Virus record (IMG/VR): IMGVR_UViG_3300046820_000453
Location: 1 to 31,625 of that record
DNA length: 31,625 nt
From: a virus
Strand: one strand, 5' to 3'
In this document: positions 1-31,625 of the stretch, piece by piece
How positions within the stretch are numbered: the first letter of the stretch is position 1
Layout: the number at the start of each line of letters is the position of its first letter
The notes under the pieces: generated by a model
The model's database searches: none
Seen by the model: the letters and a program-made list of their open reading frames with translations, nothing else
What the model was told of the DNA's origin: nothing
Made by a program: the position numbers and the translations under genes

Positions 1-300
1 TTCACTCTTGATCATATCAAAATCCAACAGATACTCCACGAGTTCAATCCCGTGAGCATCAGCTAACTCTTCAATCATCCTTTCAAGCTCTTTTGAAGCT
101 TCGTCCAGGTTTGATTTCCAGTCAAGGTTTAACTTTGATGCAACGTCAATCGTGCATGAGCCGCCGTCTTTGAGTTGTAGTTCCACGCTAGATATATATT
201 TAACTGGTATAGCTCGTAAAGATACGTCTTCAAGTACTTCTTTCCAGTTTGAATCTAGCCCAGAAACTATCCTAACTCTTCTGGGAATTGCTTTAGAAAT
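1..300 (-). CDS. Unknown phage protein, 3'-truncated by window edge, probable ATT start
   Basis: An open frame of 100 codons runs from base 300 to the left edge without a stop. The protein starts ISKAIPRRVRIVSGLDSNWK and looks like a normal soluble, acidic phage protein. The upstream gene's TAA stop lies in the same frame only four codons earlier, and there is no ATG, GTG or TTG between that stop and the conserved-looking N-terminus. A strong purine-rich site (AAGGGGG, about 303-311) sits about five bases before an ATT codon at 300-298, so ATT is the likely start. Later GTG or ATG codons exist but would drop much of the frame. Function not recognised; similar short proteins occur in T4-like marine phages (from memory). 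Confidence 0.6.
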   Translation of the reverse strand, partial: MSKAIPRRVRIVSGLDSNWKEVLEDVSLRAIPVKYISSVELQLKDGGSCTIDVASKLNLDWKSNLDEASKELERMIEELADAHGIELVEYLLDFDMIKSE

Positions 301-312
301 AGTCGCCCCCTT

Positions 313-903
313 TTATGCTATTTCTTTTTTGGTGGCAGTCTTTTTCTTAGGCGGGTCTAATTCGTCTGCTTGTTTTCTTAGCGATTGAGCTTCTTTGAAC
401 ATTGCGTCTGCTTGACTACGCAAACGTTTTGCTAGTGTGCCGTCATCAAGAACGTCTACTGAAGGAGTAGAAGGAGTTTCAGTTACACTTGCAATCTCTG
501 TTACTTCAGATGTCGCAGGCTTGGATTCGCCACCTGCCAATTGCTCTAAGGTAATTCCCTTTTGTTCAGCAATGAGTTTATTAAGCTCGTCAAGCGGAAC
601 AGAAGTACCCGGTGCTGGCAATACCAATACGTCTTCAGTTGGGACTTTCTTCAATTTTCCATTTGTATGAAGCCAACCTAAAATATTGCTTCCATCTGGA
701 AATAATCTGGCAGCTAGAATATCTGCTAGTTCATTTGAACTTTGTGCCTCAGGTGTTTCAATCAGACTCATTAAAGCATCATGATTGGTGGGCCCCAGCC
801 CTTGGGTGCCCACCAGTAGACAACTGAGTGGATCGCCCGGAAGTGTTCGAAAAACAATAGCAACTGGGGAGCCATTATTTTTCATTTTTCCGACGTGTTT
901 CAT
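313..903 (-). CDS. Hypothetical phage protein with lysine-rich C-terminus
   Basis: A 196-residue protein of unknown function. The N-terminal half (about 1-110) is compact and mixed hydrophobic, including LPGDPLSCLLVGTQGLGP. The middle (about 125-155) is a Thr/Ser/Pro/Glu-rich linker. The C-terminus (about 160-196) is predicted helical and ends in a basic PKKKTATKKEIA tail that may bind nucleic acid or protein (inference). The start ATG at 903 has a clear Shine-Dalgarno AAGGA spaced normally. It lies nine bases after the 83-residue gene and just before the ATT-start gene, within a short gene set that may be read from the late-type promoter at 1471-1478. Confidence 0.75.
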   Translation of the reverse strand: MKHVGKMKNNGSPVAIVFRTLPGDPLSCLLVGTQGLGPTNHDALMSLIETPEAQSSNELADILAARLFPDGSNILGWLHTNGKLKKVPTEDVLVLPAPGTSVPLDELNKLIAEQKGITLEQLAGGESKPATSEVTEIASVTETPSTPSVDVLDDGTLAKRLRSQADAMFKEAQSLRKQADELDPPKKKTATKKEIA

Positions 904-912
904 ATTTTGTCC

Positions 913-1164
913 TTATTGTTTTGGTGCTTCAGCTGGAGCACCTTCTTTTTGTTGTGGTGCAATATGATCTAAAAATGCAGTTAGTCTATTAAAAACTGTT
1001 CCAACACTTGCTAACTCGTTGGCTCTAAATGCGCCACGTTGTGTGCAAACATCAATAATAGCTTTAAGTGCTTGTAAATCATTTACAGTCAAATCTGGAG
1101 TAGCTGGTGCTTCGCCTTCTGCTGGTGCTTGTGCTACTGTTTGATCTTGTACTTGCTCAGTCAT
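913..1164 (-). CDS. Small conserved phage protein, 83 aa
   Basis: An 83-residue acidic protein. Residues 1-25 are Ala/Glu/Pro-rich and disordered, a helical core follows (about 26-70, with LTVNDLQALKAIIDVCTQRG), and the tail is Pro/Ala/Glu-rich. Proteins with this LTVNDL..LK.IID core and a second helix ending in FL are common in marine T4-like phages (from memory); their function is unknown to me. The start ATG at 1164 has a very good AGGAGA site and overlaps the stop of the upstream 97-residue gene by four bases, indicating translational coupling. Confidence 0.75.
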   Translation of the reverse strand: MTEQVQDQTVAQAPAEGEAPATPDLTVNDLQALKAIIDVCTQRGAFRANELASVGTVFNRLTAFLDHIAPQQKEGAPAEAPKQ

Positions 1165-1454
1165 TTATATCTCCTGTTGTTATCTAAGTATGGGCATGTG
1201 AGCATGAACATTGATGTTTCTCTTGGGTCTTCAAATCCAATCTTTGTCGTTTCCGACATATGATTTTGATCAGATACTGTTAACCCAGTAGTAACACCAA
1301 ACCTACTATGCAAGTTGTTAAAAATCCAACGAGTTAATGTTGGGATATCACAACTCACTTCCACATTAATTGTGGTAAAATGTTTTGGGATCTTTTTTAC
1401 TACTCTGAACCCCAAAACATTTAGTGGGTTTAATTTACCATGCTTCAACGCCAT
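1161..1454 (-). CDS. Hypothetical phage protein, 97 aa
   Basis: A 97-residue protein with a basic N-terminus (residues 1-25) and no motif I recognise. The start at 1454 has only a weak ribosome binding site. A perfect T4-type late promoter box (TATAAATA) lies about 17 bases upstream, overlapping the stop of the VWA gene, so this is probably the first gene of a short late transcript covering the genes down to the left edge. Its stop overlaps the next start as ATGA. Confidence 0.65.
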   Translation of the reverse strand: MALKHGKLNPLNVLGFRVVKKIPKHFTTINVEVSCDIPTLTRWIFNNLHSRFGVTTGLTVSDQNHMSETTKIGFEDPRETSMFMLTCPYLDNNRRYK

Positions 1455-1469
1455 AATAATCTGCGCATT

Positions 1470-2744
1470 TTATTTATAATGTGCGTACTGACCGAATGGA
1501 GATTTTATTTCTTCCGGACCGTGAATAATGAACAATGTATCGCAATAGTTCTCGTCACCCCAGCTACCACAAGGATAACCGTCCGTAAACATAATGAACT
1601 TTTTAGGTTCAATACCATGTTCTTTCATAAAATCGTAATTACAGTCAAAATCTGTACCGCCACCGCCTTGGATTTGATAATCTAGCAAATCTTCACCGTT
1701 ATCAGCGGTATAGTTTGCAAGATTATAAACCTGTGTATCAAAACACCAAAGTTTGATATTATAGTCAACATATTCATCCATAATACCTTTAACTTCAGTG
1801 ATGAAATCTTTTGCTTGTGAGTCACCAATAGAGCCGGACATATCAAGTGCAATACATACGTCAATTGTTTCGTCATTCATCATGCCTGGCAATACTGCAC
1901 CAGTGTGCCAGCCTTTACGACTTGGACGCATAAAGCTGTAGTTACTACGAATGATACTTTGGATATTCATACGTAGCATTTGACGCCAATCCATTTTTGG
2001 CTCAGTTAAGTCTTTTAGGAAACGTTGTACGCCTGCAGGAACACGACCTGCACCTGCGGCTTGTGCCGCGGCAACCATAGCTTCTTTAACTTCGTCTCGA
2101 ATTTTCTTTAATTCTTCTTTAGAATAACGTGGACGACCTTTGCCTTCCTTGCCATCTTGATCACCATCTTGCTCACTATCGCCACCTTCTTCCCAATCCA
2201 TGTGTTCATCAAGCAAGTCACCAAGACTTTCTAAAAATTCTTCCATTGTCATTTGCTTGACATTTTTCATTAGCTCGTCATAAATTTCTTCTGCTGACTT
2301 GCCCATGTACTTGCGGTCATAGCAAATTTGTACTTGATCAATTTTGTCACCAATACGTTCGTCAACTAGGATCTGATTAACTGCAAAGTCACAAGCATAG
2401 TTAAAAATTCTAGCTTCACGTGATTCACGACGTGTTAGGTGATCAAAAACATTATGTAGAACTTCGTGACCAAAACCAAACTCCATTTGTTTGGCACTTA
2501 GACTTTTAACAAAGCCAACATTATAATAAAACTTGCGACCATCAGTAGCAAGTGTGGGCAACCATTCACTAGCATCAACTAGTTCTAAACGGGTTGCAAG
2601 GTTGCCAAAAAATGGTTGACGAAGCAAAAGTCCAACACGAGCAGTAATTAGTTTTTCAACTGCATCGTTTTTTTCTTTTGCAGTATATTCTTGCTTCATG
2701 AGCTTTTTATTTTGCTCGTCTTTCATAATAGATTTAGCAGACAT
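1470..2744 (-). CDS. HExxH metallopeptidase-like plus VWA domain protein
   Basis: About 424 residues. The N-terminal part resembles the putative metallopeptidase domain of VWA-like proteins (DUF2201 type), with a HEVLH zinc motif at residues 93-97. A low-complexity acidic linker (about 210-235) follows. The C-terminal VWA domain has a complete MIDAS: DMSGS, a Thr-Asp within GGGGTDF, and a downstream TDG. Such proteins usually work with a MoxR/CobS-type AAA ATPase, encoded here by the next upstream gene; together they may remodel or process a target protein (inference). I chose the start at 2744 (MSAKSIMKDE) because AAAGG lies six bases before it; a longer frame to 2837 would run through the promoter and terminator. 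Confidence 0.8.
   Translation of the reverse strand: MSAKSIMKDEQNKKLMKQEYTAKEKNDAVEKLITARVGLLLRQPFFGNLATRLELVDASEWLPTLATDGRKFYYNVGFVKSLSAKQMEFGFGHEVLHNVFDHLTRRESREARIFNYACDFAVNQILVDERIGDKIDQVQICYDRKYMGKSAEEIYDELMKNVKQMTMEEFLESLGDLLDEHMDWEEGGDSEQDGDQDGKEGKGRPRYSKEELKKIRDEVKEAMVAAAQAAGAGRVPAGVQRFLKDLTEPKMDWRQMLRMNIQSIIRSNYSFMRPSRKGWHTGAVLPGMMNDETIDVCIALDMSGSIGDSQAKDFITEVKGIMDEYVDYNIKLWCFDTQVYNLANYTADNGEDLLDYQIQGGGGTDFDCNYDFMKEHGIEPKKFIMFTDGYPCGSWGDENYCDTLFIIHGPEEIKSPFGQYAHYK
1471..1478 (-). promoter_or_regulatory. T4-type late promoter box TATAAATA
   Basis: The minus strand reads TATAAATA here, the exact consensus of T4 late promoters recognised by the gp55-type sigma factor (established for T4). 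It overlaps the final codons and stop of the VWA gene and lies 17 bases before the ATG at 1454, leaving a very short leader. No sigma70-like -35 box is seen at the right spacing. No gp55 homologue is visible in this window, so the assignment rests on the box alone. Confidence 0.5.
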
Positions 2745-2772
2745 TCGAAACCTTTCAATAGTGTATAGTGTT

Positions 2773-2801
2773 ATTATACGTTCAAAACTGGTAAAAGTCA
2801 A
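2773..2801 (-). promoter_or_regulatory. Sigma70-type promoter for VWA gene
   Basis: The -35 box TTGACT (2801-2796) and -10 box TATAAT (2778-2773) are separated by exactly 17 bases. The expected start of transcription lies about 20 bases before the AAAGG of the VWA gene. The promoter follows directly after a terminator hairpin, so this gene can be expressed separately from the ATPase. Confidence 0.8.
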
Positions 2802-2829
2802 TAAAAGAAAGGGCCCGTAAGCCCTTTCT
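2802..2829 (-). terminator. Rho-independent terminator after MoxR-like gene
   Basis: Reading the minus strand, a perfect 9-bp stem (AGAAAGGGC / GCCCTTTCT) encloses a 6-nt loop (TTACGG) and is followed by a T-rich run (TTTATT). It lies 16 bases after the stop of the MoxR-like ATPase. The T-run abuts the -35 box of the next promoter, giving a compact terminator-promoter junction. Confidence 0.75.
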
Positions 2830-2845
2830 ATGGTCATTTACTTGC

Positions 2846-3925
2846 TTATTTTTCCAAAGCAGTAATAACGTACTTGCCAAAACGATCATGGAACTCGTCA
2901 AAGTTCTTCATTTCAGCAGGGTCAAACGGAAGTTGGAAGTTAGTAAGTGCAGTCTTAGCACCCATAACAACAATCTCTGTTGGGAAATTGTCCATCATAA
3001 ACCGGAAGAAGTTATCTGACTGTTCGTCCCAGTTTTTAACTTTCTTTTCATGACCAAGTTGTAGCTCGTAGCACATTGAAATAGTCAAAGAGTACATAGC
3101 TGACACTTCTTTAACTTTGAGTTCTTTAATTTTGCCTTCAAGAATCTCTGAAGGGTTAGGCATTTGACCAGCAACTTTACGGTGTGCCATAAACTTAACA
3201 GCAAGACCTTCACCAATTGCACCTGCAACGAGGTCAGTTAGTACTGTGTCGCTGAGGTTGTCGTCAAGCAATTCGCTTACAAAGCTCCATGAGCGTGGGG
3301 TTGCAAATGCACGGCTAGCTGACTTTGGATCAAAGTCGTACAAGTCGTTCTTAGCAAAGTTTAGGTAACCAACGACGTCCTTGTGAACCTTGTTGCCAGT
3401 AGCCCAAGTGTTCCAGTCGTCAAAGTCAACACGCAGTTCCAAGTGAACAAAACGGTTAGCCAACGGAGCAGGCATACGATATGTAACACCTTTATCAGTT
3501 TCACGGTTACCAGCGGCAACAATACTAACACCATCAGGAAGTTTGTAAGTACCAACACGACGATTAAGAATAAGCTGATAAGCCGCAGCCTGAACAGATG
3601 GGGGAGCCGCATTAAGTTCGTCTAGGAAAAGGATAGCATTGCTATCTTTATTGTGCGGAAGTTCTGCTGGAGGAGCCCAGCTCATTGTATTTTCGGTTGC
3701 GTTGTAGTAAGGGATACCTTTAATGTCAGTTGGTTCCCAAAGTGGAAGTCGAACGTCAATTACTTCACGACTTTGTTCTTCAGCAATTTGCTTTACAATG
3801 TCTGACTTGCCAATACCAGGAGCACCCCACATAAAAATTGGACGCTTCTTGCTAATTGCATGACGAATAGAATTTTTAGCATCGTTAGGAGTAACGGTAC
3901 GATTCGCGCTCATTTTTTCTGCCAT
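2846..3925 (-). CDS. MoxR/CobS-type AAA+ ATPase
   Basis: A 359-residue AAA+ ATPase with Walker A GAPGIGKS (34-41) and Walker B ILFLDEL (about 98-104), followed by sensor-1 (VAAGNRE) and arginine-finger regions. The NAAPPSVQAAAYQLILNRRVG stretch and the lid are typical of the MoxR/CobS group. T4-like cyanophages carry a related gene annotated as cobS, although cobalt chelation in phages is unproven. Its likely partner is the downstream HExxH/VWA protein, as in MoxR-VWA and CobS-CobT pairs. The start at 3925 has AAAGG seven bases upstream; MSANR four codons later is an alternative. It has its own promoter and terminator. Confidence 0.85.
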   Translation of the reverse strand: MAEKMSANRTVTPNDAKNSIRHAISKKRPIFMWGAPGIGKSDIVKQIAEEQSREVIDVRLPLWEPTDIKGIPYYNATENTMSWAPPAELPHNKDSNAILFLDELNAAPPSVQAAAYQLILNRRVGTYKLPDGVSIVAAGNRETDKGVTYRMPAPLANRFVHLELRVDFDDWNTWATGNKVHKDVVGYLNFAKNDLYDFDPKSASRAFATPRSWSFVSELLDDNLSDTVLTDLVAGAIGEGLAVKFMAHRKVAGQMPNPSEILEGKIKELKVKEVSAMYSLTISMCYELQLGHEKKVKNWDEQSDNFFRFMMDNFPTEIVVMGAKTALTNFQLPFDPAEMKNFDEFHDRFGKYVITALEK

Positions 3926-3971
3926 GTTATACCTTTCAAAGTTAGTGGTAGAATTTGTTTACTGTTCCACT

Positions 3972-4000
3972 ATTATACGGCTTAAGGCAATGAAAGTCAA
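3972..4000 (-). promoter_or_regulatory. Sigma70-type promoter for MoxR-like ATPase
   Basis: The TTGACT (4000-3995) and TATAAT (3977-3972) boxes are separated by 17 bases. The -35 box overlaps the stop codon of the preceding 132-residue gene. The leader to the ATG at 3925 is about 40 bases. Confidence 0.8.
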
Positions 4001-4392
4001 GCGTTTTTTTGTTTTTTCTGTTTAGTTCTGTCCTTAGCTTTACCAAATTTGGTCAAATCACCGTCAAAAAGTATCAATTGAAGAGCACATTTCTCTCCAG
4101 TTAACATAATACTTTTATTGGTCAAATAGTAAGGACAATCGATGTATCGATCTAAATCGATAATCATTTTGTTAGTAATTACTAACCCCATTGGAAAAGT
4201 AATTTCGTAAAATTTAATTTCAGCTTTGTTTGTGAAATAATCGTAACCAGAGTCAGTTAATCGAAATCTTCTATCCTCAGTGTTGCGCCAATTAGTCCAC
4301 CATGCTTTGTATAACATGGATATGTATTTGGGATCACTGTTATAGTGTTCGTCTTTTTCGGCTAATTTTTTAGTTATCTCTAGTTTGTTCAT
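3997..4392 (-). CDS. Hypothetical phage protein, 131 aa
   Basis: A basic protein of unknown function. It has helices in residues 1-45 and a segment rich in aromatic residues and Asp (RRFRLTDSGYDYFTNKAEIK) suggestive of a small alpha/beta domain. It ends in a strongly basic Lys/Gln tail (KQKKQKNA). The ATG at 4392 is preferred over the TTG one codon earlier because GAGAGG lies six bases before it. Its beginning overlaps the end of the 100-residue upstream gene by about 20 bases, so the two are probably translationally coupled. Confidence 0.65.
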   Translation of the reverse strand: MNKLEITKKLAEKDEHYNSDPKYISMLYKAWWTNWRNTEDRRFRLTDSGYDYFTNKAEIKFYEITFPMGLVITNKMIIDLDRYIDCPYYLTNKSIMLTGEKCALQLILFDGDLTKFGKAKDRTKQKKQKNA

Positions 4393-4672
4393 CAACTACC
4401 TCTCCGGTAGTAAGTTTATAAACTTGAAATTCACTAGTATTAAAAACCTTGTTAAGTTTCTTAGCCAAGTTATGGGCATGACCTGGATTAGAAAATGAAA
4501 CTTTTTTATATTTAGGACCAGGATAACTGGCAACAAGGCTGCTGGTTTTTAGGTTAACTGGTTTTCCCTGATAGAAAACCGCCCAGATAGCTTCACTGTC
4601 GAGAACTTGCTCAACTTTGAAAGTTTTTTTATTAGCGATTTCTAATAGTACTTTTGGTTTTGGTCTGCTCAT
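4370..4672 (-). CDS. Hypothetical phage protein, 100 aa
   Basis: A 100-residue basic protein without recognised family. Residues 10-55 look like a beta-rich module (KTFKVEQVLDSEAIWAVFYQ), followed by a helix around NPGHAHNLAKKLNKVF that could hold a nucleic-acid or sugar-phosphate ligand (guess). The start ATG at 4672 has AAGG about 10 bases upstream, but that site lies in the loop of a 7-bp inverted repeat (4676-4700), which may limit ribosome access. The stop overlaps the next gene. Confidence 0.65.
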   Translation of the reverse strand: MSRPKPKVLLEIANKKTFKVEQVLDSEAIWAVFYQGKPVNLKTSSLVASYPGPKYKKVSFSNPGHAHNLAKKLNKVFNTSEFQVYKLTTGEVVDEQTRDN

Positions 4673-4675
4673 TAT

Positions 4676-4700
4676 CTACGTACCTTGTTAATATACGTAG
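4676..4700 (-). promoter_or_regulatory. Inverted repeat enclosing the ribosome binding site
   Basis: A perfect 7-bp inverted repeat (CTACGTA / TACGTAG) with an 11-base loop ends three bases before the ATG at 4672. On the minus strand the loop carries AAGG, the gene's only Shine-Dalgarno match. A hairpin here could modulate initiation or bind a regulator. Chance occurrence in AT-rich DNA cannot be excluded. Confidence 0.4.
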
Positions 4701-4708
4701 TTTATTTA

Positions 4709-4933
4709 TTAAAATGAGCCGCCATCCATTTGTACCGAAGTTACCGTTTCTTGTGGTTCAGTAGTATTAGCACGTTCTAAGTTACCAACTGCTCTAGATA
4801 ACACAATAGTAAGTGTTTCTACCAATAATTGGGCTTCTTTTATGTCTAAAGTGACTGATTTTTGATTAGATTTACGTGCCGCAAACACTTTATTTGCGAA
4901 GTCTTCTATTAAGTAGCTGTTAAGTTCTTTCAC
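4709..4933 (-). CDS. Hypothetical phage protein, 74 aa, GTG start
   Basis: A small helical protein (helices about 3-20 and 28-55) with a polar tail. It starts with GTG at 4933, supported by AAAGG seven bases upstream, and overlaps the end of the 156-residue gene by 14 bases. Its N-terminus (MKELNSYLIED) incidentally resembles the capsid-targeting peptides of region A, but the gene sits among early-type genes. Function unknown. Confidence 0.6.
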   Translation of the reverse strand: MKELNSYLIEDFANKVFAARKSNQKSVTLDIKEAQLLVETLTIVLSRAVGNLERANTTEPQETVTSVQMDGGSF

Positions 4934-5390
4934 GGTGTGCCTTTGCTAGTTCAATTCTTACTTCTGCATCAGTATGAAACGGGCCTTTAAAAGGATATCT
5001 CTCCAAAGTAATAAGTTTTGGGCAATGACTTTTTACCCATCCTTTGGGAAACTTAATAATATAATGACCGGCACAATGTTTACTAATGCTTTTTGCGCTT
5101 TTTGTATAAATTGGTAGTTTACGTTTTACATCATACAATGGGTTATGAGGTATAGTCTTAGTTTCATAACCATAAACATCTTTATTTTTTGATGATTTAA
5201 GTGATGATGGAGGTTCAACATAAATCTCCATTGCTTCTTGTACTTCATTTAGATTATGAAACTGTATTTTAGTTCCCTTACCAAAGAATACATAACCTGT
5301 TTTTTCTTTACTTAGTGTTCCTAACTTACGACCATTATCTTCTACGATCCATTCTTTATTAGGGATAAGCGGTTTTGCAATGCCTGACAT
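4920..5390 (-). CDS. Conserved phage protein of unknown function, 156 aa
   Basis: A basic 156-residue protein. The N-terminal half contains an EDNGRKLGTLSKEKTGYVFF segment. The C-terminal half has a Cys/His-bearing region (KHCAGHYIIKFPKGWVKSHC) followed by PKLITLERYPFKGPF; one or two Cys/His could coordinate a metal (inference). Proteins with the same CAG.Y.IKF..GWV...CPKLITLERYPF pattern are common in T4-like marine phages (from memory) and have no assigned role. The ATG at 5390 follows AGGAA at normal distance, nine bases after the exonuclease stop. Confidence 0.75.
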   Translation of the reverse strand: MSGIAKPLIPNKEWIVEDNGRKLGTLSKEKTGYVFFGKGTKIQFHNLNEVQEAMEIYVEPPSSLKSSKNKDVYGYETKTIPHNPLYDVKRKLPIYTKSAKSISKHCAGHYIIKFPKGWVKSHCPKLITLERYPFKGPFHTDAEVRIELAKAHRERT

Positions 5391-5399
5391 ATGGGTTCC

Positions 5400-6404
5400 T
5401 TAAGCTTCTGCTTTTTCTTGAATTGGATATCTTGCGTTAAATGGTTCAACATATTGTTGAATATTGTCGCTAATCTTATTCAGTTCGTAACTAGCACAGA
5501 ATTTTAACATTCTAACGCCAACTTGTGATACGTCTTTATTCTTTTGTACTTCCAAATTAATAGTATCTTCAATTATTTTGCGAATCTCTGGAGGCTGTGC
5601 AGTTAAATCACATAACAGTTTATTTCTATTGTAGTCTTCTAGTACACGATGTTCGACACCTTCGTGATCAATCCATTTCTGAAGCATGAGATTGTTCCAC
5701 GCATAGCCTTTGGAAGTACGGTCTTCAAATGCTTCTAATAATCCTACTTTGTTCTTTGTACCTTTTGTACGAACACCTGGATATGCTGAGAAGATATTAT
5801 CACTTGTATCGCCACGCATACATTTCTCAAACAATAACCATTCTGGATTAGGTGCTAATTTAATCTCATTTGTCTTTTTATCAATTACACGTTTGCCCTT
5901 TGCATCAAAATAACCAGTGTGCCGTGTAGTAACTTCACTTACACCATTATATTGACAGACATTTGGTGCAATTAATTGTGCGAAATCGCCATCTGTTGAA
6001 ATAATAACATGGTTATCATTTGGATGTGCTTGGATAAAGCCTGCGATCAAATCATCTGCTTCTAGTTGTGGATGCTGTAATACTGTGCAGTTTGTTTTAT
6101 CATTGATGAAATTTTTAAATTCATCATATGTCTCCCAAAATACTTTTTCTTCTTCAGCTTCTTTGTCATTGTGTGCGGCACGAGCATCTGCACGATTTCT
6201 TTTATAAGGAGCATAGTGATCCTTACGCCAGCTTCTACCTTCTAAACAGAAGATGACATGACTACCTTCGAAATCTTTCCATGCTTTTTTAACACTATTA
6301 AATGTTACATGGAGGCTCATGCCAATCTTCATTTCAAGATCGCCTTTAACAGCGTGTCTTGCACGAAAAAATGTGTTTGCGGTATCTACTAGAATAAATG
6401 ACAT
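5400..6404 (-). CDS. rnh: 5'-3' exonuclease (RNase H/flap nuclease type)
   Basis: A 334-residue member of the 5'-3' exonuclease/FEN family, to which T4 RNase H and the Pol I N-terminal domain belong. It would remove RNA primers and flaps from lagging-strand fragments. Visible motifs are an N-terminal metal-binding Asp (VDTANTFFRA, D7), the basic arch segment YAPYKRNRADAR, the acidic pair in LEADDLIAGF, STDGDFAQL, and the helix-hairpin-helix entry RGDTSDNIFSAYPGVRTKG. Length is close to T4 RNase H (about 305). The start at 6404 overlaps the previous stop as TAATG, with GGAAG upstream. The symbol is by analogy with T4 rnh. Confidence 0.85.
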   Translation of the reverse strand: MSFILVDTANTFFRARHAVKGDLEMKIGMSLHVTFNSVKKAWKDFEGSHVIFCLEGRSWRKDHYAPYKRNRADARAAHNDKEAEEEKVFWETYDEFKNFINDKTNCTVLQHPQLEADDLIAGFIQAHPNDNHVIISTDGDFAQLIAPNVCQYNGVSEVTTRHTGYFDAKGKRVIDKKTNEIKLAPNPEWLLFEKCMRGDTSDNIFSAYPGVRTKGTKNKVGLLEAFEDRTSKGYAWNNLMLQKWIDHEGVEHRVLEDYNRNKLLCDLTAQPPEIRKIIEDTINLEVQKNKDVSQVGVRMLKFCASYELNKISDNIQQYVEPFNARYPIQEKAEA

Positions 6405-6835
6405 TAACTTACTTCCGATTTTCCGTTGCCTAAATTGTTGATATTAATATAACCACTGCCTCTTCGATCCATATCCATACCTGCTTCGTTTCCTATGTTT
6501 CTACATAGGGTTTGAAACCAAGTATCAACTATACTTTCTTCAGTAGGACCGTCATAACCATGACTCTTTAATTGTACTATAAAATACTCGTTCCAGTCAA
6601 GTTCAAAAAATCCGTTAGAAGGATTGTCAGGATTGACGTGTGTTTCTAATACGCCAACCCAAGGTTCCTTATTATAAGTTGCTTGTTCTTTTGGACTATC
6701 AAATTTCTTTTTAGCCCTAGTTTTTGGTGCAACTTCTTTAACTTCTGGCTTTTTAGTTACTTTTTTAGCCGGAGTTTTTACACCAGTTGACTTTTTAACT
6801 GTAGTTTTTGTTTCAGTTGTTTTTCTTGCTACCAT
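6404..6835 (-). CDS. Phage protein with histone-like Lys-rich N-terminus
   Basis: A 143-residue protein. Residues 1-45 are a low-complexity Lys/Thr/Ala/Pro tail like that of histone H1 or HU-tail proteins, likely disordered and able to bind DNA (inference). Residues 50-143 form a conserved domain with WVGVLETHVNPDNP, a FFELDWNEYFI stretch, and the signature MDMDRRGSGYININNLGNG. Similar domains occur in T4-like marine phages next to replication genes (from memory); the role is unknown. It is packed between queE and the exonuclease, with a one-base overlap with the exonuclease. Confidence 0.7.
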   Translation of the reverse strand: MVARKTTETKTTVKKSTGVKTPAKKVTKKPEVKEVAPKTRAKKKFDSPKEQATYNKEPWVGVLETHVNPDNPSNGFFELDWNEYFIVQLKSHGYDGPTEESIVDTWFQTLCRNIGNEAGMDMDRRGSGYININNLGNGKSEVS

Positions 6836-7684
6836 TTAAGTACCCCATTCATTTTTAAATAACGGAACTTGCAGTCTGTCACTGTATCTAAAACCATGTT
6901 TCATTGCTAGTTCTGCTACACGACGATTGTTTAGTGTGTAAACACTTTCAACTCCACCTACTGGCATTAGATAAATTGGACCACGGAATCCGTTTTCACG
7001 ATAAATGTCAACTGTTTCCAATGCTTCTTCTGCATCTTCTTCAGTTGCAATTACAAACTTGAGATATGTATAACCAATTTCTTCATATTCGCAAACAACC
7101 TCAGGAAGAATTGCTTCATGTCTTTCTTCTCCTGAACAACTTAGCTTGGCACTTACACTAAATGTAACTTCACGCTGTGGGTCTTGGTTGACCCAGTGTT
7201 GTAAAAAGTTGTGTAAGTCGCCTGTTAGGCGCTGAGTTCCATTTGTTTCAAATGTAATCTCTTTTAGGTTACGCATATTTGGGTGTATTAGTAAGTCTTC
7301 GTATGCACGTTGCCAACCTAGTAGCGGCTCGCCACCTGTAATAACCAAGTGTTCATCTGCCCAAGAACCATAAGGAAGTATTTCCATAATGCGTTCAACG
7401 ATGGCATCACTTTCTAGCATTGGACTAAGATCTTTGAATCTTGGATCCCAACTTGCGTAACTGTCACAGCCTGTACTAACAAGTGGCAGTTCTTCATAGG
7501 ATTTAAATTCTCCAACTCTTGCGGCAATGGCTTCAACTTCTTTGCTTAGTTCACCTTTGGGCATACCAAAGCCAGCACATTTAAAGTTACAGCCAAATGT
7601 ACGTAAGAAAACAGAAGGAACACCCATATAGCGTCCTTCACCTTGTATGCTGTAAAACAGCTCTGCGATTTTAATTTTACTCAT
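6836..7684 (-). CDS. queE: 7-carboxy-7-deazaguanine synthase (QueE), variant radical SAM motif
   Basis: A 282-residue radical-SAM enzyme converting 6-carboxytetrahydropterin to 7-carboxy-7-deazaguanine. Family signatures are the N-terminal EIFYSIQGEG-type segment (here ELFYSIQGEGRYMGVPSVFL), GCN at the first cysteine (C32), CDS with the third cysteine (C73), and TGGEP (116-120). The iron-sulfur ligands are unusually spaced: C32, C36, then C73, a CX3CX36C pattern with an insertion between second and third cysteines. It has no leader: the ATG is essentially at the predicted transcription start. It belongs with folE, queD and dpdA in a DNA-modification pathway. Confidence 0.88.
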   Translation of the reverse strand: MSKIKIAELFYSIQGEGRYMGVPSVFLRTFGCNFKCAGFGMPKGELSKEVEAIAARVGEFKSYEELPLVSTGCDSYASWDPRFKDLSPMLESDAIVERIMEILPYGSWADEHLVITGGEPLLGWQRAYEDLLIHPNMRNLKEITFETNGTQRLTGDLHNFLQHWVNQDPQREVTFSVSAKLSCSGEERHEAILPEVVCEYEEIGYTYLKFVIATEEDAEEALETVDIYRENGFRGPIYLMPVGGVESVYTLNNRRVAELAMKHGFRYSDRLQVPLFKNEWGT

Positions 7685-7690
7685 ATTAAT

Positions 7691-7719
7691 ATTATATTAT
7701 AAAAAATTATAAAAGTCAA
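7691..7719 (-). promoter_or_regulatory. Sigma70-type promoter directly abutting queE
   Basis: TTGACT (7719-7714) and TATAAT (7696-7691) are separated by 17 bases. The start codon begins at 7684, seven bases after the -10 box, where transcription should begin. No Shine-Dalgarno site is present between box and ATG, so the promoter would make a leaderless queE mRNA. The -35 box overlaps the end of the upstream 69-residue gene. Confidence 0.75.
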
Positions 7720-7925
7720 ATTCTATCTGAAAGTAAAATTTGACACAACCTTTGGTCTTTCTCTGATTCAAATTCAAAAATCATATGATCCGTAAACGGT
7801 CTGTACATGAATCTATTACCAGGTAAACCAAATACTTCAAGAACCATAGCACATGTTTCATTCCACCAAATATTACCTTGACCAGTATGCCAATTTATTT
7901 TTACTTGATGTTTGAATGTTTTCAT
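7716..7925 (-). CDS. Small conserved phage protein, 69 aa
   Basis: A 69-residue protein with several aromatic residues (WHTGQGNIWWNETCAMVLEV) and a central FGLPGNRF motif followed by an FEF...K....L terminus. Comparable short proteins with a WNE.CA....FGLPG.R core are found in T4-like marine phages (from memory), with no known function. It starts in an ATGA overlap with the carboxypeptidase stop. Confidence 0.65.
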   Translation of the reverse strand: MKTFKHQVKINWHTGQGNIWWNETCAMVLEVFGLPGNRFMYRPFTDHMIFEFESEKDQRLCQILLSDRI

Positions 7926-8686
7926 ATCTTTTGTAAAATATCTTTTGTAATTTCTGCTCTATGATTAGAATTCTTTGCACCTAATACTACTACAATATAT
8001 TTTTGATCATTTTTCTCAACTGTTATTGCAAGACAAAATCCAGCGGCATAAGTGAAACCAGTTTTACTTGCAGTGATATTATCAAATTCATTAAGTAGTT
8101 TTCTATTTGTATTTTCCAAAGTAATAATTTTAGTTCTATTACTTTTTGGTATTTCGAACGACGCTTCTTTCCTAGCACTGTTGTTAGTAATAAAATTATA
8201 TTTAGAAGCATTGGACATCATAATACCAACATCATCTACTGTAGAAATATTTCCTTTGTTTAATCCTGTTGGATCAACAAATACAGTATGTTTCATTCCT
8301 AAATTTTTAGCTTTAGTGTTCATTGCTTTAATAAACATTTTCCTACCACCTGGGTAACTTTCAGCTAATGTCTCTGCCGCACCATTATCACTTCTAACCA
8401 ACATTGCAGTTAATAATTCCTTTTTAGTATATAACTTCTTAGGAAGTTTACTGCTTTCTTTGTCTGACATATAATATGTGGCGTCCAAATATGTTTTATA
8501 ATCTAAAGCTACCATAGCTGTCATTAATTTTGTTAGACTAGCAATAGGTCTTTGATCATAATTTCTAGCTATTATTTGATATGCTTCTGTGTCATTATAC
8601 AAAAGAATAGACGGCTCTTTGCTTTTCTTTGCAAAAACGGATATTGGGGATAACAGTAAAATAACTGTTAAAAACAAAATACGCAT
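7922..8686 (-). CDS. Secreted D-alanyl-D-alanine carboxypeptidase (S11 family)
   Basis: A 254-residue serine D,D-carboxypeptidase of the PBP5/DacA family (peptidase S11). All three active-site motifs are intact: SLTK (50-53), SDN (99-101) and KTG (208-210). The N-terminus is a signal peptide (basic MR, hydrophobic core, cleavage probably after VFA at residue 19), so it should act in the periplasm, trimming the terminal D-Ala from stem peptides. It lacks the C-terminal beta domain and membrane anchor of host PBP5 enzymes (about 400 residues). No clear ribosome binding site precedes it. Possible roles are altering peptidoglycan during infection, lysis or exclusion (inference). Confidence 0.85.
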   Translation of the reverse strand: MRILFLTVILLLSPISVFAKKSKEPSILLYNDTEAYQIIARNYDQRPIASLTKLMTAMVALDYKTYLDATYYMSDKESSKLPKKLYTKKELLTAMLVRSDNGAAETLAESYPGGRKMFIKAMNTKAKNLGMKHTVFVDPTGLNKGNISTVDDVGIMMSNASKYNFITNNSARKEASFEIPKSNRTKIITLENTNRKLLNEFDNITASKTGFTYAAGFCLAITVEKNDQKYIVVVLGAKNSNHRAEITKDILQKI

Positions 8687-8704
8687 TAAATTTAGATATT
8701 TGGT

Positions 8705-8905
8705 TTATGATTTTCTAACAGACGTGCAACTGTCATTCCAGATTTCTTGAGCATGTTTTTGATATTCCTCAAGATCCCAATCTCGTTTAGCTTTAGCAAG
8801 CTCTTCTTCATTTAGACCATGCCAACCAATACACTTGCCTGTGGGACTACGACCGCATCCACAGTTACCAAATTCTTCTTTGTTTTCTTTAACTCTTACT
8901 TGCAT
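8705..8905 (-). CDS. Small CDGSH-like iron-sulfur protein candidate
   Basis: A 66-residue protein with a Cys/His cluster C15-x-C17-x7-C25-x3-H29 within CGCGRSPTGKCIGWHG. This closely resembles the 2Fe-2S ligand pattern of CDGSH (mitoNEET-type) proteins, C-x-C-x8-C-x3-H, but is one residue shorter and has IGW instead of DG(S/A). The rest is a charged helix (about 31-60). It may bind an Fe-S cluster or zinc. GGAAA nine bases before the ATG supports the start, and it overlaps the end of the HIT gene. Confidence 0.6.
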   Translation of the reverse strand: MQVRVKENKEEFGNCGCGRSPTGKCIGWHGLNEEELAKAKRDWDLEEYQKHAQEIWNDSCTSVRKS

Positions 8906-9284
8906 TTTTATAATTTCCTTTTTCTGGTATTACGTGTCTAACACCGCCTGTAGGATCTTCCATATCACCAGTACGACGAGGGATAAGATGCACATGTGGC
9001 CAGCCAACTGTTTGACCTGCAGATTTTCCGTAATTGAAACCTACGTTAAATCCATCACATTCTCCAGCCTCAACCATTTTCATACCATCACGAACTGCAC
9101 TTTCAAATGCGTCCATTAATACTGCAACTGTATTATATTTAGGCACAAACAACAAGTGACCATCAGTTACTGGATACTTATCGTAAAAAACTTTTACGTG
9201 AAAATCCTCTTCTAGCAAGTTATCCCAAGGAGCTTCACTGTCCTCAATAAAAGGAGGCTGATTCAACATTACATTTTCACGCAT
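8889..9284 (-). CDS. HIT-family nucleotide hydrolase/transferase
   Basis: About 131 residues. The HIT signature reads GQTVGWPHVHLIPRR with the catalytic His pair at 97 and 99; the first histidine of the classic HxHxH is replaced by Trp, a form I recall in other bacterial and phage HIT proteins. A C-terminal MEDPTGGVRHVIP segment is also typical. HIT proteins hydrolyse nucleotide phosphoramidates, dinucleoside polyphosphates or sulfates. I prefer the start MRENVML at 9284, with GGTGGA upstream and an eight-base overlap with the phosphoribosyltransferase stop, over an earlier in-frame ATG at 9305 that lacks a binding site. Confidence 0.8.
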   Translation of the reverse strand: MRENVMLNQPPFIEDSEAPWDNLLEEDFHVKVFYDKYPVTDGHLLFVPKYNTVAVLMDAFESAVRDGMKMVEAGECDGFNVGFNYGKSAGQTVGWPHVHLIPRRTGDMEDPTGGVRHVIPEKGNYKNASKS

Positions 9285-9837
9285 TTTTAGTCCACCATTC
9301 TTCATAAGGAAATTCTATCCAAACATCATTTTCTGCTTTATTAACTTCCATACCAGTGTAATCCATTTTTACATTACACTTACTGGACAAGTTATCAACA
9401 ATAACAGCAAATCTTACATTGTTGTTCCAAACATTATTCCATGCTTCGTCAGATGGCAAACATCCGCTAGGCCAATCATTTAACAACCAATTAAAAGTAG
9501 CACCGCTATCATTAATGTCGTCAACTATAAGAATATTTTTCTTATAAGTTGCATCACTTCTTTTGTCGATGCCTTTTTGCATTTCCATAGGAATGTATCC
9601 AAATGCTTCTTCTGCCATCCACAAGTTGCTTTCTGGACCGTTATCACTGTCACGTAAACTTATTTTTAAAGTTTCACATCTAACATCAAAGTAGTGACTG
9701 ATCATAACTGCTGGTAGTAGACCACCACGAGTTATGCCTACAATATAATCTGGACGCCAGTTACTTGCAGTAATGTCTCTGCAAATTTTAGCAACTAGCC
9801 CTTTAAATTGATTATTATCAATTATGAGCTTGTTCAT
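9277..9837 (-). CDS. Phosphoribosyltransferase-like protein (PRT type I fold)
   Basis: A 186-residue protein with the type I phosphoribosyltransferase signature: hydrophobic strand, two acidic residues and a glycine turn in NILIVDDINDSGATF (101-115), plus the upstream PPi loop region IVGITRGGLLPA (32-43). Members bind PRPP and salvage purine or pyrimidine bases. The substrate hood differs from hypoxanthine and orotate enzymes, so the base is unknown; given the neighbouring 7-deazaguanine genes, a modified base is conceivable (inference). AAAGGA precedes the ATG inside the end of the cupin gene. Confidence 0.8.
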   Translation of the reverse strand: MNKLIIDNNQFKGLVAKICRDITASNWRPDYIVGITRGGLLPAVMISHYFDVRCETLKISLRDSDNGPESNLWMAEEAFGYIPMEMQKGIDKRSDATYKKNILIVDDINDSGATFNWLLNDWPSGCLPSDEAWNNVWNNNVRFAVIVDNLSSKCNVKMDYTGMEVNKAENDVWIEFPYEEWWTKNA

Positions 9838-10294
9838 ATTTTTCCTTTAAATATTGATCATTTTGGATCCAGTTATTCTTAACTAGAAATCCCCATTCTC
9901 TTTTTTGTGGACCTGGCATGAACAACGTCCAAGGAGTAACATCAGGTTTTAACTCAATCCTGTGGTAACTGTATGCACTACAAATACGGAAGTGACCTGG
10001 ACCACGCCAGTGTTTTTCTTCACCAATCATCTTACCCTTGCCGTCAAATAGCGGAGTCCATTCGTAGTATCCGCCTTTAAGGATTAGTGTAGCGTAAGGC
10101 CATGGATGATCATGAACATCACCTGGATCTCCTTTATGAAATTTATGTAAGAACACATTAAAAGGAAATGTTTTTCGATCCTTTAAGAAAAGATAATAGC
10201 GTGTTAAAAGTGGCTCGTCACAAGTACGGTCCATAATAACACGCTTACGATCATGTCGTTCTAAAAAGTTAAGGAATCGTTCGGTGAGCCTCAT
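9818..10294 (-). CDS. Cupin-like phage protein
   Basis: About 158 residues. The core reads like a cupin barrel: a metal-binding GDVHDHPWPYATLILKGGY segment, a later H in YSYHRIEL, and a GFLVKNNWI strand. Cupins of this type may bind Fe or Zn and act as dioxygenases, isomerases or simple ligand binders; no substrate can be named. The start MRLTERF at 10294 has AAGGA nine bases upstream and overlaps the 58-residue gene. An earlier in-frame ATG at 10318 has no binding site. It is followed closely by the phosphoribosyltransferase and HIT genes. Confidence 0.65.
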   Translation of the reverse strand: MRLTERFLNFLERHDRKRVIMDRTCDEPLLTRYYLFLKDRKTFPFNVFLHKFHKGDPGDVHDHPWPYATLILKGGYYEWTPLFDGKGKMIGEEKHWRGPGHFRICSAYSYHRIELKPDVTPWTLFMPGPQKREWGFLVKNNWIQNDQYLKEKYEQAHN

Positions 10295-10445
10295 TGTTGT
10301 CTTCCTTACAAAGTTCATAAACAGTTTTAAATTGTTCCCATGCTTTTTTAAGTGCAGGGAACTCGTTACACATCACTCCCAACTCTACTGCTTTGATGTT
10401 GTACTCTAAATAGTATTTGTGTTGAGTGTCAAAGTCTACGTTCAT
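10269..10445 (-). CDS. Small helical phage protein, 58 aa
   Basis: A 58-residue ORF filling what otherwise looks like a gap between folE and the cupin gene. Its ATG overlaps the folE stop as ATGA, and its 3' end overlaps the start of the cupin gene. The protein (MNVDFDTQHKYYLEYN... ALKKAWEQFKTVYELC) is amphipathic helix-rich and has normal phage composition. Short proteins with an LPALK.AW..F core are common in T4-like marine phages (from memory). Function unknown. Tight packing supports reality. Confidence 0.6.
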   Translation of the reverse strand: MNVDFDTQHKYYLEYNIKAVELGVMCNEFPALKKAWEQFKTVYELCKEDNNEAHRTIP

Positions 10446-11215
10446 CGCGGAGCAAACTCTTGCTGAAGTTTAATATTGTCAAAGAATTCTTTCTTTGCAC
10501 CTGGATCAGTTTTAAATGTACCAGTTAACACTGTAGTTTGCGTTAATGAACTGTGTGCCATAATGCCACGATTCTCACAACATCCATGTGTTGCTTGAAT
10601 ATAAACTGCTACGTTTTCTGAGTTGGTTGCTTTGCTGATTTCCCTAGCAATGTCATTACAAAGTTCCTCCTGGAGAGTACCTCGTCTTGCACACCACTGT
10701 GCGATGCGTGTGTACTTACTGAGTCCGATAAGTTTCTCAGCGGCAATAATGCCAATATAAGCAACGCCAGTAACGGGTTGGTGATGATGGCTACACATAC
10801 TGCGAAGCTCACTACGAACAACCAACATACCTTCGTAACGGTCCTGCGAGTCGTTTGGAAATGCGGTTGCGTCTGGTCCTGGTTCATATCTTCCTGCCAT
10901 TATTTCATTAAAGTACATTTTAGCAAGACGTCTTGCAGTACCTTTACTATTAGGATCGTTTTCACGATCAATGAGTAACCTATCGAGAACAGTTTCAAAA
11001 GCCTCTGTTGCTTCGTCAATTAATCGTTCTTTATCTTGCTCTCTAACATAATCACTAATATTGTCGCCTGCCCAAAAACGTTTACCTTCACGTTTCATTT
11101 TAAAGCGAAGAAAGTCACCTAAGTACTTGCCTTCTTGATAGCCGCCGTCACCTGCCATTGCATCCAAGGCAGTTTCTTCTTCGTCATGGCTTACATATAC
11201 TTTGTTATATACCAA
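10442..11215 (-). CDS. folE: GTP cyclohydrolase I (FolE)
   Basis: A 257-residue tunnelling-fold enzyme converting GTP to 7,8-dihydroneopterin triphosphate, the first step to 7-deazaguanines (and folates). Zinc and active-site motifs are RSMCSHHHQPVTG (C141, H144; the family's CEHH), GLSKYTRIAQWCARRG (164-179), LQEELCNDIA and ATHGCCENRG (H210, C212/C213). Length exceeds the E. coli enzyme (222) because of an N-terminal extension of about 40 residues. It has its own promoter and overlaps the 58-residue gene. With QueD, QueE and DpdA in the window it most likely feeds DNA modification. Confidence 0.88.
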   Translation of the reverse strand: MVYNKVYVSHDEEETALDAMAGDGGYQEGKYLGDFLRFKMKREGKRFWAGDNISDYVREQDKERLIDEATEAFETVLDRLLIDRENDPNSKGTARRLAKMYFNEIMAGRYEPGPDATAFPNDSQDRYEGMLVVRSELRSMCSHHHQPVTGVAYIGIIAAEKLIGLSKYTRIAQWCARRGTLQEELCNDIAREISKATNSENVAVYIQATHGCCENRGIMAHSSLTQTTVLTGTFKTDPGAKKEFFDNIKLQQEFAPR

Positions 11216-11243
11216 TTTTAATTCTCCAATTCAATACAATATA

Positions 11244-11272
11244 ATTGTAACATTATTTAGGATCAAAGTCAA
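11244..11272 (-). promoter_or_regulatory. Sigma70-type promoter for folE
   Basis: TTGACT (11272-11267) and TACAAT (11249-11244) are separated by 17 bases; the -10 box differs from consensus at one position. The -35 box overlaps the end of the 103-residue gene. The leader carries a GGAGA binding site before the folE ATG at 11215. Confidence 0.75.
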
Positions 11273-11580
11273 TTCCTCAAAGATTCCATGGTAATTATTT
11301 TACCAATTTCTTTACCCAAATCTTTGTCATCGGTAATAATATAAAGACCGTTTGTGTGACGATCAGTTCGACGGTCATACTGATTAGTTTCAATAATTGT
11401 ACCACCACTTGCTTTATAAACTTTAAAGTTCATTCCATTAACATCAAATTTGCCACCAATTGATGCAACTGTACCAATACTGTTTCCAGCAAATGGATAT
11501 TTTTCAGCAGTTTTAGTAGGAATGTCTTCTACCATTAATTTTTCAGCACGTTTTAGAATCCATCTGTTTAACCACTTCAT
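11269..11580 (-). CDS. Hypothetical phage protein, 103 aa
   Basis: A 103-residue protein of unknown function. A basic amphipathic N-terminal helix (MKWLNRWILKRAEKLM) might associate with a membrane or another protein (inference). A beta-rich middle follows (YPFAGNSIGTVASIGGKFDV) and a C-terminal helix (DKDLGKEIGKIITMESL). It starts in an ATGA overlap with the glycosyltransferase stop, so the two are probably cotranslated. Confidence 0.65.
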   Translation of the reverse strand: MKWLNRWILKRAEKLMVEDIPTKTAEKYPFAGNSIGTVASIGGKFDVNGMNFKVYKASGGTIIETNQYDRRTDRHTNGLYIITDDKDLGKEIGKIITMESLRN

Positions 11581-12647
11581 TTAATGATCTCCAATAAATT
11601 ATTAGCACTAAAGAAGTTTAGTGTTAAGTCTTGTGCTTGATTACGAATCTTTGATAAGCGCGATTCGTAATTATCCATGTGTTTGATAATTTCCATACAA
11701 AGTTCTTGTCTATATACAGTATATGATTCAAAACTTTCTGTCCATTTGCTAGGATACTTAAATGTATCGTAATACATTTCTGTATAACTTAAACGATCTG
11801 GAACCATAGGAATAGCATCTACAATAGCACCTTCATAGCAAGATATGCCTAGTGTCTCTTGTAGGTTTGCACTAAACACCATCTTTGCTTCACCTAGCAA
11901 GTTATGATATTCATTCTTAGTCAGTTGTTGGTCTTGACAAACAATGAACTCATATTGTGGCAAGTGCTCTTTTAAATCTCTAAAAATTTCAACTTGCTTT
12001 TCAGGGGCGATACGATGTGGGAATAGTATAAGGTCACGCTTCTTCATATTTTTATATTGATTTAGCGTAGAGTCCATATATTCCATTGGCCAACCTGTGC
12101 GTACAAACTTGTTGTCGTGCTGTGTATAGTTTGGACCATACATACCGTCAAACAAATTCTTATCAAACATTTCAATATGAAATTGCGTAGCAAAGTAGTT
12201 GTGATCAAACGCATGGAAATAACTTTTCTCTGCGTGTCTAACCCAAGGCTTGTTACCAACTAAGCGTCCTAAAAAGTCTTGTGGATCATAACTGCCAGCA
12301 TGCCATAAGCCATGTGTAACTACTGGAATATTCAGTAGTTCACTCATGTACTTTAAGTTTATGATACCTGGGTGCCAAGCATCAGTAAAGATAAAGTGAT
12401 CGCCGGCATGAACGGCTCCGTTGCAAAATAAGCGACCCAGTTGCTCGACTTGTGCAGACTTATATATATTGGTACCACCAAAATTAAGGAAAGCACCAGG
12501 AGTAGTGGCTGTAGGAATATCCGTAGGGCCAGATATAATTTGAACATTGTGTCCTGCCTTTCTAAGCAAAAAAGGTACATGGGCCTTCCATTGACCCGTG
12601 TACCTTGTTTCGACAGCTTCTAAATCAACGAGAAAAACGTTCGCCAT
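11577..12647 (-). CDS. Glycosyltransferase, GT4-like (GT-B fold)
   Basis: About 356 residues. The C-terminal half has features of GT-B glycosyltransferases: a strand with FPHRIAPEKQVEIF (donor-site basic residues), FIVCQDQQLT, and an EX7E-type motif ETLGISCYE (E264, E272) followed by IVDAIPMVP. The N-terminal half has the GQWKAHVPFLLRKAGHNV start typical of glycosyltransferase acceptor domains. It could glucosylate DNA bases, as in T-even phages, or cell-surface or virion molecules; the donor is unknown. The start MANVFLVDLE at 12647 is preferred: the longer frame to 12812 runs over the upstream gene. Confidence 0.75.
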   Translation of the reverse strand: MANVFLVDLEAVETRYTGQWKAHVPFLLRKAGHNVQIISGPTDIPTATTPGAFLNFGGTNIYKSAQVEQLGRLFCNGAVHAGDHFIFTDAWHPGIINLKYMSELLNIPVVTHGLWHAGSYDPQDFLGRLVGNKPWVRHAEKSYFHAFDHNYFATQFHIEMFDKNLFDGMYGPNYTQHDNKFVRTGWPMEYMDSTLNQYKNMKKRDLILFPHRIAPEKQVEIFRDLKEHLPQYEFIVCQDQQLTKNEYHNLLGEAKMVFSANLQETLGISCYEGAIVDAIPMVPDRLSYTEMYYDTFKYPSKWTESFESYTVYRQELCMEIIKHMDNYESRLSKIRNQAQDLTLNFFSANNLLEIIK

Positions 12648-12918
12648 TGTTTCTGTTCTCATAGCGAGGTTTGTTGCCTTGGTATGGCTTACGCTCGCCG
12701 TTATTGAATCTAGCGTTGCCATTCCTTCCTTGGAATCGATGACCGCCATTCTTTCGACGTACAAATTCTTTGTACTCTGGGGATTTATAAAGATGAGCTG
12801 GGTTAAACTCAATCAAGTTAAAACGGCAATAGTCTTGCCATGCTTCAAGGTCATCAAAAATTTTGACAACATCGGGACGATTTTCAAAATATTTGTAATC
12901 GTTGTAGTTCTTAGCCAT
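12625..12918 (-). CDS. Conserved phage protein with Arg/Asn/Gly-rich tail
   Basis: A 97-residue protein. Residues 1-50 form a conserved segment (DVVKIFDDLEAWQDYCRF, then FNPAHLY) that I recall from many T4-like cyanophage proteins of unknown function. Residues 55-97 are low complexity, rich in Arg, Asn and Gly (GGHRFQGRNGNARFNNGERK), like an RNA-binding RGG tail. Its end overlaps the glycosyltransferase start by 23 bases. A role in binding nucleic acid is plausible but unproven. Confidence 0.7.
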   Translation of the reverse strand: MAKNYNDYKYFENRPDVVKIFDDLEAWQDYCRFNLIEFNPAHLYKSPEYKEFVRRKNGGHRFQGRNGNARFNNGERKPYQGNKPRYENRNNGERFSR

Positions 12919-12938
12919 GATAGCTTTGCTTCCTTAAA

Positions 12939-13328
12939 TTAATATTTGATAAAAGAACCATTTTCTCCGTCTTCGGAGACCTCAATCCAAATCTCACGAC
13001 CTGGATACTTATTGGAGATAGCGTCAAACAAATCGCCTGACATCATCTCGCAACTCTTGTAGTCTAGTTGTAGTGTACCTTCTTTGTAAAGGTTTTCCAA
13101 CCAGCGTTTAAACTGAATAAACTCAATATCTCTATCATCGTGTGTAACACTGATCCAAACTTTAAAGTGGAAAATGTGACGATGCGGATAGCCTAGGAAA
13201 CTAACATCATATTCATCACCTGTAGCAAGTGCTGGATCTGTCAGTGCGGCTGGATACTTGTGCATACCTTCTTTGCGGAAGGTAACCCAAATCATTTTAT
13301 TAGGGCGAATGTCTTGTTTGATAATCAT
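12939..13328 (-). CDS. queD: QueD-like 6-carboxytetrahydropterin synthase
   Basis: A 129-residue tunnelling-fold protein of the 6-pyruvoyltetrahydropterin synthase/QueD family. Zinc ligands are recognisable: H23 in GMHKYPAA, and H49/H51 in GYPHRHIFHF (the family HGH). The C-terminal RELWIEVSE-type strand (here REIWIEVSEDGENGSF) supplies the substrate-binding Glu. The usual catalytic Cys a few residues before HxH is not seen; Leu45 stands about where it is expected. Its place beside folE, queE and dpdA supports the second step of deazaguanine synthesis. ATGA overlap with the preceding gene. Confidence 0.75.
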   Translation of the reverse strand: MIIKQDIRPNKMIWVTFRKEGMHKYPAALTDPALATGDEYDVSFLGYPHRHIFHFKVWISVTHDDRDIEFIQFKRWLENLYKEGTLQLDYKSCEMMSGDLFDAISNKYPGREIWIEVSEDGENGSFIKY

Positions 13329-13840
13329 GTTGGTGTATCTTGAGTATATTGATCCCAGTAAGTAAATTTATCTTTACTCATTAGGCTTTGGAGATGATGT
13401 GTCCATACACCTGGGTTTGTCTTACCCCAAGTAATGTCATCTAGTTTAAGTGTAGCATTATAGTTAAGTTGATTAATATAAGGTAATTTTACACTAATCA
13501 TAGGAACAAACCTAGGCCATTCGGAGTAACCGCTTTCGATAACTCCTTCAATATGTTCAACACCGAAGTCCAAACTAACCCAGTAGTCATTCTGCAAGCA
13601 AGTACGAATAACATCATCCCACGGAGCATACTCTTCCATGCTAATGCTCTTAGGATTAAAACTTTGGCTAGTACCGAAATAGATATGTGTAACGCCTGTT
13701 TCTTTAGCCTTGTCAAGTATTTCTTGAACCGGAGGAGTACCTACAACAAACAAAGTTTTCATACCATAACAAATGGTATGTTCAACTTCGTATCCTGTAA
13801 AATACACTACGGCTTGGCGTTCTTCTGTATTCAATCCCAT
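13325..13840 (-). CDS. Conserved phage protein next to queD, function unknown
   Basis: A 171-residue protein beginning YFTGYEVEHT after a short lead, then LFVVGTPPVQEILDKAKETGVTHIYFGTSQ and a C-terminal RFVPMISVKLPYINQLNYNATLKLDD segment. I recall homologues beside queD in T4-like marine phages. No catalytic motif is recognisable; alternating strands and helices suggest a TIM-barrel-like or alpha/beta fold (inference). Constant pairing with queD makes a role in deazaguanine handling plausible. AGAGG lies nine bases before the ATG. The gene overlaps both neighbours. Confidence 0.7.
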   Translation of the reverse strand: MGLNTEERQAVVYFTGYEVEHTICYGMKTLFVVGTPPVQEILDKAKETGVTHIYFGTSQSFNPKSISMEEYAPWDDVIRTCLQNDYWVSLDFGVEHIEGVIESGYSEWPRFVPMISVKLPYINQLNYNATLKLDDITWGKTNPGVWTHHLQSLMSKDKFTYWDQYTQDTPT

Positions 13841-14727
13841 TTAATATAACCTCTGCTATAACCATCTGGACGATTAACACCGTCTTCAAATGCTTGTTTC
13901 CACTCTATGTTACGATTATAACTTCTAGTCCAGAAAGAGTCAACCTTTAATTCTCCTCTTTCTATCCAAATTGCCGCATCTTTCATGCAATCGTAGAATC
14001 GATCTGTTCTTGGACTTGGGAACACCATAGTACAGGCTTTCCAAAGTAAGTTACCAAAATCAGTGCTTACTTGTTTTTGTGCTCCAAATATAATCAATGC
14101 TTCATTGTTGACAATAGGGCAATCAAAAACATACGTACTACTGCTCAAATCAATGACAACATCATATGTACCAGTGTAATCGTCGCTTAGTTTATCTTGC
14201 CATAGTTCTTTGTTTGATTTGCCAACTACTGTAATATCAAAATCAAAACGATTTAATTTTATAGTGTTATAAGCAACCCATGCAAGGAATCCACTACCTA
14301 AGATTAGCAGTCGTTTTCCTTCGCCGCTTCTTTTATAGATTTCTGAAACTGACTGTTGCACAACATTAATTCCACATGCAACTGGTTCTAAAATGTATTT
14401 AGGATCTGCTTCGGGTATGCGTACAAATTCATTTTGACGTACATTATAAAAATCAGCGTATGCTGGTTCACCACGTGTGGCAACATAGTCGCCTTCTTTA
14501 ACATCGGTTACTAGTGCCCCAACTTTTGTAACTTGTCCAATACCTTCATGCCCTTGCATTTCCAAAGGAAGTGGCCCAAAGTTGCCCTGCATCATATCAA
14601 TGTCACTGCGACAGACTCCTGTCATAACTGCACGAACTTCGATTTGATCAGAAGTAGGTTCGGGTTTATCGTACTCTACTTCTTCAAAGTAGCCTTGTCC
14701 TGTTGTTTGTAAACATTTAACTATCAT
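13831..14727 (-). CDS. Zinc-type MDR dehydrogenase (alcohol/sorbitol dehydrogenase-like)
   Basis: About 298 residues of the medium-chain dehydrogenase/reductase superfamily. The N-terminal GroES-like domain has the catalytic zinc ligands C39 (GVCRSD) and H60-E61 (GHEGIGQV). The four-Cys structural zinc loop is missing. The Rossmann part has LLILGSGFLAWVAYN. It is shorter than typical members (about 340), through shortening in the nucleotide-binding half. The substrate is probably a polyol or sugar derivative (inference). The start MIVKCL at 14727 overlaps the Gfo/Idh stop as ATGA; an earlier in-frame ATG at 14754 would lengthen the overlap needlessly. Confidence 0.8.
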   Translation of the reverse strand: MIVKCLQTTGQGYFEEVEYDKPEPTSDQIEVRAVMTGVCRSDIDMMQGNFGPLPLEMQGHEGIGQVTKVGALVTDVKEGDYVATRGEPAYADFYNVRQNEFVRIPEADPKYILEPVACGINVVQQSVSEIYKRSGEGKRLLILGSGFLAWVAYNTIKLNRFDFDITVVGKSNKELWQDKLSDDYTGTYDVVIDLSSSTYVFDCPIVNNEALIIFGAQKQVSTDFGNLLWKACTMVFPSPRTDRFYDCMKDAAIWIERGELKVDSFWTRSYNRNIEWKQAFEDGVNRPDGYSRGYIKWD

Positions 14728-15605
14728 AGGTTCTCTATCTGTTCGTGAATCCAAGTATCCTGCGCTAACTGATTATCCCAGAATTCGTTATTATTTAGGT
14801 TTTTAATAGCAACTTCAATCATTTTTTTATATGCTTCTTCTGGACACAGTCCTAGCACATGTCTAACGGCAGAACTTTTCATATCAAAAGAAATACTGCT
14901 ATCGTCGTGATCCAAATTAGTTTTCCAGTTAGCACTCAGTACCCAAGTAGTGTTTCCGTTTTTAAACTCAAGTTTACAAAAGTCATCTACATCATAAACA
15001 CCATTAGGATTGATTGTTCCGTAGTCGGTACTAGTGATATCTGATAGCAAGTTATTCTGCCTAGATACTGCATCTATTTTTTGACCTTTTGTAAAGTCTG
15101 TAAGTGTACAGTAGTAACTTAACATATGGGGAATTAAATCTCTACTAACACCGCCGAACGCTAGTTCTTTTGTAGTAAACCAACTTCCCGGATTAGGAAT
15201 CCTATTGGCGTTGTTCCATCGGACGTAGACTTTATCGCTTTGATTGGCTAAACTTTGGAACTCGGATATTTCTTGTCTATACTGATTATTCTTAACCATC
15301 ATAAATCGTGTATTAGGAAAATCAGCAATTAAGTTTTTCCAACTCTGACTATTTAAAACACCTGGCTTTTCGACAAATACTATATCACTGTAGTCAGCAA
15401 CTTTCCTGGCAATGCTTTCGTGTGTGAAATTTGGTGTGCAAATGTTTACAGTATCAAAATGTCCGTGTTTATCAATTGCTTCTTCTACTGTTTTAAAGTC
15501 GGCGTCTTTGATTGGATCTACCGTTATGATAGCAGATCCAATCTTTTCAAACACTGGTCGATAAACAGCATTGCCAAATCCAAGTCCTACAATTAAACTT
15601 TTCAT
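14724..15605 (-). CDS. Gfo/Idh/MocA-family oxidoreductase
   Basis: A 293-residue NAD(P)-dependent oxidoreductase. The N-terminal Rossmann domain has VGLGFGNAVY (6-15), NICTPNFTHE (54-63) and the family hallmark EKPG (79-82). The C-terminal domain has GGVSRDLIPHMLSYY, carrying the Asp/His pair used in catalysis. Family members oxidise sugars, inositols or biliverdin-type substrates. With the MDR dehydrogenase directly downstream and a glycosyltransferase nearby, a sugar-modifying pathway is plausible. The start at 15605 overlaps the DpdA stop by four bases. Confidence 0.8.
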   Translation of the reverse strand: MKSLIVGLGFGNAVYRPVFEKIGSAIITVDPIKDADFKTVEEAIDKHGHFDTVNICTPNFTHESIARKVADYSDIVFVEKPGVLNSQSWKNLIADFPNTRFMMVKNNQYRQEISEFQSLANQSDKVYVRWNNANRIPNPGSWFTTKELAFGGVSRDLIPHMLSYYCTLTDFTKGQKIDAVSRQNNLLSDITSTDYGTINPNGVYDVDDFCKLEFKNGNTTWVLSANWKTNLDHDDSSISFDMKSSAVRHVLGLCPEEAYKKMIEVAIKNLNNNEFWDNQLAQDTWIHEQIENL

Positions 15606-17215
15606 TTAACTTCGCTTTCTAAATCATCTAGTTTGCTAATTTCGTCTTCGGTAAATTCTTCACTGTGCTCTTCAACTTCAGGTGTTGTAGTTTCTTCTTC
15701 AAAGAACTTATTAAAGTTAGTACTAGCATTGATAGTCTTTTTACCAACTGCACCACGAGTACCAATAATACTAGTCCAAAATTTACTGTAATCTTCTACA
15801 ATCTTCTCGGCAGTGCCTCGATCACTAGTTGCAAAGATATCATTAATAACGTCTCTAAATGCTAGTCTATCAAATTTTTCTTGAATCAACATAGCAGGAA
15901 ACTTTCCAGCATCGTATTGTCTGTTGGCTTCTTGAACAGCATTCAAGTGCATCCACACATTATGACCCATCAAGATTGCATAACTAAAACTATCCCAACT
16001 AGTACGGTTACTAACCTTACCTAGTTTGTTCATGTCAGGAGGCACTATCCAATCTGCTAGATTATATGGGTCTGGATTTGCAACACCTGGCTTCGGAGTT
16101 CCTGCACCATAGATACATACATCTTTAATTTGAACACCGTCAATAATTGGACTATTATCAAAGTTTTTAAACCATCCGTCTTGCATAACTGCATCGCGGA
16201 ATAGTCTAGTATCTTGACTATATTTTTTATTATCGATACTAGGTAACATACGATAGACCCATTTAGTTCTATCTTCTGTTTCAGTTTGAACATATACCTG
16301 GCCATTAGCAGTAGCAAGGAATGGACTAGCACAATCAAAACTAATTGTAAAGTTTTCATTATGGTGTTTACGTACAGCACGTTGAATGTCTGTTAGTAAG
16401 CAAGCCCATTCTAATTTACTTGTACCTAGAAAGTGCATCCAGTCTTGTTGACCTTTTTCAAGAAGTCCGTCAAAACGTAATGCCACTAATCTCTTCAGTA
16501 CTAAGTGTACATCGCACATATTCTGACCGCCCATTGACCACCCGTTGAAGGCACGATCTCCGTATTGCTTTGGATCACAATACTTCTTCATACGGTCATA
16601 CCAGTCGTCTGCGTCAGTATGATTCTCACCTTGGAGAACGTTTAAGAACTTGCAGTTACCATTACGATTGTTTACGAACCAGTCGTTATTAATGTAAGTG
16701 CCTTGTACTGCTTCTGCATACGTACTAATGCCTGTTGCTTTTTGTCCGTTAGGACTACGAGCCACCCACGCAGGAATATCAAGAATCATACCATAGTCCA
16801 TTAGACTATCCATCCAAGTCAAAACTTGGCTACGTTTCTTTTGTGCCTTAGGACAGTTAGGATCTTTCCAATCTGCTTCCCACACACCTTTACCAATCTG
16901 GAATCCGCCAGAGTCGCCTAATACCCAACTAGTACTACGATCCCTATTACGGAACATGTCTTCGCTTTCATCTACTTTGTTTAAATCTAAGTTAGCGTGA
17001 CCTGCACTATACAAACAATGGTCGTAGTAAAATGCACCTTTATCAGGTTCAAGGTAGTTAAGGCTTTCGACACCTGACTTAAAACTAGCAGGAATTCTAG
17101 CAGGATCTACATAGTTACCATATCGTTGTTTTCCGATAAAGGTGCTATAGAACCCACTAGTCGCTGGCAAAAAGTATGCGTAGTCGTTTTGTGTTGCTGT
17201 TAAATTTTTATTCAA
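15602..17215 (-). CDS. dpdA: DpdA-like 7-deazaguanine DNA transglycosylase
   Basis: A 537-residue protein of the tRNA-guanine transglycosylase superfamily, phage DpdA branch, expected to exchange guanine in DNA for a 7-deazaguanine. The hallmark VLGDSGGFQIGKG carries the active-site Asp (D101). Further TGT-like elements are LDIPAW (the nucleophile-type Asp), FLNVLQGENH, FNGWSMGG (substrate-binding Gly-Gly) and SFDCASP. The C-terminal 40 residues are acidic and disordered. The start is a TTG at 17215, overlapping the DUF2061 stop, with GGGGT five bases upstream; no ATG is available. It follows clamp and polymerase in the same transcript direction. Confidence 0.85.
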   Translation of the reverse strand: MNKNLTATQNDYAYFLPATSGFYSTFIGKQRYGNYVDPARIPASFKSGVESLNYLEPDKGAFYYDHCLYSAGHANLDLNKVDESEDMFRNRDRSTSWVLGDSGGFQIGKGVWEADWKDPNCPKAQKKRSQVLTWMDSLMDYGMILDIPAWVARSPNGQKATGISTYAEAVQGTYINNDWFVNNRNGNCKFLNVLQGENHTDADDWYDRMKKYCDPKQYGDRAFNGWSMGGQNMCDVHLVLKRLVALRFDGLLEKGQQDWMHFLGTSKLEWACLLTDIQRAVRKHHNENFTISFDCASPFLATANGQVYVQTETEDRTKWVYRMLPSIDNKKYSQDTRLFRDAVMQDGWFKNFDNSPIIDGVQIKDVCIYGAGTPKPGVANPDPYNLADWIVPPDMNKLGKVSNRTSWDSFSYAILMGHNVWMHLNAVQEANRQYDAGKFPAMLIQEKFDRLAFRDVINDIFATSDRGTAEKIVEDYSKFWTSIIGTRGAVGKKTINASTNFNKFFEEETTTPEVEEHSEEFTEDEISKLDDLESEVK

Positions 17216-17411
17216 TTCGACCCCATTTGATCTTTAACCAAATTCTTTCATGTATATAATAATCAATACTTAAAAGAATATGGAGGGCAGTTGCAAAACC
17301 AGTTGCACTACCTAAATTTCCTGTGAACATATATGTCCACAGGATTGTGAAGAGCCAAGCCGTAATACGATATGTAATCATACGTACTACTGTTCTTTTC
17401 TTAGTCTCCAT
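17208..17411 (-). CDS. DUF2061-family small membrane protein
   Basis: A 67-residue protein matching the DUF2061 pattern: a basic N-terminus (KKRTVVRMITYRI), two hydrophobic helices (about 14-30 and 36-52), and a conserved YYIHERIWLKIKWG ending. Such proteins sit in the inner membrane; their function is unknown. It begins two bases after the sliding-clamp stop and overlaps the TTG start of the DpdA-like gene. Confidence 0.75.
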   Translation of the reverse strand: METKKRTVVRMITYRITAWLFTILWTYMFTGNLGSATGFATALHILLSIDYYIHERIWLKIKWGRIE

Positions 17412-17413
17412 GA

Positions 17414-18145
17414 TTACTTGCTCTGTGCTGGAAGGATATAGTTGTATTCAGCAATACCTGAATCAACTGTAATTTGCATAGCACCTGCGTCTGCAATCTT
17501 CATAGTAACCTTACCGCCCAAGTTCAAAATACTACGAACTTGTGTAACTGGCCAACTCCATGTATGCTTCAACTTGCCGTTTACATTTGATTGGAACACA
17601 AACGAACCTGCGTGGCTTGCGGCATCACCGAAGAATACAACCAAGTTACCATCTTCTGTACGTACTTGGAATACGCTTTCTTCGCTGTGTGCTTCTGCTT
17701 GCAACTTCAAACGACCAATGCTGGCAACAGTTGGCTCGAACTCAACTTCCCATGAACTACCTTTGAACTTGACGCTCTTCAACTTTTCGTTGATAATGTC
17801 TTGATTCATGAAACGGTAATCGTTCTGGAAGTCACCTGCTTGATTTTCAAAGTGCAAACCTGTTGGCACAGTAACGCCATTGCGTTCGGCCTTGGTTACT
17901 TCAATTTGAGCATTTTCTTTATACTCTGGATTCTTCAAGTGAAGATTCAACTTGTCTAAGTTAGGCATACCAAATGTGCCGTCAAACTGTGGAACTGCTT
18001 TGTGTGCAGTAGCAGTTACAACAACCGAGCGATCCTCAGCCATTGATTCAATTGTAGTACCGCTTTTGTCGCCGGTAATCTTAACCAAAGGCAAAAAGCC
18101 CAGGCTATGTGTATGTGCTACGATGTCTTGTAGAATATCTTTCAT
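17414..18145 (-). CDS. 45: DNA polymerase sliding clamp (gp45-like)
   Basis: A 243-residue protein consistent with the T4 gp45 trimeric clamp (228 residues), placed directly after the polymerase gene. It would tether polymerase to DNA and, in T4, also serves late transcription. Two repeated clamp folds are implied: about 1-110 and 125-243, both strand-rich, the second with LKLQAEAHSEESVFQVRTED and a final strand-turn-strand. The assignment rests on length, overall pattern and neighbourhood, since this family lacks catalytic motifs. The ATG at 18145 has an excellent AAGGAGA site and its own promoter. Confidence 0.8.
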   Translation of the reverse strand: MKDILQDIVAHTHSLGFLPLVKITGDKSGTTIESMAEDRSVVVTATAHKAVPQFDGTFGMPNLDKLNLHLKNPEYKENAQIEVTKAERNGVTVPTGLHFENQAGDFQNDYRFMNQDIINEKLKSVKFKGSSWEVEFEPTVASIGRLKLQAEAHSEESVFQVRTEDGNLVVFFGDAASHAGSFVFQSNVNGKLKHTWSWPVTQVRSILNLGGKVTMKIADAGAMQITVDSGIAEYNYILPAQSK

Positions 18146-18169
18146 TTATTTCTCCTTGGATTTAGATAT

Positions 18170-18198
18170 AGTATATAGGTTTTTTCAAGAGAAGTCAA
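18170..18198 (-). promoter_or_regulatory. Sigma70-type promoter for sliding clamp
   Basis: TTGACT (18198-18193) and TATACT (18175-18170) are separated by 17 bases. The -35 box lies in the last codons of the polymerase gene. It allows the clamp, needed in larger copy number, to be transcribed beyond read-through from the polymerase. Confidence 0.75.
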
Positions 18199-20794
18199 AC
18201 AATTTATTGAATGTATTTTTCTCTTCTGTACTGGCAATGTCCCAATTAAGAACACCAATTAAGTTTGATAACTTGTTATCAATAATGGTTTGCTCCATTT
18301 CGGCATCATCGAACGGAAGTTCCATGAACCATTTAGGCAAACGCAATTCGTCAACAGGATAAGCAACAGATGTAAATCCAATTGGGTTTGGCTTTAGTTT
18401 ACAAACGATAACTTTCTGTCCGTCTGTAACACCCATCGAATACTTGTCACCGTTCATTCGCTTTAACGTATTCCAGTTAATGCTTGCACGAACGTGTCCA
18501 GGCATGTTGGCTTTACCTGCTTTCTTTTCCTTGTCTTGGTATTCCGTAATGTTGTTAGCACGTTTCGGACTACCTTTCTCCCAACCGGGTCTTGCTTTAA
18601 ATTCAGTACGGAACTTAGTAATATGATCCAATACATCTTCTTCAGTTGCACCTGTTAGTACTTTTTCAAGAACATCGCTTAAGAAGTCTTGAATAAATGC
18701 TGGAGTGTCTGACCTTTTTAGGTCGAGGCCCATTGCTTTAATTTTTCCTGGTTTACCATCAGTATCGGCACGTTTGCCTTCTTTGTCGTAGTAGAGGACA
18801 GCGTAACGCTTTTTAGTGATGAATAACCCTTTGGAAGCAACAATCTCGCGACCTGCTTTGATGACGTCTCCCCTGCTTGGTGGGCAGTGGAATTGTTGTT
18901 CCATGAATTTAACGAATGTTCCATTGACTTCTTCTCCGATTTGATCATAAAGTGTAATTACATTTTCCTTGTTCCACGGAATATGCCCTGCTTCAATGTC
19001 TTTCTTCAGTGTGTTGTACGCTGAAAAATAACAAGAATCTGTGTCACCGTAAATAACTGCTTTACCACGATAGTCGTAATCGCCTGTGATAATCTCGTTA
19101 ACTTTACTAGCCATATGTTTAACAATCTGCCTACCGGTTAGTGTAGTTGATTGTCCAATTCGTTTGTCAAAGAATCTACAACCAGCGTTAAGAATAGCAC
19201 CATACAAACTGTTCAAGTTAATTTTCTTAACCAACTGACGTTTGTCCCAGTATTCTTCTTGTATCTTATCGCCGGACTTGATACATTCTTTTAGAGTAGC
19301 CTGCATTTCTTTACGTTCGGCATACCAACGCTTTAGCAATCCAGGAATAATACCTTCACGTTCATACGTAAAGATTGTGCCATTAGCACTGATCATCCAC
19401 GGTTGGTTGCTGTCAAAGATTAGTTGATATACTTCAGCGGCGCTGTGTACAGTACTATTGCCATCTTCCCAGTCGATAGTAATTTCTGTATCAATACGTT
19501 TGGCCATTACTGCTTCATATTCAATAGTACCAAACATACCTTCCCAAGAAGCCGCAAAGGATTTCTTCTTGAGTGTAGTTTGCTCATGAATAAATGCTTC
19601 AGTGTATGTTTGACGTAACTGTCCAATAATAGTTTCTGGACCCATGTTAAGCGCACGAATGGCACTCGGATACAGACTGTTGATGTCCAATGAGCCAATC
19701 CAGTCTTGAAGACCTTCTTTGGGATAAGCAACATAAGCACCAGCGGCACTGTTATCTGCTTCATCATCGCGCTTGGCTCTATTTGGAACTTGGAAGCCAC
19801 GCTTGTGTGCTTCGTTGATAATAGCCTGTTCAGTAACAGCCACAGCGCCCATAGTAGTCTGCAACAGTACAGTACACTCATGTGCCAGGGTGTTAGCAAG
19901 GTCAATGAACTTTAACTTATTATCCAACTTGTTTAACAAGGCAGTATCTTGTCTGTTGTAAACAATAAACTTGTGGAAGTCATTGTTGTACAATTGATCC
20001 AATGTACCTTCATAAACAGTTTTGTTTTCGCCTACTTCCATTTCACCGATAGCATCTAGTCGATATGTATGGCGTTCTTCATAAGTGTACTTGCGATACA
20101 ATTCAAGACTGTCTAAGTGTACACGACCGATAAAGTCGTATGTAACTGCACTCTTGCCGTACTTTTCATATTCGCGACGTTTATTAACAGTATATGGAAC
20201 GTCATAGCCTTCGCTGTTCCAACCGGAGATAATATCAGCATCTTGAATTAGATCCAAGAATGTTTCTAACATATCGCCTTCGTTGTCAAACAAATGCGTA
20301 TCTGGAATATCTGCAACCAATGCCTTTGCTTGGTCCATGCTTAGTGTCTTAGGAGGCATGGCCAAAGTAATCAGTTTGTCTAACCATTTAAGGTGAACAG
20401 TAATCGCAGTAATCGGCATGAACGCATCTTCTGGAGTGCTATAGCCACGTTCTGGATCAAAGTCCACCTCAATGTCAAAGAAGCAAACGTTTAGTTTTGG
20501 CGCATCTTGATTAAGATAGTTTTCACTAAGGTGTTGGAAGATTGGATTGATGTCGCTTTCATATAGAGTCTTGCCACTGTTAATGGCCTGTTCCTTACGA
20601 AAGTCTTTTGTGCTTTTACATACCACGCGATTAAGAGGATCACCATAAATGCTGGTGTACTTACCTTTAGGATCTGGGTAGTAAAATTGGTAGCGTACAG
20701 GGTGTTCTTTATAAACCCTTAGCCCCTGGTCGTTTCGCTCAACGACTTTAATGGTGTCATTCTCTCTGTCAAAGAGAGCATCTACGTAACTCAT
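18185..20794 (-). CDS. 43: DNA polymerase, family B (gp43-like)
   Basis: An 869-residue replicative polymerase. The 3'-5' exonuclease motifs are FFDIEVD (D107, E109), GWNSEGYDVPY (191-201) and YNRQDTAL (about 279-286). The polymerase motifs are A, SLDINSLYPS (D370); B, KKINLNSLYG (523-532); and C, YGDTDS (582-587). All catalytic residues are intact, so it should synthesise and proofread. The C-terminus ends in NKLFDFS, a possible clamp-binding tail (inference). It is close in length to T4 gp43 (898). AAGGAG precedes the ATG at 20794, immediately after a hairpin that may be a translational operator. Confidence 0.95.
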   Translation of the reverse strand: MSYVDALFDRENDTIKVVERNDQGLRVYKEHPVRYQFYYPDPKGKYTSIYGDPLNRVVCKSTKDFRKEQAINSGKTLYESDINPIFQHLSENYLNQDAPKLNVCFFDIEVDFDPERGYSTPEDAFMPITAITVHLKWLDKLITLAMPPKTLSMDQAKALVADIPDTHLFDNEGDMLETFLDLIQDADIISGWNSEGYDVPYTVNKRREYEKYGKSAVTYDFIGRVHLDSLELYRKYTYEERHTYRLDAIGEMEVGENKTVYEGTLDQLYNNDFHKFIVYNRQDTALLNKLDNKLKFIDLANTLAHECTVLLQTTMGAVAVTEQAIINEAHKRGFQVPNRAKRDDEADNSAAGAYVAYPKEGLQDWIGSLDINSLYPSAIRALNMGPETIIGQLRQTYTEAFIHEQTTLKKKSFAASWEGMFGTIEYEAVMAKRIDTEITIDWEDGNSTVHSAAEVYQLIFDSNQPWMISANGTIFTYEREGIIPGLLKRWYAERKEMQATLKECIKSGDKIQEEYWDKRQLVKKINLNSLYGAILNAGCRFFDKRIGQSTTLTGRQIVKHMASKVNEIITGDYDYRGKAVIYGDTDSCYFSAYNTLKKDIEAGHIPWNKENVITLYDQIGEEVNGTFVKFMEQQFHCPPSRGDVIKAGREIVASKGLFITKKRYAVLYYDKEGKRADTDGKPGKIKAMGLDLKRSDTPAFIQDFLSDVLEKVLTGATEEDVLDHITKFRTEFKARPGWEKGSPKRANNITEYQDKEKKAGKANMPGHVRASINWNTLKRMNGDKYSMGVTDGQKVIVCKLKPNPIGFTSVAYPVDELRLPKWFMELPFDDAEMEQTIIDNKLSNLIGVLNWDIASTEEKNTFNKLFDFS

Positions 20795-20805
20795 TTTTCT
20801 CCTTA

Positions 20806-20823
20806 TGTGACTTCTGGCTCACA
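20806..20823 (-). promoter_or_regulatory. Hairpin next to polymerase ribosome binding site (candidate gp43 operator)
   Basis: The minus strand reads TGTGA, loop GCCAGAAG, TCACA: a perfect 5-bp stem with an 8-nt loop. It is followed within one base by the AAGGAG binding site of the polymerase gene. T4 gp43 represses its own synthesis by binding a hairpin with a 5-bp stem and 8-nt loop beside the Shine-Dalgarno site (established), so geometry and position match; the loop sequence differs from T4. Confidence 0.6.
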
Positions 20824-20833
20824 AATACCAACG

Positions 20834-20853
20834 TAGTCATTTATGGCTGACTA
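20834..20853 (-). promoter_or_regulatory. Second upstream hairpin with related 8-nt loop
   Basis: The minus strand reads TAGTCA, loop GCCATAAA, TGACTA: a perfect 6-bp stem with an 8-nt loop. It lies 10 bases upstream of the first hairpin in the same 69-base leader. Both loops have the form GCCANAA(A/G) and are closed by an A-T pair, suggesting two binding sites for one protein. Confidence 0.55.
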
Positions 20854-20863
20854 AACCTTTCTC

Positions 20864-21163
20864 TTACATATTTATTAGACGAATGTAGCCTATGATATCG
20901 ATAGTGACTAGTAATACATAATTTGCCACCATACCTGTACTCTTACGAGTCCAAGCGGCCCAACCAAAAATAGCACATTGTAAAATAAAGATTGGATAGA
21001 GCCATATAAACAATGGGTCAGTTGCTCCGGCTGCTAATGTTAGCGAACAACCGAGGCTCATGAACCATGCTGTAATTTCCAAGACAAACCGGGTGGGCCA
21101 CTCTTTATAGTCGCCCTTGGCCCAGTTGTAAATGTTTACAAACGTATTTGTAATTTGATCCAT
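20864..21163 (-). CDS. Small integral membrane protein, 3 predicted helices
   Basis: A 99-residue protein with three hydrophobic segments (about 25-46, 50-70 and 78-97) after an aromatic, charged N-terminus (YNWAKGDYKEWPTRFVLEI). The short RKSTGMVANY segment links helices 2 and 3. Phage homologues with STGMVA..Y occur beside DNA polymerase in T4-like marine phages (from memory). Function unknown; it could anchor replication at the membrane or act in nutrient transport. Its ATG overlaps the previous stop as TAATG. Confidence 0.7.
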   Translation of the reverse strand: MDQITNTFVNIYNWAKGDYKEWPTRFVLEITAWFMSLGCSLTLAAGATDPLFIWLYPIFILQCAIFGWAAWTRKSTGMVANYVLLVTIDIIGYIRLINM

Positions 21164-21423
21164 TACTTGTCTTTGCCAACAGTAACGATAAGAGTTTCCA
21201 AATCGTCAAAGTCACTGAACACATCATTCCAATTACCTTTATGAGCAATTGAAATTGCTTTATTAATAAGTGCTGGTTTGATGTCGAGTTCTTCTGCTAC
21301 TGCTTTAACTGTCTCTTTAAGACCTTCGGAAAGGCTTTCGATTTCATATCTAATTTGCACGCCTTCGTTAACAAGACGTTCTAGTTTTGCTTTTTCTTCG
21401 GGCCCATAGGTGCGACTGCTCAT
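21163..21423 (-). CDS. DsbA-like dsDNA-binding transcription factor
   Basis: An 86-residue helical protein similar in size and layout to T4 DsbA (89 residues), which binds late promoters. Shared features recalled from T4 are a central helix, the segment around AEELDIKPALINKAISIAHKGNWNDVF, and an acidic helix ending with a V-T-V-type tail. It is the first gene after a strong promoter and precedes polymerase in one transcript. Confidence is moderate: the match is to overall pattern, not to catalytic motifs. Confidence 0.6.
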   Translation of the reverse strand: MSSRTYGPEEKAKLERLVNEGVQIRYEIESLSEGLKETVKAVAEELDIKPALINKAISIAHKGNWNDVFSDFDDLETLIVTVGKDK

Positions 21424-21446
21424 GAATAGTTCTCCTTTAAGTGTTT

Positions 21447-21475
21447 ATTATATAGTATTAGTTGAGCAAGGTCAA
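21447..21475 (-). promoter_or_regulatory. Sigma70-type promoter for dsbA-like/polymerase transcript
   Basis: TTGACC (21475-21470) and TATAAT (21452-21447) are separated by 17 bases. The transcript would begin about 15-20 bases before the AAGGAGA site of the DsbA-like gene, and covers membrane protein and polymerase, for which no nearer promoter is seen. It lies directly after the U-tract of the upstream structured RNA. Confidence 0.8.
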
Positions 21476-21488
21476 CTAAATTTTAGCC

Positions 21489-21508
21489 AAAAAAAAAGTG
21501 CTCACTTT
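21489..21508 (-). terminator. Rho-independent terminator at end of virion block
   Basis: A 5-bp stem AAAGT/ACTTT with tetraloop GAGC is followed by further T residues. The stem alone is weak, but it stacks directly on the GC-rich third hairpin (21540-21509). It ends the transcript of region A just before the next promoter. Confidence 0.6.
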
Positions 21509-21594
21509 CGAGATTCCCGGTAGCGAATCGGGCCGTCTCGCGCCAGCAGCCGGCGCACACTTCCGTTACGAATAACGGGTCCTAAGGTGTGTTC
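21489..21594 (-). ncRNA. GC-rich multi-hairpin structured RNA ending in a terminator
   Basis: This intergenic stretch is much richer in G+C than its surroundings and folds on the minus strand into successive hairpins. First, CCGTTA-TTCG-TAACGG (21578-21563), a UUCG-capped 6-bp stem, is closed by CACAC/GTGTG (21591-21587 with 21560-21556). Second, a GCGCC/GGCGC stem has a 7-nt loop (21556-21540). Third, CGAGA/TCTCG (21540-21536 with 21513-21509) encloses CCCG/CGGG. Last, AAAGT-GAGC-ACTTT is followed by a U-run (nine T in all, 21497-21489). It begins right after the stop of the HExxH gene. I do not recognise any known RNA family. Confidence 0.65.
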
Positions 21595-22263
21595 TTATCG
21601 CTTGTCATCTGGTGAACTGTTTGGCATATGATTTGGACCATAACTAATTCTACTACCTAATATTGTTTCTAGTGCAACATGTAGTGCTGGTCCTGATAGA
21701 TGTTTACGTAACCACTTTTCTGCCAAGTTGTTAATAATCTTTTCATTAGAAGAGATGCGCCCTGCACCTTTAATTTTATCATGCACGTATGCGTGACATG
21801 CTTCATGTACTGCAACTGCAACATCTTTAGCCGCATGGCTATCTAGGTTGGGTATATTGATACTGCCTCCGGGGCCGGACTCTTCTGTATCTCTAAACAT
21901 TGGATCTTCATTACTTTGGTACACATAGTACATGCCTGGTTCCAATTCGTCATCGTCATTAGTAACACGATCTCGTCCTAAGATACTTACAATGGCATCG
22001 TATGCAGACCATAGTGTAGGAGCAGGTGCGCCACCGACTTGTGTAGTAGGAAGCATTGGTTTATCTTCTGGATCAAAGTCTCCCCACCGTTGACGTAATT
22101 CAGCATCACTTGCTTCTGCTTCTTTGATACTTTCGCCAACCCCGCCATCACCACTGTAGCCTGTAGCATAACCGTACCCGCCATAAGGTCCTGGACCATA
22201 GGCCGCCCAGCGAGGCTTCTTTTTACGTTTTCTCTTTTCGGTGATAAATTCTGTTGCTCTCAT
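21595..22263 (-). CDS. Putative packaged HExxH metalloprotease-like protein
   Basis: A 222-residue protein of unknown family. It starts MRATEFITE, a capsid-targeting-like peptide with a hydrophobic-x-Glu site at residue 9. A basic stretch (KRKRKKKPR) and a Gly/Tyr-rich disordered part (20-45) follow. The C-terminal domain contains VAVHEACHAYVH with a HExxH zinc motif (153-157), placed in a long helix as in zincin proteases. A distal third ligand cannot be assigned. If packaged and injected it could cleave host proteins (inference). The start at 22263 overlaps the previous stop as TAATG. It is the last gene before the structured RNA. Confidence 0.65.
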   Translation of the reverse strand: MRATEFITEKRKRKKKPRWAAYGPGPYGGYGYATGYSGDGGVGESIKEAEASDAELRQRWGDFDPEDKPMLPTTQVGGAPAPTLWSAYDAIVSILGRDRVTNDDDELEPGMYYVYQSNEDPMFRDTEESGPGGSINIPNLDSHAAKDVAVAVHEACHAYVHDKIKGAGRISSNEKIINNLAEKWLRKHLSGPALHVALETILGSRISYGPNHMPNSSPDDKR

Positions 22264-22547
22264 TAGCAGTTCCAACGACTTAGTGCTTTGGCTTTAGGAG
22301 TTGGGCGACCTTTCTCATCCTTCATTGGACCTTTGTTACCTGACATACGAGCACAGAAACTCTTACGGCGTTTAGCATCTTTGCTACCTGCTTTAAGTTT
22401 GCTAGGTTTAGTAGTTACTGCTGTTTGTAATTTGCTACCCGGATTCTCACGACGATATGCTTTAACGGCTTTTTGACTTAGACCGTCTGTCTTATCTTTC
22501 TTATTGACTTTATTCCAGTCTTCGCTGATAATTTCTTTAATTTTCAT
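22263..22547 (-). CDS. Small basic virion-type protein with capsid-targeting-like N-terminus
   Basis: A 94-residue, strongly basic protein. It begins MKIKEIISED, with an I-S-E site at residue 9. The rest resembles a recurring marine-phage module: SQKAVKAYRRENPGSKLQTA, then KRRKSFCARMSGNKGPMKDE and a GRPTPKAKALSRWNC end; I recall this KSFCAR...KGRPTPKAKAL..W.C pattern in other T4-like phage proteins. The two Cys (in SFCAR and at the C-terminus) could bind metal. GGAGAG precedes the ATG. Probably a DNA-binding head protein (inference). Confidence 0.65.
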   Translation of the reverse strand: MKIKEIISEDWNKVNKKDKTDGLSQKAVKAYRRENPGSKLQTAVTTKPSKLKAGSKDAKRRKSFCARMSGNKGPMKDEKGRPTPKAKALSRWNC

Positions 22548-22714
22548 TTATTACTCTCCGGTGGGCAACAAAATCTAGGGTCACACCAATCGTATTCTGG
22601 ATTGTAATCTTGACCAATGTAGCCAGCATAGGCTAGACTCATACTAATACCGTATATGGCTAATCCTGTGATAATACTTTTACACAGGGCTGTAAGGGTT
22701 TCTGAAACGGTCAT
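22544..22714 (-). CDS. Small membrane-associated protein, 56 aa
   Basis: A short ORF in the 206-base gap between Dps and the 94-residue gene. The product has an N-terminal polar part, one hydrophobic helix (about 12-34) and a Cys-rich tail (DWCDPRFCCPPESNK). Its stop overlaps the next ATG as ATGA, and GAGG lies nine bases before the ATG at 22714; an ATG two codons upstream (22720) is possible. A helix followed by a Cys/Pro tail is reminiscent of small lysis or envelope proteins, but there is no firm match. Confidence 0.5.
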   Translation of the reverse strand: MTVSETLTALCKSIITGLAIYGISMSLAYAGYIGQDYNPEYDWCDPRFCCPPESNK

Positions 22715-22781
22715 AGCCATCGTCCTCTGGATATACTGGGTAGTCGTTTGGGTTTACTTTAGAGTTGCTCTTAGCATCCAT
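22680..22781 (-). CDS. Possible 33-aa micro-protein
   Basis: A 33-codon ORF (MDAKSNSKVNPNDYPVYPED...) with a good AGGAAAC site seven bases before its ATG, overlapping the end of the Dps gene and the start of the 56-residue ORF. The protein is polar, rich in Pro, Tyr and Asp, and has no recognised domain. Short, tyrosine-rich virion peptides are common in phages, but length gives little support. Confidence 0.35.
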   Translation of the reverse strand: MDAKSNSKVNPNDYPVYPEDDGYDRFRNPYSPV

Positions 22782-23188
22782 TGGTGTTTCCTATGTGCGT
22801 CTTGTCGGCCTGCAAGGAAGTCTGACAAGCCGTGTTCACCTTCTCTTTCAGAAAGTTGAAATACCATTTTAAAAATGTTAGCCATTTTTTCACTATCTTG
22901 TAATAGTTCTGCACACATAGACTTTGCGTCTGGTACATTAGTTTCGTCTTCAATTTGACTTAGCATACTAAAGCGCTGGAAACTAGCAGGAGCATATCCG
23001 CCTGCCTTGCGAATGTTTTCTGCAAAGTCATCGATATTGCCATATACTTCTTCGTAGATACTGCCAAATAAAGCATGGAACTGTTCAAAGAATAATCCTT
23101 CTACGTTCCAGTGAAAGTTTTGTGCTTTGACAAAAAACGCATATTCACTTGCAAATGCTATCTTAAGTGCTTTTCTCAATTCATCCAT
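22754..23188 (-). CDS. dps: Dps-type ferritin (DNA protection during starvation)
   Basis: A 144-residue Dps-family protein. The ferroxidase ligands are at the expected spacing: H26 (NFHWNVEG), H38 (FHALF), D53 and E57 (NIDDFAE), equivalent to His31, His43, Asp58 and Glu62 of Listeria Dps. A dodecamer would oxidise and store iron and protect DNA from peroxide. The length is slightly shorter than bacterial Dps (about 150-170), without a basic DNA-binding tail. The start MDELRKALK at 23188 has GGA upstream; a longer frame to 23236 overlaps the hydrolase gene. It sits in the virion block. Confidence 0.85.
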   Translation of the reverse strand: MDELRKALKIAFASEYAFFVKAQNFHWNVEGLFFEQFHALFGSIYEEVYGNIDDFAENIRKAGGYAPASFQRFSMLSQIEDETNVPDAKSMCAELLQDSEKMANIFKMVFQLSEREGEHGLSDFLAGRQDAHRKHQWMLRATLK

Positions 23189-23192
23189 AATC

Positions 23193-23975
23193 TTATATCC
23201 ATTGCTTAATCTTCTTAGCATGCCAACCAGTAGCACCTAAGTTAATGGGCTGTGGCATAGCAAACAATTTATTCTTCCAGTTATCTACAAAAAGTTTTGT
23301 ATTTTCTGTTACTCCAGTATTTAGCCAATTTACCTTGGGCTGTATGTACTTTTCAATGTATTCTAAGTGCTCGTGCGGAAGTGGATGCCATTCTTCTAGT
23401 GTATCTATAGGGTTCTCGGGAGGGAAACTGCGTATACGATTACGCTTAGTTTCTTCGTCTTGTAGCATTAGATTAAGACTTTCCATCATAGCAGGCCCGT
23501 CAAACTGTGTACGGTACACATCGCAAACTTTATCTATACCTCTATCTCCGCCGTGCATAGGCAAGATATTAAAATGGTATTGGTTTACGCTCAGTGCTTG
23601 TAAACTTAAACGTGTAGACTGTATAAGTGCATGGTCTCGCATGGCATAATACATTGCTGAGCCAAATCCATTAACTGTTCCGTCGTTGTATTGTGTTTGT
23701 GCAAATACATGCTTAGGAGTATGCCAACCACGTTTATCTGTGTATACATCTTCTCTGAAGTAGTTACTCCAGCAGATAAACACATGGTCATTGGGTCCTA
23801 GTTGATTTCTAGCATGACATTCCATTACTTTGTTAGCAATGTATAAGTTGCCCTTGCCGCAACTTCCCCAATTCTCTCCGGAGTAGCCGTGCTGTTCTAC
23901 TTCGTGAATTAGTATGTCAGCCCAGGTGGGATAAAAGTATTGTGTAAAACTACAACCAAAGCACCATATTCTCAT
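23193..23975 (-). CDS. SGNH/GDSL-like hydrolase
   Basis: A 260-residue protein beginning MRIWCFGCSFTQYF: GCSFT (7-11) is the block I variant of SGNH hydrolases found in many phages, with Ser9 as nucleophile. A central CWSNYFREDVY segment resembles the SGNH asparagine block. A C-terminal EEWHPLPHEHLEYIEKYI supplies the Asp/Glu-x-x-His pair. It could deacylate or deacetylate surface glycans or peptidoglycan; the substrate is unknown. It has no signal peptide. It is followed after four bases by dps. Confidence 0.7.
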   Translation of the reverse strand: MRIWCFGCSFTQYFYPTWADILIHEVEQHGYSGENWGSCGKGNLYIANKVMECHARNQLGPNDHVFICWSNYFREDVYTDKRGWHTPKHVFAQTQYNDGTVNGFGSAMYYAMRDHALIQSTRLSLQALSVNQYHFNILPMHGGDRGIDKVCDVYRTQFDGPAMMESLNLMLQDEETKRNRIRSFPPENPIDTLEEWHPLPHEHLEYIEKYIQPKVNWLNTGVTENTKLFVDNWKNKLFAMPQPINLGATGWHAKKIKQWI

Positions 23976-23989
23976 ATGGTATATTTACA

Positions 23990-24217
23990 TTAGGCTAGTA
24001 GTTTGGCGGCAATTTCTAGAGCGGCTATTAGTTTAGATTTAAGAACAATGTCATTAACATCTTGTTCTAAGCCGTCAACACGCCCTAAGTCTGTTAATAA
24101 TTCTGCATATTCATCACGACTAATTTGTCCTGTTTGAAACGCATTAACGTAACTTTCTAATAGTTGAGCACGTTCCATTGCCCAAGGTCTGCCACTGTTG
24201 TGTAGATCTTCTAACAT
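23990..24217 (-). CDS. Small helical phage protein, 75 aa
   Basis: A 75-residue helical protein with NAFQTGQISRDEYAELLTDLGR, a pattern seen in short proteins of T4-like marine phages (from memory), and a hydrophobic C-terminal helix (KLIAALEIAAKLLA) that might insert in membrane. No function is known. Its ATG overlaps the lipoprotein stop by one base, and it precedes the SGNH hydrolase. Confidence 0.65.
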   Translation of the reverse strand: MLEDLHNSGRPWAMERAQLLESYVNAFQTGQISRDEYAELLTDLGRVDGLEQDVNDIVLKSKLIAALEIAAKLLA

Positions 24218-24609
24218 TATTTGTTTCTCCCTTGCGCCGCTGTTGCAATGGCATCACTTTCTTTGATCATAATCTTAACTTTACTTTCGCAAAAGAATTT
24301 ACTAGAGCCTTCGCGATCAGCAAGTCCCTTAAGAGTAATGTCAAACACTTTAGTAATCTTAGTCATGTCTTCATTTTTACGGCTGTCAGAATATAACTCA
24401 AGCCATTGTACTCTTGCTTGTAGTGAAGATAGTTGTTGTTTTAATTTAACTGGATCAGAACAATCCAATTGTCTTGCTTGCTGACGTATGTCAGTAACTG
24501 CGGCTGCTTCGTTTGGATCCCATTTGCTTGGGAAGAAACTAGTAATTGAGCCTACTGCCGCACAGCCCGAAAGTAAAACTACTAGGGACAGTGCGACTAG
24601 TTTTTTCAT
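24217..24609 (-). CDS. Putative lipoprotein, 130 aa
   Basis: A 130-residue protein with a typical lipoprotein signal: basic MKK, hydrophobic run and lipobox LSGC (C16). The mature part is helical and charged, with two more Cys (LDCSDP and FFCESK) that may form a disulfide, and a coiled-coil-like stretch (QQLSSLQARVQWLELYSDS). It would be lipidated at C16 in the host envelope. Possible roles are outer-membrane spanin (larger than typical Rz1) or superinfection exclusion; no inner-membrane partner is apparent next to it. Confidence 0.75.
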   Translation of the reverse strand: MKKLVALSLVVLLSGCAAVGSITSFFPSKWDPNEAAAVTDIRQQARQLDCSDPVKLKQQLSSLQARVQWLELYSDSRKNEDMTKITKVFDITLKGLADREGSSKFFCESKVKIMIKESDAIATAAQGRNK

Positions 24610-25445
24610 GATTGCATTCCGTCTAAAATTTTAATAGACAAACTCTTATTGCCTAGATGTACTTCGTGTATCTTACCGCCTACATCGACTTGTAATACAT
24701 ACGGATTTGTAGTGTCAACGATCTTACCAGTAAGATGTTGCTCGGGCTTGTTCCACATACCAAACTTTACCATTTGGCCTACTTGGAACTTGCTTTTTGG
24801 TTTTTCCATTTCAGAAACTAAATCTCTAAAATGAGCAATAGATTCTGCAGGTTGTTTTGTATCAGGAGTTGTGTTTGGTTTTTCAGTCTTGGTTTTTTCA
24901 GCATCGGCTGCTTTTTGTTTCTCACTATCTATCCAATACTTGTTATGTTTTTCTAAGTGAGCCTCGGCCTCTTTAGGACTCATCTTAACTTTCCATTCTT
25001 CTGCTCTCCAACGGAACGTTGGCTGTCCTAAGTACGATGCTTGTGCATGTAAATTTAAAAACTCTTGTATATCGGCTTCGTCACCTACATGCTTTTCTAC
25101 CCAACGCTTAATGCCTGCTTGTATACTGTTTTCGTCTGCGGCAAATAAATCTTTAATTACTTGTATTAAACTAGGTGCGGCATACGTACCGGCCACACCG
25201 GCTGCTAGTGCAGTTTCTGCACCTAAAGATGTTAATGCTGTAGCAAAGCCGCCGGCAGATGCCATTAATGGTGCTAACAATCCACTGTATGCTAAACCAA
25301 TTCCAACTGTACCGCTGGCAAGCCACGGGAATGCCGTAGCAACTTTACGACCAAGATATCGTAATACTTTAGAAGTCATACTTGTTGGGTCGAGAGTTTC
25401 GTCGACTTGTTCGGCTTCCGTTAGATAGTCTTTAAAGGATTTCAT
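24606..25445 (-). CDS. Packaged-type protein with hydrophobic segment and SH3-like tail
   Basis: A 279-residue protein. The N-terminus MKSFKDYLTEAEQ has L-T-E followed by Ala at residues 8-11, the best match here to the T4 prohead-protease cleavage rule (hydrophobic-x-Glu, then Ala/Gly). Residues 30-95 are strongly hydrophobic and Gly/Ala-rich and may form membrane helices. A charged linker follows (about 165-205), then a C-terminal beta-rich module (KFQVGQMVKFGMWNKPEQHL...) like a small SH3 barrel. If injected it might insert in the host membrane (inference). The start at 25445 follows the stop by one base, with GGAAAG upstream. Confidence 0.65.
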   Translation of the reverse strand: MKSFKDYLTEAEQVDETLDPTSMTSKVLRYLGRKVATAFPWLASGTVGIGLAYSGLLAPLMASAGGFATALTSLGAETALAAGVAGTYAAPSLIQVIKDLFAADENSIQAGIKRWVEKHVGDEADIQEFLNLHAQASYLGQPTFRWRAEEWKVKMSPKEAEAHLEKHNKYWIDSEKQKAADAEKTKTEKPNTTPDTKQPAESIAHFRDLVSEMEKPKSKFQVGQMVKFGMWNKPEQHLTGKIVDTTNPYVLQVDVGGKIHEVHLGNKSLSIKILDGMQS

Positions 25446-25446
25446 T

Positions 25447-26283
25447 TTATTTCTTTCCAGTTGGCACACAATTGTCTACTGTCTTGCCGCCTTTCTTTTT
25501 AGTGCCCATGCGCTTGTAACCATCCCAACAAGCCTTACCATCTACACCTTTTTGTTTTGCTTCTTCTAGTGCAAAGTAATCTTTAATAGATAAACTTAGG
25601 CTTTCATTTTTTGGCTCCCAGTATCTACCTGGACCAAATGCCTTGTCAAGTATTGAACTCTTAGTTTTAGAGTACCATCTGCCGCTTTTAGTTTTCTTTA
25701 AGCCGTAATATTCTGCATCGGTTTCTTTACCAGCAGGCACATTATAAAAATACATGCCTCTACTTGGAGCAGTTGGTGCACGGTATTGACGAGGTTCTTC
25801 ATCCCAACCTTCGTCATTAGCACCGCCGTCTAATTGATAGGCTAGACTATCACGCTTACCCATACCTGCTACACTACTATCGTAGTCTCGTTGATAAGCA
25901 TCACGGCGACCTCTATAACCTGCTTCGTCTACTTGGTTATTGTCTACACTGTCAAACAAGTCTGGTTGTAAAATTTCTTTACCTACTGCATGGTAAGCAG
26001 TCATAAACTCATTGAACTTGGACATGACTTCTTTTAACAACTGTTCGTTGGCATTGATTTTAATTTTATCAAGATTGCCCATTACTAAGTCGTTGATGTG
26101 ATCGGCGGCCATAAGAAAATCATTAACGTCACCGCCAATGCTATCTTCATCAAAACTGACAACAGATTCTTTGGCAACTGCTGATTCATTAACAATAGAC
26201 AAGAACTTCTTCATATCAGAAGTTCCTGCTTTTGGAGTTGATGTAGCATTATCAAATGCTGATAGAATCTTTTTCATGTCCAT
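25447..26283 (-). CDS. Virion or prohead protein with C-terminal Cys module
   Basis: A 278-residue protein. The N-terminus repeats a short MKK(I/F)LS motif (MDMKKILSAF and DMKKFLSIVNES, residues 1-33). A helical domain (45-115) follows, then a disordered Arg/Tyr/Asp segment, a YYGLKKTKSGRWYSKTKSS module, and a C-terminal KACWDGYKRMGTKKKGGKTV...C module. I recall that last module in many T4-like marine phage virion proteins. Its role is unknown; scaffold core or internal protein is likely. AGGA is nine bases before the ATG at 26283. Confidence 0.65.
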   Translation of the reverse strand: MDMKKILSAFDNATSTPKAGTSDMKKFLSIVNESAVAKESVVSFDEDSIGGDVNDFLMAADHINDLVMGNLDKIKINANEQLLKEVMSKFNEFMTAYHAVGKEILQPDLFDSVDNNQVDEAGYRGRRDAYQRDYDSSVAGMGKRDSLAYQLDGGANDEGWDEEPRQYRAPTAPSRGMYFYNVPAGKETDAEYYGLKKTKSGRWYSKTKSSILDKAFGPGRYWEPKNESLSLSIKDYFALEEAKQKGVDGKACWDGYKRMGTKKKGGKTVDNCVPTGKK

Positions 26284-26288
26284 GGCTA

Positions 26289-27386
26289 TTATCCTAGCAA
26301 CTTCTTAGTTAGTGCTCTGATGCGAGTTAAGTCTGCGCTTTCTAGTACGGACTCTTTAACCGACTCATTCTTCTTAGCAAAAGGATTAACACCTTTCTTT
26401 GGACCTGCTTTCTTATCAGCAACGGCCTTTTTCATTGGCTCTTTCTTGTCACCGTCTTTGTCCATATCTAAAAAGTCTGGCTTAGCACCTTCTGCTTTAT
26501 AAGAGTCTTTACGATCTTTGTTAGCAGTCTTATCGGCCTTTTGACTTTGCCATCCTTGGACCTGTGTAACTTTTACTTTAGCGCCACTTGGTAGCGTGTC
26601 AGTGCGCTCTTTCTTCTTTGCTGGAGCACGAGTCTCATCGGCTTCTTTAACTTTTTCGTCTTTCTTGGCAGGACGCTTACCGCCAGTTTCTTTTTCTAGA
26701 CGTTGTAGTAATTCTTCGTCATCTGGACCTGTAATAGCCTTGCCAACTTTCTTAGCAACTTTCTTAACTGTGTCCATTACACCTTCGTTCTTGGCTTTCT
26801 TCTTGGCTTTCTTAACATCGCTGTCATCTCCGCCGTCGTCGAATGTGCTAGACTTGCGTGTGTATTGTGTGACACCAGGCTTGATTTCTTTCTTATCAAA
26901 TTTGCCAGTGCCTTTCTTTTCTTTAGAAGCCTTGATCATATCGTCCCAACCTTCTTCGACTTTTTCGTCTTTCTTGGCAGGCTTCTTCATCATGGCTTTT
27001 TGTTTTGCACCTTCCAAAAGTGCTTGTAGTCGTTGTTCGTAGTTCATAGATTCTTCCATTTCGATTGGGGTTTCGTCGTCTTCTTCAGACACTTCATTTT
27101 TTGAGGATGCTACAGGACTGTCACCTGTAATATCATCGAGACTAGTAGCAGTGGCACCACCACCGAATTTTACTTGATATTCCATATAGTGATAAACAGA
27201 GTCTAGGTAATCAGCAGATTTTGTAATCTTTGCTTGTACCCATCCTTCTAATTCCTGATTCTCTTGAACCATCTGGAATAGTTTCATAGCATTCTTGGCA
27301 GCACGATACAAGTCCGCACGGGCCATTGCGCCCTCGCCGTTACTTACTAATTGTGCTTGCATTTGCGGTTTCATGTCGACTGGCAT
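26289..27386 (-). CDS. Virion structural/internal protein, Lys-rich, with repeats
   Basis: A 365-residue protein. Residues 20-75 contain ADLYRAAKNAMKLFQMVQEN and a following helix to YHYMEYQ, a conserved domain I recall in marine T4-like virion proteins. From 115 on it is low complexity, Lys/Glu/Asp-rich, with PAKKDEKV twice, and a DMDKDGDKKEPM segment resembling a calcium-binding loop. The end (ADLTRIRALTKKLLG) is a short helix shared in style with the right-edge gene. CAGGAG precedes the ATG. Probably a head core or packaged protein (inference). Confidence 0.7.
   Translation of the reverse strand: MPVDMKPQMQAQLVSNGEGAMARADLYRAAKNAMKLFQMVQENQELEGWVQAKITKSADYLDSVYHYMEYQVKFGGGATATSLDDITGDSPVASSKNEVSEEDDETPIEMEESMNYEQRLQALLEGAKQKAMMKKPAKKDEKVEEGWDDMIKASKEKKGTGKFDKKEIKPGVTQYTRKSSTFDDGGDDSDVKKAKKKAKNEGVMDTVKKVAKKVGKAITGPDDEELLQRLEKETGGKRPAKKDEKVKEADETRAPAKKKERTDTLPSGAKVKVTQVQGWQSQKADKTANKDRKDSYKAEGAKPDFLDMDKDGDKKEPMKKAVADKKAGPKKGVNPFAKKNESVKESVLESADLTRIRALTKKLLG
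26650..26672 (-). repeat. Direct repeat copy 1 (23 bp) within virion protein gene
   Basis: A 23-base stretch here is identical to 26959-26981. It encodes the PAKKDEKV peptide of the Lys-rich virion protein. It is in frame in both places and so is a coding duplication. Confidence 0.75.
26959..26981 (-). repeat. Direct repeat copy 2 (23 bp) within virion protein gene
   Basis: The second copy of the 23-base repeat, in the same reading frame and 309 bases from the first. The flanking sequence differs, so only the short peptide is duplicated. Confidence 0.75.
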
Positions 27387-27407
27387 TCTAATCTCCTGGT
27401 ATAATAT

Positions 27408-28205
27408 TTATCGTTTAATACTGCCGCCAGTCATTAAGTTTCCACCCTTCATGTCTAGTGCATTAGTCCCGGGCTTCTGCATCTTGGGTCTTTTGTTCTT
27501 ATAAACTGCGCCTACGGCAACATTTCCTGCGCTTGTAGAGCCCGCTGTAGCAGTTTCTGCTACACCTTGCACGTCTCTAGTATCAATCTCTACTCTCTTA
27601 GCAGTTCCTGTAGTATACCCTTGTTCGGCACCGTAAGCATATTTTCCAAGACCAAATACATAACTTACCCACCCATCATATTCTGGATCGTTGCCCTGGA
27701 CCATAGTGTAATCATCAATATCTACAATATCTCCAATTGCTTCCACCCACTTCATTCCAAGTTGTTCTAGTTTAACTGGGCCTTTATATCCACGTTTTTT
27801 AAGAATCTTTGCCAACTGCATATTGAATTCTTGATCCAAGCCTTCCGCCACACCTTCTTTTGACATACGGTCAAGAGCACGACTAATACCCTGTCTACGC
27901 TTTTCTGCTGTTTTTTTCTGATCTACGTGATAACTTCTTAGAGAAGGATCATGTTTGGATTGCTTTGCAGAAAAGTCTGCGTGTCCGTGAGCATCGACTG
28001 CTTTTGTTACATAGCGATCTAATGTTGATTTACTGACTTCTGCTATTTCTTTGTTCTTGTGTTTGACATCGCCTTGCTTCATAGCCTTCTTTTTATCTTT
28101 GTGTTGGCCGGCACCGCCCATCTTGGCGTTCTTGGCTACAAAGTTACGTGGCTTTGATGCATCTACTTTTTGTGTGCTTTCGCTAATAATCTCGTGGACT
28201 TTCAT
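27408..28205 (-). CDS. Packaged-type protein with internal VAE sites
   Basis: A 265-residue protein. It starts MKVHEIISES, a capsid-targeting-like peptide with I-S-E at residues 7-9. A basic, His/Lys-rich part (25-110) follows. The central folded domain (about 125-215, EFNMQLAKILKKRGYKG to VFGLGKYAYG) may be the functional unit. Two further GVAE motifs (SKEGVAEGLDQE and VQGVAETATAG) flank that domain and could be prohead-protease sites releasing it (inference). The C-terminal Gly/Ser/Lys tail is disordered. AAGGAA precedes the ATG. Function unknown. Confidence 0.65.
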   Translation of the reverse strand: MKVHEIISESTQKVDASKPRNFVAKNAKMGGAGQHKDKKKAMKQGDVKHKNKEIAEVSKSTLDRYVTKAVDAHGHADFSAKQSKHDPSLRSYHVDQKKTAEKRRQGISRALDRMSKEGVAEGLDQEFNMQLAKILKKRGYKGPVKLEQLGMKWVEAIGDIVDIDDYTMVQGNDPEYDGWVSYVFGLGKYAYGAEQGYTTGTAKRVEIDTRDVQGVAETATAGSTSAGNVAVGAVYKNKRPKMQKPGTNALDMKGGNLMTGGSIKR

Positions 28206-28226
28206 ATAAAATTCCTTATACTGTAT

Positions 28227-28583
28227 TTATTTTGTAGGATTCATTGCTTTAAGTGCATCGGCTGCTTTGTACACTTGTGCATAATCGCTAGGAGAATCAA
28301 TATCGTGTATTCCTAGCCCTAGGCGTTTTAGCAATGGAAGCATCTTGGCTTCTTCTTCCTCACTACCGAATGCCAGTACAGTATGCGGAGCACCTTTGTT
28401 AAACATTTCAGGATTGGCATCATCTAAATCACTAATAACCATACCTAACTTATACCAATCGTAAACATCGCTTACATCAACTAGTGTTGTGCCTTTAGGG
28501 AATGGTATCAACTGTGGGCCAGGACCAGTGGGAATATCCCCGCGAAGCCCAGCACTTTCTCTCATAAATTCTTTTGCTCTCAT
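28227..28583 (-). CDS. Packaged-type small protein, 118 aa
   Basis: A 118-residue protein starting MRAKEFMRES, with F-M-R-E at 6-9, like the other capsid-targeting-type N-termini nearby. The remaining sequence is a small alpha/beta domain (YDWYKLGMVISDLDD, TVLAFGSEEEEAKMLPLLKR, LGIHDIDSPSDYAQVY) without recognised family. Head-core and internal proteins of this size are injected by T4. GGAAAA precedes the ATG. Short AT-rich gaps lie on either side. Confidence 0.6.
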   Translation of the reverse strand: MRAKEFMRESAGLRGDIPTGPGPQLIPFPKGTTLVDVSDVYDWYKLGMVISDLDDANPEMFNKGAPHTVLAFGSEEEEAKMLPLLKRLGLGIHDIDSPSDYAQVYKAADALKAMNPTK

Positions 28584-28584
28584 A

Positions 28585-28788
28585 TTATTTTCCTACAGGC
28601 TTTTCACCAGTTAAGTAAGGCTTACTAAACCACAACTGAAACCATTCAGGAGTACCCGGTTTAATGTTATGCTTACGTTCTAGTTCACGCTTTTCTGTTC
28701 CAGTTACGCTGATATTAATACCCTCATATGGCTGGTATCCTTTGTATTCGTTAACACCCGCAAGTTTCTTTAAGTCGTCTAGATTCAT
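28585..28788 (-). CDS. Small phage protein, 67 aa
   Basis: A 67-residue protein starting MNLDDLKKLAGVNEYKGY. This LxxLKxLAG-type N-terminus resembles the C-terminal SRIKELSGLK of the right-edge gene. The remainder has RELERKHNIKPGTPEWFQLWF, possibly a short helix-turn with an aromatic binding patch. Its ATG overlaps the nucleotidyltransferase stop as ATGA. Function unknown. Confidence 0.6.
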   Translation of the reverse strand: MNLDDLKKLAGVNEYKGYQPYEGINISVTGTEKRELERKHNIKPGTPEWFQLWFSKPYLTGEKPVGK

Positions 28789-30071
28789 TTTACAAGTTTA
28801 AATGCTTTTAAATTTTTACGTGGAGTACCTTTGTTTACATCTGGAGTACTATTTTGTTTAGTAATAATACCAACACCGGCTGCTTCTTCGCCCATGTGTT
28901 TGAAATAATTAACTTGACGTTCACGTTTTTCAGCACCTGCTTTACTAGGATACTTACCTAAGTTCTTACCTTTCTTAGATACTAACTCATATTCACTACC
29001 GACTTGTTTGATAGTTTCTGTTTTAGGTGGATTAACTGGCACTGTTTTGTACACACGTTTTACAGGATCCCATACAGTTTTACGAGGACCTTCTTTAGCC
29101 ATTTGCCCAACACGTTTTACAGTATCTTGATAATCTGAATCGTACTTTGCTTCTGCTTCAGCCACTGCTTTTTGAAAACCTTTACCAGGTACCCACCCAG
29201 CAACAGGCTTGCACTTACACTTGCTTGGATCACATGAGCAATTAGTTGAACCGCATTGTGGGCAACGTTTTTCAGATGCTTCTACGACATCTTCTTTCTT
29301 AGCACGACCTGCTTTCATGTTAGCCAACCAGTGTGCTAGTTGTCCTTTACGTCCGCCTTGTTTGGCAGTTTTACGTAGACTACTCACACTTGCTTTGGTG
29401 TTAATACCGTGACGTTTGCTGTCGCCCTTGTCTTGTGGATTCTTCCCATCGGCAAAGTTTTCCGCCACACCTTCTACAGGAGCAGGTACTTTCTTCTTTG
29501 CTACTTTTTTAGGAGCATTGGCATATGGCATCAAGTATTCTGCTACTAGATCAAAGAATGGTTTTCCTGCAACTGGAGTATCTGCACTAACACCCGCGGC
29601 TTGTGTAAATGCTTCTCTGTCACCTTTACTAACTGCATCACGTAATGCTGTGGCGCTACTTAAACGTGGTGTTGGCTTTTGTGTAATGTTTTTAAAATTA
29701 TAGAAACCGTGTGCGCCTTCTTTACCATTATATTGTACAATAGTTTTAGTGACCCACTCTTCATCTGTTAAGCATAATAGTGTAGCATCTGGATACTGTT
29801 CGTATACTTTGCTGGCCAATGTTAACCAACTAGTTTCAGCAACAATATGACTTTCAACTTCAGGCCACACTGTTTTCATTGCTTCAACTTTAACATCAAA
29901 CGGTAGTGGATCTTTTGGCCCAACCGTGCTTTCATTAGTGCCCACAAACCATACGGGACTCTTGCTGGCCAATTCCCAAGCAGCCTTGTGTCCCTTGTGA
30001 GGAGGATTGAAACGTCCAAAGATAATTGCTACTTCAGTGCTTCGTGCTTCAAATAGATTTCTTAAAAACAT
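28785..30071 (-). CDS. Nucleotidyltransferase (HxGH) with long modular tail, packaged type
   Basis: A 428-residue protein. The start MFLRNLFEARS has L-F-E followed by Ala, a good prohead-protease-type site. Residues 10-190 form a cytidylyltransferase-fold domain: FGRFNPPHKGH (HxGH, 25-28) and RLSSATALR (135-143, the family's ISST.IR). It would transfer a nucleotide to a small substrate such as NMN, pantetheine phosphate or a polyol phosphate. After a GVAE motif come recurring modules: NTKASVSSLRKTAKQGG with AHWLANMKAGRAKK, a Cys-rich CPQCGSTNCSCDPSKCKC zinc-type cluster, and a GKYPSKAGAEKRERQV segment. AAGGAA precedes the ATG. Confidence 0.75.
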   Translation of the reverse strand: MFLRNLFEARSTEVAIIFGRFNPPHKGHKAAWELASKSPVWFVGTNESTVGPKDPLPFDVKVEAMKTVWPEVESHIVAETSWLTLASKVYEQYPDATLLCLTDEEWVTKTIVQYNGKEGAHGFYNFKNITQKPTPRLSSATALRDAVSKGDREAFTQAAGVSADTPVAGKPFFDLVAEYLMPYANAPKKVAKKKVPAPVEGVAENFADGKNPQDKGDSKRHGINTKASVSSLRKTAKQGGRKGQLAHWLANMKAGRAKKEDVVEASEKRCPQCGSTNCSCDPSKCKCKPVAGWVPGKGFQKAVAEAEAKYDSDYQDTVKRVGQMAKEGPRKTVWDPVKRVYKTVPVNPPKTETIKQVGSEYELVSKKGKNLGKYPSKAGAEKRERQVNYFKHMGEEAAGVGIITKQNSTPDVNKGTPRKNLKAFKLVK

Positions 30072-30080
30072 TTTTATTCC

Positions 30081-31328
30081 TTACTGTGGTGTCCAGCGTT
30101 TACGCGGCACTAGTTTAACGTTACCAAATTGCTTGCCTTGGTCAGCATAACGCACACGACCTTCGCCATTTGTGTCCCATATTTCGCCTTGCTCGCCTTC
30201 AATTTGATCAATAATAATATCTTTCATATCTTGAATTTGACGCACTAGACTAAAGATTGCCTCCAATGCTTTTGGATTGGTCGCAGTCTTTTCTTGAATC
30301 TTGGCCTGCTTGCCGGGACTAACTTTGCTAGTAGATAACCAATTGTTAAAGTGGTCAGCACTTAAACTATCCAATGCTTTGGCTTTGGCTGTTTGATTTA
30401 CATAAGTGTAAATGATATTCTTAAGATCGCTTAGTCCAGCAGTATCTGCAAGGAACGTGTCGATTTGTTGTGCGTGTTGACCCAAGTAACGTTCAACAGC
30501 ATCTACAGCCTTTGTATCTACCTTAACAGGCTTGCTGTTATAGATAGGACCTAATACAATCAATTTAGAGTTACTGTTGAACTGACTAAAGTCACTAATT
30601 GGTTTTTGTGAACTATCAGGCATACCCCATTGTGGGAAAAATGCGTGACCTACAACCATAACATCTGCTTGCGCTATACGCTTACCGAGGTCGCTATTTT
30701 TGCGGACATGGTAACATGTTTGTGATTTAGGGTTAGGACAGAATGTGTAAACACCTTCCTTATCTAGTTGCGGACGCTGTAGGAACAATCCATCAGCATA
30801 AACAAAACCAACAAAGTCTTTAGGTGTACCAGCATCAAAGTAATTGTACAAGTTAGCAAATTGATCTGCAAACTGTTCACGTGCTTTTACTTCGTCTGGA
30901 GTTTTAGGACTACCTGACTTGTTTAAAATAAAATCTTTAATTTCTTCTGGGCTAGATGTCTTAGCACCTTTGCTCCAACCATTGTGTCCACCTAACAACA
31001 ATGGACCGCCTTTAGTCTCACGTCCCCAATAGATTTGAGGATTGCCGTCCCACTTCATACGAATACTTTGTGAGCCTTGGCTACTTGCAAAGTCTTTAAT
31101 GTGACTTAATGCTTCTAATGTACCTGCACTGCCGTGAAAGAAAACTAAATCTTCCAAGTGATTAAATGCACGACCTAATTGCTTAGGAGCCTCTGCTTCG
31201 TTAACGCTTTCGTTTTTCTTTCTGCCAGCACAATGTGCCTTTTGACTAAACCCTTTAGGATTAGAACAGTCAATAGAGCGCTTATACTTTGGACTCCATT
31301 TTTCAGTAAAGAGTTCTCTTAGTTTCAT
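30081..31328 (-). CDS. Ligase/nucleotidyltransferase-like protein, packaged type
   Basis: A 415-residue protein. It starts MKLRELFTEK with L-F-T-E at 6-9. A short Cys module follows (SIDCSNPKGFSQKAHCAGRK). The main domain has RMKWDGNPQIYWGRE: KWDG (92-95) matches the KxDG nucleotidyl-acceptor motif I of DNA/RNA ligases. FVGFVYADGLF fits motif III, and near the C-terminus EGRVRYAD (motif IV-like) and KLVPRKRW (motif V-like) complete the set. I recall the family as DUF6267. It may seal or adenylylate nucleic acid ends. Its ATG overlaps the previous stop as ATGA. Confidence 0.7.
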   Translation of the reverse strand: MKLRELFTEKWSPKYKRSIDCSNPKGFSQKAHCAGRKKNESVNEAEAPKQLGRAFNHLEDLVFFHGSAGTLEALSHIKDFASSQGSQSIRMKWDGNPQIYWGRETKGGPLLLGGHNGWSKGAKTSSPEEIKDFILNKSGSPKTPDEVKAREQFADQFANLYNYFDAGTPKDFVGFVYADGLFLQRPQLDKEGVYTFCPNPKSQTCYHVRKNSDLGKRIAQADVMVVGHAFFPQWGMPDSSQKPISDFSQFNSNSKLIVLGPIYNSKPVKVDTKAVDAVERYLGQHAQQIDTFLADTAGLSDLKNIIYTYVNQTAKAKALDSLSADHFNNWLSTSKVSPGKQAKIQEKTATNPKALEAIFSLVRQIQDMKDIIIDQIEGEQGEIWDTNGEGRVRYADQGKQFGNVKLVPRKRWTPQ

Positions 31329-31625
31329 TTTAGGCCACTCAATTCTTTAATGCGACTTAGTTCGCTACTTTCTTGTTTAACTGGTAATTCTTTCCAGTTA
31401 GGATCTTGACGAGCACGATCTAATAATGCTGCCGCTTCGTCTTTAGGCAATGCAGCCATAATTGCTTCAACACTACCTAAGTCTTTAGCGCCGCCGCTCT
31501 GTCCAAACAATGTTTGAGCAATGGTGTCCATGTCGTCGCTAACTAACTGACCTTTCTTACCATCAGGTGTTCGGCTAAACAAGCCTTGCCACGCACTCCA
31601 CATATACCCCTTGTTTTTAGCAAGG
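31325..31625 (-). CDS. C-terminal part of a longer protein, truncated by right edge
   Basis: The frame is open to the right edge and has no good start: an ATG at 31603 lies mid-sequence (LAKNKGY-MWSAWQG) without a binding site, so this is probably the last 99 residues of a larger protein. Visible are an aromatic SAWQGLFSRTP part, then DTIAQTLFGQSGG, a helical DEAAALLDRAR segment, and a SRIKELSGLK end. Function unknown; its position suggests a virion or head-assembly gene. Its stop overlaps the ligase-like ATG. Confidence 0.65.
   Translation of the reverse strand, partial: LAKNKGYMWSAWQGLFSRTPDGKKGQLVSDDMDTIAQTLFGQSGGAKDLGSVEAIMAALPKDEAAALLDRARQDPNWKELPVKQESSELSRIKELSGLK

Follow-up and report, generated by a model that had tools for sequence, protein, structure and literature searches.

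The locus and its structured element

The window, which is the whole 31,625-nt stretch of viral DNA that was analysed (positions 1 to 31,625 of IMG/VR record IMGVR_UViG_3300046820_000453), carries a structured RNA of about 95 nt on the same strand as the genes that flank it. The RNA follows the stop codon of the upstream gene and is itself directly followed by a sigma-70-like promoter for the next unit, which holds a gene for a DsbA-like transcription regulator (Table 1). Position and strand, as read from the sequence alone, thus put it within the 3' UTR of a coding gene. The preliminary description had placed a GC-rich element in AT-rich DNA between two transcription units, and both points hold: G+C content is 58% at 21500–21599 against 35–45% in the surroundings, and the promoter lies directly downstream of the element. 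Elsewhere in the window, a 537-aa protein encoded at 15602–17215 (minus strand) has no PHROG or Pfam match; its neighbours presumably resemble QueE and FolE, and the region is possibly devoted to 7-deazaguanine modification.

Table 1. Positions of the structured RNA, its parts and its neighbours in the window
Feature	Position	Strand	Evidence or remark
Upstream gene (22275–21595), stop codon TAA	21595–21597	minus	A few nt 5' of the RNA; relatives spaced similarly
Whole structured RNA, P1/Pa–P2–P3–3' tail, pseudoknotted	21500–21592	minus	Alignment A1 of 69 homologues, covariation
P1 5' arm CACAC	21587–21591	minus	Partner 21560–21556; inspection of variants, e.g. ACAUA/UAUGU, CACCC/GGGUG
R1, near-invariant CCUUAGGACC adjoining P1	21578–21587	minus	Complement of 23S 1921–1930
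Pa hairpin CCGUUA-UUCG-UAACGG	21563–21578	minus	Contains the UUCG loop at 21572–21569
P1 3' arm GUGUG	21556–21560	minus	Sequence inspection
P2 hairpin GCGCC-GGCUGCU-GGCGC	21540–21556	minus	Covariation
Pseudoknot strand 1, GCU of the P2 loop	21548–21550	minus	Pairs with tail AGC
P3 hairpin GAGA[CGG]CCCG-loop-CGGG[AA]UCUC	21510–21539	minus	Covariation
R2, P3 loop AUUCGCUAC	21520–21528	minus	Its UUCGCUAC complements 23S 1930–1937; alternative loop classes exist
Conserved 3' tail AAAGUGAGC	21500–21508	minus	AGC (21502–21500) is pseudoknot strand 2
U9 tract	21489–21497	minus	Read from sequence
Promoter of the next unit (dsbA-like gene), sigma-70-like, TTGACC-17-TATAAT	21447–21475	minus	11/12 matches
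Downstream gene, DsbA-like transcription regulator, 86 aa	21163–21423	minus	phrog_639, E 5e-10; Pfam Phage_DsbA slightly under cut-off

On the gene strand the element forms three hairpins and an outer helix, in agreement with the three or four hairpins first proposed for it, but the stability attributed to them is at the level of chance (-30.9 kcal/mol, z +0.44 against shuffled sequences). The opposite (+) strand folds better than the gene strand (z -2.48). The UUCG tetraloop is present in Pa, but it is closed by an A-U rather than a C-G pair and is not conserved among relatives, and we therefore regard it as an incidental detail of this lineage. A consensus terminator scan of the window did not flag the element, nor did it raise a flag at the U9 tract, which is preceded only by a weak AAAGU-GAGC-ACUUU stem. 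Neither ARAGORN nor Rfam places a tRNA or tmRNA at the element. In the alignments described below, it is comparative evidence and not folding energy that lifts the element above chance.

Covariation and the transcribed strand

Homologues were gathered from IMG/VR contigs, first with 17 bases of hairpin 2 and afterwards with a two-motif pattern; the same element turned up in many contigs at differing positions. In an alignment of 69 diverse homologues, 86.9% of cells are paired in the named structure. The covariation score is 0.574 compared with 0.180 for shuffled alignments, none of 500 shuffles reaches the observed value, and the signal collapses once pairing partners are shifted by one column. 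Both sides have changed in 33, 20 and 24 sequences at the middle three pairs of P2, and in 34, 28 and 23 sequences at the inner pairs of P3. The GCU/AGC pseudoknot is paired in 99% of cells, and two of the three pairs show compensatory changes; longer pseudoknots are seen by inspection in some variants (e.g. L223, L242, L250 and L261). P1 aligns poorly and was left uncounted by the covariation tool, so that it is assigned by inspection only. Across these sequences, P2, P3 and the pseudoknot are thus supported by covariation, and P1 and Pa by inspection. Covariation and conservation in relatives, whose lack the preliminary description had named as part of what would refute it, were both found, and with three hairpins, an outer helix and a pseudoknot, the element is more than the plain terminator that its last hairpin might have formed.

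The strand on which the structure is read can be judged from the wobble pairs. G-U combinations outnumber A-C combinations by 31 to 5 on the gene strand, indicating that selection acts on the RNA of the minus strand. The same polarity follows from compact relatives, in which P3 is an intrinsic terminator in the minus sense. Together these observations exclude an rRNA mimic on the opposite (+) strand, and the freely varying length of the element excludes a coding sequence.

Structural classes and loop modules

R1 contains TAGGACC in 106 of 113 copies and is less variable than the P3 loop; in 126 of 144 copies it is soon followed by a GUU. The P3 loop, which the search pattern left unconstrained, reads AUUCGCUAC in 93 of 138 variants. 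Most of the other loops are truncated or modified versions of this sequence or belong to one of three discrete types: class b (GGGAGUCGUGCCCC; L480, L485, L487), class c (GGCCGGGAAUCC; L085, L099, L102) and class d (UUAACGCCAUUC; L491, L500, L501). Such interchangeable loop classes on an otherwise constant RNA suggest that P3 serves for docking, with tips or targets that can be exchanged. In a compact class (L240, L260 and L277 among others) the RNA is reduced to UUAGGACC, P3 and one small hairpin; here P3 is a perfect intrinsic terminator, and AUUCGCUAC remains constant as its loop on unrelated, fully paired stems.

Comparison with catalogued RNAs

Rfam 15 contains no family that matches the element at the gathering threshold, either in the window or in 15 other loci, as the label 'unrecognised' given to it beforehand predicted, and the strong covariation bears out the 'structured' half of that label. 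The sole gathering-level match among those loci is an unrelated tRNA in L291. Permissive Rfam scans of three elements returned chance-level scores only, and in a scan of the window element against the whole Rfam library the xrRNA covariance models gave no match. A search of the accessible literature by phrase and by sequence found no description of the element, which may still be an unnamed entry in a computational motif catalogue. Judged by fold and sequence, the elements make up a new phage-specific family of pseudoknotted RNAs that matches no catalogued family, Rfam being the catalogue compared.

Several known systems resemble it in part. Like viral xrRNAs, it is a small pseudoknotted RNA within a 3' UTR; compared by sequence and fold alone, it differs from them in belonging to DNA phages and in having no sequence or Rfam match. 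GOLLD, ROOL and OLE are structured RNAs that came from comparative genomics, some of them phage-associated. They span several hundred nt, whereas the phage RNA measures about 100 nt and has no Rfam match, which sets it apart from these ornate RNAs (PMC12286853).

Distribution and copy number

Well over 100 distinct variants occur in IMG/VR phage contigs. A single covariance model matched 34 of 39 long viral contigs (50–356 kb), in 33 of these 34 as a single copy; most of the 39 had been preselected by a motif-pattern match, so that the copy number is informative and the hit rate is not. The one long contig with two matches (G020, the contig of L241) has them at 266,275 and 76,942, and the second is weak (33.7 bits). 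Among 29 further contigs, which are fragments, 27 had no match and the remaining two were marginal. The RNA is also missing near dsbA in many dsbA-bearing relatives, so that some lineages may be able to do without it.

The pattern matched 117 times in bacterial genomes, and a single match, in a Rhodobacteraceae metagenome-assembled genome (MAG), is clearly genuine; nearly all viral matches look genuine. A bacterial small RNA acquired by phages was rejected, since the bacterial matches other than those of the one MAG are due to chance. In the MAG (G066, the genome of L387), the covariance model matches C76 and C105, which are possibly phage contigs binned with the bacterial genome.

A DNA similarity search of 50,697 phage records found no full-length match to the version in the window. 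The covariance model, on the other hand, identifies a copy in the cultured giant Pseudomonas phage PA5oct (MK797984, positions 115,466–115,561; E 7e-6). This copy, at 2966–3085 of locus L599 (about 115,465–115,584 of MK797984), is unannotated and lies directly at the end of EST35_0189, where it is followed by an intrinsic terminator. Nine other cultured relatives have near-identical copies (11 records, two of which are PA5oct itself).

Genomic context

In 131 of 138 cases the RNA and its upstream neighbour share a strand, and the conserved core is separated from the previous gene by a median of 11 nt. The upstream gene typically ends within about 20 nt of this core. The start of the RNA is mostly no more than about 10 nt from the upstream stop codon, and its end often lies right before a new promoter. 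A motif of the T4-late type, [AT]AAATA[CT], occurs 34 times within the first 20 nt downstream, compared with about 1.7 expected (directly 3' of the RNA in L010, L276 and L310, for example), and sigma-70-like promoters are likewise enriched there. Promoter motifs are not enriched upstream of the RNA, which was not found to have its own promoter.

The neighbours themselves change. They belong to at least 64 gene families upstream and at least 68 downstream, and the RNA is therefore tied to no single neighbour; the upstream figure also rules out a cis-regulator of one gene. About 70 contigs have a dsbA gene within 5 kb of the RNA, and 35 have a B-family DNA polymerase gene that close, a proximity that we read as inheritance within one clade.

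The position between stop codon and promoter is what would be expected of a cis-acting 3' end, and this is the main rival explanation of the element: a structured terminator, or a barrier to exonucleases, which would shield the mRNA and insulate the next promoter and have no role in trans. A U-rich run follows 46 of 106 full-type copies (43%) compared with 8% of random 11-mers, and the compact class, with its GC-rich P3 hairpin followed by U's, has the form of an intrinsic (Rho-independent) terminator. The full class departs from that form in its two extra hairpins, pseudoknot and invariant loops, the last of which termination does not need. The U-tract is also absent from over half of full-type copies, so that the U-tract ending noted for the window, although real, is a detail of its lineage, and in PA5oct the terminator is a separate one downstream of the RNA. 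Genomes of 300 kb, in which there must be many transcript ends, still contain a single copy. We consider a purely cis-acting 3' end rather unlikely, and a repeated operon terminator is ruled out by the single copy per genome.

A proposed 3'-UTR-derived RNA that may act in trans

The family, its fold and strand, its single copy, its position after stop codons and its near absence from bacterial chromosomes are established by the comparisons above. The most likely reading of these properties is that the element is a phage-specific, structured noncoding RNA derived from 3' UTRs and acting in trans, and we give this reading about an even chance of being correct. That the RNA is present once per genome and follows genes of at least 64 families speaks for a trans-acting job of its own and not for a terminator that can be reused. 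Of the functions first suggested for the element, a stable small RNA cut from the 3' end of a transcript is favoured by the same single copy per genome and turnover of neighbours.

The RNA would form the 3'-terminal ~100 nt of the transcript from the upstream unit and would fold into P1/Pa, P2 and P3, a fold locked by the pseudoknot that joins the P2 loop to the 3' tail. The knot probably protects the 3' end, and the RNA may then persist, by processing or by its own stability, as a discrete small RNA whose conserved unpaired segments would act in trans. A possible partner is bacterial 23S rRNA at helices 69–71. Bacterial small RNAs derived from 3' UTRs likewise lie downstream of a stop codon, at the 3' end of an mRNA, and sometimes end in a terminator; the phage RNA, known from sequence only, differs from them in being phage-specific and pseudoknotted and in having a large conserved core. 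If it acts in trans, many phages would share an RNA that has a host or phage partner. An antisense to another phage mRNA was rejected, no exact paired complement being present in 4.6 Mb of loci, mostly of phages.

The strict conservation of the loops could also reflect recognition by a phage or host protein instead of base pairing, in which case the RNA would serve as a scaffold, a decoy, or a packaging or replication signal. The discrete alternative P3 loops would fit such a function, being like hairpin tips that dock a partner. The neighbouring genes are not conserved, however, and in one 167-kb contig the RNA is at 91.2 kb whereas the GC-skew and strand switch is near 115 kb, a displacement that led us to reject a replication origin. 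A protein-binding RNA is accordingly an explanation that we consider unlikely.

Complementarity to 23S rRNA

One special case of the trans-acting reading, compatible with it, is an RNA antisense to the ribosome. Two conserved stretches, UUAGGACCG and UUCGCUAC, complement adjoining parts of 23S rRNA (1920–1937; E. coli K-12 numbering, anchored on m5U1939), with a chance probability of ~1e-4. R1 contains CCUUAGGACCG, the exact complement of 1920–1930, and UUCGCUAC in the class-a P3 loop is the complement of the adjacent 1930–1937, so that together they could pair with the region from the 3' strand of helix 69 to helix 71. Letter shuffles reproduce the match with a frequency of 1e-4 within 25 nt, 3e-4 under a looser rule within 15 nt, and 9e-5 when summed over four motifs; nothing comparable is seen in the sense orientation. 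The class-d loop ACGCCAUUC complements 23S 1968–1976. Pairing would capture free or immature 50S subunits and alter host translation.

Several observations weigh against this idea. The 23S match was recognised post hoc, and the 1920–1937 site is structured in mature subunits. Pairing is broken in some R1 variants, and in the PA5oct copy the fold prediction pairs the 5' half of R1 within the RNA. For P3 classes b and c, no preferred match lies near the site; with loop classes that lack a 23S match, ribosome targeting is only a lead. A second match, of the P2 loop to the 530 loop of 16S rRNA, is mostly due to the pseudoknot and is gone in several pseudoknot variants, which break the complementarity, and it was rejected as an antisense interaction. 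We therefore think it improbable that capture of ribosomal subunits explains the element, and hold with similar reserve the more general proposal that a phage small RNA pairs with this near-universal site (helix 69–71, an intersubunit bridge by the decoding centre) and so controls ribosomes in infection. If correct, it would be a new mode of phage translation control.

Carriers of the RNA

The RNA family is widespread, nearly restricted to phages and missing from Rfam. Because PA5oct-type phages carry it, and several of them have been recorded as growing on Pseudomonas aeruginosa PAO1, it can be tested at the bench. Many carriers are rich in tRNA genes, with 24–40 apiece, and comparable numbers occur in some phages that have no match to the model. 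One RNA-bearing contig of 167 kb (G015) has 37 tRNA genes at 4251–13787 of locus L581.

What the first reader, a model, noticed from the sequence alone, without database searches (positions are those of the whole stretch)
21595..31328. Array of at least seven genes with T4-type capsid-targeting N-termini
Seven proteins in this block begin with a 7-10 residue peptide of one design: Met, one or more basic residues, a hydrophobic stretch, then hydrophobic-x-Glu. They are MRATEFITE, MKIKEIISE, MKSFKDYLTE(A), MKVHEIISE, MRAKEFMRE, MFLRNLFE(A) and MKLRELFTE. T4 internal proteins carry an N-terminal capsid-targeting sequence (IPIII MKTYQEFIAE, from memory) cut by gp21 after hydrophobic-x-Glu. The bodies are unrelated (ligase-like, HxGH nucleotidyltransferase, HExxH, membrane-active, unknown), so a shared leader on diverse cargo suggests an injected effector set. 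In 0-21.4 kb only one small gene (4709-4933) has a similar start.
Basis: partly seen in the sequence, partly recalled or inferred. Interest (0 to 1): 0.85.

Follow-up and report, generated by a model that had tools for sequence, protein, structure and literature searches.

The report
Capsid-entry tags on phage cargo proteins
A run of otherwise unrelated phage proteins share a short removable "pack me into the head" tag like the one on phage T4's injected proteins, and the same head-protease cut signal also separates small lysine-rich building blocks inside these proteins, which points to a modular way of loading protein cargo into phage heads.

Summary
Seven of 17 genes at 21.6-31.6 kb start with an 8-10-residue leader ending hydrophobic-x-Glu. 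Chance expects about 0.4 in the window. Homologs keep the leader (DUF6267 45/48, cytidylyltransferase 30/34, DUF6321 19/22), while homologs of other window genes lack it. A leader matrix trained only on jumbo relatives ranks T4 internal proteins IPII and IPIII 3rd and 4th of 253 T4 genes. Close relatives encode a gp21-type protease and a capsid protein cut site, YLSE|SATAG.

Three additions. (1) The same hydrophobic-x-Glu signal precedes swappable Lys/Cys-rich modules inside these proteins (74/75 contexts have Glu; none of 8 podo/siphophage DUF6321 copies do), so they look like head polyproteins. (2) Several carry a copy of the mature capsid protein's N-terminal arm. (3) In two cyanophages with published virion proteomes, all seven homologs of array proteins or modules are virion proteins.

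Best reading: T4-type capsid-targeting leaders on packaged, probably injected, cargo. Cleavage and injection in this phage are inferred. The individual effector functions are unproven.

The parts
31302..31328 (-). leader MKLRELFTE of the DUF6267 ligase-like protein
   Evidence: 45/48 homologs keep a leader
31197..31301 (-). module C (KWSPKYKRSIDCSNPKGFSQKAHCAGRKKNESVNE), inserted between leader and enzyme with a hydrophobic-x-Glu at both ends (LFTE| and SVNE|)
   Evidence: relatives without the module join the leader directly to AEAPKQLGRAFNH
30081..31328 (-). DUF6267 protein, 415 aa; KWDG motif; ATP-dependent RNA/DNA-ligase-like fold predicted
30048..30071 (-). leader MFLRNLFE|A of the cytidylyl/NMN-adenylyltransferase-like protein
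   Evidence: 30/34 homologs keep a leader
28785..30071 (-). cytidylyltransferase-like protein (HxGH), homologs are virion proteins in cyanophages
   Evidence: PMC3037559, PMC9602691, PMC10665884
29298..29459 (-). module F (NFADGKNPQDKGDSKRHG...) directly behind EGVAE|
28227..28583 (-). 118-aa leader protein (MRAKEFMRE|S), unknown body
   Evidence: 11/14 homologs keep a leader
27408..28205 (-). 265-aa mosaic protein: leader MKVHEIISE|S, module G, and C-terminal capsid-protein-arm copy
27513..27554 (-). copy of the mature major-capsid-protein N-arm, GVAE|TATAGSTSAGNVAV
26289..27386 (-). Lys-rich companion protein without leader; cyanophage homologs are virion proteins
25447..26283 (-). companion protein with an internal leader-like DMKKFLSIVNE|S and the C-terminal Cys/Lys module D (GVDGKACWDGYKRMGTKKKGGKTVDNC)
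24606..25445 (-). 279-aa leader protein (MKSFKDYLTE|A) with a Gly/Ala-rich hydrophobic stretch, unknown
22263..22547 (-). 94-aa leader protein (MKIKEIISE|D) = DUF6321; cyanophage homologs are virion proteins
21595..22263 (-). 222-aa leader protein (MRATEFITE|K) with a HExxH metallopeptidase-like motif

Best explanation
The shared N-termini are T4-type capsid-targeting sequences. During head assembly the leader docks the protein into the prohead core; the phage's gp21-type (S77) protease then cuts behind hydrophobic-x-Glu, and the mature protein stays with the DNA in the head and is probably delivered with it. The same cut signal also stands in front of small Lys/Cys-rich modules placed between or behind the enzyme domains. 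One precursor would therefore yield an enzyme plus one or more DNA-friendly peptides, and modules can be exchanged because recombination at the cut site keeps every product intact. Some products also carry a copy of the mature capsid protein's N-terminal arm, which could dock them to the inner shell or to the protease. Shown here: leaders, their conservation, the boundary rule, the arm copies, protease and capsid protein in relatives. Taken from published data: virion presence of homologs in cyanophages. Inferred: cleavage in this phage, injection, individual functions.
For: Enrichment over shuffles and internal Met; homologs keep the leader while other genes' homologs lack it; T4 IPII/IPIII ranked 3-4 of 253 by an independent matrix, none in T7; T4-derived pattern recovers IPII, IPIII, Alt and gp24 in T4; gp21 in 7 of 16 records with scaffold and capsid protein beside it; P1 Glu at 74/75 internal module contexts, P3 hydrophobic 59/74 vs 28% background (counting distinct triplets once: 43/44 and 34/43); 0/8 podo/siphophage DUF6321 copies have the site; module C inserted with the site at both ends; basic bodies, p = 2e-9; capsid-arm copies; 7/7 homologs in virions of S-CREM2 and S-SCSM1; 6 of the 7 best S-CREM2 leaders are virion proteins, p = 8e-4; earlier S-SM1 proteomics found the cytidylyltransferase in virions (PMC3037559).
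Against: No cleavage data for any of these proteins. In S-SCSM1 the leader alone is not enriched among virion proteins (1/47 vs 1/200), and many module-bearing virion proteins there have no leader. Atu_ph07, the second-closest named polymerase relative, has no such array at the syntenic place. The window holds neither gp21 nor the capsid gene, so those come from relatives. About 20% of internal boundaries lack a hydrophobic P3. The sequences are related, so p-values are optimistic.
Confidence: 0.8

Rival explanations
1. The leaders target the proteins to the prohead and are cut, but the internal hydrophobic-x-Glu motifs are just conserved first residues of the modules and are not cleaved; products are single multi-domain virion proteins.
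For: Glu precedes a module in nearly all contexts, as an intrinsic module residue would; about 20% of boundaries lack the hydrophobic P3. In S-CREM2 and S-SCSM1 module-bearing proteins are reported as whole ORFs.
Against: DUF6321 in podo/siphophages has no Glu there (0/8), so Glu is not intrinsic to that fold. The P3 hydrophobic preference (79-80% vs 28%) extends into unrelated upstream sequence. Module C is bounded by sites on both sides. The motif equals the site in the capsid protein.
Confidence: 0.3
2. The shared N-terminus is an amphipathic docking helix to another structure (neck, portal or membrane) and is not removed by a protease.
For: The Met-basic-hydrophobic pattern alone would suit a docking helix; AF2 gives no structure for the leader (pLDDT about 34 over residues 1-10), compatible with a disordered docking peptide.
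Against: It does not explain the fixed terminal Glu, the close match with T4 propeptides, or the identity of the following sequence with the mature capsid N-arm.
Confidence: 0.1
3. Chance or translation-initiation bias (K-rich, E-rich early codons) produces look-alike N-termini.
For: Short motif; some chance matches occur, e.g. 4709-4933 and clamp-loader MKELWVE.
Against: Counts 4-16 times over shuffles in the window, G001, G009 and G007; conserved in homologs of the leader families and absent from homologs of other genes in the same operon.
Confidence: 0.02

Closest known systems
T4 internal proteins IPI-III and Alt with capsid-targeting sequence (Mullaney and Black 1996, reviewed in PMC9026906; anti-restriction functions in PMC12373910)
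   Same: Short N-terminal propeptide, hydrophobic-x-Glu end, unrelated basic bodies, clustered genes, gp21-type protease in the phage group.
   Different: Many more families (40 in relatives), large enzymes, several cut signals per protein, module insertion at the cut site, copies of the capsid arm; hosts and targets unknown; cleavage not shown.
Cyanophage virion-associated NMNAT/cytidylyltransferase and other packaged enzymes (S-SM1 PMC3037559, S-SCSM1 PMC9602691, S-CREM2 PMC10665884)
   Same: Homologous cytidylyltransferase, DUF6321, 26289-family and module D, found in virions by mass spectrometry.
   Different: The passages of those reports that I read do not describe a leader or cut-site rule; different phage families; no DUF6267 homolog was found in S-CREM2 or S-SCSM1 at the sensitivity used.
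phiKZ-like ejection proteins (SPN3US gp53/gp54, PMC10052503, PMC5694885)
   Same: Prohead protease removes N-terminal propeptides from packaged proteins; multiple cuts inside long propeptides.
   Different: Most propeptides are over 100 residues (two are 20-24) and the motif is A-x-E, against 8-10 residues and hydrophobic-x-E here.
T4 scaffold core proteins gp22/gp67 cut into retained peptides
   Same: One precursor cut by gp21 into several peptides, some staying in the head (PMC9026906).
   Different: Relatives here have their own acidic gp22-like scaffold gene beside gp21; the array modules are basic.

Membership tests
T4-type capsid-targeting (CTS) internal proteins | short (about 7-19-residue) N-terminal leader of the CTS pattern ending in hydrophobic-x-Glu | tested here: met
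T4-type capsid-targeting (CTS) internal proteins | one leader shared by sequence-unrelated bodies | tested here: met
   (40 body families in relatives)
T4-type capsid-targeting (CTS) internal proteins | phage encodes a gp21/S77 protease and a capsid protein with the same site | tested here: met
   met in relatives (capsid site); the 31.6-kb window itself does not reach those genes
T4-type capsid-targeting (CTS) internal proteins | basic bodies | tested here: met
   +0.022 vs -0.020 net charge per residue, p = 2e-9
T4-type capsid-targeting (CTS) internal proteins | protein present in the virion | tested here: inconclusive
   7/7 homologs in virions of two cyanophages; no proteome for this phage; leader alone not enriched in S-SCSM1
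T4-type capsid-targeting (CTS) internal proteins | leader sufficient for encapsidation and removed by the protease | not testable with these tools
   needs fusion, packaging and N-terminal mapping experiments
T4-type capsid-targeting (CTS) internal proteins | mature protein injected with the DNA | not testable with these tools
   inferred from T4 only
phiKZ-like ejection proteins | A-x-E site and mostly long (over 100 residues) propeptides | tested here: not met
   leaders 8-10 aa, hydrophobic P3 (definition)
ATP-dependent RNA/DNA ligase fold (for DUF6267) | KxDG motif, invariant | tested here: met
   K92 W93 D94 G95 invariant in 40 sequences
ATP-dependent RNA/DNA ligase fold (for DUF6267) | ligase/nucleotidyltransferase fold | tested here: inconclusive
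   nearly all top 50 chains are ligases, best Z 6.3, below the level counted as clear; Foldseek has no match at E <= 0.001
Cytidylyltransferase-like (HxGH) family | profile match and HxGH motif | tested here: met
   (phrog_3041 4e-14; TIGR00125 3e-4, below its curated cut-off); sequence GRFNPPHKGH

The most novel reading that the evidence does not exclude
These are polyproteins of the phage head: gp21-type cut sites separate exchangeable Lys/Cys-rich peptides and enzymes, and copies of the capsid protein's mature N-terminal arm anchor or present the products at the inner shell. It would be a general, so far undescribed cargo-loading grammar of T4-superfamily phages in lakes and oceans, through which new enzymes become virion proteins by recombination at the cut site.
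Probability: 0.5. Interest if true: 0.82.

Novelty: new variant of a known kind. Interest (0 to 1): 0.68.

Why it matters
It gives a readable sequence rule for which phage proteins are loaded into the head, and probably injected, in abundant aquatic T4-superfamily phages, where most cargo is annotated only as hypothetical. It would explain why cytidylyltransferase/NMNAT-like enzymes keep turning up in cyanophage virions. It makes two questions directly testable: are head proteins made as cut-up polyproteins, and does mimicry of the capsid arm place cargo inside the shell? The tags would also be natural delivery handles for laboratory phages.

Tried and rejected
Chance explanation: rejected. 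Early-gene exception 4709-4933: homologs lack the leader. Transfer of virion evidence from Atu_ph07 (virion proteome, PMC6102473): its syntenic place holds tail-fibre-like genes and no leaders, so nothing could be transferred. Leader enrichment in the S-SCSM1 virion proteome: not significant. Late-promoter motif TATAAATA: found before two leader genes near the head genes (G001 154705, G013 109803) but too rare to test. PADLOC search of array proteins: no hits. Pfam on ten other leader cargo families: only a peptidoglycan-binding domain in one. One family-search call failed through a wrong coordinate. DUF6321 model too weak for a fold search (pLDDT 67). PDB sequence search with DUF6267: nothing usable. 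Module F query against named phages: no match. First DUF6267 alignment missed the initial Met and was redone.

Full report
What the window is. The window is a 31,625-base IMG/VR viral record with all called genes on the minus strand. Its B-family DNA polymerase (18185-20794) is closest among named phages to Sinorhizobium phage Phosso (49%), Agrobacterium phage Atu_ph07 (46%) and then the RaK2/121Q-type jumbo phages of the T4 superfamily. Close IMG/VR relatives include 167-383-kb records; I fetched five of them whole and called genes with a simple finder.

The observation. All seven leaders exist, each behind an ATG. With a strict pattern the window has 6 of 45 genes against 0.38 in shuffles, and all five relatives exceed the shuffle mean, although G008 and G007 lie just above the highest shuffle and G013 lies within the shuffle range. 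The strongest evidence is conservation: 45/48 DUF6267 homologs, 30/34 cytidylyltransferase homologs, 19/22 DUF6321 homologs, 11/14 and 4/4 for two further families keep a leader, against 3 hits in several hundred homologs of the other listed window genes, including genes inside the same cluster such as Dps, the lipoprotein and the 26289 and 28585 families.

Is it T4-like? A position matrix trained only on the jumbo relatives ranks T4 IPII and IPIII 3rd and 4th of 253 T4 genes; T7 has no gene above threshold. A pattern written from T4 IPIII finds IPII, IPIII, Alt, gp24, gp2, 61.1 and one other gene in T4 and none in T7. Relatives carry an S77/gp21 protease next to a portal, a gp22-like scaffold and the capsid protein MSELLES...RKYLSE|SATAGATSAGNVATLNRVILPVIRR, whose cut site follows by alignment with T4 gp23; cleavage there was not measured. 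Leader-bearing bodies are basic, as T4 internal proteins are (PMC9026906).

Cut sites inside the proteins. The array proteins are mosaics of short Lys/Cys-rich modules (DUF6321; WS.KYK.SI.CS.PKGFSQ; NFADGK; GVDGK.CW.GYK; others) that move between unrelated proteins. A module follows either the leader's Glu or an internal Glu. In 75 distinct internal contexts, 74 have Glu at P1, and 59 of those 74 have a hydrophobic residue at P3 against 28% for other Glu residues in the same proteins. Counting each module/triplet combination once: 43/44 and 34/43 (p = 8e-12). In the window's DUF6267 protein a 35-residue module sits between leader and enzyme with the signal at both ends, LFTE|KWSPKYK...ESVNE|AEAPKQLGRAFNH, while relatives without the module join leader and enzyme directly, FKE|AEAPKQLGRAFNH. 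Control: DUF6321 also occurs in podophages and a siphophage; eight such copies have neither leader nor Glu, whereas in the six T4-like cyanophage proteins examined where DUF6321 was found, Glu precedes it every time. That podophages of this kind lack a gp21-type protease is general knowledge, not tested here.

Copies of the capsid arm. The mature N-terminal arm of the relatives' capsid protein (SATAGATSAGNVA) recurs right behind leaders in small array proteins of G008, G009 and G013, internally in G001 and at the C-terminal end of window gene 27408-28205. In cyanophages the capsid arm is different, and an array protein there carries a copy of that different arm: S-CREM2 gp160 (virion-detected) and the 61-aa S-SCSM1 gp275. 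Scores of 14-24 compare with at most 12 in six shuffles. No copy was seen in G007, in T4, or in the parts searched of three cyanophages.

Are the proteins in virions? Published virion proteomes help indirectly. In S-CREM2 (PMC10665884, Table 3) the seven best leader scores of 219 genes include six virion proteins: a kinase, gp13, gp156, a SAM hydrolase, gp17 and the cytidylyltransferase MKNFSSFLTE|A (p = 8e-4); some of these seven scores are weak. In S-SCSM1 (PMC9602691) the NMNAT starts MKSFLQFLKE|A and is in the virion, but leaders are not enriched overall. All seven homologs of array proteins or modules found in the two phages are virion proteins: DUF6321 twice, cytidylyltransferase twice, the 26289 family twice, module D once. 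For S-SCSM1, virion status was read from the record's own labels (47 entries; the paper reports 45). S-SM1 virions also contain the cytidylyltransferase (PMC3037559).

Cargo. DUF6267 has an invariant KWDG and a confident model (pLDDT 87, leader disordered). Nearly all of the 50 best structural matches are RNA or DNA ligases, with best Z 6.3, so a ligase-like fold is likely but not proven. The cytidylyltransferase, a HExxH protein and a Gly/Ala-rich hydrophobic protein are the other recognisable bodies. No defence-system model matched.

Judgement. It works like the T4 capsid-targeting system, and the sequence criteria for membership are met; cleavage, encapsidation in this phage and injection could not be tested. 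The extensions (cut-site-delimited modules, capsid-arm copies, about 40 cargo families in relatives) make it a new variant of a known kind. Limits: sequences are related, so p-values are optimistic; protease and capsid gene come from relatives; matrix scores within the jumbo group are circular, so the T4 and S-CREM2 tests carry the weight.

Noticed in passing
window 22754-23188: Dps/ferritin-like protein inside the array, conserved in relatives, without leader (weak NCBIfam Dps matches).
   Followed up: partly
window 6836-7684, 10442-11215, 15602-17215: By eye these look like QueE-, FolE- and transglycosylase (DSGGFQ)-like genes, suggesting 7-deazaguanine DNA modification; not tested.
   Followed up: no
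T4 (L250-L253) 18966-19130 and 63557-63919: T4 genes 61.1 (MKTFKEFIKE|D) and vs.6 (MKAYQILE|G, GrcA-like) score as high as IPII/IPIII for a capsid-targeting leader.
   Followed up: no
S-CREM2 (L263) 7704-10313: Virion-detected Cas9-like protein carries a leader-like LRFASFMAE|A about 25 residues from its annotated start, perhaps a misplaced start codon.
   Followed up: no
window 25447-26283 N-terminus: Two leader-like stretches in a row (MDMKKILSAFD... and DMKKFLSIVNE|S), conserved in relatives.
   Followed up: no
window 28585-28788, 26289-27386, 31325-31603 and relatives: A recurring DL.+I..L.GL-type peptide (LSRIKELSGLK, LTRIRALTKKLLG, LDDLKKLAGVNE) near protein ends; possibly another core-binding tag.
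   Followed up: no
Pelagibacter phages HTVC168P (L246) and HTVC201P (L258): In these podophages DUF6321 is encoded between the scaffold and capsid genes, suggesting a head role for the module even without leaders.
   Followed up: partly
window 23193-23975: Possible SGNH/GDSL-esterase-like gene within the array without a leader; not tested.
   Followed up: no
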